A stretch of DNA of 64,000 nucleotides from Methyloversatilis discipulorum (GTDB taxonomy: Bacteria; Pseudomonadota; Gammaproteobacteria; Burkholderiales; Rhodocyclaceae): assembly GCF_018780585.1 (NCBI RefSeq), contig NZ_JADMJL010000038.1, positions 1 through 64,000 of the forward strand, written 5' to 3'. The notes beneath the pieces were generated by a model. It ran no database searches. It was not told the origin of the DNA and saw only the letters and a list, made by a program, of their open reading frames with translations. Shown in pieces: positions 1-64,000 of the stretch; positions within the stretch are counted from its first letter, which is position 1, and the number at the start of each line of letters is the position of its first letter. A program made the position numbers and the translations under genes.

Positions 1-33
1 CAAGCTATTCCTACGCTTGCCAGGGCAGAACAT

Positions 34-57
34 ACAAGCGAGCTTGCTCGCGATGCC
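34..57. repeat. REP-like palindromic element
   Basis: A short palindrome, GCGAGC-TT-GCTCGC (38-51), sits in non-coding DNA 45 bp beyond the stop codon of the PEP-CTERM gene. The same core followed by GAT recurs at 49638-49654 inside a cluster of similar elements, so this is one copy of an interspersed REP family. A single copy shows nothing about function. Confidence 0.5.
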
Positions 58-101
58 GCCGGTGATCGGACGCAGACGCCTCAGTCGACCGCGGTGAGGC
101 G

Positions 102-674
102 TCAGCGCCCCAGCTTGCGCGCCGCGCTCAGCACGATCATGCCCAGACCGCCCAGCATCATCATCCACTCGCGCGGCTCCGGTACGGCCGGCGTGGTCGT
201 GATGTCCAGCGTGAAGCGGTCGCCCGCACTCAGGCCGGCGAAGGCGATGCGCCAGTCGGCGAGGCCGTCCTCGTAGAAGGGGTTGCCGAAGTAGAACTCC
301 GTCACCGTAGCGCCTGCGAAGAAATTGGCGTCGAGCAGATCGCCATTCACCGTTGCCGCGCGCACCGAACCTGCGGTCCATGACACGGGTGCGCCACTCA
401 GCGTCACGTTCAGCGAACCGATGCCGAAGCCGCTGGCGTCGCGCAGAATGGCGTTGAAGTCGGCGCTGCCGGCTGCGATGTCGGCGGCATCGAGCACGAA
501 GCTGAAGCTCAGTGCAGCGTTGTTCAGCAGCGATACGTCGAGCGCGATCAGCGACGGCGTGCTGAAGCTGGTGTCGAGCAGATTGCCGTTCAGCGTGGCG
601 CTGTCCATCGTGACGGCGTGGGCGGGCAGCGACAGGCCAGCGGTGATCGCGAGGGCAAGCAGGGTGTTCTTCAT
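102..674 (-). CDS. PEP-CTERM sorting domain protein
   Basis: A 190-residue exported protein of unknown role. The N-terminus is a Sec signal peptide ending near LPAHA (residues 1-20). The middle is a small beta-rich domain without recognisable catalytic motifs. The last 27 residues form a PEP-CTERM tripartite tail: VPEP at 164-167, a hydrophobic helix, and a basic ending RKLGR. In this family the tail directs the protein to the exosortase/archaeosortase-like sorting system of exopolysaccharide-producing Gram-negatives. The exosortase itself is not in the window. The gene stands alone, divergent from the PhoD-type phosphatase. Confidence 0.85.
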   Translation of the reverse strand: MKNTLLALAITAGLSLPAHAVTMDSATLNGNLLDTSFSTPSLIALDVSLLNNAALSFSFVLDAADIAAGSADFNAILRDASGFGIGSLNVTLSGAPVSWTAGSVRAATVNGDLLDANFFAGATVTEFYFGNPFYEDGLADWRIAFAGLSAGDRFTLDITTTPAVPEPREWMMMLGGLGMIVLSAARKLGR

Positions 675-832
675 CGGGCGACTCCGGGAATGCGGTTGTT
701 GCGACGCACGATAGGCAGTGCATGTGACAGGCGCATGTCGCCGCGTTGATCACGCGTTCAACAATCCGTCATCGACCTGTCACCGGCGCTCACCACACTC
801 CGCGGCAACTTCTTCCGCCCGGAGCTTCCGCG
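675..832. other. Divergent intergenic region
   Basis: This 158-bp gap between the PEP-CTERM gene (minus strand) and phoD (plus strand) must carry both promoters. I see no confident -35/-10 pair or operator. An in-frame ATG at 746 would extend phoD, but it would place the Tat motif far inside the protein. Confidence 0.4.
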
Positions 833-2512
833 ATGTCCCGCAATGTCTTTTCCCGCCGCGACTTCATGCGCGGCATCGGCGCCGGTGCGCTGGCCGGTTC
901 CGCCGTCGTCCGCTCCGCCACCGCGCTGGCGGCGACCGACAGCCTGTTCCAGCACGGCGTGGCCAGCGGCGATCCGCTGTCCGACCGCGTCATCATCTGG
1001 ACCCGCGTGTCGCCGACCCGACCGGGCACCGTTGCCGTGCTGTGGGAAGTGGCGCTGGACGCGCGCTTCAGCCGCATCATCCGGCGCGGCCGCGTGCTGA
1101 CCGGCGAGGACATCGACTACACGGTGAAGGCCGACGTGCTCGGCCTGCCGGCGGCTGCACGCCTGTACTACCGCTTCCGCGCCGACGGCCAGCTGTCACC
1201 GGTCGGCCGCACGCGCACGCTGCCGGCCGGTGCGGTCGAGCAGGTCAAGCTGGCGGTGTTTTCCTGTTCCAACTACCCGGCCGGCTATTTCCACGTCTAT
1301 GCCGAGGCGGCCAAGCTGGACGACCTGCATGCGGCGGTTCATCTGGGCGACTACATCTACGAGTACCCGCGCGGTGGCTACGCCTCGGGCGATGCAGCCG
1401 CACTGGGTCGCGTGTCCGAGCCGGCCGGCGAGATACTGACGCTGGACGACTACCGCATCCGTCACGCCCAGTACCGCACCGACCCCGATCTGCAGGCGCT
1501 GCACGCCGCGCTGCCGGTGATCGCGGTGTGGGACGACCACGAGATTGCCAACGACACGTGGCGCGACGGCGCCGAGAACCACAGCGAAGGACTGGAAGGC
1601 GTGTTCGCGGAGCGGCGCGCGGCGGCGATCAAGGCCTACCACGAGTGGATGCCGACGCGCGTCGCCGATCCGGCGCAGCCCGAGCGCATCTACCGCAGCT
1701 TCCGCTTCGGCAACCTGCTGTCGTTGCACATGCTGGACACCCGCGTCATCGGCCGCGACCGGCAGATGGACTACGCTGACTATTTCGGCGCCACCGGTTT
1801 TGACGGCGCACGCTTTGCCGCCGATCTGGCCGACCCGAACCGCACGCTGCTGGGCGCCGAACAGAATGACTGGCTGGGCCTGCAACTGGCGCAGTCCGAC
1901 ACCACCTGGGATCTGCTCGGCCAGCAGGTACTGATGGGCCGCATGAACATTCCGGCACCGCTGGTGCTCGGTCAGATCAGTTTTTCAGCCTACAGCGCAC
2001 TGGTGGTGAAGGCGCAGACCGCACCGGCCACGCTGACGCCGCAGGAGCAGGCGGTGCTCGCGCAGCCTGCGATTCCGTACAACCTCGATGCCTGGGACGG
2101 CTACGCGGTCGCGCGCGAAACGGTGCTGGGCACCGCGCGTGCGCTGGACAAGAACCTGGTCGTGCTGTCGGGCGACACGCATAACGCCTGGGCGAGTGAC
2201 CTGGCGGACTACGCCGGCCGCGCGGTGGGCGTCGAGTTCGCGACGCCCGGCGTGACCTCGCCCGGTTTCGAGGAGTACTTCCCGAGCGAAAACCCGCTGG
2301 CGGTCGCCGCCGGGCTGACGCAGATCATCGGTCCGCTGCAGTACGCCGACACTGCGCGCCGCGGCTTCATGATCGTCACCACGACCCGGGATGCTTGCCG
2401 CTGCGAGTGGCGCTACGTCAGCACGGTAAAGAGCCGCAGCTACGTGCTGCAGCAGGGGCCGGCGCTGAAGGTGCTGCCGGGCGCGGCAAACCGGAAGCTT
2501 ATGCCGGCGTGA
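833..2512 (+). CDS. phoD: Tat-exported alkaline phosphatase D family protein
   Basis: Phosphodiesterase/alkaline phosphatase of the PhoD family, 559 residues, acting in the periplasm on phosphate esters. I chose the ATG at 833 because it places a twin-arginine signal at the N-terminus (SRRDFM, residues 7-12), followed by a hydrophobic stretch and an ALA-type cleavage region near residue 33. A PhoD N-domain follows. Metal-site motifs are HLGDY (about 170), WDDHE (about 233) and SGDTH (about 446), as expected for a calcium/iron-dependent PhoD. Length is normal. I see no Pho box. The gene is monocistronic, and the next gene downstream is on the other strand. Confidence 0.9.
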   Translation: MSRNVFSRRDFMRGIGAGALAGSAVVRSATALAATDSLFQHGVASGDPLSDRVIIWTRVSPTRPGTVAVLWEVALDARFSRIIRRGRVLTGEDIDYTVKADVLGLPAAARLYYRFRADGQLSPVGRTRTLPAGAVEQVKLAVFSCSNYPAGYFHVYAEAAKLDDLHAAVHLGDYIYEYPRGGYASGDAAALGRVSEPAGEILTLDDYRIRHAQYRTDPDLQALHAALPVIAVWDDHEIANDTWRDGAENHSEGLEGVFAERRAAAIKAYHEWMPTRVADPAQPERIYRSFRFGNLLSLHMLDTRVIGRDRQMDYADYFGATGFDGARFAADLADPNRTLLGAEQNDWLGLQLAQSDTTWDLLGQQVLMGRMNIPAPLVLGQISFSAYSALVVKAQTAPATLTPQEQAVLAQPAIPYNLDAWDGYAVARETVLGTARALDKNLVVLSGDTHNAWASDLADYAGRAVGVEFATPGVTSPGFEEYFPSENPLAVAAGLTQIIGPLQYADTARRGFMIVTTTRDACRCEWRYVSTVKSRSYVLQQGPALKVLPGAANRKLMPA

Positions 2513-2562
2513 CAGATGTCCGGGGCGCGGCACGCGGGTGGAGCCGCTCCCCGGACGGAGGC

Positions 2563-2964
2563 TCAGTGTCGAGGCGGCGGCGCGTCAGCGACCTTCTTCG
2601 GCTGGAACAGCTTCACCAGTGCGCTGCCGGCGATGCCCATCAGCAGCATCATGCCGGCGCCGATCAGCCACACCGTCCATACGATGAAGCCGAGCAGGCC
2701 GCGCAGGTCGGGCGTCTGCTGCAGCCAGGCCTGGATTTCCGGGCCCGCGTCAAGCAGCCAGGCGCGGCTGTCGTCCAGCCATTCCTGCGGCAGCCACGGG
2801 GCCAACCAGACCGGCGGCCGCAGACTGTCCAGCCACAGCGGCCATTCGGCCAGCGCGTTGGCGCTCCAGCCGGGCCAGTTCAGTACCGAGTCGGCGGTCC
2901 AGGCCATCAGCGTCCAGATGCCGACGACCAGTGCGACGAAGATCCAGATCACGGCGTGAGCCAT
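2563..2964 (-). CDS. Small inner-membrane protein of unknown function
   Basis: A 133-residue protein with a transmembrane helix at the N-terminus (about residues 4-22) and a second about residues 88-116, separated by a tryptophan- and proline-rich loop likely facing the periplasm. The tail is short, basic and proline-rich. It starts 10 bp after the mutS stop codon on the same strand, so it is probably co-transcribed with mutS. I recognise no family motif and make no functional claim. Confidence 0.7.
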   Translation of the reverse strand: MAHAVIWIFVALVVGIWTLMAWTADSVLNWPGWSANALAEWPLWLDSLRPPVWLAPWLPQEWLDDSRAWLLDAGPEIQAWLQQTPDLRGLLGFIVWTVWLIGAGMMLLMGIAGSALVKLFQPKKVADAPPPRH

Positions 2965-2974
2965 TGCGGTGTCC

Positions 2975-5518
<2,544 letters not shown>

Positions 5519-5695
5519 GCGAAACGAAGGTGCGGGCGGGGTCCGCGTGCCGAGTGGCAGGCGGAACGGACCGGCGATTGTATCGGCTCACTGCGATCCG
5601 GCGCGATGACGATAGGAATGTTGCGGCGCAGTATTAAAGTTGGGAATATTTCCCGCCGATATAGATGACTGATTTCAATTACTTACGGAGTCGTC

Positions 5696-7318
5696 ATGTT
5701 CGCCAACTGGACTTTGCGAAGCAAGATGCTGGCGGTGGGCGTGGCCGCACTGGCCGGTATGCTCATGATCGGCGTCATCGGCGCCTTCGAGATGCGCAGC
5801 GCGGCGCACGAGCAGCGCATGCAACTGTTGCGCGCGCTGGTCGAATCGACGCGCACACAGATCGGCTATTACGAGCAGCTGGCGAAGGACGGCAAGCTGA
5901 CGCGCGAGCAGGCTCAGGCGCAGGCGCGCGAGGCGCTGCGCAACGTGCGCTTCCAGCAACGCGAGTACTTCTACATCTACAGCACGGACGGCGTGAACGT
6001 GCTGCACCCGACACAGCCGCAGCGCGAGGGTAAGCCCTTCATCGACGAGCGGGACAAGCTCGGCAAGCCTTTCGTGGCCGAGATCGTGAAGGCCGGCCAG
6101 GCCGGCGGCGGCTTCGTCGATTACCACTTCCCGCGTCCGAACGAGACCGAGGCCGTGCGCAAGGTCGCCTACGTGGCGCCGGTGCCGGACTGGCAGTGGG
6201 TGGTCGGCACCGGGCTTTACGTCGATGACGTGGAAGCCGCCTTCCGCAAGGATCTGGCGATCAATCTGGGCATCGTTGTCCTGCTGGCAGGCGTGGTGCT
6301 GACACTGGTGATCGCGATCGGTCGCTCGGTCATGCGCCAGGTCGGGGGCGAGCCGGCGGTGGCCGTCGAGGCGATGAAGAAGGTGGTCGAGGGCGATTTG
6401 CGGGCCGGGGTTGGCAGCGCGCCGGCGGGCAGCGTACTGGCGGAACTGGATACGCTGATTTCGCGGCTGCGCACGACCGTGTCGGAGATCAGCGCCGGCG
6501 CGCAGAAGGTCGGCGCCGCTACCGCGGACATCAGCGCCACCTCACGCCAGGTGGCCGGATCGGCCCAGCAGCAGACCGACTCCACGCAAACCATGGCGGC
6601 CGCGATGGAAGAGCTGACGGTGAGCATCACCCACATCTCGGAAAATGCCGGCGAGACCGAAAGGCAGTCGGTCGAGTCGTCGGAAATGGCGGTGGCCGGC
6701 GAACGGCAAGTACATGAAGCGGCCGAGGAAATGCGCTCGCTGGCCGACGCAGTGGTGCAGGCGAGCGAGCGCATCGCGTCGCTGAGCGCACGCGCCAACG
6801 AGGTAGGCGGCATCGCGACGGCGATCAACGACATTGCCGCGCAGACCAATCTGCTGGCGCTGAACGCCGCCATCGAGGCGGCGCGTGCTGGCGAACAGGG
6901 CAGGGGCTTCGCGGTGGTGGCCGACGAAGTGCGCAAGCTGGCCGAGCGCACGACGCAGGCGACGCTGCAGATCGGTCAGACGGTCAGTGCGATCCGTGGG
7001 GAAAGCGAAGCGGCGGTCAGCGCGATGGATGCGGCTTCCGAGCGGGCGCGTAACAGCGTGAACTCGGCTGAACAGTCGGCCGACATGCTGCGCCGGATCG
7101 CCGAGGGCGCGACCCGTGCCCGCGAACTGGTGGCCGAGGTGGCCAACTCGACGCGCGAACAGGGCATCGCCAGCAACAGTCTGGCCGGCCAGATCGAGCA
7201 GGTGGCGCAGATGGTCGAGGCGACCAGCCAGGGCATGCACGCCACCGCCACCGCGACGGAAGAGCTGACCCGCGTGGCGGGCGACCTCAACAGCGTCGTG
7301 TCCCGCTTCCGCTGCTGA
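5696..7318 (+). CDS. Methyl-accepting chemotaxis protein with periplasmic Cache domain
   Basis: A 540-residue chemoreceptor. Transmembrane helix 1 (about residues 11-30) is followed by a periplasmic single-Cache (sCache_2 type) ligand domain (about 35-180, with the typical REYFYIY and [12 protein letters not shown] segments). Then come helix 2 (about 190-208), a HAMP region and a long coiled-coil signalling domain. The kinase-contacting tip [20 protein letters not shown] lies about residue 376 and is highly conserved. It would feed CheA/CheW. The ligand is unknown; sCache_2 receptors often sense small organic acids. An ACGGAG ribosome-binding site precedes the ATG. No CheR-binding pentapeptide is visible at the C-terminus. 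Confidence 0.93.
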
Positions 7319-7328
7319 CGGACCTGTC

Positions 7329-7356
7329 CGGCCGGCCCGCCGGGCCGGCCGTCTTT
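7329..7356. terminator. Intrinsic terminator between convergent genes
   Basis: A 10-bp GC-rich inverted repeat (7329-7338 with 7342-7351, 3-nt loop) followed by TCTTTC. It lies between the chemoreceptor and suhB, which converge, so it can end the plus-strand transcript and perhaps slow the other one. The U-tract is short. Confidence 0.6.
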
Positions 7357-8156
7357 CAGCCGCGCAGGGCTTCGGTCAGGTGCGGTTCGATGGCCTGCAG
7401 GATGGCCGGGTAGATGCGCGGCGTGGCGGCGACCAGATTGCCGCTTTCCATATAGCCGGTCTCGCCCTGCAGATTGCCGACCAGGCCGCCGGCTTCGCTG
7501 ACCAGCAGGCTGCCGCCGGCGATGTCCCACGGCGACAGACCGATCTCGAAGAAGCCGTCGAAGCGACCGCAGGCGACGTAGGCCAGATCGAGCGCTGCAG
7601 CACCCGGGCGGCGCAGGCCGGAGGTCTTTTCCATCAGCGACTTGAACATGCCCAGATAGGCATCGACGTGGTCCCACACGCGATAGGGGAAGCCGGTGCC
7701 CAGCAAGGCCTCGCCCAGCTTGGCGCGGCGCGACACGCGGATGCGGCGGTCGTTGAGGAAGGCGCCGCGGCCACGGCTGGCGGTGAACATTTCATTGCGC
7801 ACCGGATCGAACACGACCGCCGACTGCATCTGGCCGCGGTGTTCGAGCGCGATCGACACCGCATACTGTGGCATGCCGTGGATGAAGTTGGTGGTGCCAT
7901 CCAGCGGATCGATGATCCAGCGGTACTCCGACTCGGGGCCGGACTCGCCGCTCTCCTCGGCTAGAATGGCGTGGTCCGGATAGGCCTCGCGCAGGATGCC
8001 GACGATGGCGTCTTCAGCGGCACGGTCGACCTCGGTCACGAAATCGTTCTGGCGTTTGCTGCTGACCTTCAGCAGGTCCACATCCTGGCTGGCCCGGGTG
8101 ATGATCTGACCCGCGCGGCGGGCGGCCTTGACGGCGGTGGTGAGCGTCGGATGCAT
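7356..8156 (-). CDS. suhB: Inositol monophosphatase family protein SuhB
   Basis: Mg-dependent inositol-1-monophosphatase, 266 residues, usual length. The three metal-binding motifs are present: EESG near residue 67, DPLDGTTNF near residue 83, and [15 protein letters not shown] near residue 213. In Proteobacteria SuhB also associates with ribosomal-RNA antitermination complexes, a second role that the sequence cannot confirm. It is monocistronic and divergent from trmJ. Confidence 0.95.
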
Positions 8157-8462
8157 GAATGTCTCTGTACGCGGACCTTGTGGCCCGCATCTCGGCAGGA
8201 AAACCCTGCATTCTAATATGAACCTGAAAGCCTCAGTTGACCGCTTGGCATCCGTGCGAGGCGGAGGCCTTCATCTCCGTACCTTTTATCATTTGCCTGC
8301 CCCTTGCACATGGGCCGAGACCGCTTCGACGTCGCGGACACGGCTGGCGGGGCGCCCGGCTGCGTTGCGCGTCCTTGCTGGGAGCCATCCCGCCGTGTCC
8401 TCGCGCGTTGCCGCACACCCCGCCAACCATGCCCACGTCGTCAATCAACTGAGGTTTTCAGG

Positions 8463-9212
8463 TTGAACCCGTTCGCTTCTCTCGACCGCGTGCGCGTGGT
8501 CATGTCGCACACCACCCATCCGGGCAATATCGGCGCCTGTGCGCGGGCGATGAAGGTGATGGGGCTGTCGCGCCTCTATCTGGTCAATCCGAAGCACTTT
8601 CCGCACGAGGACGCGGTGGCGATGAGTTCGGGCGCAACCGACGTGCTCGATAACGCCGTGGTCGTCGACAGCATCGAGGCGGCGCTGGCCGGCACCGTTG
8701 CTCAGGCGGCGCTGACCGCGCGTCGGCGCGAAATGGCGCTGCCGGTGCGCGACGTGCGCTCGGCCGCGACCGAACTGGCCACGCTGCTGGCGGGCAGTGA
8801 TGCGGAGGTGGCGCTGGTGTTCGGCACCGAAAGTTCGGGCCTCACCAACGAGGAGGTGGCGATGTGTTCGCTGCCGGTCACCATTTCGACCAGCGAAACC
8901 TACCGTTCACTGAATGTCGCGGCCGCCGCCCAGATCATGTGCCACGAACTGCGCATGGCGGTCGGTGGCGCCGTGCTGCCGGCCGAAGTGCCTCCGGCGC
9001 TTGCGCCGCACGAGGGGCTGGAAAGCCTGTATGCGCTGTTCGAGCAGCTGATGCTCGAATCGGGTTTCCTCGACCGGGTGAATCCGGGCCGCGCATTGCC
9101 GCGCCTGCGTCGTCTGTTCGGCCGGGCTCAGGTCGAGGCGGAGGAGCTGCATCTGCTGATGGGCGCGCTCAAGGCCATCGGCGGCAAGAAACCTCGGGCG
9201 CCCGAGCGGTAG
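8463..9212 (+). CDS. trmJ: tRNA (cytidine/uridine-2'-O-)-methyltransferase TrmJ
   Basis: SPOUT-class methyltransferase that 2'-O-methylates position 32 of tRNA anticodon loops using S-adenosylmethionine. The start is probably the TTG at 8463, giving 249 residues, close to E. coli TrmJ (246); an upstream in-frame ATG at 8304 would add a non-homologous extension. N-terminal motif 1 (SHTTHPGNIGACARAMK) and the knot motifs LVFGTESSGLTNEEV and STSETYRSLNVAAAAQIM fit the TrmH/SpoU superfamily. The C-terminal extension is typical of TrmJ. It precedes cysE and the isc operon on the same strand, as in many Proteobacteria. Confidence 0.93.
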   Translation: MNPFASLDRVRVVMSHTTHPGNIGACARAMKVMGLSRLYLVNPKHFPHEDAVAMSSGATDVLDNAVVVDSIEAALAGTVAQAALTARRREMALPVRDVRSAATELATLLAGSDAEVALVFGTESSGLTNEEVAMCSLPVTISTSETYRSLNVAAAAQIMCHELRMAVGGAVLPAEVPPALAPHEGLESLYALFEQLMLESGFLDRVNPGRALPRLRRLFGRAQVEAEELHLLMGALKAIGGKKPRAPER

Positions 9213-9300
9213 CGAACTTCGCAGGTGCACAAAAACCGACTAAAATTCTCGGGTTTCAACCGTCCGGCAGCGCTGCCGGCGCTTCCCACAAGGAAAGACG

Positions 9301-10074
9301 ATGTTCCAACGCCTGCGCGAAGACGTTGCCAGCGTGCTCGACCGTGACCCGGCCGCCCGCTCCGCCTTCGAAGTGCTGACCTGCTATCCGGGCATCCACG
9401 CGCTGTTCATCCATCGCATGGCCAACGCCTGCTGGCGCCGCGGCTTTCTGTGGCTCGGCCGCTTCCTGTCGCACATCGGCCGCGTGCTGACCGGCATCGA
9501 AATCCACCCGGGAGCGACCATGGGGCGTCGCGTGTTCATCGATCACGGTATGGGAGTGGTGATCGGCGAGACGGCCGTGGTGGGTGACGAATGCACGATC
9601 TATCAAGGGGTTACGCTGGGCGGAACTTCGCTGTACCGCGGTGCGAAGCGCCATCCGACGCTGGGCCGGGGAGTCGTCATCGGTGCCGGTGCCCAGGTGC
9701 TGGGTGGTTTCGAGGTCGGTGACGGCGCCAAGATCGGTTCCTGCGCAGTGGTGGTGAAACCGGTGCCGGCAGGGGCCACCGCGGTCGGTAACCCGGCGCG
9801 GATCATCGAGGCGACCGCGCCCGGGGTCGAGGACGAGAAGAAGCGGCGAGCCGAACAGGCCGGCTTCACCGCCTATGGCGTCACCCGCGACATGGAAGAT
9901 CCGATGGCCAAGGCGCTCACCGCACTGGTCGATCATGCGCTGGAAAGCGACCGCCGCATCGAGTGCCTGCTGCAGAAGCTCGAGCGCGCGGGCATACAGC
10001 TCGACGACGAGGCGAAGGAAGAAATGGCCGACCACTCGCACGTCGATCTGGACAAGATCCGTACGAATTGTTGA
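9301..10074 (+). CDS. cysE: Serine O-acetyltransferase CysE
   Basis: Transfers acetyl from acetyl-CoA to L-serine, the first step of cysteine synthesis. 257 residues. An N-terminal helical domain is followed by left-handed beta-helix hexapeptide repeats (about residues 70-170) with the catalytic segment [17 protein letters not shown], and then a helical tail. It sits immediately upstream of iscR: cysteine made through CysE is the sulfur donor for IscS. The stop codon overlaps the first IscR-type box, so the gene ends inside the isc control region. An AAGGAAAG ribosome-binding site precedes the ATG. Confidence 0.95.
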
Positions 10075-10119
10075 CTGAACTTGTCGGGAATTATAAAGTC
10101 GACTGAAATGATCGGGAAT
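10071..10119 (+). promoter_or_regulatory. Tandem IscR-type operator upstream of iscR
   Basis: Two direct copies of a GACTGAA-N3-TCGGGAAT box occur at 10071-10091 (TTGACTGAACTTGTCGGGAA T) and 10098-10119, 28 bp apart. The pattern resembles the proteobacterial [Fe-S]-IscR type 1 site with its TTGACT and TCGGG halves. Spacing puts both copies near the iscR promoter, consistent with autorepression by holo-IscR. The identification is from pattern only. Confidence 0.7.
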
Positions 10120-10120
10120 T

Positions 10121-10140
10121 GAACCGGCCTCCTCCGGTTC
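10121..10140 (+). promoter_or_regulatory. Hairpin in the iscR leader
   Basis: A perfect 7-bp inverted repeat (GAACCGG, 6-nt loop, CCGGTTC) lies between the second IscR box and the iscR ribosome-binding site (CAGGAG at 10161-10166). It has no U-tract, so it is not an ordinary terminator. It may stabilise the 5' end of the isc mRNA. Confidence 0.45.
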
Positions 10141-10174
10141 GCCGATGTCCCGGCTGATTTCAGGAGCCCACGCG

Positions 10175-10657
10175 ATGAGACTGACCACCAAAGGACGCTT
10201 CGCAGTCACTGCGATGCTCGACCTCGCCCTGCGGCAGGAAAACGGTCCGGTCACGCTGTCCGGCGTGGCCGAACGCCAGCGCATCAGCCTGTCCTACCTC
10301 GAACAGCTGTTCGGCAAGCTGCGCCGCCAGGAGCTGGTGGCCAGCGTACGTGGCCCGGGCGGCGGCTACTGTCTGGCGCGCGACGCGCGCACGATTTCGG
10401 TGGCGCAGATCATCATCGCGGTGGATGAGCCGCTCGACGCGACCCAGTGCGGTGGCAAGGAAAACTGTCTGGACGAACACCGCTGCATGACGCACGACCT
10501 GTGGTCTAACCTCAGTCGTCACATGTTCGATTACCTCGACTCGATCAATCTGCACGATCTGATGGTGCAGCAGCGCGAGCGCAACAGTCACAAGGTGGTG
10601 CTGCACGACCACGCGCCGCGTGCCTGTTCGACCGAGCCGGCGAGCGTGCAGGCCTGA
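10175..10657 (+). CDS. iscR: Fe-S cluster-sensing regulator IscR
   Basis: Rrf2-family repressor of the isc operon, 160 residues from the ATG at 10175 (preceded by CAGGAG). The N-terminal winged helix has a recognition helix around residues 38-50. The [2Fe-2S] ligands are Cys92, Cys98, Cys104 and His107, exactly the E. coli IscR numbering, so it should bind the cluster. It is first in the operon, behind two IscR-type boxes. It should repress the operon when Fe-S clusters are plentiful. Confidence 0.96.
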   Translation: MRLTTKGRFAVTAMLDLALRQENGPVTLSGVAERQRISLSYLEQLFGKLRRQELVASVRGPGGGYCLARDARTISVAQIIIAVDEPLDATQCGGKENCLDEHRCMTHDLWSNLSRHMFDYLDSINLHDLMVQQRERNSHKVVLHDHAPRACSTEPASVQA

Positions 10658-10659
10658 TC

Positions 10660-11799
10660 ATGTTTGCGCCGGTCTACCTCGACCACAACGCCAGCACACC
10701 GCTGCTCGACGCGGTGCGCGAGGCGATGCTGCCCTGGCTGGGCGTGCGTTTCGGCAATGCGTCGAGCCGCCACGAGTACGGTCGCGCCGCCCGCCGCGCG
10801 ATTGACGACGCACGGGCGCAGGTGGCGGCCGCCGTGAAGGCGCACCCGACCGAGGTGGTGTTCACCAGCGGTGGTTCGGAAGCGAACAACCTGTTCATCA
10901 AAGGCGCTGCGGCCCGCATGAAACCGGGCGTGATCGCGGTGTCGGCGATCGAGCACCCGTGCGTGCGCGAACCGGCGCGCCAGCTTGCGCGCGGCGGCTG
11001 GGAACTGGCCGGCATCGCGGCCGACACGCAGGGCAGGGTGCTGGTCGATACGCTCGATCCGCGCGCCGCGCTGGTGTCGGTGATGGCGGCCAACAACGAA
11101 ACGGGCGTGCTGCAGGACATTCCTGCCTTCGCAGCCGCGGCCAAGCGCAGTGGCGCCTGGCTGCATAGCGATGCGGTGCAGGCGCTGGGCAAGATCGAAC
11201 TGGATTTCCGTGCGCTCGGCGTGGCGGCGATGACGCTGTCGGCGCACAAGATCGGCGGCCCGCAGGGTGCCGGTGCGCTGGTGCTGGACAAGCGGGTCGA
11301 TATCGAACCGCTGATTGCCGGAGGTGGCCACGAGCGCGGCCTGCGCTCGGGTACCGAGAACATTGCGGCCATCGTCGGTTTCGGCGTGGCCTGCGAGCAG
11401 GCGGTTGCCGCACTCGGCGCCCGGCGCGAGGCGATGCAGGCGCAACGCGCGCGCATCGAAAGCTGCGTGGCGGCGCTCGGTGGCGTCGTGTTCGGGGCGC
11501 AGGCGAAACGCCTGCCCAACACCTGCTATTTCGCGCTGACTGGCATCGATGGCGAAACCCTGGTCGGCAAGCTCGACCGCGCCGGTTTTGCGGTGGCCAG
11601 CGGGGCGGCCTGTTCCAGCGCCTCGCCCGAACCGTCGCGCACGCTGACAGCGATGGGCGTCGAGGCGGACCTGGCACGCGGCGCGGTGCGGGTGAGCGTC
11701 GGTGCGGCGACGACGATGCAGGACGTGGATGATTTTTGCAGCGCGCTGGTGCGGGTCGCGGACGAGCTCCGTGGTCTGCGGGCGATGGCTGCGGCGTGA
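10660..11799 (+). CDS. Second cysteine desulfurase (IscS/NifS-like)
   Basis: A PLP-dependent aminotransferase class V protein of 379 residues, paralogous to the IscS encoded next. It has the PLP lysine in SAHKIGGPQG and the catalytic-loop Cys318 in ASGAACSSASPEP, so it looks active as a cysteine desulfurase. It starts 2 bp after the iscR stop, so translation is probably coupled. Compared with the downstream IscS it lacks the C-terminal extension that in IscS helps dock IscU. It may serve another sulfur acceptor, or act as a backup desulfurase under IscR control. Confidence 0.88.
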   Translation: MFAPVYLDHNASTPLLDAVREAMLPWLGVRFGNASSRHEYGRAARRAIDDARAQVAAAVKAHPTEVVFTSGGSEANNLFIKGAAARMKPGVIAVSAIEHPCVREPARQLARGGWELAGIAADTQGRVLVDTLDPRAALVSVMAANNETGVLQDIPAFAAAAKRSGAWLHSDAVQALGKIELDFRALGVAAMTLSAHKIGGPQGAGALVLDKRVDIEPLIAGGGHERGLRSGTENIAAIVGFGVACEQAVAALGARREAMQAQRARIESCVAALGGVVFGAQAKRLPNTCYFALTGIDGETLVGKLDRAGFAVASGAACSSASPEPSRTLTAMGVEADLARGAVRVSVGAATTMQDVDDFCSALVRVADELRGLRAMAAA

Positions 11800-11832
11800 T
11801 GAAGTAAACAAGGACCTGATGGAGCCGATGAC

Positions 11833-13044
11833 ATGCTGAAATTCCCGATCTACCTCGACTACTCGGCGACCACGCCTGTGGATCCGCGCGTGGCGGCCAA
11901 GATGATTCCCTGGCTGACCGAGCACTTCGGCAACCCGGCCTCGCGCAGCCACGCCTACGGTTGGGAGGCGGAAGCCGCGGTCGAGGAGGCGCGCGAACAG
12001 GTGGCCAAGCTGGTCAATGCCGACCCCAAGGAAATCGTCTGGACTTCGGGCGCGACCGAATCGAACAACCTCGCCATCAAGGGCGCGGCGCATTTCTACT
12101 CGGGCAAGGGCAAGCACATCATCACGATGCGCACCGAACACAAGGCGGTGCTCGACACCTTCCGCGAGCTGGAACGCGAAGGCTTCGAGGCGACCTACCT
12201 CGACCCGAAGGACGACGGCCTGGTCGATCTGGACGTGTTCCGCGCCGCCCTGCGCCCGGACACCGTGCTGGTGTCCATCATGTTCGTGAACAACGAGATC
12301 GGCGTCATCCAGCCGATCGCCGAGATCGGCGAGATCTGCCGCGAGAAGGGCATCATCTTCCACGTCGACGCCGCGCAGGCGACCGGCAAGGTGGCGATCG
12401 ACCTCGACAAGCTGAAGGTCGACCTGATGAGCTTCTCGGCACACAAGACCTACGGCCCGAAGGGCATTGGCGCGCTGTACGTGCGCCGCAAGCCGCGCAT
12501 CCGTCTGGAAGCGCAGATGCACGGCGGTGGTCACGAGCGCGGCCTGCGTTCGGGCACGCTGGCGACGCACCAGATTGTCGGCATGGGCGAAGCCTTCCGC
12601 ATCGCGCGCGAGGAAATGGGCACCGAGAACGAGCGCGTCCGCATGCTGCGCGACCGTCTGCTCAAGGGCCTGCAGGACATCGAGGCGACCTATGTGAATG
12701 GCGACCTGGAAGCGCGCGTCCCGCACAACCTCAACATCAGCTTTGCCTACGTCGAGGGTGAGTCGCTGATCATGGCGATCAAGGAAGTGGCGGTGTCCTC
12801 CGGTTCGGCCTGTACCTCGGCCAGCCTGGAGCCGTCCTACGTGCTGCGTGCCCTCGGTCGCGAAGACGAACTGGCGCACAGCTCGATCCGCTTCTCGATC
12901 GGCCGCTTCACCACCGAAGAGGAAGTCGACTTCACCATCGATCTGCTCCACCGCAAGATCGGCAAGCTGCGCGAACTGTCGCCGCTGTGGGAAATGGTGC
13001 AGGAAGGTGTGGATCTGAATACCGTGCAGTGGGCTCATCACTGA
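11833..13044 (+). CDS. iscS: Cysteine desulfurase IscS
   Basis: Removes sulfur from L-cysteine and passes the persulfide to IscU, and in other organisms also to tRNA-thiolation proteins. 403 residues, the usual IscS length. The PLP lysine is in [10 protein letters not shown] and the persulfide Cys327 in [15 protein letters not shown]. The C-terminal tail ([21 protein letters not shown]) is typical of proteobacterial IscS and contacts IscU. It lies 33 bp after its paralogue and 65 bp before iscU. It could also supply sulfur to TtcA, encoded at 56.8 kb. Confidence 0.97.
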
Positions 13045-13109
13045 GCACAGACCACTGACGATGTGCCACCGGGCGCATCGGGGAAAGACAGGAAGACAAG
13101 GAGAAAGAC

Positions 13110-13517
13110 ATGGCCTACAGCGACAAACTGCTCGATCACTACGAAAACCCCCGCAACGTCGGCTCCTTCGGCAAGGAGGACGATGACGTCGGTACTGGCA
13201 TGGTCGGCGCGCCGGCCTGCGGCGACGTAATGAAGCTGCAGATCAAGGTGGGTGCGGACGGCATCATCGAGGACGCCAAGTTCAAGACCTACGGCTGCGG
13301 CTCGGCCATCGCGTCGAGTTCGCTGGTGACCGAATGGGTCAAGGGCAAGACGCTCGATCAGGCAATGGAGATCAAGAACACCGCCATCGCCGAGGAGCTG
13401 GCACTGCCGCCGGTGAAGATCCACTGCTCCATCCTCGCCGAAGACGCGATCAAGGCGGCGGTCGAGGATTACCGCAAGAAGCACGGCGCAGCGGCGCCGG
13501 AGTCCGACGCAGCCTGA
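13110..13517 (+). CDS. iscU: Fe-S cluster assembly scaffold IscU
   Basis: Scaffold on which [2Fe-2S] and [4Fe-4S] clusters are built. 135 residues. The three conserved cysteines are in [15 protein letters not shown] and VKIHCSIL, and the LPPVK motif recognised by the chaperone HscA lies just before the third. The C-terminal tail is alanine-rich and a little longer than in E. coli (128 residues). A strong AAGGAGAAAG ribosome-binding site precedes the ATG. Confidence 0.97.
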
Positions 13518-13528
13518 AGGAGCACGAC

Positions 13529-13852
13529 ATGGGTGTCACACTGAGCGAAAAGGCGGCGAAACACGTCGCCAACTACATCGCCAAGCGCGGTCGCGGCGTC
13601 GGCCTGCGCCTGGGCGTGCGCACCAGCGGGTGTTCCGGCATGGCTTACAAGCTTGAATTCGCGGACGATCTCGCGGCGGACGATCTGGTGTTCGAGAGCC
13701 ATGGCGTCAAGGTGCTGATCGACCCGAAAAGCCTGCCCTACCTCGAAGGGACCGAACTGGACTTCGTGCGCGAAGGCCTGAACGAGGGGTTCAAGTTCAA
13801 CAACCCCAACGTCAAGGACGAGTGCGGCTGCGGCGAAAGCTTCAATGTCTGA
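13529..13852 (+). CDS. iscA: A-type Fe-S carrier protein IscA
   Basis: A-type carrier that moves Fe-S clusters from IscU to client proteins. 107 residues from the ATG at 13529, preceded by GAAGGAG. The three cluster-binding cysteines of the family are present (SGCSGMAY and the C-terminal CGCGES). The 3' end overlaps hscB by 8 bp, indicating translational coupling. Confidence 0.96.
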
Positions 13853-14405
13853 GTCCGCCGGCCTGCTGCCCGAAGCCGACCTGTTCAGCAGCGATCACTT
13901 CGCGCTGTTCGGTCTGCCGCGCCGCTTCGAGATCGACGAACGCGCGCTCGAATCGCGTTATCACGAGCTGCAGTCGGCGGCGCACCCTGACCGCCACGCG
14001 CATCGCGCCGAGCAGGAACGGCGGCTGTCGATGCAGTGGGCCACACGCATCAATGAAGGCTACCGCCTGCTGCGCGCGCCGCTGTCGCGTGCGCGCTATC
14101 TGCTGGAACTGGAAGGCATTGACGTCGGCGCGGAAAACAACACCGCGATGCCGGCCGACTTCCTGATGCAGCAGATGGAATGGCGCGAGGCGCTGGACGA
14201 GGCGCGCGACGCACGCGACGTCGATGCGCTGGACGCGCTGGCGCGCAATCTGCGGCAAGCGCGCCGCGACGCGGAGGCGTTGCTGGCCCGCCAGCTTGAT
14301 GTCGAGCACGACAACGCGGCTGCCGCGGCCACCGTGCGTCGCATGATGTTCATCGCGAAGCTCGGCGAGGACATCGCCGAGGCACACGAAACACTGGAAA
14401 ACTGA
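13845..14405 (+). CDS. hscB: Fe-S assembly co-chaperone HscB
   Basis: J-type co-chaperone that delivers IscU to HscA and stimulates its ATPase. 186 residues, against about 171 in E. coli. The N-terminal J domain (about residues 13-85) contains HPDRH, the HPD tripeptide needed to stimulate the Hsp70. The C-terminal three-helix IscU-binding domain includes [18 protein letters not shown]. The gene overlaps iscA at its start and hscA by one base at its stop. Confidence 0.95.
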
Positions 14406-16267
14406 TGGCCCTGCTGCAGATCGCCGAACCCGGCGAATCCACCGCGCCGCACCAGCACCGGCTGGCTGTGGGCATAGACCTGGGCACCACGAATTCACTG
14501 GTCGCCACCGTGCGCAACAGCGTGCCGGTGGTGCTGAACGACGACAAGGGCCGCGCGCTGCTGCCATCGGTCGTGCGCTATTTCGCCGACGGTCGCACCG
14601 TCGTCGGCCACGCCGCGCAGGCGGCGCAGGCGCAGGACCCGCGCAATACCATCGCTTCCGTCAAGCGCTTCATGGGACGCGGTCTGGCCGACGTGGCGCA
14701 CGTCGAATCGATGCCCTATGTGTTCGAGGACGCGCCGGGCATGGTCCGCCTGCGTACCGCGCAGGGCGCGAAAAGCCCGGTCGAGGTGTCGGCCGACATC
14801 CTGCGTACGCTGCGCGAGCGCGCCGAAGCCAGTCTGGGCGGTCCGCTGACCGGCGCCGTCATCACCGTACCTGCCTATTTCGACGATGCGCAGCGGCAGG
14901 CCACCAAGGACGCCGCACGTGTGGCCGGCCTGGAAGTGCTGCGCCTGCTGAACGAGCCGACCGCGGCCGCCATCGCCTACGGTCTCGACAATGCCTCGGA
15001 GGGTATCTACGCGGTCTATGACCTCGGCGGTGGCACCTTCGACATTTCCATCCTCAAGCTGTCGCGCGGTGTGTTCGAAGTGCTGGCGACCAGCGGTGAT
15101 GCCGCGCTCGGCGGCGACGATTTCGACCATCGCGTCTATTGCTGGCTGATCGAGGCTTCGCGCATCGGCCCGCCCGGGCTGGAGGACATGCGCACGCTAT
15201 ACATGGAAGCGCGTCGCGCCAAGGAAGTGCTCTCCGCGCAGGACGCCGTGCATATCGGACTCAAGCTGTCCGGTGGCGAGGAGATCGATGTCACGCTGAC
15301 GCGTGACGCCTTCGCCGACATGACGAAGAAACTGGTGGAGAAGACGCTGGCGCCGACCCGCAAGGCATTGCGTGACGCCGGTCTGTCGCCGGAAGAGGTC
15401 AAGGGCGTCGTGATGGTCGGCGGCGCCACCCGCATGCCGCACGTGCAGCGCGCGGTGGGTGAGTTCTTCGGCCAGGAGCCGCTGACCAACCTCGACCCGG
15501 ACAAGGTGGTCGCCATCGGCGCTGCCATCCAGGCCAATGTGCTCGCCGGCAACCGCAGCGCCGACGAGGACTGGCTGCTGCTCGACGTGATTCCGCTGTC
15601 GCTCGGGCTGGAGACGATGGGCGGGTTGGTCGAGAAGATCATTCCGCGCAACTCGACGATTCCGACCGCGCGCGCGCAGGAGTTCACCACCTTCAAGGAC
15701 GGCCAGACAGCGATGGCCATCCACGTCGTACAGGGCGAACGAGAACGCGTGTCCGACTGCCGTTCGCTGGCGCGTTTTGAACTGCGTGGCATTCCGCCCA
15801 TGGTGGCGGGTGCGGCGCGCATCCGCGTCAGTTTCCAGGTCGACGCCGACGGATTGCTCAGCGTTTCGGCGCGCGAGATGGGCACCGGCATCGAGGCGCG
15901 CATCGAAGTCAAGCCGAGCTATGGCCTGGGCGATGACGAAGTCACGCGCATGCTGCGCGAGGGCTTCGAGCACGCGCAGGAGGACATGAGTGCGCGCGCT
16001 CTGGCCGAACAGCGGGTCGAGGCGCAGCGCCTGGGCGAGGCGACGCGCGCTGCGCTGGCCGCCGACGGCGATCTGCTCGACCCGGCGGAACGCGCCGCGA
16101 TCGACGCGGTGCTGGTCGACCTGGCCAAAGCTGCCGCTGGCGAAGACACCCCCGCCATCAAGAAGGCGATCGACGTGCTCGGCCGCAGCACCGACGAGTT
16201 TGCCGCCCGCCGCATGAACCGCAGCATCCAGCGCGCGCTGGCCGGTCGCAGCGTCGAATCACTGTAA
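14405..16267 (+). CDS. hscA: Hsp70-type chaperone HscA
   Basis: Specialised Hsp70 that binds the LPPVK motif of IscU and drives cluster release by ATP hydrolysis. 620 residues. The nucleotide-binding domain begins with [11 protein letters not shown] (about residue 24), has [14 protein letters not shown] mid-domain and [11 protein letters not shown] near residue 336, and is followed by the linker [13 protein letters not shown]. The substrate-binding domain and a short lid finish the protein. As expected for HscA, it lacks the acidic C-terminal tail of DnaK. Confidence 0.96.
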
Positions 16268-16289
16268 GAAACCGAATTCCGAGACCCGC

Positions 16290-16631
16290 ATGACCCAGAT
16301 CGTCGTACTGCCCCATGTCGAACTGTGCCCCGAAGGCGCAGTGATCGAAGCCGCCCCCGGCACCACCATCTGCGACGCACTGCTCGCCAACGGCGTCGAG
16401 ATCGAGCACGCCTGCGAGAAGTCCTGCGCCTGCACCACCTGTCACGTCATCGTGCGCGAGGGCTTCGGCAGCCTCGAAGCCGCCGAGGAACTGGAGGAGG
16501 ATCTGCTCGACAAGGCCTGGGGCCTGGAGCCGAACTCGCGCCTGTCCTGTCAGGCCGAGGTGGCCGGCACGCCGCTGGTGGTCGAGATTCCGAAATACAC
16601 CATCAACATGGTCAGCGAAGGGAAGAGGTAA
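16290..16631 (+). CDS. fdx: Isc-type [2Fe-2S] ferredoxin
   Basis: Adrenodoxin-like ferredoxin that supplies electrons for cluster assembly on IscU. 113 residues. The [2Fe-2S] ligands are in the block CEKSCACTTCHV (Cys at about residues 42, 48 and 51; the first serine-flanked cysteine block is typical) plus the distal LSCQAEV cysteine. It lies between hscA and iscX with short gaps, as in the standard isc operon. Confidence 0.96.
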   Translation: MTQIVVLPHVELCPEGAVIEAAPGTTICDALLANGVEIEHACEKSCACTTCHVIVREGFGSLEAAEELEEDLLDKAWGLEPNSRLSCQAEVAGTPLVVEIPKYTINMVSEGKR

Positions 16632-16636
16632 CGGCG

Positions 16637-16831
16637 ATGAAATGGACCGATTCACGCGAGATCGCGATTGCGCTGACCGAGGCGCGACCCGATGTCGATC
16701 CGCAGTACGTGCGCTTCACCGACCTGATGGAGTGGGTCATGGCGCTGCCCGGTTTCGACGACGAACAGAGCCGCTGCGGCGAAAAGATTCTGGAAGCCAT
16801 CCAGCTGGCCTGGATAGACGAAGCGGATTGA
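16637..16831 (+). CDS. iscX: Fe-S assembly protein IscX
   Basis: Small acidic protein (64 residues) that binds IscS and iron and tunes the rate of cluster assembly. The sequence matches the family throughout: WTDSREIAIAL at the start, the DP-x-x-VRFTDL motif, and the LEAIQLAWIDE ending. It starts 5 bp after fdx behind a GAAGAGGTAA site and closes the isc operon. Confidence 0.95.
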   Translation: MKWTDSREIAIALTEARPDVDPQYVRFTDLMEWVMALPGFDDEQSRCGEKILEAIQLAWIDEAD

Positions 16832-18655
<1,824 letters not shown>

Positions 18656-18665
18656 GGAGATCGCC

Positions 18666-19508
18666 ATGAAACTGTGCGGATTCGACGTCGGCCTCGACCA
18701 GCCCTTCTTCCTGATCGCCGGCCCGTGCGTGATCGAGTCGCGCGAAATGGCCTTCGACACGGCAGGCAAGCTGAAGGAAATCACCGCCCGACTGGGCATT
18801 CCCTTCATCTACAAGTCGTCCTTCGACAAGGCCAACCGCAGCTCGGGCAAGAGCTATCGCGGCCCCGGCATGGAGAAAGGCCTGGAAATCCTGGCCGACG
18901 TGAAGCGCGAGCTGAACGTGCCGGTGCTGACCGACGTGCACACCGCGGAAGAGGCGCCCATCGTCGCGCAGTACGTCGATGTGCTGCAGACGCCGGCCTT
19001 CCTGTGCCGCCAGACCGACTTCATCCACGCCTGTGCCGCTACCGGCAAGCCGGTGAACATCAAGAAGGGCCAGTTCATGGCGCCGGGCGACATGAAGAAC
19101 GTGGTCGACAAGGCGAAGGAAGCGAACGGCGGCGCGGACACCATCATGGTGTGCGAGCGCGGTGCCTCCTTCGGCTACAACAACCTCGTGTCCGACATGC
19201 GGTCGCTGGCCATCATGCGCAACACCGACTGCCCGGTCGTGTTCGACGCGACGCACTCGGTGCAACTGCCGGGCGGGCAGGGCAGTTCTTCGGGCGGACA
19301 GCGCGAGTTCGTGCCGGTGCTGGCGCGTGCTGCGGTGGCCGTGGGCATCGCCGGCCTGTTCATGGAAAGCCACCCGAATCCCGAGAAGGCGATGTCGGAC
19401 GGCCCCAATGCGTGGCCGCTGCCGATGATGGAAGCGCTGCTGACCCAGCTGCGCGACCTCGACGCCGTCACGAAGAGGCACGGATTCCTCGAATCCGCCT
19501 TCGCCTGA
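18666..19508 (+). CDS. kdsA: 3-deoxy-D-manno-octulosonate 8-phosphate synthase
   Basis: Condenses phosphoenolpyruvate with arabinose 5-phosphate to give KDO 8-phosphate for lipopolysaccharide. 280 residues. Family signatures include [38 protein letters not shown] and [16 protein letters not shown]. It starts 10 bp after pyrG behind AAGGAG. It is a cytoplasmic enzyme, and its presence marks a Gram-negative outer membrane. Confidence 0.97.
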
Positions 19509-19552
19509 TGGCGCGGGACACGATCAAAATTCGAATTCAATAAATTTACTGA

Positions 19553-20854
<1,302 letters not shown>

Positions 20855-20872
20855 GCGGGCAGGTCGGCGATC

Positions 20873-21157
20873 ATGGTCCGCCACTGGCCGTCCTTGTTGC
20901 TGGTGGCGCTGATCGCCGCGCTGCAGTACCCGCTCTGGCTCGGCAAGGGCGGGTGGCTGCAGGCATGGGAAGCCGAGCGTGCGCTGGAAGCGCAGCGCGC
21001 GCTCAACACCCGGCTCGAAGCGCGCAACGTCGCGCTGGAGGCGGATGTGAAAGACCTCAAGACCGGCTTTGACGCGGTCGAGGAGCGCGCACGCATCGAA
21101 CTGGGCCTGGTCAAGCCGGGCGAGGTGTTCGTGCAGGTGCCGCGCAGCAAGCCCTGA
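20873..21157 (+). CDS. ftsB: Cell division protein FtsB
   Basis: Septum protein that forms the FtsQ-FtsB-FtsL complex. 94 residues. One transmembrane helix (about residues 4-19) is followed by a periplasmic coiled coil rich in Ala, Leu and Arg (about 28-70), then the conserved ARIELGLVKPGEVFVQVP segment. It follows eno, the normal location of ftsB. Confidence 0.93.
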   Translation: MVRHWPSLLLVALIAALQYPLWLGKGGWLQAWEAERALEAQRALNTRLEARNVALEADVKDLKTGFDAVEERARIELGLVKPGEVFVQVPRSKP

Positions 21158-21193
21158 CCCCCGTCAGGCGGATTTCGTCGTTTTTCCGGATGT

Positions 21194-21742
21194 TCAGACG
21201 TCGCGACGCAGCGTGCGCAGCCCGCTGATGCGCGCGGCGAACCAGCCGCTGTCCAGCGCATCGGTGCGCACATACTTTCCGCGCGTGCTCGGTGCGTGGA
21301 TGAAGCGCCCCTCGCCGGCGTAGATGCCCATGTGTGAATGCGGCTTGCCGCTGGTGTTGAAGAACACCAGATCGCCCGGCTGCAGCGACGCACGATCGAC
21401 CGGGCGCGCCAGGCGGGCGATCTGCGCCGCGTTGTGCGGCAGGCGGATGCCGGCTACCTGCTCGAATATCCAGCTCACCATGCCACTGCAGTCCAGCCCG
21501 CTGTCCGGGTTGCGACCGCCGAAGCGGTACTGGTTGCCGATCAGCCCGAGCGCGTAGATCACCGCGTCCTGCGCGTGGGTGTCGTCGGCCAGCTGCAGGG
21601 CCGCCGTCGGCGCAGGCGCAGGTGTCTGTACGGCAGGCGGTTGCGGCGTGGGCGGCGCATCGGGCAGCGGCGCCGGCAGCGTGCCGCAGCCCGCCAGCAG
21701 CAGCGCTGCGGTGAGCGTGAGCGCCTGCTTACTTGCGGTCAA
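21194..21742 (-). CDS. NlpC/P60 family lipoprotein, peptidoglycan endopeptidase
   Basis: A 182-residue lipoprotein with a lipobox (LLLAGC, Cys about residue 19), a proline-rich spacer and a C-terminal NlpC/P60 cysteine peptidase domain. The catalytic Cys lies in GLDCSGMVSW and the His in SHMGIYAGEGRFIHAP, arranged as in E. coli Spr/MepS-type endopeptidases that cut peptide cross-links in murein. Its start overlaps the 3' end of the SIMPL-domain gene by 14 bp, so the two are translationally coupled. Confidence 0.88.
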   Translation of the reverse strand: MTASKQALTLTAALLLAGCGTLPAPLPDAPPTPQPPAVQTPAPAPTAALQLADDTHAQDAVIYALGLIGNQYRFGGRNPDSGLDCSGMVSWIFEQVAGIRLPHNAAQIARLARPVDRASLQPGDLVFFNTSGKPHSHMGIYAGEGRFIHAPSTRGKYVRTDALDSGWFAARISGLRTLRRDV

Positions 21743-22430
21743 TCTCGATCTGTCCGCTGATGTTCACGCTGACGCGCGATTCACCGGCCTCGACCGGCAT
21801 GTCGGCCATTGCCGCCTCGGCCATCGCCACCTTGCTGCGCATCAGCGGTCGCGGCGGCGGCATGCCGGAGGTGTTGCTCACGTTCATGTGCAGGATGCGC
21901 CAGTTGCCGCCGAGCGACGCGGCGACGATCTTCGCGCGTGCGTTGAAGGCGGCGATGGCGTCGCCGATGGCGGCGTTCTCTGCTTCGCGCGCGGTGTCCT
22001 CGCTCGGCTCCAGCGTCAGCTGGCCGACCGCAAGCTGCGACTGCAGCTTGCCCAGCAGTTCGGACAGCGCCGCCTGATCTTTCGACTCCAGCAGCAGTTC
22101 CGAGCGCATGCGCCAGCTTTCGATGGTGCGGCCGTTCTTGCTGTAGACCGGATAGGTCGAGGTGTTGCCGCTGCGTACCTTCACGCTGGTGTAGGGCTTG
22201 GTCGTGGCGAGGGCGGCCTGCATCGCCGCATTCACCTTCTTCGCCAGCGGTCCGGGCGTGGCGTCGCCCAGTTCGATGTAGGCCTGAGCGCGTGCAAGGT
22301 CGTTCTGGGCGAGACGGGACGCTTCGGCGTTCAGGTCGACCACGATGCCTTCGCGCCGCGCGGCAGACGGTTCGGCCGCATTCGCGCCGGACACGCAGGC
22401 TGCAAGCAGCAGCCAGAGGGGGAATTTCAT
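21729..22430 (-). CDS. Periplasmic SIMPL-domain (DUF541) protein
   Basis: A 233-residue exported protein. I start it at the ATG whose codon ends at 22430 because GGGAG lies just upstream and a signal peptide (MKFPLWLLLAACVSGANA) follows. The mature part matches the SIMPL/DUF541 family, oligomeric periplasmic proteins of poorly known role, linked in some bacteria to oxidative stress. It is coupled to the downstream NlpC/P60 lipoprotein. Confidence 0.8.
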   Translation of the reverse strand: MKFPLWLLLAACVSGANAAEPSAARREGIVVDLNAEASRLAQNDLARAQAYIELGDATPGPLAKKVNAAMQAALATTKPYTSVKVRSGNTSTYPVYSKNGRTIESWRMRSELLLESKDQAALSELLGKLQSQLAVGQLTLEPSEDTAREAENAAIGDAIAAFNARAKIVAASLGGNWRILHMNVSNTSGMPPPRPLMRSKVAMAEAAMADMPVEAGESRVSVNISGQIEIDRK

Positions 22431-22479
22431 TTGTGCTCCCGCAATCGTCATGACGACGGGAGTATAGCGGCCGGGGATT

Positions 22480-22689
22480 TCAGCGGCGACGGTGGATGTC
22501 CCGCTCTTCGTCGGCCTTGATGCGCACCGGCACGCGGGCGTGCTCTTCGCCCATCGCCGACAGCAGTGCGACGCCGAGCAGCGCAAGATAGGTCAGCACC
22601 GCCATCACGGTGGTTTCGCCGCTGGCGGCCAGCATGACGGCCGGCAGCACGTGGGCGCCGGTGAAGAAGAAGTGGGTGCGCTGGGTCAT
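22480..22689 (-). CDS. Small membrane protein of unknown function
   Basis: A 69-residue protein starting at the ATG ending at 22689, which has GGGAG eight bases upstream. Two hydrophobic segments (about residues 6-22 and 26-46) suggest a hairpin inner-membrane protein with a charged cytoplasmic tail ending DEERDIHRRR. Same strand as the SIMPL gene, 49 bp upstream. I recognise no family. Confidence 0.6.
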   Translation of the reverse strand: MTQRTHFFFTGAHVLPAVMLAASGETTVMAVLTYLALLGVALLSAMGEEHARVPVRIKADEERDIHRRR

Positions 22690-22755
22690 TGCAGTCTCCC
22701 GATGTCGGTGGTTCACCGGGATAACGACCGCCCGCGCGCCGTGCTGAAGGGTACG

Positions 22756-23286
22756 TCAGTCTCTGGGGACGGCCTGCAGACTGTCTCGGTACAGGCGCGA
22801 CTTGTCGACATAGCCGGCGGCGCTGCGCATCAGCCCCTCGACCTCTTCGTCGGTAAGCTGGCGCACCACGCGGCCGGGCGAGCCGAGCACCAGGGAGCGG
22901 TCGGGAATGACGCGACCCTCCGGAATCAGCGCATTGGCGCCGATCAGGCAGTTGCGACCGATCACTACGCGGTTCAGGATGACGGCGTGGATGCCGACCA
23001 GCGAGCCGTCGCCGACCGTGCAGCCGTGCAGCATCGCGTGGTGGCCGATGGTCACGTCGGTGCCTATGGTCAGCGGCACGCCGTCGTCGATGTGCAGCAC
23101 CGCGCCATCCTGTACATTCGAGCGCTCGCCGATCGAGATGTGGTCGTTATCGGCGCGGATGACCGCACCGAACCACACGCTGGTGTCCGCCTTCAGTTCG
23201 GCATCGCCGATGATGCTCGCGCTGGGCGCGATCCAGGTGCTGGAATGGACGACGGGCGTCTTGCCGTCGAGGGCGTACAGACTCAT
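22756..23286 (-). CDS. Gamma-carbonic anhydrase-like hexapeptide protein
   Basis: A 176-residue left-handed beta-helix protein of the YrdA/CaiE-like gamma-class carbonic anhydrase family. The start MSLYALDG is chosen because the upstream extension has no homology. The three zinc-ligand histidines expected of the family are visible, in the block VLHIDDG and in TIGHHAMLHG, along with hexapeptide repeats throughout. Activity as a carbonic anhydrase is not certain, as many members are uncharacterised. No operon partner. Confidence 0.85.
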   Translation of the reverse strand: MSLYALDGKTPVVHSSTWIAPSASIIGDAELKADTSVWFGAVIRADNDHISIGERSNVQDGAVLHIDDGVPLTIGTDVTIGHHAMLHGCTVGDGSLVGIHAVILNRVVIGRNCLIGANALIPEGRVIPDRSLVLGSPGRVVRQLTDEEVEGLMRSAAGYVDKSRLYRDSLQAVPRD

Positions 23287-23427
23287 GCGGACTCCCGGCT
23301 GACACGACCTGCGGTCGGGCGAGTTATTGTGCAACGCAACCAGGGTCGCGATTGTACGCGCATGCCTCGGGACCAGCGCAAGCGGCGGCGCGTGGAGGCG
23401 CCTGTGCTGACAGTGGAAAGGATGACG

Positions 23428-23694
23428 ATGAATGAAGCGCTGGCCCGCTCGCTGGCCGATTTCGAAGCAGGGCGCATCGACATGGATGCGCTGATCGCCA
23501 CCTGGCGTCGCCATGGTGTGGACGATGCGACGCTGCAGGCCAAATGGCGCGAGGTACTCGACGGCCTGCTGATGCGGCTCGAATCGGCGCGGCTGTTTTC
23601 CGGCGAAAGCTGTTCGTTCAGCCAGGGCGAACTGCTGGCGACGATGCGCGAATGGCTGAATCGGGTGCAGGCGCAGATCCAGGCGCAGCAGTAG
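23428..23694 (+). CDS. Small hypothetical protein
   Basis: An 88-residue acidic, mostly helical protein beginning MNEALARSLADFEAGRID, with a GGAAAGG ribosome-binding site 6 bases before this ATG (an ATG at 23422 is too close to the site). No signal peptide or membrane segment, and I recognise no family. It is divergent from the hexapeptide protein and converges on fchA. Confidence 0.55.
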   Translation: MNEALARSLADFEAGRIDMDALIATWRRHGVDDATLQAKWREVLDGLLMRLESARLFSGESCSFSQGELLATMREWLNRVQAQIQAQQ

Positions 23695-23715
23695 CCCGCA
23701 GCCCTGCGGTAAACG

Positions 23716-23740
23716 AAAAAAGGGCGCCCGCAGGCGCCCC
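23716..23740 (-). terminator. Intrinsic terminator after fchA
   Basis: Read on the minus strand, the inverted repeat GGGCGCC-TGCG-GGCGCCC (23722-23739) is followed by six T residues. It lies 22 bp past the fchA stop and closes the glyA-sgaA-hprA-mtdA-fchA block. Confidence 0.85.
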
Positions 23741-23761
23741 TGAAAATGCCGAGCAGGCGGG

Positions 23762-24391
23762 TCAGAGCTTGCTCTTCACAACCTCGACGACACGGTCAGC
23801 CTCGGCCACCCACTTGGCCAGCAGGGCGTCGGTTTCGGCACGGCGCGAAGCGGCGAAATCGGCGTCCTTGATGCTGGGCACGTTGATGTCGACGTTCAGT
23901 GCGGCCGAACGCAGCGCGGCGACGGCGGCCAGAGCGGCCACACCGGCGTCCGATACGACGTTCTTGTTGCCCTTCTCGGCGGCGACCAGCGACAGCGCGA
24001 TCACGTCGGCGCAGGCGCGGGCGCAGGCCAGCGGCGCGTCGGTGGCCTTCTTCAGACCGTCCTGGATCGCGGCCGAACGGGCGGCCTTCTGCTCGTCGGT
24101 GTCCTTCGGCAGACCGTAGGCGGCCATCAGGCCGTCGAAGGCTTCAACGTCGGCGCGGATGAAGTCGGTCAGCTGGGCGCGCAGGGCTTCCGCCTTGGCC
24201 AGCAGATCCTTCATTTCGCCTTCGACTTCGACATAAGCCTTCTTGCCGATGGTCAGGTTGCACACCATGCTGACCAGCGCCGCGCCCATGCCGCCCATGA
24301 TGGCGGCGGCACTGCCGCCGCCCGGGGTCGGCGCGCTGGAGGCGAGCTCGTCGAGGAAGGTGGTGACCGGCTTGTCCTTGATCATCGTCAT
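23762..24391 (-). CDS. fchA: Methenyltetrahydrofolate cyclohydrolase FchA
   Basis: Interconverts methenyl- and formyl-tetrahydrofolate. 209 residues, homologous to Methylobacterium FchA and the formiminotransferase-cyclodeaminase C-domain. The family start motif (FLDELASSAPTPGGGSAAA) is present, with MVCNLTIGKK following. In serine-cycle methylotrophs it works between FtfL and MtdA. It starts 3 bp after the mtdA stop, so the two are translationally linked and close the operon. Confidence 0.95.
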   Translation of the reverse strand: MTMIKDKPVTTFLDELASSAPTPGGGSAAAIMGGMGAALVSMVCNLTIGKKAYVEVEGEMKDLLAKAEALRAQLTDFIRADVEAFDGLMAAYGLPKDTDEQKAARSAAIQDGLKKATDAPLACARACADVIALSLVAAEKGNKNVVSDAGVAALAAVAALRSAALNVDINVPSIKDADFAASRRAETDALLAKWVAEADRVVEVVKSKL

Positions 24392-24394
24392 GGC

Positions 24395-25255
24395 TCAGCC
24401 CACCATGGTTTTCGCCATCGCGTAGATTTCCGACGCGTCGAGCGAAATGTCGTTGCTTTCGAACAGCTTGCCGACGCAGGCGCGCTGCAGCGCGATCTTC
24501 AGCGCGCCGAAGCCGATGGCGCCGAACACGATCTTGCCGTGCTTGACCACGCCCTTGTCCATCATGTCGATGCCTTCGATGCCCAGCGGCGGCGTCGCGT
24601 TGGCGTCGGCAATCATTTCAAGCGTCGGGTTGTCCTTCCAGTGACGCTCTTCCAGCAGCTGGATGCCGCCGGCGCCGGTGGCGATGACCACGTTCGCGCC
24701 TTCGATGGCACGGCCGCGCGCGTCGTTGTCAGCCGCTTCGGCGACCGCGACGTCGAGGTTGAAGTTGGCCTTGAGCTGCTTGGCGGCTTCTTCGGCGGTG
24801 GCGATCTTGCGCGACACCAGCGTCACCGTGGCGCCCTCGCTGGCCAGCATCACGGCAGCGCGCGTGCCGACCGGGCCGGTGCCGCCGAGGATGACCGCCT
24901 TCTTGCCCTTCAGCGAACCGCTGTGCGCCAGCCAGGCGACGCAGGCGGCTGCCGTGGTGTTCGAGCCGTTGGAGTCGAGCATCACCGACACGCGGAAGTT
25001 CGAGAAGAACTTCTTCTTGACCGCCTTGAACAGCGTTTCGCCTTCGGCCATGTTGCTGCCGCCGATGAAGATGGCGGTGTTCTTCTTGTCCTTCGGTGCG
25101 CGGGTGAAGATCGCACCGTCGACCATGGCGCCGACGTTGTGCGGATGCACGCCGCCGTAGCCGATCACGTGGTCCGCGCCACCGTCGTGGCACACGACGC
25201 TGTCGAACACCGACGGATGTTCATCGGTATCGAATTGGTAAAGCAGCTTTTTCAT
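24395..25255 (-). CDS. mtdA: NADP-dependent methylene-H4F/methylene-H4MPT dehydrogenase MtdA
   Basis: Oxidises or reduces the methylene group on tetrahydrofolate (and on methanopterin) with NADP. 286 residues from the ATG ending at 25255, matching the Methylobacterium enzyme (288). The N-terminus MKKLLYQFDTDEHPSVFDS is characteristic of MtdA. The nucleotide-binding motif ILGGTGPVGTRAAVMLA lies about residue 130 and is followed by LVSRK, the NADP-phosphate-binding region. With FchA and FtfL it forms the H4F route that supplies the serine cycle. Confidence 0.96.
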   Translation of the reverse strand: MKKLLYQFDTDEHPSVFDSVVCHDGGADHVIGYGGVHPHNVGAMVDGAIFTRAPKDKKNTAIFIGGSNMAEGETLFKAVKKKFFSNFRVSVMLDSNGSNTTAAACVAWLAHSGSLKGKKAVILGGTGPVGTRAAVMLASEGATVTLVSRKIATAEEAAKQLKANFNLDVAVAEAADNDARGRAIEGANVVIATGAGGIQLLEERHWKDNPTLEMIADANATPPLGIEGIDMMDKGVVKHGKIVFGAIGFGALKIALQRACVGKLFESNDISLDASEIYAMAKTMVG

Positions 25256-25331
25256 TGTGATGTCTCGGATGTCTGGAAGAGAGGAATCCGCCGGCCGCAC
25301 AGCCGACGGACCTTGAGGCGTGTCGCGGCGA

Positions 25332-26282
25332 TCAGGTCACCGTATTGACCGGGCTGCCCTTGACGTAGGCTTCGACGTTGTCGATCAGCTGGTCGGCCAG
25401 GAACTGCATCGCGCCGTCCGAGGCCCAGGCCACGTGCGGGGTCAGGATGAAGTTGGGCAGACGCAGGTCGAGCAGCGGGTTGCCTTCCTTCGGCGGTTCC
25501 TTGGTCAGCACGTCGAAACCGGCGCCGCCGATGATGCCTTCCTTCAGCGCGGTGACGAGGTCTTCCTCGTGCACCAGCCCGCCGCGGGCGGTGTTGATCA
25601 GGATGGCGCTGCGCTTCATCTTCTTGAACTGCTCCATGCTGAACATGTTGCGGCTTTCCGGCGTCAGCGGGCAGTGCAGAGAGATGATGTCGGACTGGGC
25701 CAGCACTTCTTCCACCGGCGTGAATTCCACGCCCGGCGCCTTCGGGCCCGGATGGTCGGCGAACAGCACCTTCATGCCGAAGCCGCGGGCGATCTTGGCC
25801 GTGCCCTGACCGAGCACGCCTTCACCGAAAATGCCGATGGTGCTGTCGAAGAGGTCGTAGATCGGGTGGTCGAAGAAGCAGAACTGGTCCACCTCCTGCC
25901 AGCGGCCGCGCTCGACGTCCTGGCGGTAGGCGATGATGCTGCGGCGCAGGGCCAGGATCAGCGCGAACGCGTGTTCCGGAACGGTGTGCACCGCGTAGTT
26001 GCGGATGTTGGACACGACGATGCCGCGTTCGCGGCAGGCCGGCACGTCGATCACGTCGTAGCCGGTGGCGGCCACGCCGATCATCTTCAGGTTCGGCAGC
26101 TGGGCCAGCACGTCGCCGCGCAGCGGCACCTTGTTGGTGATGGCGACGGTGGCGTCCTTCAGGCGTTCGACGATCTGGTCCGGGGCGGTGGTGTCGTACT
26201 CAGCCCAGGTATGGTCGAAGGACGGACGACGGACATTGGCCTTCAGCGTGGAGCGGTCGAGAAACACAACGTGGTGCGACAT
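25332..26282 (-). CDS. hprA: Hydroxypyruvate reductase (serine cycle)
   Basis: NADH-dependent D-2-hydroxyacid dehydrogenase reducing hydroxypyruvate to D-glycerate. 316 residues from MSHHVVFLD, with a GGAAGAG site upstream; the longer reading frame into the sgaA gap is not coding. The nucleotide motif reads GIFGEGVLGQGTA, and the catalytic Arg, Glu and His are in NTARGGLV, DVLTKEPP and LTPHVAWAS. It lies between sgaA, which makes hydroxypyruvate, and mtdA. Confidence 0.96.
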   Translation of the reverse strand: MSHHVVFLDRSTLKANVRRPSFDHTWAEYDTTAPDQIVERLKDATVAITNKVPLRGDVLAQLPNLKMIGVAATGYDVIDVPACRERGIVVSNIRNYAVHTVPEHAFALILALRRSIIAYRQDVERGRWQEVDQFCFFDHPIYDLFDSTIGIFGEGVLGQGTAKIARGFGMKVLFADHPGPKAPGVEFTPVEEVLAQSDIISLHCPLTPESRNMFSMEQFKKMKRSAILINTARGGLVHEEDLVTALKEGIIGGAGFDVLTKEPPKEGNPLLDLRLPNFILTPHVAWASDGAMQFLADQLIDNVEAYVKGSPVNTVT

Positions 26283-26308
26283 GTCTCTTCCTTCTGTTCT
26301 ATGGATGT

Positions 26309-26364
26309 AAAAGGCCGGGCGAACCCGGCCGAGCAGCAGACACGCAGGCCCGCCGGAGCGGGCC
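26309..26364 (-). promoter_or_regulatory. Intercistronic hairpins between sgaA and hprA
   Basis: Read on the minus strand, a hairpin GGCCCGC-TCCG-GCGGGCC (26347-26364) is followed by GGCCGGG-TTCG-CCCGGCC with a UUUU run (26309-26330). The second resembles a weak terminator. Located inside an otherwise co-directional operon, it could set a lower level for hprA-mtdA-fchA than for glyA-sgaA, or protect mRNA ends. Confidence 0.55.
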
Positions 26365-26373
26365 GCCGCAATA

Positions 26374-27564
26374 TTACTTCGCCTGCGGAGCGTTCGTGCG
26401 CCAGTAGGTCGAGGCGGCCGCCACGCCCGAACCCGGGGTGACGTTGATGCCGTTGTCCAGCATCGACATTTCGGCACCGGCGATCGCGCTCATCAGCGAC
26501 AGCGCGTTCAGGTCGCCGAGGTGACCGATGCGGAACACCTTGCCGGCAACCTTCGACAGGCCGGCGCCGAGCGACAGGTTGTACTTGTTGTAGGCGTTGC
26601 TGATTACCTTGGCGGCGTCGAAACCTTCCGGCACCAGGATGGCGCTGACGGTGTTCGAGTACCACTCCGGTGCCTTGGCGCACAGGTTCAGCTTCCAGCC
26701 TTCCTGGACGGCGGCGCGGACGCCGTTGGCCAGGTATTCGTGGCGGGCGAAGATGTTCTCCAGGCCTTCTTCGAAGATGGTGTTCAGCGCTTCACGCATG
26801 CCGTACAGCATCGGGATCGACGGCGTGTAGGGGAAGTAGCCGGTGGCGTTGTTGCGCATCATGTCGCCGATGTCGAAGTAGCAGCGACGCGAGGTCGCGG
26901 TGTCCATCGCCTTCAGCGCCTTCGGGCTCATGCCCAGGATGCCCATGCCGGCCGGCAGCATGAAGCCCTTCTGCGAACCGGACACCGTGCAGTCGACGCC
27001 CCACTCGTCCATGCGGAAGTCGATCGACACCAGCGACGACACGGTGTCGACCATCAGCAGCGCCGGGTGGTTGGCGTTGTTCATCGCCTTGCGAACCTTG
27101 GCGATGTCGCTCGACACGCCGGTGGCGGTCTCGTTCTGGCAGGCCAGCACGGCCTTGATCTTGTGTTCCTTGTCGGCGCGCAGGATTTCTTCGTACTGGT
27201 CATAGGGCACGCCGGTGCCCCACTCGACGTCGAGCACCTGGACTTCGAAGCCCAGACGCTGCGCCATGTCGGCCCACAGGTGGCTGAACTGGCCGAAGCG
27301 CGAGCACAGCACCTTGTCGCCCGGCGACAGCGTGTTGGTCAGCGCGGCTTCCCACATGCCGGTACCGGATGCCGGGAAGGTGAAGATGGTGCCTTCGGTG
27401 GTCTTGAACACCTTCTTCAGGTCGGCCAGGACCGACAGCGCCAGTTCCGGGAACTTGGGCGAGCGGTGGTCTTCCTGCGGCACGACCATGGCGCGCAGGA
27501 TGCGCTCCGGCGTGTTGGTGGGACCAGGCACGTAAAGATGGTTACGACCGGCGATTCGAGACAT
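26374..27564 (-). CDS. sgaA: Serine-glyoxylate aminotransferase
   Basis: Transfers the amino group of serine to glyoxylate, giving hydroxypyruvate and glycine, a defining step of the serine cycle. 396 residues from MSRIAGRNHLYVPGPT; the upstream in-frame extension overlaps the glyA gap. The PLP lysine is in SGSQKGFMLPAG, and FTFPASGTGMWEAALTN is the phosphate-binding loop. Glycine produced here is the substrate of the neighbouring GlyA. Confidence 0.96.
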   Translation of the reverse strand: MSRIAGRNHLYVPGPTNTPERILRAMVVPQEDHRSPKFPELALSVLADLKKVFKTTEGTIFTFPASGTGMWEAALTNTLSPGDKVLCSRFGQFSHLWADMAQRLGFEVQVLDVEWGTGVPYDQYEEILRADKEHKIKAVLACQNETATGVSSDIAKVRKAMNNANHPALLMVDTVSSLVSIDFRMDEWGVDCTVSGSQKGFMLPAGMGILGMSPKALKAMDTATSRRCYFDIGDMMRNNATGYFPYTPSIPMLYGMREALNTIFEEGLENIFARHEYLANGVRAAVQEGWKLNLCAKAPEWYSNTVSAILVPEGFDAAKVISNAYNKYNLSLGAGLSKVAGKVFRIGHLGDLNALSLMSAIAGAEMSMLDNGINVTPGSGVAAASTYWRTNAPQAK

Positions 27565-27617
27565 GGCGAAACTCCTGTAATTGCTTTGAAAGATGTCGGG
27601 GTGGCTGACCGCTTGTT

Positions 27618-28874
27618 TTATTTGTTGCGGCCGTAGACCGGGAACGCGTCGCACAGCTTGGTGACGTCGGCGACCACGCGTGCGATCACGGCGTCGTCGT
27701 TCGGTGCGTCCAGCACGTCCACGATCAGGTTTGCAACTTGCTTCGCCTCGGCTTCCATAAAGCCGCGGGTCGTCATGGCAGGGCTGCCGATTCGAATGCC
27801 ACTGGTCACGAACGGCTTTTGCGGGTCGTTCGGGATGGCGTTCTTATTGACCGTGATGTGTGCACGGCCCAGCGCTGCTTCTGCGTCCTTGCCAGTGATG
27901 TTTTTGGCACGCAGATCGACGAGGAACAGGTGGGACTGAGTACGGCCCGAAACGATGCGCACGCCACGCTCGACGAGCGTTTCGGCCATCACCTGGGCGT
28001 TCTTCAGCACCTGTTGCTGGTAAGTCTTGAATTCCGGGGTCGCGGCTTCTTTGAAGGCGACGGCCTTGGCGGCGATGACGTGCATCAGCGGACCGCCCTG
28101 GATACCCGGGAAAATCATCGAGTTCAGCGGCTTCTCGAACTCGGCCTTGGCCATGATCACGCCACCGCGCGGGCCGCGCAGCGTCTTGTGCGTGGTCGAG
28201 GTGACGAAGTCGGCGATGCCGATCGGGCTCGGGTACAGGCCGGCAGCAATCAGGCCGGAGTAGTGGGCCATATCGACCAGCAGGTAGGCGCCGACCGAAT
28301 CAGCGATCTCGCGGAAGCGCTTGAAATCGATGTGCAGGGCGTAGGCGGACGCACCGGCCACGATCATCTTCGGCTTGTGTTCCTTGGCCAGCGCTTCGAC
28401 CTGTGCGTAGTCGATTGCTTCGGTTTCCGGATCCAGGCCGTAGGCCACGCCCTTGTAGATCTTGCCGGAGAAGTTCACCGACGAACCGTGGGTCAGGTGA
28501 CCGCCGTGCGCCAGCGACATGCCCAGGATGGTGTCGCCCGGCTGCAGCATCGCCATGTAGACACCGGCGTTGGCCTGCGAACCCGAATGCGGCTGCACGT
28601 TGGCGTATTCGGCGCCGAACAGTGCCTTCAGGCGATCGATCGCCAGCTGTTCCGCGACGTCGACATGCTCACAGCCACCGTAGTAACGCTTGCCCGGATA
28701 ACCTTCGGCGTACTTGTTCGTCAGTACGGAGCCTTGGGCTTCCATGACCGCCGGGCTGGCGTAGTTTTCCGACGCGATCAGCTCGATGTGGTGTTCCTGA
28801 CGGGCGTACTCCGCTTCCATGGCGGCCCACAGTTCGGGGTCGGAATGGGCGATGGTCTGTTTCGGGTCAAACAT
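27618..28874 (-). CDS. glyA: Serine hydroxymethyltransferase GlyA
   Basis: Combines methylene-tetrahydrofolate with glycine to make serine, the entry of one-carbon units into the serine cycle. 418 residues, usual length. The PLP lysine lies in [15 protein letters not shown] (about residue 229), and [12 protein letters not shown] and [12 protein letters not shown] are family signatures. It is the first gene of the minus-strand block. Some organisms keep a second glyA for biosynthesis; whether that is so here cannot be told. Confidence 0.97.
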
Positions 28875-29133
28875 TCGGATTACCTTTCTGATGTGAGCTT
28901 TCGGCCCGCGTCCTCTGCAGGCCTTATGAAGTAATACAAGGCAAGCAGACTATATCTGATGGATCAAGGGCCTCGTATCGGACTTTCTTATTGCCGTGAT
29001 AAGTATAAGTGAAGCTTAATTGAAAAGACCTCATCCATAATTCTTTACAACGAATCCGGTGTTCGACCCTGTGCGGGCACCTCGCGGTTCAGCGATGAAC
29101 CACCACTCTCTTCCACACGACAGAAGGTGAAGC
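28875..29133. promoter_or_regulatory. Divergent control region of the two serine-cycle operons
   Basis: This 259-bp gap separates glyA (minus) from mtkA (plus) and is visibly richer in A+T than its flanks. Two neighbouring dyads stand out: CTTAT-N7-ATAAG at 28987-29003 and TAAG-N5-CTTA at 29006-29018. The first has the T-rich/A-rich interrupted palindrome form used by LysR-type regulators. In Methylobacterium the LysR-type QscR controls serine-cycle operons; no lysR gene is in this window. Assignment as an operator is an inference. Confidence 0.6.
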
Positions 29134-30309
29134 ATGGACATTCACGAGTACCAAGCGAAAGAGCTTTTGGCGGGCTTCGGCGTGCCGGTGCCGCGCGGCA
29201 GCGTGGCCTACAGCCCCGACCAGGCCGTGTACACGGCGACCGAACTGGGCGGCTGGCACTGGGCGGTGAAGGCCCAGGTGCACTCCGGAGCCCGCGGCAA
29301 GGCCGGCGGCATCAAGCTGTGCAAGACCTACCATGAGGTCGATGCCGCCGCCCGCGAACTGCTGGGCAAGCGCCTGGTGACCATTCAGACCGGCCCCGAG
29401 GGCAAGCCCGTTCAGCGCGTCTACGTGGAAGTGGCCGAGCCGTTCGAGCGCGAACTGTATCTGGGCATCGTGCTGGACCGCAAAGCCGAGCGCGTTCGCG
29501 TCATCGCCTCTGCCGAAGGTGGGATGGAAATTGAAGAATTGGCACACAGTGCTCCGGAAAAGATCATGCAGGTCGTGGTCGAGCCGGCCGTCGGCCTGCA
29601 GGCCTTCCAGGCCCGCCAGATCGCTTTCGGTCTCGGCCTGTCGATCAAGCAGGTGTCACGTGCAGTGACCGCGATCATGGGTGCTTACCGCGCCTTCCGC
29701 GATCTCGACGCCACCATGGTCGAAATCAACCCGCTGGTCGTCACCAAGGACGACCGCGTGCTGGCGCTGGACGCCAAGATGTCCTTCGACGACAACGCGA
29801 TGTTCCGCCAGCGTGCCGTGGCCGACATGCGCGATCCGTCGCAGGAGGATCCGCGCGAAGTGCAGGCCGCCGAGCACAACCTGAACTACGTCGGCCTCGA
29901 TGGTGACATCGGCTGCATCATCAACGGTGCCGGTCTGGCCATGGCCACGATGGACACCATCAAGTACGCCGGCGGCGCACCGGCCAACTTCCTCGACGTC
30001 GGCGGTGGCGCCTCGCCCGAGCGTGTGGCCAATTCCTTCCGCCTGGTGCTGTCGGACAAGAACGTGAAGGCCATCCTGGTCAACATCTTCGCCGGTATCA
30101 ACCGCTGCGACTGGGTGGCTCAGGGCGTGGTGCAGGCCTGCAACGACATCGATATCACGGTGCCGCTGATCGTCCGCCTGGCCGGTACGAACGAGGAAGA
30201 GGGCCGTCGCATCATCCGCGAGAGCGGTCTGCCCATCATCAGCGCCGATTCGCTGACCGAAGCGGCCCAGAAGGCGGTCGATGCCGCCCGCGCCCACGCC
30301 GCCAGCTGA
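29134..30309 (+). CDS. mtkA: Malate-CoA ligase (malate thiokinase) beta subunit MtkA
   Basis: ATP-grasp subunit of the enzyme that makes malyl-CoA from malate, CoA and ATP. 391 residues, homologous to succinyl-CoA synthetase beta (SucC). The start [12 protein letters not shown] and the ATP-grasp segment [18 protein letters not shown] are clear, and the C-terminal part has the [12 protein letters not shown] loop and [16 protein letters not shown]. Co-location with mclA, ppc and ftfL makes malate rather than succinate the likely substrate. It is the first gene of the plus-strand serine-cycle block. Confidence 0.95.
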
Positions 30310-30318
30310 GTGAAGAGA

Positions 30319-30392
30319 CCCCCACGCTCACTCCGTTCGCTGCCCCCCGAGGGGGCTGCGCTCGCCCTTGGGGCGGCCCGGCGGGCGGCGCG
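30319..30392 (+). repeat. GC-rich interspersed repeat in the mtkA-mtkB gap
   Basis: The 116-bp spacer contains a GC-rich element with a central hairpin GCCCCC-CGA-GGGGGC (30342-30356), flanked by CCCACGCTCACTCCG and GGGGCGGCCCGGCGGG segments. Elements of this type recur in intergenic regions of many betaproteobacteria. That statement is from general familiarity and not a search. Here it splits two genes whose products form one enzyme. Confidence 0.5.
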
Positions 30393-30425
30393 CGGCGAAT
30401 AACCGATGCACAAGAGGATTTAGTT

Positions 30426-31313
30426 ATGAGCATTCTGATCAACGAAAAGACCAAGATCATCGTCCAGGGCTTCACCGGCGACAAAGGTACCTTCCACGCC
30501 AAGGAGATGATCGAGTACGGCACCAACGTCGTCGGCGGCGTGACCCCGGGCAAGGGCGGCTCCACCCACCTCGGCAAGCCGGTGTTCAACACGGTTGCCG
30601 ATGCGGTCGCCGCGACCGGTGCCGAAGCATCGATCACCTTCGTCGCGCCGGCCTTCTGCGCCGACGCCATCATGGAAGCGGCCGACGCCGGCATCCAGCT
30701 GGTGTGCTCGATCACCGACGGCATCCCGGCGCAGGACATGATGCGCGTGAAGCGCTACTTCATGCGCTACCCGAAGGAGCGCCGCACGCTGATGGTCGGC
30801 CCGAACTGCGCCGGCATCATCAGCCCGGGCAAGGCCATGCTGGGCATCATGCCGGGCCACATCTACAAGCAGGGCAACATCGGCATCGTGTCCCGCTCGG
30901 GCACGCTGGGCTACGAAGCGGCGGCGCAGATGAAGCAGCTGGGCATCGGCGTGTCGACCTCGGTCGGCATCGGCGGCGACCCGATCAACGGCTCGTCCTT
31001 CCTTGACCACCTGATGAAGTTCCAGGAAGACCCGGACACCCACGCCGTGGTGATGATCGGTGAGATCGGCGGCCCGCAGGAAGCCGAAGCGTCCGCCTGG
31101 GTGAAGGAAAACATGAAGAAGCCGGTGATCGGCTACGTCGCCGGCCTGACCGCACCGAAGGGCCGCCGGATGGGCCACGCGGGCGCCATCATCTCGGCCG
31201 CCGGCGACTCGGCTGCCGAGAAGTCGGAAATCATGCGTTCCTTCGGCCTGACCGTCGCGCCGAGCGCCGGCGAGCTGGGCAGCACCGTGGCTTCCGTCCT
31301 GGCCAAGCTGTAA
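30426..31313 (+). CDS. mtkB: Malate-CoA ligase (malate thiokinase) alpha subunit MtkB
   Basis: CoA-binding and phosphohistidine subunit of malate thiokinase, 295 residues, homologous to SucD. It has the CoA-domain motif VQGFTGDKGTFHAKEMI near the N-terminus, GPNCAGIISPGKAMLG, SRSGTLGYEAAAQM, and the phosphorylated His in the RMGHAGAIIS block near residue 240. With MtkA it makes malyl-CoA for MclA. A GAGGATT site precedes the ATG. Confidence 0.95.
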   Translation: MSILINEKTKIIVQGFTGDKGTFHAKEMIEYGTNVVGGVTPGKGGSTHLGKPVFNTVADAVAATGAEASITFVAPAFCADAIMEAADAGIQLVCSITDGIPAQDMMRVKRYFMRYPKERRTLMVGPNCAGIISPGKAMLGIMPGHIYKQGNIGIVSRSGTLGYEAAAQMKQLGIGVSTSVGIGGDPINGSSFLDHLMKFQEDPDTHAVVMIGEIGGPQEAEASAWVKENMKKPVIGYVAGLTAPKGRRMGHAGAIISAAGDSAAEKSEIMRSFGLTVAPSAGELGSTVASVLAKL

Positions 31314-31405
31314 GAGCAGAGCAGCACGGGGCGCGCGGAGCGCGCCCTGCTTTCCGTCCGTCCCGGTGGGGCGGACGCCCGCCACCAGCCTGCGAGACTC
31401 CCACC

Positions 31406-34150
31406 GTGGTGAGTGATCCCATTTCCGTTCCCGCGTCTGCCGACGCCTCCGGGGCGGCTTTCTCGGAAAAGGCGATCGACCTGCTGTTTTCGCTGCTGCG
31501 CGAAGTGGTCGAACGCCACCATCCCGAACTGCTGCCGGTGCTTGCCGGCGAGTCGGGCAACAGTCTTTCCCCGCAGATGCTGGGCCGTGCCATCCAGGCC
31601 CAGGGCATCCTGTTCCAGCTGCTGTCGATCGCCGAGCAGAACGGCGCCATGCGCAAGCGGCGCGAGATCGAGCGCCACCAGGGCCGCGAAAGCCTGCCCG
31701 GCACCTTCGCCAGCGTGCTGGCGTCGGCGAAAAAGGCCGGCCTGTCGCCGGAGCGCGTGCGCGAGGCCTTCGCCGGCCTCAAGGTGCGCCCGGTGCTGAC
31801 CGCGCACCCGACCGAAGCCAAGCGCGTGACCGTGCTCGAACGGCATCGCCGCATCTACCGCATGCTGATCGAGCTCGAATCGCCGCGCTGGACGCCGCGC
31901 GAACGCCACGATCTCGAAGACGCGCTGCGCAACGAGATCGAACTGCTGTGGCTGACCGGCGAACTGCGGCTGGAAAAGCCGAACGTGTCGCAGGAAATCG
32001 CCTGGGGCCTGCACTTCTTCAACGAAACGCTGTTCGAGGTCGGCCCCGACGTGCTGGCGCGCGCCGACGAGGCGATGGCGCAGCACTTCGGCGAAGCGGA
32101 TCTGCCGGGCTTCCTCGAATTCGGTTCCTGGATAGGCGGCGACCGGGACGGCAATCCATTCGTCACCAATGCGATCACGCGCGGTGCGCTGGTCGAATGC
32201 CGGCTGGCCAGCCTGCGCCGCCACCGCCAGTCGGTGCTCGAACTGCTGCGTGGCCTGTCGGTAACCGAAGCGTCGCTCACGCTGTCCGGTGACTTCCGCG
32301 ACGCGCTGATGCTGGCGCTGGAAGAGAGCGGCGAGGGCAACGCGATCGCCGCGCGCAATCCGGGCGAACCGTTCCGCCAGTTCCTGGTGTGCGTGCTGGG
32401 CAAGCTGGACGACACCATTACCTGCACCCAGGCGGAAGAGGGCGCGGCCTGTCGTCGCGGCTACGAATCGGCCGACCGCCTGATCGCCGACCTGCGCACG
32501 CTCGAAGCTGGCCTGCGCGATGCGAAGCTCAGCCGCATCGCCGACACCGAAGTGGTGCCGCTGCGCCGCCAGATCGAAATGTTCCGCTTCAGCACGGTGC
32601 GTCTCGACGTGCGCGAGAACTCGACCCGCGTCACGCAGACGCTGGAAGTGCTGTGGCGCGCCAGCCGCGGCGAACCGGAGGACGTGCCGGCACCGGCGCA
32701 GGACAGCGCCGAATGGCGCGACTGGCTGCTGGCCGAACTGGCCGCGCCGCGCGCCGGTGTGCGCGACACCAGCGGCCTGCCGGCGGTTGCCGCCGAAACG
32801 CTGGGCCTGTTCCGCCTGATCGCGGAGATGCGCCCGCGTGTCGGCCGCGAAGCTTTCGGCAGCTTCATCCTCAGCATGACGCGCAATGTGTCGGACGTGC
32901 TCGGCGTCTATCTGCTGGCGAAGGAAGCCGGCCTGTACGCCGACCCGGCCGGAGTCGAGCGCTGTTCGCTGCCCATCATGCCGCTGTTCGAAACCATCGA
33001 TGACCTGCGCCGCGCGCCGGCCATCATGCGCGAGCTGCTGGCGATGCCGCTGATCAAGCGCTCGGTGCGCGCGCTGGGCGGCGTGCAGGAAGTGATGATC
33101 GGCTACTCCGACTCGAACAAGGACGGCGGCTTCCTGTCGTCGAACTGGGAACTGTTCAAGGCGCAGCAGAAGCTGACCGCGGTCGGCGGCGAAGCCGGCG
33201 TCAAGATCGCCTTCTTCCACGGTCGCGGCGGTTCGGTCAGCCGCGGCGGCGTGCCGGCCGGGCGCGCGATCGCCGCGCAGCCGGCCGGTTCGATCCAGGG
33301 CCTGTTCCGGCTGACCGAGCAGGGCGAGGTGATTTCGAGCAAGTACGCCAACAAGGGTACGGCCGCCTTCAACCTCGAACTGCTGGCTGCCAGCGTGTTC
33401 GACCACGCGCTGAAGTCCGGCCGCGCCGACGGTCCGCACGCGGTACCCGAATTCGACGACGCGCTCGAAGCGCTGTCGGGCGCGGCGCACGCGGCCTACC
33501 AGAACCTGATTTCGAATCCGGCGCTGGTCGGTTACTTCCAGGAAGCCAGCCCGCTGGAAGAGATTTCGCTGCTCAACATCGGCTCGCGCCCGGCGCGCCG
33601 TTTCGGTGCCAAGTCGCTGGCCGAGCTGCGCGCGATTCCGTGGGTGTTCGCCTGGTCGCAGAACCGCCACATCGTCACCGGCTGGTACGGCGTCGGCTCC
33701 AGCCTCGCCAATTTCATCGGCGTGCGCGGTGCCAGCGGCGAGGCGCTGCTGGCGCGCATGTTCAACGAGTCGCCGCTGTTCCGTCTCATCGTCGATGAAG
33801 TGGAAAAAACGCTGGCCGTGGTCGATCTCGACATCGCCCGCGAATACAGCCAGCTGGTGGCCGACGCCGGTGTGCGCGAGGAGGTGTTCGGCATGATCGC
33901 CCGCGAGTACGACATCACGCGCACGCAGATCCTGCGCCTGTCGGGCACCCGTGGCCTGGCCGAGCGCTTCCCCGACTACCGCCAGAAACTCGACCACCGG
34001 CTGCCGGTGGTCAACCAGGTGAGCCGCCAGCAGATTTCGCTGCTGCGCGCCTTCCGCATGACCGACGACGCCGCGCGGAAAGAGGAATTCCGCAAGGCCC
34101 TGCTGCTGTCGATCAACTGCGTGTCCGCCGGTTTCGGCGCCACCGGTTGA
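31406..34150 (+). CDS. ppc: Phosphoenolpyruvate carboxylase
   Basis: Carboxylates phosphoenolpyruvate to oxaloacetate, the CO2-fixing step of the serine cycle. 914 residues from a GTG at 31406 (another GTG follows at once, so the exact start is uncertain). Catalytic motifs: the His in VLTAHPTEAKRVT (about residue 134), GYSDSNKDGGF with the catalytic Lys (about 570), and FHGRGGSVSRGG. The C-terminus ends in ATG, the family's usual Thr-Gly pair. It lies between mtkB and mclA. Confidence 0.96.
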   Translation: MVSDPISVPASADASGAAFSEKAIDLLFSLLREVVERHHPELLPVLAGESGNSLSPQMLGRAIQAQGILFQLLSIAEQNGAMRKRREIERHQGRESLPGTFASVLASAKKAGLSPERVREAFAGLKVRPVLTAHPTEAKRVTVLERHRRIYRMLIELESPRWTPRERHDLEDALRNEIELLWLTGELRLEKPNVSQEIAWGLHFFNETLFEVGPDVLARADEAMAQHFGEADLPGFLEFGSWIGGDRDGNPFVTNAITRGALVECRLASLRRHRQSVLELLRGLSVTEASLTLSGDFRDALMLALEESGEGNAIAARNPGEPFRQFLVCVLGKLDDTITCTQAEEGAACRRGYESADRLIADLRTLEAGLRDAKLSRIADTEVVPLRRQIEMFRFSTVRLDVRENSTRVTQTLEVLWRASRGEPEDVPAPAQDSAEWRDWLLAELAAPRAGVRDTSGLPAVAAETLGLFRLIAEMRPRVGREAFGSFILSMTRNVSDVLGVYLLAKEAGLYADPAGVERCSLPIMPLFETIDDLRRAPAIMRELLAMPLIKRSVRALGGVQEVMIGYSDSNKDGGFLSSNWELFKAQQKLTAVGGEAGVKIAFFHGRGGSVSRGGVPAGRAIAAQPAGSIQGLFRLTEQGEVISSKYANKGTAAFNLELLAASVFDHALKSGRADGPHAVPEFDDALEALSGAAHAAYQNLISNPALVGYFQEASPLEEISLLNIGSRPARRFGAKSLAELRAIPWVFAWSQNRHIVTGWYGVGSSLANFIGVRGASGEALLARMFNESPLFRLIVDEVEKTLAVVDLDIAREYSQLVADAGVREEVFGMIAREYDITRTQILRLSGTRGLAERFPDYRQKLDHRLPVVNQVSRQQISLLRAFRMTDDAARKEEFRKALLLSINCVSAGFGATG

Positions 34151-34204
34151 TCGTTCGCCCCGACTTCTGAACAGACTTCGCACCATCCACCGGAGGAGAC
34201 ATCC

Positions 34205-35182
34205 ATGAGCTTCACGATCATCGAACAAGCGACGCCCCGCCTGCACCGTTCCGAACTGGCCGTTCCGGGTTCCAACCCGGGCATGTTCGAGAAGGCCGCC
34301 AAGTCGGCCGCCGACATCATCTTCCTCGACTGCGAGGACGCGGTCGCGCCGGACGACAAGGAACAGGCGCGCAAGAACATCATCGAAGGCCTGAACGACG
34401 TCGACTGGGGCAACAAGACCATGATGGTGCGCATCAATGGTCTGGACACCCACTACATGTACCGCGACGTGGTGGACATCGTCGAAGCCTGCCCGCGCCT
34501 GGACATGATCCTGATCCCGAAGGCCGGCACCGCCGCCGACGTGTACGCGGTCGACATGATGGTCACGCAGATCGAAGCGGCCAAGAAGCGCACCAAGCGC
34601 ATCGGCTTCGAAGTGCTGATCGAGACCGCGCTCGGCATGGCCAACGTCGAGGCGATCGCGCAGTCGTCGAAGCGCCTCGAAGCGATGAGCTTCGGCGTCG
34701 CCGACTACGCCGCCTCGACCCGCGCCCGCACCACCGTGATCGGTGGCGTGAACAAGGACAGCGTGGTGCTGACCGACAAGGACGAGCAGGGCAACCGCCA
34801 GTCCTTCTGGACCGATCCGTGGCACGCCGCGCAGACCCGCATGATGGTCGCCTGCCGCGCCTATGGCCTGCGTCCGATCGACGGCCCGTTTGGTGACTTC
34901 AACGACCCGGACGGCTATATTTCCGCGGCGAACCGCGCCGCCGTGCTCGGCTACGAAGGCAAGTGGGCGATTCATCCGTCGCAGATCGAACTGGCGAACA
35001 AGGTCTACACGCCGTCGGAAGCCGAAGTGACCAAGGCACGCCGCATTCTCGAAGCGATGGCGCAGGCGGCGAAGGAAGGCCGCGGTGCCGTGTCGCTCGA
35101 CGGTCGCCTGATCGACATCGCCAGCATCCGCATGGCCGAAGCGCTGATCGCCAAGGCAGACACGATCGCCGCGGCACGCTGA
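34205..35182 (+). CDS. mclA: L-malyl-CoA/beta-methylmalyl-CoA lyase
   Basis: Cleaves malyl-CoA to acetyl-CoA and glyoxylate, closing the serine cycle. 325 residues of the HpcH/HpaI aldolase (CitE-like) superfamily. Metal- and CoA-site motifs include FLDCEDAVAPDDKEQAR, LIPKAGTAADVYAVD, VLIETALGMANVEAIA and FGVADYAAS. KWAIHPSQIELAN is the conserved C-terminal block. A GGAGGAGA site lies upstream. Glyoxylate released here feeds SgaA. Confidence 0.96.
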   Translation: MSFTIIEQATPRLHRSELAVPGSNPGMFEKAAKSAADIIFLDCEDAVAPDDKEQARKNIIEGLNDVDWGNKTMMVRINGLDTHYMYRDVVDIVEACPRLDMILIPKAGTAADVYAVDMMVTQIEAAKKRTKRIGFEVLIETALGMANVEAIAQSSKRLEAMSFGVADYAASTRARTTVIGGVNKDSVVLTDKDEQGNRQSFWTDPWHAAQTRMMVACRAYGLRPIDGPFGDFNDPDGYISAANRAAVLGYEGKWAIHPSQIELANKVYTPSEAEVTKARRILEAMAQAAKEGRGAVSLDGRLIDIASIRMAEALIAKADTIAAAR

Positions 35183-35193
35183 GCGTGCGGCAG

Positions 35194-35280
35194 CGCGGCC
35201 GGGGAGGGCCCGGCCGCGTGATCAATATAAGAAGCAGATGAAGCAGATGCAGTAACGGCGGGTAGTGAGGCCCGCCGCTT
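35194..35280 (+). terminator. Two hairpins in the mclA-ftfL gap
   Basis: A 10-bp stem (35194-35203 with 35209-35218) follows mclA, and a 7-bp stem CGGCGGG...CCCGCCG (35256-35262 with 35271-35277) followed by CTTTCC precedes ftfL. Between them is a tandem 9-bp repeat (AAGCAGATG twice, about 35231-35249). They may end or thin out the mclA transcript, so ftfL could be expressed partly from its own promoter. Confidence 0.5.
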
Positions 35281-35316
35281 TCCACCCCGATTGACGACTA
35301 CACGGAAAAAACCAAT

Positions 35317-36990
35317 ATGGCATCCGATATCGAAATCGCCCAGCAGGCGAAAATGCAGCGCATCAGCCAGGTGGTGTCCAAGCTGGGCATCCCGGAAGAC
35401 GCGATCGAGCCCTACGGCCACTACAAGGCCAAGGTGTCGCTCGACTACCTGAACAGCCTGAAGGACCGTCCGGACGGCAAGCTCATCCTGGTCACCGCGA
35501 TCAGCCCGACGCCGGCAGGCGAAGGCAAGACCACGACCACCGTCGGTCTGGGTGACGCGCTGAACCGCATCGGCAAGAAGACCATGATCTGCCTGCGCGA
35601 GCCCTCGCTGGGCCCGGTGTTCGGCGTCAAGGGCGGTGCGGCCGGCGGCGGCTACGCGCAGATCGTGCCGATGGAAGACATCAACCTGCACTTCACCGGC
35701 GACTTCCACGCCATCGGTGCCGCGCACAACCTGCTGTCGGCGCTGATCGACAACCACATCAACCACGGCAACGAACTGCGCATCGACCCGCGCCTGATCC
35801 AGTGGAAGCGTGTGGTCGACATGAACGACCGCGCACTGCGCAAGATCACCATCGGTCTCGGCGGAACCGCCAACGGCTTCGTGCGGGAGGACGGCTACGA
35901 CATCGTGGTCGCGTCCGAAGTCATGGCCATCCTGTGCCTGGCCAATTCGCTGATGGACCTGAAGGAACGTCTCGGCCGCATCATCATCGGCTACACGCTG
36001 GGCGACAAGAAGCCGGTGTACGCGAGCGACCTGAAGGCGCAGGGCGCCATGGCCACGCTGCTGAAGGACGCGATCAAGCCGAACATCGTGCAGACGCTGG
36101 AGAACAACCCGGCCATCATCCACGGCGGCCCCTTCGCCAACATCGCGCACGGCTGCAACTCGGTCACCGCGACCAAGGCCGGCCTGAAGATGGCTGACTA
36201 TGTCGTGACCGAAGCCGGCTTCGGTGCCGACCTCGGCGCCGAGAAGTTCATCGACATCAAGTGCCGCATGGCCGGGCTGAACCCGTCGGCCGTCGTGTTG
36301 GTCGCCACCATCCGCGCGCTGAAGTTCCACGGCGGCGTGAAGAAGGAAGACCTGAACCAGGAAAACCTCGCCGCGCTGGAAAAGGGCATCGTCAACATCG
36401 AGCGCCACCTGAAGAACATCACCGAGCACTACGGCCTGCCCTGCGTCGTGTCGGTGAACCACTTCACCTTCGACACCGACGCCGAGATCGCGCTGCTGAA
36501 GAGCCGTATCGAAGCGCTCGGCGGCAAGTTCGTGATCGCCCGTCACTGGGCGAGCGGTGGCGCCGGCGCCGAAGAACTGGCGCGCATGGTTGCCGACATC
36601 TGCGACAACGCACCGGGCAAGCACAGCTTCGTCTACGACGAGAACGCGACGCTGCAGGACAAGATCACCACCATCGCCACCAAGATCTACGGCGCCGCTG
36701 TGGTCACCTTCTCCGATGCCGCCCGCAAGCAGCTCGAAAGCTGGAACGCCGACTACGGCCGCTTCCCGGTCTGCATGGCGAAGACCCAGATGTCCTTCTC
36801 CGCCGATCCGAACGCCAAGGGCGCACCGAGCGGCCACACGCTCAACGTGCGCGAAGTGCGCTTGGCCAACGGCGCCGGCTTCGTGGTCGCCATCTGCGGC
36901 GACATGATGACCATGCCGGGCCTGCCCAAGGTGCCGGCGTCGGAGAAGATCGACATCGACGAGCATGGGAAGGTGTCGGGACTGTTCTGA
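35317..36990 (+). CDS. ftfL: Formate-tetrahydrofolate ligase
   Basis: ATP-dependent ligation of formate to tetrahydrofolate, giving 10-formyl-H4F. 557 residues. The P-loop-like motif [18 protein letters not shown] is about residue 65; [22 protein letters not shown] and the C-terminal [16 protein letters not shown] are family signatures. It routes free formate, for example from the dimethylformamidase encoded 8 kb away, into the MtdA/FchA pool. A degraded copy of its last codons is found at 42217-42279. Confidence 0.97.
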
Positions 36991-37011
36991 TCGTCTTTCC
37001 GCAGCAGTGAC

Positions 37012-37039
37012 AAAGGCCGCCTTCGGGCGGCCTTTCTTT
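37012..37039 (+). terminator. Intrinsic terminator after ftfL
   Basis: A perfect 10-bp stem AAAGGCCGCC-TTCG-GGCGGCCTTT (37012-37035) is followed by CTTT, 22 bp past the ftfL stop. It ends the plus-strand serine-cycle block. Confidence 0.9.
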
Positions 37040-37100
37040 GTTCGGCTCCGGCGCCCGGACTTTCAGTCGACGCACCTGTGCTGGCGGAACGAACGGCATT

Positions 37101-40100
37101 TCAGTCGCCAGCATCCTCAAACGATGGTACAGCCTGGCCGCTGACAGACATCTGCGTCAGCTCGATGTCCTGGTCTTCGCCGAACACACGCAATACGCCG
37201 TCGTCGCAGAGCACGCTGAACCGGTGTTCCCCGGCGGCAATCGCGAGCCCGGTAACGCCGTCGGGCAGCCTCAGCCTGCGCGGTGCGGACGTCATCGGCA
37301 GCAGCGGATTGCCGATGCGGTCGGTCATGCGTCCCCATACGTAGATGTATCCGGACGAATCCAGCGCCATCGAATAGCCTGCAGAGGCGGCGATGTCCGT
37401 GACCGTGCCTGTGGCCGACAGCGGTATGTCGACGGGCGTGTCGGAGACGTCAATACCAGCGACGCCCAGCTGTCCGTGACGGTTGTTCCCCCAGCCCACG
37501 ATCCTGCCGTCCTCGGCAAGCGCGAGGCTGTGCTGGTCGCCCGCGGCCACCCGATGAAACGCGAGTCCGTCGGGATGTTCGAGCTTCCTTGGCCGTACCG
37601 CGTCTGCCTCCGCACCACCTGCCTGGCTGTGGCTGTTGCCGCCCCACGCGACAATCTGGCCGCTGGCGAGCACGGCTACGGCGTGTTGCGCGCCGGCGGC
37701 GAAGTCGATGACCTCTCCGTCGAGAACTACCTTGACCGGCGTGGTCGACGATCCGCCAGGCGTGTCGCCCAGCTGTCCCCGGTTGTTGTCACCCCAGGCA
37801 TAGAGGCTGGCGTCATCGGTCAGGACCAGTCCGAACGCGTCGCCTAGAGCGACGTCCAGGGGCGGCGGCATGCCGTCCGTGTTCATGGCGGTGGGCGTCG
37901 AACGCCACGGAGGCTCGGAGCTGCGTTCACTGCGCTTCAGGGCGGATATGGCCGCCGCGACTGCTCGGGTGGTCAAACCTCCAAGTCCCGACGACGTCGC
38001 ATCGTCGCTCGCCGGTCCCGAGCGCAGGGCCCACTCAAGACCCCACATGTACAACTGGCGGTCACTGCCCACTGCAACGCTACGCGCACCCCGGGCGGCG
38101 ATCGCACGTGCGCCGACCCCGGCTGGCAGGCGGGCGACGCCGGTCTGCGCACTCGCACTGCTAAAGGTGCCGTTGCCAAGCTGTCCGAGGCGGTTGTCGC
38201 CCCATCCTTCGATCTGGCCCAACGGTGCCCGGAAAAGGTTGTGGGCGTCACCGTGGGCGACTGGCGCCACGACCGACATTTGCAATATGTTCGATGTCGC
38301 GGGCTGATCTGCGACCCCCGCCAGAATCCGGCAGAGGCCCACGCGCAGTGCGGTCACGGTCGTTCCGTCGACGCGACAGGTTTCCGGGCTGAGGCTGACC
38401 ATGTCTACCGAGGCGCCGGGCACCGTCAGCACCTCCAGTTGCGCGCTGTCGTGAACCGTGAGTTGGCGCGGTGGTGTAACGAATACGACCGGTGCGACCG
38501 GATCACCGTTGCCGGTATCCGCCTCGTCGGGTTGCCAGGACAGCGTTATGTTTCCTGCTGCGGAATCGGGCCCGGACAGCGCGATCAGATAGTCTGAACC
38601 GTCCGTGATGTCGGCCACCAGACGCAGTTCGCTGCCGGTCGCCTTGGCCAGTCCGCTGCGCACCAGTGTTCCGCCGTCGCGCTCCGAGTACAGCGCTATT
38701 GAGCGCGAGGCGGAGGTGCCTTGAACGATGAAGCGCATCGACGTTGATGCGGTGGCATGGTAGCGCCACCAGATGCTTCCGTTAGTCTCGGTCATGCCGT
38801 GATCGGGCTCGCCCTCTTCGCGGGCCGCGTCGCGTGTGCTGCCGGATGAAAGTCCGGTCACGCCGGAAACGGCCTCGGCATCACGGCGCAGGTCGTTGGG
38901 CGGCGGATCGGGGATCCGTGCAGGGCTGCGGCGCAATACCCGGTCGCCCAGACCGAGCTGACCTTCCTCGTTCTCACCCCAGCCATACAGTTGCCCGTCC
39001 GACAGTTCGACCAGAAGGTGCTGATAGCCCCCGGTTGGAAGCGCGACGACACGCAGCCCTTCCGGCAGCGCGATCGCGCGGAATCCGGGCGGCGTGGCCC
39101 GCAGTTCCTCAATCGTCATTGATGACGACCCGACCGGGCCGCTCACGAGCAGGCGACCATCTGCAGTCTGCAGCGCCGAGAAACCGCTGTGGGCGCTGAC
39201 GGCCACCACCGCAGTGCCGTCTGGCAGGGCAAGTCGTTGCGGCTCCGCAGCGACGACCCACGACGACGTTCCCAACGCGCCGAAGCTGCTTGCTCCCCAG
39301 CCGTAGACCTCACCCGTGTCGGTCAGCGCCAGCGCATGGTCGCTGCCGATCGACATGGAGGTGATCCTCACTCCTGCCGGGAAGTTCACCTTGCGCGCGC
39401 GCGGTTTCACCGCATTGGGCCACTCGTGGTTCAGACTGCCCCATTCGTAAAGACGACCGGCGGCATCCAGCGCAAGCGCATAGCTGCCGCCGGCGGATAT
39501 CGCCACCGGGGCCACGTCTGCAGGCAGGTCGACTCTGGTCCACCAAGGGGAAAGCGGCGGTGCGCTGAGACTCCCCAGTTGACCATAAACGTTGTCACCC
39601 CAAGCGTATATGTTCAGGTCATCGGCAAGCGCCATGCTGAAGTTCGAGCCAGCCGTGATCTGGAGGATGCGGGCGTCGCCGGGAAGCGCCGGCGATGCCT
39701 GGGTCAGTTCCATGCCGGGCGCACCGAGCTCTCCCGAAAAATTGCTTCCCCAGGCACGTATCCGTCCGCTCGTGTCCAGCACTAGCATGTGCAGCTGACC
39801 TGCCGCGACGCCGGCCACCGGGGTATCCACGGCACGTGCGGGCGCCGCACGTAGCCGCGACACGAAGGTGTCGTCTGCAAGAATGCCTCCCTCCCCAAAG
39901 CCCCAGCTCGTCAGATGACCATCGCGCACGGCACGGAAGCTCGCCAGCCAGCCGCCCGCGAAAGGACGCCCGATTGTCAGCAGCAGGCGTGTCCGCCACG
40001 GCGCGAAGTCCGGGTTGCCCGCCTGCGTCACCGTCAGCCGGCAGTATCCGGGGCGCAACGCGCTCAGTTCACCGTCCGCCCACCTGCAGATCGAGGGTGT

Positions 40101-41915
40101 TTCGCTATAGACCTCCGGGGCAAGGCCAGAACTCAAGTGCAGCGGCAGCGCATGCACCACGTCAGCACCTGCGTCGAGCAGCACGATCGGCACCGTGGCG
40201 CCGGTCAGAAGGCGTTGCGGCTGTCTGGGGTCGAGCTGCCAGTTCAAGCGGATGTCTCCGCTGCTGCCCTCCGGATCGGGCCACCAGACCGAAGTCGGGG
40301 TAAGGGAGTGCCCGTCGACGCTGATCTGGTACTCGGTACCCGCCTCGACCTCGAAAGTGAGCCGACTTGTGCGCAGGTCGCCGTCGTCATTGTTCGAAGC
40401 CAGTCTCGTAAGCGTTCCGAGTTCTTCGCCGCGGAATATCGTCAGCAGCGTATCGAACCCGCTGCCCACAAGGTCGAACTCCGCAATACCGCTGCGCGGC
40501 GCGGTCCAGCGCCACCATACCGTGCGCCCCAGGTGGGCATTGTTGCGGACGTCTTCCCCGTTCTCGGATGTCGCGCCAGCGTTGAAGCCGACTGCGGTGC
40601 CGCTTTCCCCCGCCAGTTCGTAGCGTTCATCGAAGCGATCGTTGTACGCGGCGACACGGGCCCGCTGGCGGCTCGAGTCGCGCAGGCTGCCGTCGGCCAG
40701 GGTGAGCAGGTATCCGGGCACGTCCATGTCCACCGACACGACGCCACGGTGTACGCGCGCTTCGCCGAGCGGAGTGTCGAGGAACTGTTCGAAGCAGTAC
40801 ATCGAGGCCTCGTCGTCGAGGAGGCAGGCGTCACGTTCCCGACCGACATCCAGTTCTACGATGGGTCGGGCGATCGATGCCGGCAGGATGACGGGCAGTC
40901 CTTTGGGAAGCACCTCGGCGTGCGCGCCTGCCGGCCACCGGAAGATGCGGCCGTCGGCGGCCAGTGCCAGGTCGAACCAATATCCGGCCGCTACCTGCAC
41001 GATCGAGGCGTCCCCCGGAAGCTGAACCTGGACAGGCGCATATGCGGGGTCATGATGGGCGGAAGCACTCACGCGGAACACCGTTCCATTGCCATCCAGA
41101 AGCAGGACGTGATGTCCGTTCGAGTCGATGTCCACAACCGGGGCATCCGTCGGCAGTGTGTAGTGCTGCGGCGAGGCATAGACGGGCCAGCTGTCGCCGA
41201 CCCTGTTTATGTCGCTCAATCCCCATGCGTAAAGCCGTCCGCTCTCGCCGATCGCCATGCTGAACTCGGCATCTCCCGAGCCTGGCGGCAGGTCGCGCGC
41301 CAGCACGCGGATCGCACGGTCGCCGTCGGGAAGCTGAACGCGGACGGGCTCGTCTCGGCTAGTGAGCGTGCCATCGCCGAGCGCCCCTCGTTGATTGTTT
41401 CCCCAGGCATGGATGCCGCCCTCATCGTCAATCGCGAGCGTGTGACTCTGCGCGCGCGAGAACTGCAGCAGACGCGCATCGGTGCGGAGGCGGGATGGGA
41501 GGGCAAAGTCACTGCGCGTGTCTAGTGCATAGGCCCGGCGTCTTGAATCGAGTCCGGCACCGCATAGCAGACCGTACTGGCAGAGGGCGAAGTCCACGCG
41601 CGGCATCACGCGGAGATGGCGACGTACCGATTCGCTCTCCTGACCCTCCCTGTCTGACAGGGTGGCGTCGATGCGGCACAGCCCGCCGCGGTGGATCTGC
41701 AGCAATCCGGATTCGTCCACACTGCATACCGCCGGGTCCGGCGTCGTGAGCTGGACGGGCTGCCCGCCCGCGCTGATGGCTGCCACGCGCTGGGCAGGTT
41801 CGCCCAAGGTGAGGCGCCACGGCGCCTCCAGGGTGACGGAAGGCCCAGCCGCGACCGTGAAGCGGCAACCGAGCAACAGGGCAAGCGCGAGAAACAAATG
41901 GATTCTGGATGTCAT
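37101..41915 (-). CDS. Giant secreted RCC1-repeat protein
   Basis: A 1604-residue exported protein of unknown role, starting at MTSRIHLFLALALLLGC (signal peptide). It appears as three units. Each opens with a bacterial Ig-like segment carrying a Cys pair (about residues 35-90, 590-660 and 1210-1270) and continues with RCC1 propeller blades recognised by WG-x(2-4)-G-LG cores such as HAWGNNQRGALG, YAWGDNVYGQLG and VGWGNNRHGQLG; I count about 13. The first two units end in PPC-like (bacterial pre-peptidase C-terminal) jelly-roll domains (about 420-575 and 1060-1200). No anchor or sorting tail is visible at the C-terminus. It stands alone between two operons. Confidence 0.85.
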   Translation of the reverse strand: MTSRIHLFLALALLLGCRFTVAAGPSVTLEAPWRLTLGEPAQRVAAISAGGQPVQLTTPDPAVCSVDESGLLQIHRGGLCRIDATLSDREGQESESVRRHLRVMPRVDFALCQYGLLCGAGLDSRRRAYALDTRSDFALPSRLRTDARLLQFSRAQSHTLAIDDEGGIHAWGNNQRGALGDGTLTSRDEPVRVQLPDGDRAIRVLARDLPPGSGDAEFSMAIGESGRLYAWGLSDINRVGDSWPVYASPQHYTLPTDAPVVDIDSNGHHVLLLDGNGTVFRVSASAHHDPAYAPVQVQLPGDASIVQVAAGYWFDLALAADGRIFRWPAGAHAEVLPKGLPVILPASIARPIVELDVGRERDACLLDDEASMYCFEQFLDTPLGEARVHRGVVSVDMDVPGYLLTLADGSLRDSSRQRARVAAYNDRFDERYELAGESGTAVGFNAGATSENGEDVRNNAHLGRTVWWRWTAPRSGIAEFDLVGSGFDTLLTIFRGEELGTLTRLASNNDDGDLRTSRLTFEVEAGTEYQISVDGHSLTPTSVWWPDPEGSSGDIRLNWQLDPRQPQRLLTGATVPIVLLDAGADVVHALPLHLSSGLAPEVYSETPSICRWADGELSALRPGYCRLTVTQAGNPDFAPWRTRLLLTIGRPFAGGWLASFRAVRDGHLTSWGFGEGGILADDTFVSRLRAAPARAVDTPVAGVAAGQLHMLVLDTSGRIRAWGSNFSGELGAPGMELTQASPALPGDARILQITAGSNFSMALADDLNIYAWGDNVYGQLGSLSAPPLSPWWTRVDLPADVAPVAISAGGSYALALDAAGRLYEWGSLNHEWPNAVKPRARKVNFPAGVRITSMSIGSDHALALTDTGEVYGWGASSFGALGTSSWVVAAEPQRLALPDGTAVVAVSAHSGFSALQTADGRLLVSGPVGSSSMTIEELRATPPGFRAIALPEGLRVVALPTGGYQHLLVELSDGQLYGWGENEEGQLGLGDRVLRRSPARIPDPPPNDLRRDAEAVSGVTGLSSGSTRDAAREEGEPDHGMTETNGSIWWRYHATASTSMRFIVQGTSASRSIALYSERDGGTLVRSGLAKATGSELRLVADITDGSDYLIALSGPDSAAGNITLSWQPDEADTGNGDPVAPVVFVTPPRQLTVHDSAQLEVLTVPGASVDMVSLSPETCRVDGTTVTALRVGLCRILAGVADQPATSNILQMSVVAPVAHGDAHNLFRAPLGQIEGWGDNRLGQLGNGTFSSASAQTGVARLPAGVGARAIAARGARSVAVGSDRQLYMWGLEWALRSGPASDDATSSGLGGLTTRAVAAAISALKRSERSSEPPWRSTPTAMNTDGMPPPLDVALGDAFGLVLTDDASLYAWGDNNRGQLGDTPGGSSTTPVKVVLDGEVIDFAAGAQHAVAVLASGQIVAWGGNSHSQAGGAEADAVRPRKLEHPDGLAFHRVAAGDQHSLALAEDGRIVGWGNNRHGQLGVAGIDVSDTPVDIPLSATGTVTDIAASAGYSMALDSSGYIYVWGRMTDRIGNPLLPMTSAPRRLRLPDGVTGLAIAAGEHRFSVLCDDGVLRVFGEDQDIELTQMSVSGQAVPSFEDAGD

Positions 41916-42286
41916 GACGGGCCGCCGGAAGCAGCGGGTCTGCAACCCGGGCTGCGGAAACTTGAGCGGTCAGCATGATGGCATGAGGCGATGTCGAAAC
42001 GATGTTCCATGCACGCCCGTCGAATGGGGAGGGCGACGCGCTTCCCGCGCAGCGGCCGTCTGGCCGGTGTTTCCGAGGCGCCGCAACGGCTGAATGAGAA
42101 CGTGAATTTTTGTGCCGGCGGCATAGCGGCCGGCGGGGCGGCTGTTGGCCTGGCCACGAAACGCGGCTTCTCCCCGACGTGAGCGGACCACCCGCACGAC
42201 GGACAGCGGCACCTGACCAGCGTCCGAGAACATCGACGAGCACGGCAAGATGTCGGGGTTGCTGCGAGTACTGCCCTGAAGAAAGC
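41916..42286. other. Gap between the RCC1 gene and amiR-like gene
   Basis: The 371-bp gap holds the promoter of the RCC1 gene (reading minus) and the 3' flank of the amiR-like gene. No convincing gene is present. A 63-codon open frame at 41991-42182 has no start signal or family look. The last 70 bp carry a decayed ftfL end, listed separately. Confidence 0.5.
42217..42279 (+). pseudogene. Remnant of the 3' end of an ftfL gene
   Basis: Read in the frame starting at 42217, the DNA encodes PASENIDEHGKMSGLL followed by RVLP and a stop. The end of FtfL in this window (36930-36990) encodes [18 protein letters not shown] and a stop. Eleven of the residues align with one two-residue gap, and the nucleotides match in the same pattern. 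An in-frame stop lies just upstream at 42214, so this is a broken fragment. Duplication or replacement of an old ftfL copy is likely. Confidence 0.65.
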
Positions 42287-42913
42287 TTACCCCGACAGTA
42301 TCTCGTCCGCATGAATGATCGCCCGCGCGATTTCCTCGGTTGCCACGCGCTTGCTCATCGCCTGTTCGCGGATGATCTTGTAGGCCTCGGCGTCGCTGAC
42401 GCCGCGGGTGCGCATCAGGATGGCCTTGGCGTCGTTGATCTGGTTCACGCTGAGCAGCTTCTGCTCCAGCCGCTGCACCCTCTTCTTGTAGCCGCGCATC
42501 TCCTGCGTCAGGCCGACGGTGAGCACCAGTGAGGCGAGCACGCCGGTCGAGCGCAGTGGGGCGCTGAGCACGCCGGTGGCACCCAGGCGCAGCATCACTT
42601 CGAAGATGGTCGGGTTCTCGTAGCCGACGACGGCGATCACCGCGGGCGGTTGTTCGAAGTTGCTGAAGTTCAGCGGCGCGTGCATCTCGTTGGACTGGAT
42701 CGCGTAGTACACGACATCGACGTTGTCCGGGATGTCCTGCACCGGCGGCCAGAAGGTCTGCACCTGGCAGCCTATGCGTTTCAGTTGCTGGATCAGCACC
42801 TCGCCGTCGGCGTCGCGCGGATGCAGTACGACGATGCGCAGATTGCGCAGCTGGGTCAGGAATTCCGGCGTGATCCGCTTGCTGCGTACGCCTGTGCGCG
42901 GCGGACTGCTCAC
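42287..42913 (-). CDS. ANTAR-domain antiterminator (AmiR/NasT-like)
   Basis: A 208-residue RNA-binding regulator. The N-terminal half (about residues 20-130) is a receiver-like domain. The usual phosphoacceptor position (VDVVYYAIQ) has no aspartate that I can identify, as in AmiR, so control is probably by protein binding. The C-terminal ANTAR domain (about 145-205) has the family pattern NDAKAILMRTRGVSDAEAYKIIREQAM. ANTAR proteins bind two-hexaloop RNA and prevent terminators from forming. It starts with GTG overlapping the stop of the amiC-like gene, so the two are made together. Its likely targets are the leaders at 44161 and 49867. Confidence 0.88.
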   Translation of the reverse strand: MSSPPRTGVRSKRITPEFLTQLRNLRIVVLHPRDADGEVLIQQLKRIGCQVQTFWPPVQDIPDNVDVVYYAIQSNEMHAPLNFSNFEQPPAVIAVVGYENPTIFEVMLRLGATGVLSAPLRSTGVLASLVLTVGLTQEMRGYKKRVQRLEQKLLSVNQINDAKAILMRTRGVSDAEAYKIIREQAMSKRVATEEIARAIIHADEILSG

Positions 42914-44079
42914 TTCGATTCCTCTTCGCTCGCATTGACGCGCAGCCGCGTGCTCCAGTCGTCGAAGGAATGGCTGACCAGATAGGGGTCGGCGTCGACG
43001 CCGCCCGGTGTCTCGGCCAGTATCGTGAACTGCCCCTCGCTGTTCACCCGGCCGATGCGCGGGTAGAGGCGGGCGTGGTGGTTGTGCGGCAGGATGCGGA
43101 TGCGGCCCTGCGGCGCGTCGAACTCGCGCCCGAGGATGTGCGGCAGCAGGATGTCATGTTCGTCACTGCCCGCTTCGCGGAAGGCGTCGGCGAACACATG
43201 CACCTGGTAGTAGGACGACTCCCAGCTCATGTTGGGCTGCACCTCGTTGCCGAACAGCTTGCGGAACAGCGCCACGCAGTCGCGGTTGCGCGGGGTGTCG
43301 ATCGACTGGAAATAGGTGCCCGCCGTGTAGTGACCTTCGGCCAGCCGGATACCCATTTCGGATACTTCTTCCTCGCTGGTGCACAGGCTGGCGATCGGCA
43401 TCTTCTTCGGATCGAAACCGGCGTCCGCGTAGGCCTGGTAGAGCATGCGGGTGGTCTTGCCGACCATGGTCGAGAAGATGAAGTCCGGCTGCTTGGCCTT
43501 GATGTCTTTCATGATCGGCGTGAAGGCGCTTTCCTTCGCGTCGAGATGCACATAGCGCTCGCCCACTTTGGCGCCACCCTGACGGTGGTGCACGAAGTCG
43601 CTCATGATGCGGTTCGACTCGTAGGGAAAGATGTAGTCGCTGCCGATCAGGTACACCCGCGCGCCGAAACGGGTCGACATGTAGTCGGCAAGCAGAGCGC
43701 TGTTCTGGTTCGGCGCACCGCCGGTGTAGATGATGTTGTTCGAGAACTCGAAGCCCTCGTACATGGTCGGGCAGAACAGGAGGCGGTTCCATCTTTCGAC
43801 CACCGGCAGCACCGCCTTGCGCGTGCTCGACATGTAGCAGCCGAAGATGACATTGACCTTGTCATCCTGCACCAGACGGGTCGCGAGCGAGCGGAATTGC
43901 TGCGGATTCGACTGCGGATCGTAGTAGACCGGAACCAGCTCCCGGCCGTGGATGCCGCCGGCATCGTTGATCTCGCGGATCGCGAAAAGCGTTCCGGCGA
44001 GCATCGTGTTTTCGATGCGCGATGTCACGCCCTCGCGCGAGAACAGAACACCGACCTTGATGGGATCGTTTGTGGACAC
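42910..44079 (-). CDS. Cytoplasmic amide/urea-binding sensor (AmiC-like)
   Basis: A 389-residue type I periplasmic-binding-fold protein of the UrtA/FmdD/AmiC group, but without any signal peptide: it begins MSTNDPIKVGVLFSREG, so it should stay in the cytoplasm as Pseudomonas AmiC does. AmiC holds AmiR inactive until an amide binds. Shared family blocks include FGCYMSSTRKAVLPV and VYLIGSDYIFPYES. The start is uncertain: GTG at 44079 gives this N-terminus, TTG at 44100 would add seven residues, and neither has a clear ribosome-binding site. It is divergent from dmfA1 and overlaps the ANTAR gene by 4 bp. Confidence 0.82.
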   Translation of the reverse strand: MSTNDPIKVGVLFSREGVTSRIENTMLAGTLFAIREINDAGGIHGRELVPVYYDPQSNPQQFRSLATRLVQDDKVNVIFGCYMSSTRKAVLPVVERWNRLLFCPTMYEGFEFSNNIIYTGGAPNQNSALLADYMSTRFGARVYLIGSDYIFPYESNRIMSDFVHHRQGGAKVGERYVHLDAKESAFTPIMKDIKAKQPDFIFSTMVGKTTRMLYQAYADAGFDPKKMPIASLCTSEEEVSEMGIRLAEGHYTAGTYFQSIDTPRNRDCVALFRKLFGNEVQPNMSWESSYYQVHVFADAFREAGSDEHDILLPHILGREFDAPQGRIRILPHNHHARLYPRIGRVNSEGQFTILAETPGGVDADPYLVSHSFDDWSTRLRVNASEEESK

Positions 44080-44125
44080 GGGTTTGCGGCCGGGTGACAA
44101 AAAACGTGATCGATACTAACAGAGC

Positions 44126-44154
44126 TTGACCGCGCGAAAGAGGCTCACTAAGAT
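44126..44154 (+). promoter_or_regulatory. Sigma70-type promoter of the DMFase operon
   Basis: TTGACC (44126-44131), a 17-bp spacer and TAAGAT (44149-44154). This predicts transcription starting about 44161, so P1 of the leader RNA begins almost at the 5' end of the transcript. The promoter lies in the short gap shared with the divergent amiC-like gene. Confidence 0.7.
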
Positions 44155-44160
44155 TCACTC

Positions 44161-44247
44161 AACGCTTCGCCCCGCCAACACTGCCGGGCGCGAAGACGGG
44201 CAAAAAGGCCTGCACGGATCTCCGGATCCGGCAGGCCTTTTTGTTTT
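44161..44247 (+). ncRNA. Leader RNA 1: two-hexaloop attenuator before dmfA1
   Basis: P1 is a long stem: 44165-44170 pairs with 44190-44195, then CCCG (44171-44174) with CGGG (44185-44188), a C-C mismatch, and a C-G pair closing the 6-nt loop AACACU (44177-44182). P2 is GGGC (44198-44201) with GCCU (44208-44211), closing the 6-nt loop AAAAAG. The 3' strand of P2 is also the 5' arm of the terminator, so P2 and the terminator exclude each other. This is the architecture bound by ANTAR antiterminators. A second copy at 49867 supports the structure by compensatory changes. Confidence 0.78.
44207..44247 (+). terminator. Intrinsic terminator in leader 1
   Basis: GGCCUGC (44207-44213) pairs with GCAGGCC (44231-44237), and inside it CGGAUC (44215-44220) pairs with GAUCCG (44225-44230) around a UCCG tetraloop, with one bulged A. 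UUUUUGUUUU follows. It lies between the promoter and dmfA1 and no plus-strand gene precedes it, so it can only act as an attenuator of the DMFase operon. Confidence 0.85.
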
Positions 44248-44355
44248 GGTTTTTCGCTTTCGAGTTTTTGCGATTTTTCGCGATTTTTCGCATTGGCCAG
44301 TGCCGGCCGGTCGCGACAGGAGCTTCCAGATGTTCAACCCTTGAAGGAGAGTGCA

Positions 44356-44796
44356 GTGATTCCGATCCCCAGGAAAGGCACGCCGGAACGCGACCGGCTG
44401 ATCCAGGAACACCTCGAGTGCGTGAAGTCCATGGCCGGCGTGGCCGGCTTCTCGGTGCTCAAGTGCGCGACACCCGGTGACACCACCCACATCAGCGGCG
44501 GCGTGCACGAAGACCCCTTGCTCAAGCGCGTGCTGCTGCGCATGCGCGGTGCGTCGCCCAAAGGCAAGCTCATCGTCATCTGCACCAAGATCGACGCGGA
44601 ATGGCGCATCGGGCGTCTGTCCGGCATCCGCGGCGTGCCGCCGGTGTTCGTCGACGACACCGTCTACACCAGCGAGCAGGACATCCAGCACGCCATCTTC
44701 CTGATGCGTCTCGACGAGATGGAAGAGACCGACGGCATGCCGGAGCACTACCACGAAGGCTACAAGCGGCGCGACGACAACTGGCCGGTGACCTGA
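44356..44796 (+). CDS. dmfA1: N,N-dimethylformamidase small subunit
   Basis: Small subunit of the amidohydrolase that splits N,N-dimethylformamide into dimethylamine and formate. 146 residues from the GTG at 44356, which has AAGGAG six bases upstream; an upstream in-frame ATG at 44293 lies in the leader and is unlikely. The known small subunit is about 132 residues. The protein is soluble, and the C-terminus is rich in Asp, Glu and His (MEETDGMPEHYHEGYKRRDD). It is directly upstream of the large subunit, as in characterised dmfA1A2 operons, and behind the attenuator leader. Confidence 0.85.
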   Translation: MIPIPRKGTPERDRLIQEHLECVKSMAGVAGFSVLKCATPGDTTHISGGVHEDPLLKRVLLRMRGASPKGKLIVICTKIDAEWRIGRLSGIRGVPPVFVDDTVYTSEQDIQHAIFLMRLDEMEETDGMPEHYHEGYKRRDDNWPVT

Positions 44797-44903
44797 TCAC
44801 CGCCCAGCGCTGACGCGCGGCTGCGGCCGCACCCGTCTTCACCCCATCTACTGCAAAAGCATCCGAGCCCCCGGAGGGCGGCGCTCGGCCTGGAGAAATG
44901 ACC

Positions 44904-47300
44904 ATGTGTGCAATGCGACTGACCGGATACGCCGACAAGTTCAGTGTCCATCCGGGCGACAAGATCAAGTTCTACGTCAATTGCGACGGACCGAAGAAGT
45001 ACAGCGCGTCCATCGTGCAGATGATCAACGGCGACACCAATCCGCGTGGTCCGGGCTTCATCGAGAAGGCGGTGAAGGCGGACTGCGAGGGCGTCTACGA
45101 CGGTATCAAGCAGGTCGTCTACGGCGGCTCGTACGGCTTCGTGGCGGATGCGCCGCAGCTGAAGCCGGACAGCTTCACGCTGCAGTGCTGGATCTGGCCG
45201 ACTACGCCGAAGACCGACAAGCGCTACTGGAAGCACGGCGCCCAGGGCTTGGTGACGAAATGGTCGGACGGCAAGGGTTACGGCCTGTTCATCAATACCG
45301 ACGGCTGTGTCGAGCTGCGTATCAATGGCGAGACCTACAGCACCGGCGCGCCGCTGCGCGACCACGCCTGGCACGTCATAGCCGCCAGTTTCGACGCGAA
45401 GACCGGCGAGGTGGTGCTGTATCACGAGCCTCAGGTGGTGTATGCGCTGGACCCCGAAATCCCGCCGGTCAAGGCGAGCTTCAAGGGCAAGGTCGAACAC
45501 ACTGACTTGCCGCTGGTGATCGCCGGTTACGTCGACCATGTCGAGCCGGGGCCGCTGGGCCTGTCGTCGCTGCCGCAGGGCGTCATCGTCGGCGGCCACT
45601 ACAACGGCAAGATAGACAGCCCGCGCCTGTGCAGCCGCGCGCTGTCGCGCTTCGAGATCGAAATGATGAAGGGCGGCGCGCAGCCCGGCCTGACCGAGCG
45701 CCGCAACGCCGGCCCGACCGGCGCGCTGTCGGAAGCCATCGTCGCCGCCTGGGACTTTTCCGACGGCATCGACACGCTGGTCGCGAAGGACGCCGGCCCC
45801 TACCGCTTCGACGCCACGCTCGTTAACTGCCCGACGCGCGCGCTGACCGGCTACAACTGGGCCGGCCAGACCTTCGACTGGAAGGTGGCGCCGAAGGAAT
45901 ACGGTGCCATCCACTTCCACGACGACGACCTCGACAACGCGCGCTGGGAAGTGAGCTTCGAATGGACCGTGCCGGCCGACATCAAGAGCCGCTTCTACGC
46001 CGCCAAGCTCACCACGCCGGAAGGTGACGAGGACTACGTCCCGTTCTGGATCGTGCCGAAGATCGGCCAGGAACAGTCGAAGATCGCGGTCATGGTGCCC
46101 ACCATCAGCTACATGGCCTACGCGAACGAGCACGTCGCGTGCAACGCGGGCGGCGCCGAACTGTTCGTCTATCGCGTGCCCATCATGCAGCAGCAGAACA
46201 TGTTCCTCGCCGAACACCGCGAGTACGGCGGCTCGATCTACGACACCCACACCGACGGCAGCGGCATCTGCCTGTCGTCGCGACTGCGTCCCATCCTGAG
46301 CATCCGCCCCAAGTACGACCACTTCCTCGCGCAGGCGCCGTGGCAGTACCCGGCCGATCTGCACCTGATCTGCTGGCTGGAACAGATGGGCTACGAGTAC
46401 GACGTGTTCACCGACGAGGACGTGACCTACGACGGTCTGGCCCGGCTGGAGAACTACAACGTCATCATCACCGGCTCGCACCCCGAGCACAATTCGGGCA
46501 CCCAGCTCGACGCGCTGCACAACTACACGCAGCGCGGGGGCCGCCTGATGTATATGGGCGCGGATGCCTGGTACTGGGTGCATTCCTTCCATCCGGCCTA
46601 CGACGGACTGGGCCGCGGCATCGTCACCGAAATGCGCCGCTGCGAATCCGGCATCCGCACCTGGCGCGCCGATCCGGGCGAGTACTACCACCAGGGAACG
46701 GGCGAACTGGGCGGCATGTGGCGTTACCGCGGCCGCTACCTGCACTCGGTGGCGGGCACCGGCATGTCGTCCGAGGGCTTCGACATCTCGTCCTACTTCT
46801 CGCGCACGCCGGAAAGTCTGGATCCGCGCGTCAGCTGGGCCTTCGACGGCATCAGCTACGAGGAGAACCTCGGCAACTTCGGTCTGGTCGGCGGCGGTGC
46901 GGCCGGTCTGGAACTGGACATCGTCGACACCATGCTGGGTTCGCCGCCGCACATCCTCACCGTCGCCACGTCGGCCGGCCGTCACACCGAGGCCTACCTG
47001 CTGGTGATGGAGGATTTCGGCTTCAACCAGCAGGGGCTTGACGGCACCGTGCATCCGCGCGTGCGCGCCGACATCACCTTCCACGAAACACCCAATGGCG
47101 GGGGCTGCTTTGCCTTCAGCTCCATCGCCTACTGCGGTTCGCTGCCGTGGAACAACTGCGACAACAACATTTCGCGTCTGACCAAGAACGTGCTCGACCG
47201 CTTCATGCTGGACGGCCCGCTGCCGGCCGCGCCGAAGGAAGCGTACAAGCACCGCGGTCGCGCGGATTACGAGTCGCCGGCGCTGGCGTCGAAGGGCTGA
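44904..47300 (+). CDS. dmfA2: N,N-dimethylformamidase large (catalytic) subunit
   Basis: Catalytic subunit, 798 residues from the ATG at 44904 (GGAG eight bases upstream; ATG at 44898 is too close). The N-terminal region includes a concanavalin-like lectin domain (about 70-260, with SFTLQCWIWPTT). The second half is the amidohydrolase core. The Paracoccus enzyme holds one iron with two tyrosines and one glutamate. Here the GSHPEHNS block (His526, Glu528) matches the glutamate site, and Tyr403, Tyr406 and Tyr446 are candidates for the tyrosine ligands. The enzyme is cytoplasmic, with no signal peptide. Close relatives acting on other formamides cannot be excluded. Confidence 0.88.
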   Translation: MCAMRLTGYADKFSVHPGDKIKFYVNCDGPKKYSASIVQMINGDTNPRGPGFIEKAVKADCEGVYDGIKQVVYGGSYGFVADAPQLKPDSFTLQCWIWPTTPKTDKRYWKHGAQGLVTKWSDGKGYGLFINTDGCVELRINGETYSTGAPLRDHAWHVIAASFDAKTGEVVLYHEPQVVYALDPEIPPVKASFKGKVEHTDLPLVIAGYVDHVEPGPLGLSSLPQGVIVGGHYNGKIDSPRLCSRALSRFEIEMMKGGAQPGLTERRNAGPTGALSEAIVAAWDFSDGIDTLVAKDAGPYRFDATLVNCPTRALTGYNWAGQTFDWKVAPKEYGAIHFHDDDLDNARWEVSFEWTVPADIKSRFYAAKLTTPEGDEDYVPFWIVPKIGQEQSKIAVMVPTISYMAYANEHVACNAGGAELFVYRVPIMQQQNMFLAEHREYGGSIYDTHTDGSGICLSSRLRPILSIRPKYDHFLAQAPWQYPADLHLICWLEQMGYEYDVFTDEDVTYDGLARLENYNVIITGSHPEHNSGTQLDALHNYTQRGGRLMYMGADAWYWVHSFHPAYDGLGRGIVTEMRRCESGIRTWRADPGEYYHQGTGELGGMWRYRGRYLHSVAGTGMSSEGFDISSYFSRTPESLDPRVSWAFDGISYEENLGNFGLVGGGAAGLELDIVDTMLGSPPHILTVATSAGRHTEAYLLVMEDFGFNQQGLDGTVHPRVRADITFHETPNGGGCFAFSSIAYCGSLPWNNCDNNISRLTKNVLDRFMLDGPLPAAPKEAYKHRGRADYESPALASKG

Positions 47301-47317
47301 TCTGACGCACGGGCAGG

Positions 47318-47340
47318 GTTCGCCCGCACTGCGGGCGAAC
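47318..47340 (+). promoter_or_regulatory. Hairpin between dmfA2 and the Rieske-like gene
   Basis: A perfect 10-bp stem GTTCGCCCGC-ACT-GCGGGCGAAC without a U-tract, 17 bp after the dmfA2 stop. It may stabilise the upstream mRNA so that the enzyme subunits are made in excess over the downstream proteins. Confidence 0.55.
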
Positions 47341-47375
47341 TCCGCGCAGAAGGCATCACATCGAGGATTCGTCAG

Positions 47376-48356
47376 ATGGAATGCATGACCGAACATCCGG
47401 TGCATCTGCACCGCCGGCCATTGGGGAGCGGCGCATTCGACGTCGCCGCCTTCCGCGGGCTGGATTTTTCCCGCGCCGAGGACGATGCGATCTGGACGCG
47501 CGAGTGGGTATGCGTGGGCAGCGCGCTCGATATGCCGGCCGCCGGCGACCTGCTGCCCTTCACCGTCGGCGACCATGCCATCCATGTTCAGCGCCTGCCG
47601 GACGGCGGCCTGGCCGGCCGCTTCAACAAGGCGCAGCACGGTGGCTGTCGCGTGGTGCCGCTGCAGTGCCAGCAGGGCGCGAAGACGCCGTGTTCCTTCA
47701 CCTCTTGCGGTCACAGCCTGGATCGTCCGGCGATTGCCGCCGGCGAGCTGGGCGAGGGCACGCCCGAGATGTACCAGTATCTCGGCCTGCGGCCTGAGCG
47801 TCTGCTGCCGGTGCGCACCGCGAGCTGGGGGCCGTTGCTGTTCGTCAGCCTCGATCCGCACGGGTCGTCGTTCGGGCCGACCGCCCGAGCGCTGACGTCG
47901 ACGCTACCGGCGTGGGCCGGTGTGCAGGCGGACAGCCATCGCAGCCGCTGGATCGCCTGCGACGCCAACTGGAAGCTGGTCGCCCAGCATCTGCTGGCGG
48001 CCTCCGCCACGCTTGTGTCGGGCGACGTCGCGCTGTGCCGTGCCGACGCCGAAGGTCGGGCGGCGCTGCTGTTTCCGAATCTGGTGCTGCTGTCATCCGC
48101 CCCAGGCTGCTGTGCCGTCGTGCTGCAGCCGGTATCGCTGACCCGCACGCTGTGCCGCGTCGCCATCTTCGGGGGCGACGACGCGACGCTTTCATGGGAG
48201 ACGCTGCTGAACGCCCGTCTCGCCGCCGCCGCGGAGGCGCAGTCGGCGATCGAAGGCGGCGGCATCGGCGGGCGCGGCTGCGACCCCGCCACCCGGCTTG
48301 ATGCCGGCGGACGATGGATCGAGACACAAGTGATGGCGTGCATCGCTGCGCGCTGA
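47376..48356 (+). CDS. Degenerate Rieske oxygenase alpha-subunit-like protein
   Basis: A 326-residue protein colinear with ring-hydroxylating/choline-monooxygenase-type alpha subunits. The Rieske region aligns from WVCVGSALDMPAAGD to the second ligand pair, but the expected C-x-H is AQH (first Cys lost) and the expected C-P-Y-H-G-W is CSFTSC (second His lost). The catalytic-domain start CDANWKLVAQHLL matches the family, yet the two histidines of the usual Y-H-x4-H iron site are absent. It should therefore not work as a standard oxygenase. It follows dmfA2 on the same strand. Confidence 0.75.
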   Translation: MECMTEHPVHLHRRPLGSGAFDVAAFRGLDFSRAEDDAIWTREWVCVGSALDMPAAGDLLPFTVGDHAIHVQRLPDGGLAGRFNKAQHGGCRVVPLQCQQGAKTPCSFTSCGHSLDRPAIAAGELGEGTPEMYQYLGLRPERLLPVRTASWGPLLFVSLDPHGSSFGPTARALTSTLPAWAGVQADSHRSRWIACDANWKLVAQHLLAASATLVSGDVALCRADAEGRAALLFPNLVLLSSAPGCCAVVLQPVSLTRTLCRVAIFGGDDATLSWETLLNARLAAAAEAQSAIEGGGIGGRGCDPATRLDAGGRWIETQVMACIAAR

Positions 48357-48387
48357 AGGCAGATCACGCACACCGGGAGATATCCAT

Positions 48388-49077
48388 ATGCATGCACTGA
48401 TGGAAACAACGCTGCAGCTCGACGATGCGGTGGCCGCTTACCACGACGGCGATCTGGCGACCGCGGCGCAGCTGTTCGAAACCTTGGCGGATGAAGGCTG
48501 TGTCGAGGCGCAGGCCTGGGTCGGCGCGCTGCACGCGAATGGCGAAGGCGTGCCGGCCGATCTGGCGACGGCCTTTCGCTGGTATCTGCGTGCCGCGGAA
48601 GGCGGCCATGTGCCGGCGCAGACCAATGTCGGCGCCATGCTGATGATGGGCAACGGCACGCCGGCCGATCCGGAACGCGGGCTGCATTGGCTGCGCGCGG
48701 CAGCAGAGGCCGGGGACGCGATGGCGCAGAGCAATCTGGCGACGCTTTATTTCAAGGGGCAGGGCACCGCGCAGGACGAGGCGCAGGCGGCGCACTGGTA
48801 CCGGCAGGCGGCCGGGCAGGGGCACTTTCCCTCGCAGGCGCGGCTGGGCTTCATGTACGCCAACGGCCTGGGCGTGGACAAGGACAGGGCGCAGGCCTTC
48901 GCCTGGCTGTCGCTGGCTGCACAGCACGGCGTGGGCAGCGCGCTCAACGCGCTCGAAGGCATGATCGGCCAGATGTCGGCCGAAGAGAAACAGAAGGGGG
49001 CCGCGCTGTTCGATCAGTGGCGCAGCCGCACCGCAGCGGTGTCGTCGCCGGCACGGCTGATTCCGGTTCCGGGGTGA
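48388..49077 (+). CDS. Sel1-repeat (TPR-like) protein
   Basis: A 229-residue helical-repeat protein with about four to five Sel1-like repeats (residues 35-180), for example AQAWVGALHANGEGVPAD, AQTNVGAMLMMGNGTPAD, AQSNLATLYFKGQGTAQD and SQARLGFMYANGLGVDKD. Such repeats mediate protein-protein contacts. No signal peptide is apparent, so it is probably cytoplasmic. It starts 31 bp after the Rieske-like gene and is likely part of the DMFase operon. A role as assembly or binding factor is conjecture. Confidence 0.8.
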   Translation: MHALMETTLQLDDAVAAYHDGDLATAAQLFETLADEGCVEAQAWVGALHANGEGVPADLATAFRWYLRAAEGGHVPAQTNVGAMLMMGNGTPADPERGLHWLRAAAEAGDAMAQSNLATLYFKGQGTAQDEAQAAHWYRQAAGQGHFPSQARLGFMYANGLGVDKDRAQAFAWLSLAAQHGVGSALNALEGMIGQMSAEEKQKGAALFDQWRSRTAAVSSPARLIPVPG

Positions 49078-49081
49078 TGCG

Positions 49082-49402
49082 ATGAGCTATAGCGTGCAGC
49101 AGATCAAGTTCGAGTGCCTCACCTACATCAAGGAGTTCGGCGCGCGCATGGACGAGTGGTCCATAGGCATGGCCGACGACCCGGAACACGCGCTGTTCGG
49201 CCTGTGCGGCGTCGATCCCGAGCGCGACATCTGGCTGTGGAAGCCGGCGTTGTCGGTGAACGCCGCGCGCACCGTGGTCGACTTCATGACCGGCCGCTAC
49301 CGGCTGCATCCGGCGCGTGCGTCGAGTGCACCGGGCGCAGGCCGTTGTGTGTTCATGTACCGAAGATCGACGACTGCGGATGAAGACGACACGATCTTGT
49401 AG
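49082..49402 (+). CDS. Hypothetical protein at the end of the DMFase operon
   Basis: A 106-residue protein starting 4 bp after the Sel1 gene, hence probably co-translated. It begins MSYSVQQIKFECLTYIKEFG, is acidic, has a conserved-looking WSIGMADDPEHALFGLCGVDPERDIWLW block, and shows no signal or membrane segment. The stop codon lies within a REP element, so the C-terminal tail may have been altered by its insertion. I do not recognise a family. Confidence 0.6.
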   Translation: MSYSVQQIKFECLTYIKEFGARMDEWSIGMADDPEHALFGLCGVDPERDIWLWKPALSVNAARTVVDFMTGRYRLHPARASSAPGAGRCVFMYRRSTTADEDDTIL

Positions 49403-49704
49403 GAGCGGTCTTCTGACCGCGACGGCAGCCCGCATCGAAGGCCGCGGCACGCAGCCCCCGCGTCGCGGCCAAGGCCGCTCCCACAGGGGACGTGCACCGG
49501 ATCCGTGACCCGAGCTGGAGCCGGGGTTCTGTGGGAGGGGTCTTGACCCCGACGGTAGCCTGAACCGAAGCCTGCAGATTGCAGGCGCCGCTCCCACAGG
49601 GGTGCGTGACGCGTTGCTGGAGTCGAAGTCTTGTGAGAGCGAGCTTGCTCGCGATTGCAGCCTCGATCGGAGCGTAAGGTCCGCCAAGGCCGCTCCGACA
49701 GGGG
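49398..49704. repeat. Array of six REP-like elements in alternating orientation
   Basis: Elements with the core GTGGGAGCGG...CCGCGACGG occur forward at about 49398-49425, 49529-49556 and 49631-49656, and inverted at about 49461-49487, 49581-49600 and 49681-49704. They make three head-to-head pairs resembling bacterial interspersed mosaic elements. The third forward copy has the same core as the element at 34-57. Such families are mobilised by RAYT transposases; none is in this window. Confidence 0.75.
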
Positions 49705-49831
49705 AGGGCGCGCGCTGATGCGAAACGTCGGCGCGCGCACGAGAATGCCGATGTATTGATGATCTGAAAGCGCGTGCATCCACGCTCTCGGACCATCGAA
49801 AAGAATTTGAGAAAAAAGCCGTTGCCGATGC

Positions 49832-49860
49832 TTGACGCACCGCAGCAGCCTTCCTATCAT
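49832..49860 (+). promoter_or_regulatory. Sigma70-type promoter of the urtA-like/urease transcript
   Basis: TTGACG (49832-49837), a 17-bp spacer and TATCAT (49855-49860). The predicted start near 49867 leaves only a few nucleotides before P1 of leader 2, the same geometry as at the DMFase promoter. Confidence 0.75.
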
Positions 49861-49866
49861 CGATTC

Positions 49867-49953
49867 AACTTTCCGCTCCGCCAGCATTGCCGGCGCGGAA
49901 CAAGGCAAAAGGGCCTGCCCTGGATCTCCGGATCCGGGCAGGCCTTTTTTTTT
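49867..49953 (+). ncRNA. Leader RNA 2: two-hexaloop attenuator before the urtA-like gene
   Basis: P1: 49871-49876 pairs with 49895-49900, then CCG (49878-49880) with CGG (49891-49893), a C-C mismatch, and a C-G pair closing the loop AGCAUU (49883-49888). P2: AGGC (49903-49906) with GCCU (49913-49916), closing the loop AAAAGG. Compared with leader 1, the P1 outer stem differs at two base pairs (C-G to U-A and U-A to C-G) and P2 at one (G-U to A-U), all keeping pairing. P2 again shares its 3' strand with the terminator. Confidence 0.8.
49912..49953 (+). terminator. Intrinsic terminator in leader 2
   Basis: GGCCUGCCC (49912-49920) pairs with GGGCAGGCC (49936-49944), and GGAUC (49922-49926) with GAUCC (49931-49935) around a UCCG tetraloop, with one bulged U. 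Nine U residues follow. It lies 87 bp before the urtA-like start codon, downstream of a promoter, so it works as an attenuator. Confidence 0.88.
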
Positions 49954-50040
49954 CGCCTTCTCGACACGTAAGTCCGCACCGGCAACGACGACGGTGCGAT
50001 CGCAAGCCACTTTCTTTCATCACTTCCATCGAGGTCCATC

Positions 50041-51216
50041 ATGAAGAATCAAATCAGGCGCGACATCATCAAAGGCCTTGCGCTCGCATCCGTCGCAGGT
50101 CCGTGGATGGTGCGCAACGCCATGGCCGACGATACGGTCAAGGTCGGCATCCTGCACTCGCTGACCGGCACCATCGCGCTGGCCGAAGCGTCGGTGGTCG
50201 ACGCCGAGAAGCTGGCCATCGACGAGATCAACGCCGCCGGTGGCGTGCTTGGCAAGAAGATCGTACCTGTGGTCGAGGACGGCGCCAGCGACTGGCCGAC
50301 CTTCGCCGAGAAGGCGCGCAAGCTGCTCGATCGCGACAAGGTCGCGGCGGTGTTCGGCTGCTATACCTCGGCGTCGCGCAAGGCGGTGCTGCCGGTGTTC
50401 GAACAGATGAAGGGCCTGCTGTACTACCCGACCTACTACGAAGGCCAGGAACAGTCGCCGAACATCCTCTACACCGCACACGAAGCGACCCAGCAGTGCA
50501 TACAGGCCTGCAACTGGCTGCTGGCCAATCGCGGCAAGACGGTCTATCTGATCGGTTCCGACTACATCTGGCCGCGCGTCACCAACAAGATCGCGCGCCC
50601 GACCATAGTCAAGGGCGGCGGCAAGGTGCTGGGCGAGGAATACCTGCCGCTGGGCAGCACCAACTTCGGTTCGACCATCAACAAGATCAAGGCCACCAAG
50701 CCCGACATCATTCTGAGCACCGTGGTCGGGGGCTCCAACGTCGCCTTCTACAAGCAGCTCAAGGCGGCCGGCGTGAACTTCAACAAGACCACGGTGATGG
50801 CGCTGGCCGTGTCGGAAGAGGAAGTGTCGGGCATCGGCAAGGAGAACGTGCAGGACGTGCTCACCTGCATGAGTTATCTGCAGAGCCTGGACAACCCGGC
50901 CAACAAGAAATTCGTCGCCGCCTTCAAGGCCAAGTACGGCGACAAGCGCGTCACCGGCGACACGCTGGCCAGCGCCTATACCGCGGTCTACCTGTGGAAG
51001 ATGGCCGTCGAGAAGGCCAAGAGCTTCGACGTCGACAAGGTGGTCGCCGCCTCGGCCAACCTCGAGTTCGAAGGACCGGAAGGCAAGGTGAAGTTCCACG
51101 CGACCAACCACCACCTGTGGAAACAGGCGCGCATCGGTTCCTTCACCGCCGACGGTCAGGTCAAGCTGATCTACGAATCGCCGCTGATCGAACCCAATCC
51201 CTACCCGACGCTGTAA
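50041..51216 (+). CDS. Urea/amide ABC transporter substrate-binding protein (UrtA-like)
   Basis: A 391-residue periplasmic binding protein of the UrtA/FmdD group. Unlike the AmiC-like paralogue, it has a signal peptide (MKNQIRRDIIKGLALASVAG, with cleavage after NAMA). Family blocks include VGILHSLTGTIALAEASVVD, FGCYTSASRKAVLPVF, YYPTYYEGQE and LIGSDYIWPR. No urtBCDE permease or ATPase genes accompany it. Placement behind the attenuator and before ureE suggests urea or an amide as ligand. Confidence 0.85.
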   Translation: MKNQIRRDIIKGLALASVAGPWMVRNAMADDTVKVGILHSLTGTIALAEASVVDAEKLAIDEINAAGGVLGKKIVPVVEDGASDWPTFAEKARKLLDRDKVAAVFGCYTSASRKAVLPVFEQMKGLLYYPTYYEGQEQSPNILYTAHEATQQCIQACNWLLANRGKTVYLIGSDYIWPRVTNKIARPTIVKGGGKVLGEEYLPLGSTNFGSTINKIKATKPDIILSTVVGGSNVAFYKQLKAAGVNFNKTTVMALAVSEEEVSGIGKENVQDVLTCMSYLQSLDNPANKKFVAAFKAKYGDKRVTGDTLASAYTAVYLWKMAVEKAKSFDVDKVVAASANLEFEGPEGKVKFHATNHHLWKQARIGSFTADGQVKLIYESPLIEPNPYPTL

Positions 51217-51223
51217 GCCGCAC

Positions 51224-51280
51224 GCCGCCCGCGGGCGGCTGCGCTGCTGGTGGCTGTCCCGCGACATCTGCGGGACAGCC
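51224..51280 (+). promoter_or_regulatory. Two hairpins between the urtA-like gene and ureE
   Basis: A 16-bp perfect palindrome (51224-51239) is followed by an 11-bp stem GGCTGTCCCGC...GCGGGACAGCC (51252-51262 with 51270-51280, 7-nt loop). Neither has a U-tract. They probably mark mRNA processing or stabilise the abundant binding-protein message relative to the urease genes. Confidence 0.55.
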
Positions 51281-51310
51281 CGGACCCGACCGCAAGGAAG
51301 AGACCGAACA

Positions 51311-51802
51311 ATGCTCAGACTGACAGACATCGTCGGCAATGCGTCCGACCCGGACATTGCCGACCGGCTGCATCACATCGAACACGACGGCGGCGTCGAG
51401 CGCGTGCGCCTGTCGCGCAACGACCTGGCCCGCCGCCGTCAGCGCCTGGTGACCGACCGCGGCACCGAACTGGCGCTGATGCTGGACCGCGGCGCACAGC
51501 TCGAGAACGGCTCCGTGCTGCTGCTCGAACCGGGGCGCGCCGTGCTGGTGATGCTCGACGAGCCGCAGTGGCTGGTGCTGCGCGCCGCGCACGCCGCTGG
51601 CGCGCTGGAGATAGGCTACTTCGCCGGCAATATGCACTGGAAGGTGCGCTTCGAAGCCGACTGCCTGTGGATCGCGCTCGAAGGCCCGCGCGAGGGCTAT
51701 CTGAAGCGCATGACGCATCTGCTGGCGCGCGGCGACGCGACCGTGCTCGATGCGCCGGCGCAGGGCGGAACACGCTATCTCGCCGTTCCCCATGCGCACT
51801 GA
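51311..51802 (+). CDS. ureE: Urease accessory protein UreE
   Basis: Nickel metallochaperone, 163 residues. The N-terminal domain is followed by the metal-binding domain with the conserved dimer-interface His in IGYFAGNMHWKV (about residue 113). The C-terminal tail has only two histidines (PHAH), so it lacks the long His-rich tail of Klebsiella UreE. The 3' end abuts ureF. Confidence 0.88.
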   Translation: MLRLTDIVGNASDPDIADRLHHIEHDGGVERVRLSRNDLARRRQRLVTDRGTELALMLDRGAQLENGSVLLLEPGRAVLVMLDEPQWLVLRAAHAAGALEIGYFAGNMHWKVRFEADCLWIALEGPREGYLKRMTHLLARGDATVLDAPAQGGTRYLAVPHAH

Positions 51803-51803
51803 C

Positions 51804-52547
51804 ATGAACGCACCGCACGCGCCTTTTCACATTCCGTCGCCCGACGATGGCGGCGGCGACGCGATCGGCATGCTCGGCATGCTGCAGTTCGCCGACAGCT
51901 TCTTTCCCAGCGGTGCCACCTCGTTCTCGTGGGGCCTGGAGTCGCTGAAGCTCGACGGCAAGGTTGGCGGCGCCGAACAGGTGTTCGAGCTGCTGTGCAG
52001 CCACATCGAACAGCGCTGGGCTGGATTCGACCGGCCGCTGATGCAGGCGGCGCGCACCGCCTGGTCGCAGCGTGGCGCGGCCGCGCTGGCCGAGGCGACC
52101 GAACTGGACCGCCTGTGCGAGGCGATGAACCTCGTGCGCGGCTGGCGCGACGCGAGCCGTCGGCTCGGCTTCACGCAGCTTCGCGTGCACGCCGATCTCG
52201 GTCTCGGCATCGCCCAGGTCTATCTCGACCAGGTGCGCGCCGCCGGTCTGCCCGGGCATCTGCCGGTGGTGCAGGGCCTCGTCTGGGGCGCCTACGGACT
52301 GTCGGCCTCCGGCTGCGACGCGATGGCGGCCAGCGGCCTGTGCACCACGGTGGTGGGTGCCGCGCTGCGCATGGGTCTGATCGGTCACACCGAAGGTCAG
52401 CGCCTGTTGGCGCGCACGCGGCCGCTGATCGCGCGCGTCATCGACACGACGCCGCCCTCGACCGACGAACTGTGGAACGGCGCACCGGCGCTCGACATCG
52501 CCGCCATGCGCCACGAGCCGCGCAATGCCCGGCTGTTCGCGAACTGA
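51804..52547 (+). CDS. ureF: Urease accessory protein UreF
   Basis: Acts with UreD and UreG to deliver nickel and CO2 to the apo-urease active site. 247 residues starting at the ATG at 51804, directly after the ureE stop (an ATG at 51792 would overlap it). Family blocks LGMLQFADSFFPSGATSFSWGLE and WGAYGLSASGCDAMAASGLC are clear. The C-terminus is the conserved PALDIAAMRHEPRNARLFAN. Confidence 0.93.
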   Translation: MNAPHAPFHIPSPDDGGGDAIGMLGMLQFADSFFPSGATSFSWGLESLKLDGKVGGAEQVFELLCSHIEQRWAGFDRPLMQAARTAWSQRGAAALAEATELDRLCEAMNLVRGWRDASRRLGFTQLRVHADLGLGIAQVYLDQVRAAGLPGHLPVVQGLVWGAYGLSASGCDAMAASGLCTTVVGAALRMGLIGHTEGQRLLARTRPLIARVIDTTPPSTDELWNGAPALDIAAMRHEPRNARLFAN

Positions 52548-52582
52548 GTGCTGACTGACATGCAGAAGAGAGGAGGCACCCC

Positions 52583-53293
52583 ATGCTGCTGACACCGACC
52601 GAACTCGAAAGACTGACGATATTCAACGCCGCCGAACTGGCGCGCCGGCGCCGCGCGCGCGGCCTGAAGCTCAATTGTCCAGAGGCGATCGCGATCATCG
52701 TCGACGACATTCTCGAGGGGGCACGCGACGGCCGCACGGTGGCCGAACTGATCGGCTTCGGCTCGCAAATTCTGAACAGCGACGACGTGCTGCCCGGCGT
52801 CGCGGCGCTGATGCCGATGATCCAGGTCGAAGCCAGCTTTCCCGACGGCACCAAGCTGGTGACCGTGCATGACCCGATACGTCCGGGCGCGGGTGCACAG
52901 ACCGAGACAGCGGGCACACCGCTGCGCACGCCGGGCGAAATCATCCCGGCCGAGGGGAAGATTGAACTGAACGCCGGTCGCCGCCGCGCCACGCTGCGCG
53001 CGCTGAACACCGGCGACCGGCCGATACAGGTGGGCAGCCATTTCCACTTCTTCGAGGTGAACCGCGCGCTCGAATTCGACCGCGCCCAGGCCTGGGGCAT
53101 GCACCTCGACATCGCTGCCGGCACCGCGGTGCGCTTCGAGCCCGGTGAGGACAAGGAAGTGACGCTGGTCGCCTTCGGCGGCAGCGGCGAGGTGTTCGGT
53201 CTTAACCGTCTGGCCGAGGGCCCGACCGGCGACGCCACCGGCCTGCCGGACGCGCTGGCGCGCGCACGCCAGGCCGGATTCCGCGGCGCCTGA
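52583..53293 (+). CDS. ureAB: Fused urease gamma-beta subunit (UreAB)
   Basis: A 236-residue structural subunit: residues 1-100 are UreA (gamma, with [26 protein letters not shown]), followed by a short linker and UreB (beta, about 115-220, beginning [17 protein letters not shown]). Separate ureA and ureB genes are usual in Proteobacteria; fusion is known in Helicobacter and some others. There is no frameshift: the reading frame is continuous and both domains are complete. An AGAGGAGG site precedes the ATG. Confidence 0.93.
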
Positions 53294-53324
53294 GCGCTGT
53301 CATCGACAACAGGGAGAACACGAC

Positions 53325-55037
53325 ATGACATGGCTCACCCGCCGCGACTACGCGGCGATGTACGGTCCGACCAAGGGCGACATGGTGCGCTTGGGCGACA
53401 CCTCGCTGCTGGCGGAAATCGAGCACGACTTCTCGACGCCCGGCGACGAGTGCCTGCATGGTGGCGGCAAGACGCTGCGCGACGGGCTCGGCATGATGGG
53501 CGGCCTCACGTCCGAACAGGGCGCGCTCGACATGCTGATCAGCAACGTCGTCGTGATTGATGCGGTTGCCGGCATCGTCAAGGGCGACATCGGCATCAAA
53601 GACGGGCGCATCGTCGCCATCGGCAAGGCCGGCAATCCGCACGTGATGGATGGCGTGCATCCGCAGCTGCTGGTCGGCAACGCCACCACCGTGCGCGACG
53701 GCGAAGGGCTGATCGCCACCGCCGGCGGGCTGGACGTGCACGTGCATTTCGATTCGGCGCAGCTGGTGGAGCACGCGCTGGCCTCCGGCATCACGACCAT
53801 GTTCGGCGGATCGCTCGGGCCGATCACCGTGGGCATCGACTGCGGCGGCGCATGGAATGTCGGTCGCATGCTGCAGGCGTCCGAACAGTGGCCGATGAAC
53901 TTCGGCTTCCTTGGCCGCGGCAATTCGTCGCGCCCGGAATCGCTGGTCGAACAGATGAAGGCCGGCTGCATCGGCCTGAAGATCCACGAGGACTGGGGCG
54001 CCACGCCGGCCACGATAGACACCTGCCTGTCGGTGGCCGACGAGATGGATTTCCAGGTCCAGCTGCACACCGACACGCTGAACGAATCCGGCTTCCTCGA
54101 GGACACGCTGGCGGCGACGAGGGGCCGCACCATTCACATGTACCACACCGAAGGTGCGGGCGGCGGCCATGCGCCGGACGTGATCTGCGTGGCCGGGTTG
54201 CAGCACTGCCTGCCGTCGTCGACCAACCCGACCAACCCCTACACGGTGAATACCTTCGACGAGCACCTGGACATGATCATGGTGTGCCACCACCTGAATC
54301 CGGCGGTGCCCGAGGACGTGGCCTTCGCCGAAAGCCGCATCCGCGCGCAGACCATCGCTGCCGAGGACGTGCTGCACGACATGGGCGCGATCTCGATGCT
54401 GGGCTCGGACAGCCAGGGCATGGGGCGCATCAACGAAGTGATCTGCCGCACCTGGCAGCTGGCCAGCAAGATGAAGGACCAGTTCGGTCGCCTGCCGGAG
54501 GAAACCACGCGCAGCGCCGACAACGAACGCATCCTGCGCTACATCGCGAAGTACACGATCAACGCGGCGCGATCGTTCGGCGTCGATCACCACGTCGGTT
54601 CGCTGGAGCCGGGCAAGCTCGCCGACATCGTGCTGTGGCGGCCCGCCTTCTTCGGTATCAAGCCGGAAATCGTGGTCAAGGGCGGCTTCATTGCCTATGG
54701 CGCGATGGGTGACTCGGCCGCGTCGCTGATGACCTGCGAGCCGCTCATCATGCGTCCGCAGTGGGGCGCCTTCGGTCGCGCACCGCAGGGGCTGTCGGCC
54801 AATTTCGTGTGTGCCGCGTCGCTCGACAGCGACCTGCATGGCCGGCTCGACATCCGCAAGGCACTGCTGCCCTGCAAGGGCACGCGCACGCTGCAGAAGT
54901 CCGACATGGTGCGCAACGCTGCCTGCCCGAACATCACGGTCAATCCGCAGACCTTCGAAGTGAGCGTGGATGGCCGCGTCATCAGCTGCCCGCCGGTCGA
55001 CCGCGTGCCATTGAACCGTCTTTACATGCTGAGGTGA
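53325..55037 (+). CDS. ureC: Urease alpha (catalytic) subunit
   Basis: Nickel-dependent hydrolysis of urea to ammonia and carbamate. 570 residues, usual length. The active-site set is complete: His139 and His141 (DVHVHF), the carbamylated Lys219 in [11 protein letters not shown], His248 (QLHTDT), His274 ([10 protein letters not shown]), the flap segment with MVCHHLNP, and the nickel-ligand Asp in GSDSQGMGR. Soluble and cytoplasmic. It is flanked by ureAB and ureG. Confidence 0.97.
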
Positions 55038-55041
55038 TGCC

Positions 55042-55683
55042 ATGTCCGCACAACTGAATTCCCACGCACGACCGCGCGGCGCCGCCCGCGTCGGCATCGG
55101 CGGCCCGGTCGGTTCGGGCAAGACCGCGCTGCTGGAACAGCTCATTCCGCGTTTCATCGCGCGCGGCACCGACATCGCGGTCATCACCAACGATCTGGTC
55201 ACCGCCGAGGACGCCGAGCGCGTGCGCCGCAGCGGCTTGATCGCGCCGGAGCGCGTGCTGGCGGTGGAAACCGGCGCCTGCCCGCACACCGCAATCCGCG
55301 AAGACCCCACGCTCAACCTCGCCGCCGCCGACGAGCTGGACCGCGCCTACCCCGGCCTGGAACTGATCCTGATCGAGAGTGGCGGCGACAACTTGGCGTC
55401 CTCCTTCTCGCTCGATCTGGTCGACTACTGGCTGTTCGTGATCGACGTGGCTGGCGGCGACGATATTCCGCGCAAACGCGGCCTGGGCGTACTGCAGTGC
55501 GACCTGCTGGTGATCAACAAGGTCGATCTCGCACCACACGTGAATGTGAATCTGCCGCGCATGGTGGCCGAAGCGGAAGAGGTGCGCGCCGGCCGCGCGA
55601 CGCTGCTCACCAACTGCGCGCGCGGCGACGGTGTCGACGCGGTGGTCGAGCGCATCGCGCAGGAGGTGCTGTTTGATCGCTGA
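55042..55683 (+). CDS. ureG: Urease accessory GTPase UreG
   Basis: SIMIBI GTPase driving nickel insertion, 213 residues. The P-loop [15 protein letters not shown] is at about residues 26-40, and the metal site is the conserved CPH motif in [27 protein letters not shown] and [13 protein letters not shown] (the NKVD base-recognition motif) follow. It starts 4 bp after ureC and overlaps the ureD start. Confidence 0.96.
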
Positions 55684-56557
55684 GCCGGCACTTGTCGATG
55701 CGCTGCGCTCGGTTGCAGAACAGGTGCCGCCGGTCGAGATTCGGCCCTGCGTCGATCTCGCCTTCGCGCGCGACGCGACCGGCCGCAGCTACCTGGGGCG
55801 CCAGTTCGTCGGCTACCCGGTGCACGTCGGTCGTGCGCTGCACGTCGATGGCTCGGCGCCCGATCTGTGCGTCGTATATCTGCAGTCGGTGTCGGGCGGA
55901 TTGTTCGAGCACGAGCGGCTGGCCGGCCGGATCGACGTGGGGCAGGGTGCGCGCGCCCACGTCGCCACCCCGGCATCGACCATCGTGCACGCGATGCACG
56001 GTGGATCGGCGGTGCAGCGCCTGCGGCTCGTCGCACATCCGCGCGCATTGCTGGAGTACATGCCGGCGCCGCTCATCCTGTTTCCGGGCAGCCACATGGT
56101 GAGCGATGTCGAGGTGACACTGGCGGACGGCGCGCTGGTCGTGGTTGCCGACAGCTTTCTGCCACACGACCCCACTGGTGGGCAGCGATCGTTTGCCCGG
56201 CTCGAATCGGCGATGACGGTGCGCGACGCGAACGGACAGCTGCTGGCACGGGAACGGATGTGCATCGACGGCGGAAACTGGCTGTCGGGCAACGCCGGCG
56301 CAAACGCCGGGCTGCGCATGCACGGGTCGCTGTGGCTGCTGGGCGAATCAGCCGATGCCGAATTGCTGCAGACCTTGCGGGCGCTTGCTGAGGTCGAGGG
56401 TACGCTGGCCGGTGCCAGTCAGCTGCCGAACGACGCCGGCATCGTGTTCCGCGCACTGGCGGTCGATGCCGTCCGGCTGGAGAGAATCATGCACGCCGCG
56501 TGGGCTGCGGCGCGCACGCATCACACCGGCTCAGCGCCGGCGCTGCGACGACGCTAA
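55673..56557 (+). CDS. ureD: Urease accessory protein UreD
   Basis: Scaffold of the urease activation complex, 294 residues. I place the start at TTG 55673, inside the end of ureG, because AGGAGG lies exactly six bases upstream; the ATG at 55631 would have no such site. Family blocks include [30 protein letters not shown] and the [18 protein letters not shown] segment. It closes the urease cluster, an unusual position since ureD often comes first. Confidence 0.9.
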
Positions 56558-56783
56558 AGCGTCGCGGCACACCGATCCCGATGGCGGGACGCGGCGGATG
56601 GCGGAAGGGGCAAGCCGTCACGTCTCGTCGTCGGGACCCCGTGTCGTGACTGCCGATGGCGTCAGGGCGGACCACGCGATGCGCGAAAGCCCGATCACGA
56701 ATGCGATCCGTATCTGGCGGCAGTCACGATCCGACTTCTGGCGCGGCGAGGGAAGGTGCCGGTCGGCCCGTTGATCGCCCGGC

Positions 56784-56789
56784 TATAAT
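56784..56789 (+). promoter_or_regulatory. Consensus -10 box before ttcA
   Basis: A perfect TATAAT lies 20 bp before the ATG at 56804 and 50 bp before the preferred ttcA start. No good -35 is seen at 17 bp. The 276-bp gap between ureD and ttcA holds nothing else I can recognise. Confidence 0.45.
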
Positions 56790-56833
56790 CCGTTCTTCCG
56801 AATATGTCGCGCAGCACCGCTGCGTCGCTCACC

Positions 56834-57778
56834 ATGTCGCAGGTCCTCGCTCCCGTCCCGGCCGCTGCCGAGCCGCTGTCCAACACCTTCCTGAAATTCC
56901 GCAAGCGCCTCGAACGCGCCGTGGGGCAGGCCATCGGCGATTACTCGATGATCGAGGACGGCGATGTGATCATGGTGTGCATGTCCGGCGGCAAGGATTC
57001 GTACACGATGCTGGAACTGCTGCGTGGCCTGCAGGAGCGGGCACCGGTGCGCTTCCGGCTGATCGCCTTCAATCTCGACCAGAAGCAGCCGGGTTTTCCG
57101 GATCACATCCTGCCGGCCTATTTCGAGTCGATCGGCGTCGAGTACCGCATCGAGACCGAAGACACCTACTCCATCGTCAAGGACAAGATTCCCGAGGGCA
57201 AGACCACCTGCGGACTGTGTTCACGCCTGCGTCGCGGCATCATCTACCGTGTGGCGTCCGAACTGGGCGCGACCAAGATCGCGCTGGGCCACCACCGCGA
57301 CGACCTGCTGGAAACACTGTTCCTGAACATGTTCTTCGGCGGCAAGATCAAGTCCATGCCGCCCAAGCTGGTCAGCGACGATGGCCGCCACATCGTGATC
57401 CGCCCGTTGGCTTACTGCACCGAGCGCGACATCGAGCGCTTCGCCCGCGTGATGGACTACCCCATCATTCCCTGCAATCTGTGCGGCTCGCAGGAGAACG
57501 CGCAGCGCAAGCAGGTGAAGGCCATGCTGCAGGAGTGGGCGCGGCTGTATCCGGGACGCATCGAATCGATGGCCACGGCGATGCGCAACGTCGTGCCGTC
57601 GCACCTGGCCGATCAGAAGCTGTTCGATTTCGCCGGCCTGAAGCCGGGCAGCGTGGTGGAGGAGGGGGATACCGCCTTCGATCCGCCCGAGCTGCCCGTC
57701 CGTTCATGGGGCGACGAAGACGCGATGAGCGGCATCCCGGTCCGCCTCGATATAGCTGCGGGAAGTGGCTGTGCTTGA
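56834..57778 (+). CDS. ttcA: tRNA 2-thiocytidine synthetase TtcA
   Basis: Fe-S enzyme that thiolates cytidine 32 of tRNA using ATP. 314 residues from the ATG at 56834 (MSQVLAP); an ATG at 56804 would add ten residues. The PP-loop [10 protein letters not shown] lies about residue 58. The paired CxxC motifs binding the [4Fe-4S] cluster are TCGLCSR and CNLCGS. Length and motifs match proteobacterial TtcA. Its sulfur would come from a cysteine desulfurase such as IscS. Confidence 0.95.
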
Positions 57779-57821
57779 GCGCTGGATGCGCCGGCCGCTG
57801 CGTGTCGCACGGGATCCCGAC

Positions 57822-58292
57822 ATGAAGATACTGTTCTGCTGCATGGGCAACATCTGTCGTTCGCCGACCGCCGAGGGCGTGGTGCGCGCGCGGCTCGAAG
57901 CCGCGGGTCTGCACGAACGCGTCGAGGTCGCATCGGCCGGTACGCACGCCCACCACGTCGGCAGCAAGCCTGATCCGCGTGCGGCCGCGGCGGCGGCTTC
58001 GCGCGGCGTCGATCTGAGAGGCATCCGCGCGCGTCGTGTCGATGTGGCCGATTTCATGCAGTTCGACCTGATCTACGCGATGGACCGCGACAACCTGCGC
58101 AATCTCGAACGCAACTGCCCGGAGCCGCTGCGTCACAAGCTGGCGCTGTTCCTGCAGCACGCCGAGCGCTTCGACGAGGACGAGGTACCCGATCCCTACT
58201 ATGGTGGTCCGGCGGGCTTCGAGCGGGTGCTCGATCTGATCGAGGACGCGGCCGACGGCTTGGTCCGCGAACTGCAGCAGCGGCTCAAATGA
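57822..58292 (+). CDS. Low-molecular-weight protein-tyrosine phosphatase
   Basis: A 156-residue phosphatase. The start MKILFCCMGNICRSPTAEG places the catalytic loop C-x5-R (CMGNICRS) at the N-terminus, as in the family; the in-frame ATG at 57765 would be an unlikely extension overlapping ttcA. The general-acid loop is VPDPYYGG near residue 124. Substrates are unknown; family members in Gram-negatives regulate exopolysaccharide tyrosine kinases. Confidence 0.92.
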   Translation: MKILFCCMGNICRSPTAEGVVRARLEAAGLHERVEVASAGTHAHHVGSKPDPRAAAAAASRGVDLRGIRARRVDVADFMQFDLIYAMDRDNLRNLERNCPEPLRHKLALFLQHAERFDEDEVPDPYYGGPAGFERVLDLIEDAADGLVRELQQRLK

Positions 58293-58293
58293 A

Positions 58294-58317
58294 AACGGGC
58301 GGCCATGGCCGCCCGTT
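58294..58317. terminator. Bidirectional terminator between convergent genes
   Basis: A perfect 24-bp palindrome (AACGGGCGGCC-AT-GGCCGCCCGTT) with TTTT on the minus-strand side. It lies between the tyrosine phosphatase and the SRPBCC gene, which converge. Confidence 0.75.
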
Positions 58318-58338
58318 CCGCTTTCGCAGTCGCGACGA

Positions 58339-58854
58339 TTACTTGTCCAGCAGCGCCTTCAGGTTCTTCAGGCCGTCGGTATAGACCGCCTTGATGGTGC
58401 CGGTGGCCGCCTCGTCGTCCTTGCCGGCGGCGGGATGCTCGCTCGCGTCGGCGCGGAAGAACACGCCTTTCCACTCCACCGTCGAGCCGCCACCGTCGGC
58501 CGGCTTCACGCTGATCGTCGACTTGTACTTGCTCACCGGCAGCGCACCGCCGTCCTGGGCGGTATAGGTCAGGCTGCGGTCGGCATCCGAAATCGCTTCC
58601 AGCTTCTCGACCACTTCGCCGCCGCCCTTGATCTTCAGCGTGCGCACCGAACCGACATCACTGCCGGCAGTGGCGGTGCTGCTCTCGACGGCCGGGTGCC
58701 AGGACTGCAGCTGCGTGAAGTCCTTCACCTTGGCCCACACGGCGTCCGGGCTGGCCTTCAGCGTGATCGTTTCGTTGGCCTTCAGGCGCGACGGGCCGTG
58801 CGCGAACACGGTGGTGCTGGCGACAATGGCGAGCAGGGCTGCAAAAAGACGCAT
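58339..58854 (-). CDS. Periplasmic SRPBCC-family protein
   Basis: A 171-residue protein with a signal peptide (MRLFAALLAIVASTTVFA) and a START/SRPBCC-like ligand-binding fold (about residues 30-165). GGAG lies upstream of the chosen ATG. Length and export resemble MxaD/XoxJ-vicinity SRPBCC proteins of methylotrophs and generic polyketide-cyclase-like proteins. No methanol-dehydrogenase gene is nearby, so a methylotrophy role is only a possibility. Confidence 0.8.
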   Translation of the reverse strand: MRLFAALLAIVASTTVFAHGPSRLKANETITLKASPDAVWAKVKDFTQLQSWHPAVESSTATAGSDVGSVRTLKIKGGGEVVEKLEAISDADRSLTYTAQDGGALPVSKYKSTISVKPADGGGSTVEWKGVFFRADASEHPAAGKDDEAATGTIKAVYTDGLKNLKALLDK

Positions 58855-58969
58855 GGGGTGTTCTCCTCGTTTGTTGTGATTGAAAAAAGCGTGCGCAGTG
58901 TCGGTGAAAACGGGCGGCTCCGGCACGGGAAAATCACCCGGTGCCGGGCGAGCTTACTGACCGCCACGC

Positions 58970-58996
58970 AAAAAGGGCCCGGACAATGCCGGGCCC
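58970..58996 (-). terminator. Intrinsic terminator after rne
   Basis: On the minus strand, GGGCCCGG-CATTGT-CCGGGCCC (58975-58996) is followed by TTTTTG. It lies 19 bp past the rne stop codon. Confidence 0.88.
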
Positions 58997-59015
58997 TTTG
59001 GGTGGTGTCAGCGCC

Positions 59016-61937
59016 TCATTCGTTGCGCGTTTCCACCTGCTGCATCGGCTCGTTGGCGATCACCGGCGCCGGGCGACGACGACGGCCCAGTTGCGGCTGC
59101 TCGACGATGACGGGTTCGATGCCGGCAGCGCGCTCGGCCGAGGTTTCCACCATGACCAGGCCGCTGTCGGCCAGCGTGCTCTGCAGATCGGCCGCCGGTG
59201 CGACTACGGGGGCGGGCGCGGGCGGCTGCGGCGTCGAGCCGAAGCTTTCCATTGCGCGCACCAGGGTCGATTCGCCGGCATCGTTCAACGAGGCCGCGAT
59301 CTGCGCCGGTTGATCGACGATGGGTGCCGGTGCGGCCACCGGTTCGGCAGCCACTTCGACGACCGGCAGTGCAGCCACTTCAGCCGCAACGGGCTCGGTC
59401 ACCGGTGTTTCCACTGCGACGGGTTCGATCACAGCCGGCTCGGGGGCTGCCGGTGCAGACACCACCGGTGCCGGCACAACAGGCTCTGCCGGCGCTTCGG
59501 CCACAGCGGCGACTTCGGTCGCCGGTGCGGCGTCGGCCAACGGGGCCTGCTCGGCGGGGATCGGTGCCGCTGCGGGGACATCCAGCGGCAAAGCGGCCTG
59601 GGCTTCGGCGGCGGCAGCCGGCACCTCATTGGCGGCGGAGTCGGTCACCGTCAGATCGCCCTCGACTGCGGCGACATCGGCAACTGCGCCTTCCACGCCG
59701 TCCGGACGGCGTTCGCCACGTTCGCGGCGGCCACCACGGCGGCGGCGGCTGCGCGGTGCTGCGCCTTCGCCACCCTCGGCCGGCGCGACATTCTCGGGCT
59801 GAGTGCCGGTTGCAGCGGCCAGCGGCAGATCGGTCTGTGCCTGCTGCTGTTCGCGTGCGTCATTGGCGGCACGCTCGCGCGGCTCACGCGGCGGGCGCGG
59901 CTCGCGCGGCGGACGCGGTTCGCGCGGCGCGGCAGCTTCCTGCTCGTTACGCGGCTCGCGCGGCTCACGGGGTTCGCGCTGCTTGCGCTGACCGTCGCGG
60001 CCTTCGCCCTTGCTCTGCGCTTCGCGTGGCTCTCGCGGCTCGCGTTGTTCTCGACCTTCACGACCTTCGCGGCCTTCACGTCCTTCGCGGTTGTCGCGAC
60101 GGTTGCGGTTGCGACCGCGTTCGCCCTCCCCACGCGGACCGCGCTCGCGCGTTTGCGCGGGCTTCGCTTCCGGGGCCGGAGCGGGCGCCGGGGCAGGCGC
60201 GGCAGCGCCACCGCCGAACAGCCCGGCGATCCAGCCGAAGAAGCCGCCCTTCGCCGCGGGTGCAGCCGCCGGCGCAGCAGCGACCGGCGCGGGCGTTGCG
60301 ACCTCGGCGACCACCGGTGCAGGCTGGTCCGGCGTGATGTGCTTGATCGCCGCTTCCTGGCGCTTCGGACGCTCGTCGGCCGGGATGGCGGACGGCGGCT
60401 GATAGCTCTCGGCCGACGGGTTCACGGCCATCTGGTAGGACGGCTGGGCCACGCCTTCGAGGTTCAGCTGGTCGTGGCGCAGACGGGTGATTTCGTGCGC
60501 CGGCGTTTCCAGATACTTGTTCGGAATCAGGACGATGTTGACCTTGTGCCGCAGTTCGATCGCGTTGATGTCGGCGCGCTTCTCGTTCAGCAGGAAGGTG
60601 GCGACGTCGACCGGCACCTGGGTGTGCACTGCACCCGTGTTTTCCTTCATCGCTTCCTCTTCGAGGATGCGCAGGATGTGCAGCGCAGCCGATTCGGTCG
60701 AGCGGATGTGGCCGGTGCCGCTGCAGCGCGGGCACGGGATGTAGCTGGTTTCGGCCAGCGCCGGGCGCAGACGCTGGCGCGACAGTTCGAGCAGGCCAAA
60801 GCGGCTGATCTTGCCCATCTGCACGCGCGCACGGTCGTGATGCAAAGCATCGCGCAGGCGGGTTTCGACCTCGCGCTGGGCGCGCGGGTTTTCCATGTCG
60901 ATGAAGTCGATGACGATCAGGCCGCCGAGGTCGCGCAGACGCAGCTGGCGGGCGATTTCGTCGGCCGCTTCGCAGTTGGTGCGCAGCGCGGTTTCCTCGA
61001 TGTCGCTGCCCTTGGTCGAGCGGCCGGAGTTCACGTCCACCGCCACCAGTGCTTCGGTGTGGTCGATCACGATGGCGCCGCCGGACGGCAGGTTGACCTG
61101 GCGCGAGTACGCCGATTCGATCTGGTGTTCGATCTGGAAGCGCGAGAACAGCGGCACGTCGTCGCGGTAACGCTTCACGCGCGCCACGTTGCCGGGCATC
61201 ACGTGTTCCATGAAGGTGTAGGCCTGGTCATACACCTCGTCGGTGTCGATCAGGATTTCGCCGATGTCAGGCTGGAAATAGTCGCGGATCGCGCGGATCA
61301 CCAGACTGCCTTCCTGGTAGATCAGGAAGGCACCGGACTGCGACTGGGCGGCGCCTTCGATGGCGGTCCACAGTTGCAGCAGGTAGTTCAGGTCCCACTG
61401 CAGTTCTTCGGCGTTGCGACCGATGCCGGCAGTGCGAGCGATCAGGCTCATGCCGCCAGGCACTTCGAGCTGATCCATGGTTTCGCGCAGTTCGGCGCGG
61501 TCGTCACCTTCGACGCGGCGCGAAACACCGCCGCCGCGCGGGTTGTTCGGCATCAGCACCAAGTAGCGGCCGGCCAGCGAAATGAAGGTGGTGAGTGCGG
61601 CGCCCTTGTTGCCGCGTTCGTCCTTGTCGATCTGGACGATCAGTTCCTGACCCACCGACAGTGCGTCCTGGATGCGGGCGCGGCCGGGTTCGAGATCGGG
61701 CTTGAAATAGGATTTGGAAACTTCCTTGAACGGCAGGAAGCCGTGGCGGTCTGCGCCGTAATCGACAAAGCATGCTTCGAGGCTGGGCTCGATGCGGGTA
61801 ATGACTGCCTTGTAGATGTTGCTTTTGCGCTGTTCCTTGCTGGATGACTCAATGTCGAGGTCAACAAGCTTCTGGCCATCGACAATCGCGACGCGCAGCT
61901 CTTCGGCCTGCGTCGCGTTGAAGAGCATTCGTTTCAT
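59016..61937 (-). CDS. rne: Ribonuclease E
   Basis: Endoribonuclease that initiates mRNA decay and processes rRNA and tRNA precursors; scaffold of the degradosome. 973 residues from [19 protein letters not shown], with GGAG upstream. The catalytic half (1-500) has an S1 domain (about 38-120), the DNase I-like active-site region and the zinc link CPRCSGTGH. The C-terminal half is low-complexity: an Arg/Glu/Pro-rich RNA-binding stretch with tandem REPRE-like repeats, then Ala/Pro/Glu/Val-rich disorder and a short conserved end. Divergent from rluC, the standard arrangement. Confidence 0.97.
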
Positions 61938-62315
61938 CAACTTCTCCCGCGCGCACCGCACACGGGCAGGACAAACCGCTCGTCAGTAAATAACGTCTAT
62001 CGTGTCGGCTGCAATCGGGTTTTTTCGATGGGAACGGACTGGGGGACGTGGAGGGGTCTGCCAACTCTCAATGCAGCCGCGCTTTCGCGACTGCCTGGGG
62101 GATTCTGCCTGTACGGTACTCGCGCTACTCAGTACACTCGCTACTTTGGGTGAGCGGGATTAACCCGTGATCCGGTTTTCGTCTGCCAAGAAGGACTGCA
62201 TGAGGAAGCACTTCACCGTCAATCTGTCACCCGGCGTCCGCCACTTCGAGCTGGATGTGCTCCACACTGCGTCTGCTTCGAAATCAGACCGAAAACCCGA
62301 CGCAGTATATTTGAA
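61938..62315. other. Divergent rne-rluC intergenic region
   Basis: This 378-bp region must contain a long rne 5' leader on the minus strand. In E. coli this leader mediates autoregulation by RNase E; I cannot show that here. An A+T-richer stretch with TATATT at 62301-62306 is a plausible -10 for rluC. No gene is convincing. Confidence 0.5.
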
Positions 62316-63314
62316 ATGAAGGAGTTGGGTAAAGCTCCGAAAGTTGTGCGGCATGTCGTGGATGCGGAGGAGGCCGGGCAGCGCATCGACAACTTCCTGT
62401 TGCGGGTGTGCAAGGGTGTGCCGAAGAGTCACGTCTATCGCATCCTGCGCTCCGGCGAAGTGCGTGTTAACAGCAAGCGGGTCGATCAGACCTACCGTCT
62501 GGCCGAGCGCGACGAGGTGCGCATTCCGCCTGTCCGCATGGCGGATCCGGGTACGCCGGTCGCCATTCCGGCGCTGGAATTCGACATCCTGTACGAGGAC
62601 GACGCCTTCCTGGCTATCAACAAGCCGGCCGGTATTGCCGTGCATGGGGGGTCCGGCGTCAGTTTCGGCGTCATCGAAAGCCTGCGCCGGGCGCGCCCGC
62701 AGGCGAAGCTGCTCGAGCTGGCGCACCGGCTGGACCGTGAAACCTCGGGCATCCTGCTGGTGGCGAAGAAGCGCTCGGCGCTGACCGCACTGCACGATGC
62801 CTTCCGCGACGGCGGCATGGACAAGCGCTACTTTGCGCTGGTGAAGGGCCGCTGGCTCAATCCGCTGCAGCACATCAAGCTGGCGCTGACCAAGTACCTG
62901 ACCGAATCCGGCGAGCGCCGCGTATCGGTCGATCCGGACGGCAAGGCGGCCCACTCCATCGTCGAGCTGGAAGCACGCTGGCCCGGCTACAGCCTGCTCG
63001 GCGTGCGCATCAAGACCGGCCGCACGCACCAGATCCGTGTGCACCTGGCGTCCAGTGGCTTTCCCATCGCCGGCGACGAGAAGTACGGTGATTTCCCGCT
63101 GAACAAGGCTTTGCGCAAGGAGGGGCTGCCGCGCATGTTCCTGCACGCGCACAGTCTGGCTCTCAACCACCCCCTCACCGGCGAACGCCTGCAGATCGAG
63201 GCGCAGCTGCCCGACGATCTGGCTGGCTTCGTGCGCCGGCTCGACGCAAAGCATCCGCGCGATTTCGATCGCGCAGCCCGCAACACTGACCAAGACCATG
63301 CCCGCACAGTTTGA
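62316..63314 (+). CDS. rluC: 23S rRNA pseudouridine synthase RluC
   Basis: Converts uridines 955, 2504 and 2580 (E. coli numbering) of 23S rRNA to pseudouridine. 332 residues. The N-terminal S4 RNA-binding domain (about 25-75, with RIDNFLLRV) is followed by the RluA-type catalytic domain with the active-site Asp in AHRLDRETSGILL (about residue 144) and the ending block GRTHQIRVHL. The last 17 bp overlap the HAD gene. Confidence 0.94.
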   Translation: MKELGKAPKVVRHVVDAEEAGQRIDNFLLRVCKGVPKSHVYRILRSGEVRVNSKRVDQTYRLAERDEVRIPPVRMADPGTPVAIPALEFDILYEDDAFLAINKPAGIAVHGGSGVSFGVIESLRRARPQAKLLELAHRLDRETSGILLVAKKRSALTALHDAFRDGGMDKRYFALVKGRWLNPLQHIKLALTKYLTESGERRVSVDPDGKAAHSIVELEARWPGYSLLGVRIKTGRTHQIRVHLASSGFPIAGDEKYGDFPLNKALRKEGLPRMFLHAHSLALNHPLTGERLQIEAQLPDDLAGFVRRLDAKHPRDFDRAARNTDQDHARTV

Positions 63315-63954
63315 CCTCATCGTTTTCGACTGGGACGGTACGCTGCTCGATTCGGCGGCGGCCATCGTCCATGCCATCCAGCACGCCTGTGACGACCTGG
63401 GCGTTGTGCCGCCGGACGACGCGACCGCGCGTTCGGTGATCGGCCTCGGGCTGATCGACGCGCTGGCGCGTGCCGTCCCCGCACTGCCCGCTTCACGCCA
63501 CCAGGAACTGGCCGGCCGCTATCGCTATCACTACCTGGCGCGCGACCACGAATTGACACTGTTCGACGGCGTGCCTGAACTGCTCGACGAGTTGCGCGGG
63601 CGTGGTCACACGCTCGCGGTGGCCACCGGCAAGAGCCGCGTCGGCCTGAATCGCGCGCTCGGTCACACCGGCCTGGGGCCGATGTTCGCGTCCACCCGCT
63701 GTGCCGACGAATCGGTGTCGAAACCGGCGCCCGACATGGTGCTGGAACTGATGGACGAACTGTCGCACGCGCCTGAGCGCACACTGGTCATCGGCGATAC
63801 GACGCACGATCTGCTGATGGCGCGTCACGCCGGTTGCGAGGCGGTTGCCGTGAGTTACGGTGCGCATCCCCTGCACGAACTGCTCGACGCGGCGCCGCGT
63901 GCGCACGCTGCCAGCGTGGCCGAGCTGACGGAATGGCTGCGATGTCACGCATGA
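63298..63954 (+). CDS. HAD-family phosphatase (phosphoglycolate phosphatase-like)
   Basis: A 218-residue haloacid-dehalogenase-superfamily hydrolase. Motif I is FDWDGTLLDS (residues 9-18), motif II is VATGKSR, motif III is the Lys in SKPAPDMVLE, and motif IV is VIGDTTHDLLMARHAG. The small alpha-helical cap fits the Gph/PGP group. Overlap with rluC is common in betaproteobacteria. Substrate unknown; phosphoglycolate is one candidate. Confidence 0.9.
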   Translation: MPAQFDLIVFDWDGTLLDSAAAIVHAIQHACDDLGVVPPDDATARSVIGLGLIDALARAVPALPASRHQELAGRYRYHYLARDHELTLFDGVPELLDELRGRGHTLAVATGKSRVGLNRALGHTGLGPMFASTRCADESVSKPAPDMVLELMDELSHAPERTLVIGDTTHDLLMARHAGCEAVAVSYGAHPLHELLDAAPRAHAASVAELTEWLRCHA

Positions 63955-64000
63955 GCGTCTGCGCGTCGGACGCGCTGGAGGAAGGCGGAGCAGGGGTGCG
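63951..64000 (+). CDS. Partial: N-terminus of a probable Rieske [2Fe-2S] protein
   Basis: An ATG overlapping the HAD stop (ATGA) opens a frame reading MSVCASDALEEGGAGVR to the window edge. Spacing implies co-translation. The start resembles small Rieske-type ferredoxin proteins often found after rluC-HAD in betaproteobacteria. Only 16 codons are visible, so this is tentative. Confidence 0.4.
   Translation, partial: MSVCASDALEEGGAGV

Follow-up and report, generated by a model that had tools for sequence, protein, structure and literature searches.

A candidate AmiC/AmiR-type antitermination leader upstream of a dimethylformamidase-like operon in Methyloversatilis

Results

The window, by which we mean the whole 64,000-nucleotide stretch of DNA analysed here, derives from Methyloversatilis discipulorum, a methylotrophic bacterium. 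It contains, on the minus strand, an amiC-like gene for a ligand sensor (42910-44100) and an amiR-like antiterminator gene (42287-42913), whose start overlaps the end of amiC. The AmiR-like protein consists of an AmiR_N (121 bits) and an ANTAR domain (47 bits) and matches AmiR of structure 1qo0 with an E value of 2e-25; the AmiC-like protein matches 1pea with 288 bits (E 1e-84) and shows no signal peptide by eye. An AmiR_N-ANTAR protein paired with a cytoplasmic AmiC (the signal peptide again judged by eye) is the combination that characterizes AmiC/AmiR systems. A class-wide search with a fragment of Pseudomonas aeruginosa AmiR found matches in 4 of 369 genomes, none closer than 33% identity, and of 399 genomes searched within the order, 23 had AmiR relatives with E values up to 1e-20, the present genome being included in both counts.

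Divergently from amiC-amiR, the plus strand encodes a dmfA1-like small subunit (44356-44796; 146 amino acids) and a dmfA2-like large subunit (44898-47300; 800 amino acids) of a dimethylformamidase (DMFase)-like enzyme, followed at 47376-49402 by three further genes for a Rieske-like protein (a weak match), a Sel1-repeat protein and a protein of 106 amino acids. The order of these three genes is kept in the loci of the genus and in a locus of another genome of the same phylum (L250 of G622), which reads dmfA1-dmfA2-Rieske-like-Sel1-small protein-ureE-ureF-urease and in which no leader was found. The first of the three (47376-48356) encodes 326 amino acids with weak similarity to Rieske oxygenases and no Pfam match, and is kept in the cluster. 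In the window the cluster is followed by urtA, encoding a urea-binding protein (50041-51216, plus strand), and by the urease genes (51311-55683). Here ureE comes directly after urtA (50041-51310) and urtBCDE are absent from that place; a UrtD above its cut-off is encoded elsewhere in the genome (G000:C67:115738-116460).

The region between amiC and dmfA1 had been described in an earlier note as a good promoter followed by a strong intrinsic terminator that is overlapped by a small stem and preceded by a longer one, and these features were all recovered. A sigma-70-type promoter (TTGACC-17-TAAGAT, 44126-44154, plus strand) is followed by the stem-loop P1 (44165-44195; fold and covariation) with the hexaloop AACACT at 44177-44182, by the stem-loop P2 (44197-44212; fold of 44155-44225) with the hexaloop AAAAAG at 44202-44207, and by an intrinsic terminator (44202-44246) of 18 bp with one bulge, a UCCG loop and a U tract, the hairpin proper extending over 44202-44242. 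In the fold, the 5' arm of the terminator is made up of the P2 loop and the 3' side of P2. The fold energy of 44161-44247 is -56.8 kcal/mol (z = -8.1), a value matched by none of 200 shuffled sequences; folded separately, P1, P2 and the terminator reach -17.5, -6.2 and -31.9 kcal/mol, respectively. In the most stable fold of P1, an A-U pair closes inside the hexaloop. The promoter is kept before P1 in leaders of the genus: the motif TTGACN-17/18-TANNAT stands at a near-constant distance from P1 in 20 of the 20 genus leaders picked up by our script, which missed 2 of the 22: the leader before urtA in the window and the urtA leader in L107.

A second leader of the same kind (49865-49950, plus strand) precedes urtA, with its own promoter (TTGACG-17-TATCAT, 49832-49860), a P1 loop AGCATT (49883-49888), a P2 loop AAAAGG (49907-49912) and a terminator. 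Its DNA is 81% identical to the dmf leader, and it contains a single TTG, at the end of the P1 loop. Because a homologous leader stands before urtA and the urease genes, the dmf and urea genes are predicted to form one regulon.

The earlier note had likened the arrangement before dmfA1 to the targets of AmiR, NasR and EutV. With respect to architecture this holds: two hexaloop stems of which the second overlaps an intrinsic terminator, an A at loop position 1 (A1) in both stems of both window leaders, a constrained distance between the hairpins (see below) and an ANTAR protein gene in the genome are all features of ANTAR leaders. That gene, which the note had put 1.2 kb away, is the amiR-like gene; it stands beside the leader, separated from P1 by the amiC-like gene and a total of about 1.25 kb. 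Where the likeness fails is loop position 4, which is A (A4) and not G (G4) in both loops of both window leaders.

Searches with two covariance models, R1 and R2, yielded paired leaders in 11 of 11 AmiR-bearing genomes of the genus. R1 was built from seven dmf leaders only, and its dmf matches are therefore given by construction; it detected the dmf and the urtA leader in every one of 11 genus genomes with E < 1e-14 (22 matches), the independent result being the recovery of the urtA leader in all 11. The R2 alignment included neither of the window leaders, although other genus leaders were part of it. When 150 first-look candidates of each genome were scored with R2, the present genome gave two sites (E 2.6e-6 and 3.6e-6), the next candidate having an E value of 0.19, and two sites at E < 1e-3 were obtained in every one of the remaining 10 AmiR-bearing genomes of the genus. 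Among the same number of candidates, no site with an E value up to 0.05 was seen in either of the two genus genomes without AmiR, nor in G622, whose DmfA2 is 80% identical and which does contain an AmiR_N protein; weak extra sites (E 0.024-0.043) occurred in G003 (one), G004 (three) and G008 (one). The present genome thus has two copies of the leader, before dmfA1 and before urtA, and no third copy stands out. Across 13 genus genomes, the leaders, AmiR and a close dmfA2 are present together in 11 and all missing in 2. A1 is found in all genus leaders, including those recovered by R1 independently of the script, and A4 occupies both loops of the remaining genus leaders as well.

Leaders of the same layout were detected by script in 15 of 26 non-genus loci from the order-wide AmiR search and in 39 of 80 named loci of another collection, 7 of which are from the genus and some of which represent the same genomes as the other set; several of the leaderless named loci break off close to the beginning of urtA. 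The downstream genes that could be identified were urtA (by tblastn), the aliphatic amidase gene amiE, or genes for an NCS1-type permease. Seven of ten proteins tested scored above the NCBIfam cut-off for AmiE, the protein of L087 having only a Pfam CN_hydrolase match, and the downstream protein of L126 is a fragment with no match. Homologous leaders before amiE or urtA, beside amiC-amiR, are present in other Burkholderiales, and since amiE is the established target of AmiR, the leaders in front of it tie the element to a system already known. Among the 26 non-genus loci, 12 have amiC directly facing urtA; in the genus the two are separated by dmfA1A2 and the three further genes, and both operons are preceded by their own leader, which suggests that the leader was copied. 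The leaders before NCS1-type permease genes are located at position 2892 of L137 and position 14466 of L154; a target of this class is not named in the parts of the ANTAR literature considered here.

A scan for the layout (a pair of hexaloop stems of which the second lies within a terminator, with A demanded as the first loop base and 15-28 nt allowed between the loops) gave 82 matches in 2.07 Mb of AmiR-linked loci, 80 of them with 18-20 nt between the loops. These 80 correspond to 53 distinct sequences; 64 loci have a match, some of them representing the same genome twice. In 12 dinucleotide shuffles only 0-3 matches each were obtained, with a mean of 0.25 at 17-20 nt. The scan has strict criteria: the urtA leader of the window, detected by both R1 and R2, escaped it. 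In 36 distinct leaders, 52 cells were changed on both sides of a pair compared with 11.8 in shuffles, and any slid register gave at most 9 such cells; because the script that selected these leaders requires stems, their percentage of paired cells is inflated towards structure. The seven dmf leaders on their own, taken straight from their loci, show 13 covarying cells against 4.4. P1 covaries around an invariant loop block. The C-G closing pair of each loop is invariant in the 36 leaders, as is A1, which the script demanded there, and 25 of them share a mismatch, mostly C.C, one pair below the P1 loop. In L256 (G137), two hexaloop-terminator elements stand in tandem, at 11216 and 11698.

According to the published consensus, ANTAR targets have A1 and G4 in both loops; in EutV, G4 stacks on Tyr164 and in P2 is also bonded to Arg142, Lys149 and Glu160, and G4 was found important in both EutV and NasR (PMC3369931, PMC8934654, in the parts considered). 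In the 67 distinct AmiR rows that have a leader, P1 carries G at position 4 in 36 cases and A in 31, the latter including all 11 rows from the genus, and P2 position 4 is mostly A among the relatives. On the AmiR tree, position 4 changed five times by parsimony, at least three changes being forced by starred branches. A residue code, in which an Arg near EutV 142-144 would specify G4 and Asn143 would specify A4, was considered and rejected: its prediction failed in G200 and G137, which combine Arg with A4, as do L132, L137, L140, L142, L145, L153, L170, L178 and L182, and given the five changes on the tree we do not claim such a code. AmiRs of the Asn143 class with a leader all have A4, and together with L134 (Lys143) this class forms one set of 20 rows on one side of a branch with 100/99 support; no leader was found in the locus L074 (G270). 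These counts suggest that, for the AmiR branch, the A1/G4 rule excludes too much, and with A4 in P1 of 31 of the 67 rows, a search with G4 fixed would probably miss many leaders.

The sensor of the genus is distinctive in its putative binding pocket. The urea pocket of UrtA includes Tyr141 and Ser274 (PMC10392092, in the part considered), and at both positions, counted from an alignment with 8hic, the window AmiC has Cys. The corresponding residues of P. aeruginosa AmiC are Tyr104 and Thr233. Among 95 distinct AmiCs compared, Cys104 and Cys233 are present in all 11 from the genus, while the 84 others have Tyr104 without exception and either Thr233 (80) or Ser233 (4); in 12 more distant or partial rows, outside the 95, Cys occupies neither position. 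Six AmiC positions are fixed in the genus and absent from the 84 others, and three of these (104, 233 and 285) are otherwise at least 95% constant. As two pocket positions that are elsewhere Tyr and Thr or Ser have become Cys, the inducer of the genus AmiC may differ from that of other AmiCs.

The large subunit DmfA2 matches Paracoccus DMFase with 531 bits; the best PDB profile match of DmfA1 is the DMFase small subunit 6lvb_B, a weak one (E 0.024), and as a single sequence DmfA1 had no match in the PDB. DmfA2 keeps the iron ligands Y399, Y440 and E521 as well as H519. Of the features that define DMFase, a 2-Tyr-1-Glu iron site with the essential residues H519 and N547, only the last is missing, being replaced by Asp. 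Asp547 was found in 5 of 5 loci of the window's clade tested and Asn in all 17 others, and in DMFase the exchange N547A abolished activity on DMF (PMC7686228, in the part considered). Since Asp stands in place of the Asn547 that is essential in the proven enzyme, 'DMFase' is used here as the name of a family; this residue and the adjoining urease genes indicate that the substrate may not be DMF, and an amide that releases urea would be a fair guess. In Paracoccus aminophilus, use of DMF was not linked to a second dmfA1A2 locus with 34% and 40% identity (PMC4543880, in the part considered). Among the DMFase relatives examined, no leader was detected outside the genus dmf cluster: in the fetched flanks of 19 distinct loci outside it (L027-L034, L235-L245; L110 is the same place as L027), none had a leader, with a shorter upstream reach in the five loci (L238, L240-L243) whose match starts at least about 270 residues into the query, and with L030, L032 and L033 being paralogs inside the genus.

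Discussion

The leader before dmfA1 is most likely, with a probability of roughly 0.85, an AmiC/AmiR attenuator that was co-opted for a DMFase-like operon. Its layout, the overlap of P2 with the terminator, the adjacent AmiR and its AmiC partner, the covariation, the co-occurrence in the genus and the leaders before amiE all argue for an AmiR-type antitermination leader. The claim of the earlier note that a DMFase operon is preceded by an ANTAR-type attenuator is thereby supported from sequence as far as the leader is concerned, but for the enzyme it has to be weakened to DMFase-like.

An intergenic region between divergent genes may contain a plain terminator that stops stray upstream or antisense transcription, in which case the P1 and P2 folds would be incidental, and the palindromic hairpin, which also matches R1 on the minus strand, would suit such a role. 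However, the hairpin is placed between a conserved promoter-like site and dmfA1, P1 covaries around its invariant loop block, the loop spacing is nearly constant, and the leaders track the presence of amiR in the genus, all of which makes this reading improbable. Slightly less probable still is a genuine ANTAR target that responds to a different ANTAR protein. Two other ANTAR genes exist in the genome (contigs C77 and C73) and could in principle act on the leaders, but it is amiC-amiR that adjoins the leader and is present or missing together with it in all 13 genus genomes, and homologous leaders are found near amiR in other families. Attenuation by a leader peptide or a riboswitch is the least probable explanation, since the dmf leader has no ATG, GTG or TTG before the U tract, neither the window nor any of six further loci had a match to an Rfam family at gathering threshold, the matches to Thr and Phe leaders scored 19-22 bits against a gathering score of 55 and are judged to be chance, and the short leader fits the ANTAR layout.

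An AmiC/AmiR-controlled leader would operate as follows. Transcripts would start just 5' of P1 from a constitutive-type promoter. Without inducer, AmiC would hold AmiR and P1 would form; the 5' arm of the terminator, with the P2 loop, would pair into the terminator, and transcription would stop at about 44242-44247, before dmfA1. Binding of a small amide-type ligand to AmiC would free AmiR, whose ANTAR dimer would bind the hexaloops of the nascent RNA and hold P2, so that the terminator would be blocked and the dmfA1A2 operon read. Expression of urtA and the urease genes would depend on the same switch. The release of AmiR by ligand, its binding to RNA and the antitermination are inferred here by analogy with the known AmiC/AmiR system; that the inducer differs from that of other AmiCs is suggested less strongly.

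Antitermination by AmiC/AmiR is already known, and so are ANTAR leaders before urea transporters. The locus shares with the P. aeruginosa amidase system the sensor and antiterminator families and the leader with two hexaloops, the second stem lying in the terminator, and relatives described here precede amiE itself. It differs in its targets, a DMFase-like operon and urtA-urease, in the divergent orientation of amiC-amiR, in having Cys for the Y104 and T233 of AmiC, and in the A at loop position 4, the P. aeruginosa leader being A1/G4 according to the part of PMC3369931 considered. The same part of that study (Ramesh et al. 2012) predicted ANTAR RNA substrates upstream of urea transporters, so that urtA is a target of an already predicted kind, but its model keeps A1/G4 in both loops. 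The EutV and NasR leaders likewise share the dual hexaloops, the overlap of P2 and terminator and the constrained loop spacing, whereas their loops are A1/G4 with both positions important, and the sensing domains of their regulators differ (PMC3369931, PMC8934654, in the parts considered). New relative to the known switch would be the A4 loops, the type of target and possibly a retuned sensor.

The regulator described for dmfA1A2 in P. aminophilus is DmfR, a LuxR-family activator (Dziewit 2010, via PMC4543880), which in the part considered controls the DMFase operon in response to DMF and is presented as a transcriptional activator, not an antiterminator. In agreement with the earlier note, which knew of no such case, searches of open-licence PMC papers yielded no report of antitermination for DMFase; PMC11381386, in the part considered, adds nothing on this subject.

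It is tempting to go further and to propose, tentatively and with somewhat more doubt than confidence, that Methyloversatilis duplicated an AmiC/AmiR switch of the amidase type and retuned all of it (Y104C and T233C in the sensor, N547D in the hydrolase, A1/A4 in the loops) for a new amide, which may be DMF or may be a urea-linked one that supplies urease on hydrolysis. If so, the DMFase family would have its first operon under antitermination control, and the recognition rule of ANTAR proteins would be enlarged to A1 and a purine at position 4. It would also show how a family of amidases noted for breaking down a solvent pollutant was captured by an existing amide-sensing RNA switch through a leader of about 90 nt. 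The retuning of the sensor is directly testable, as it comes down to two pocket residues and one inducer.

Beyond amiR, the minus strand of the window contains a long open reading frame (37101-41945; 1614 amino acids) with repeated WG.N motifs, which by eye resemble RCC1-type repeats.
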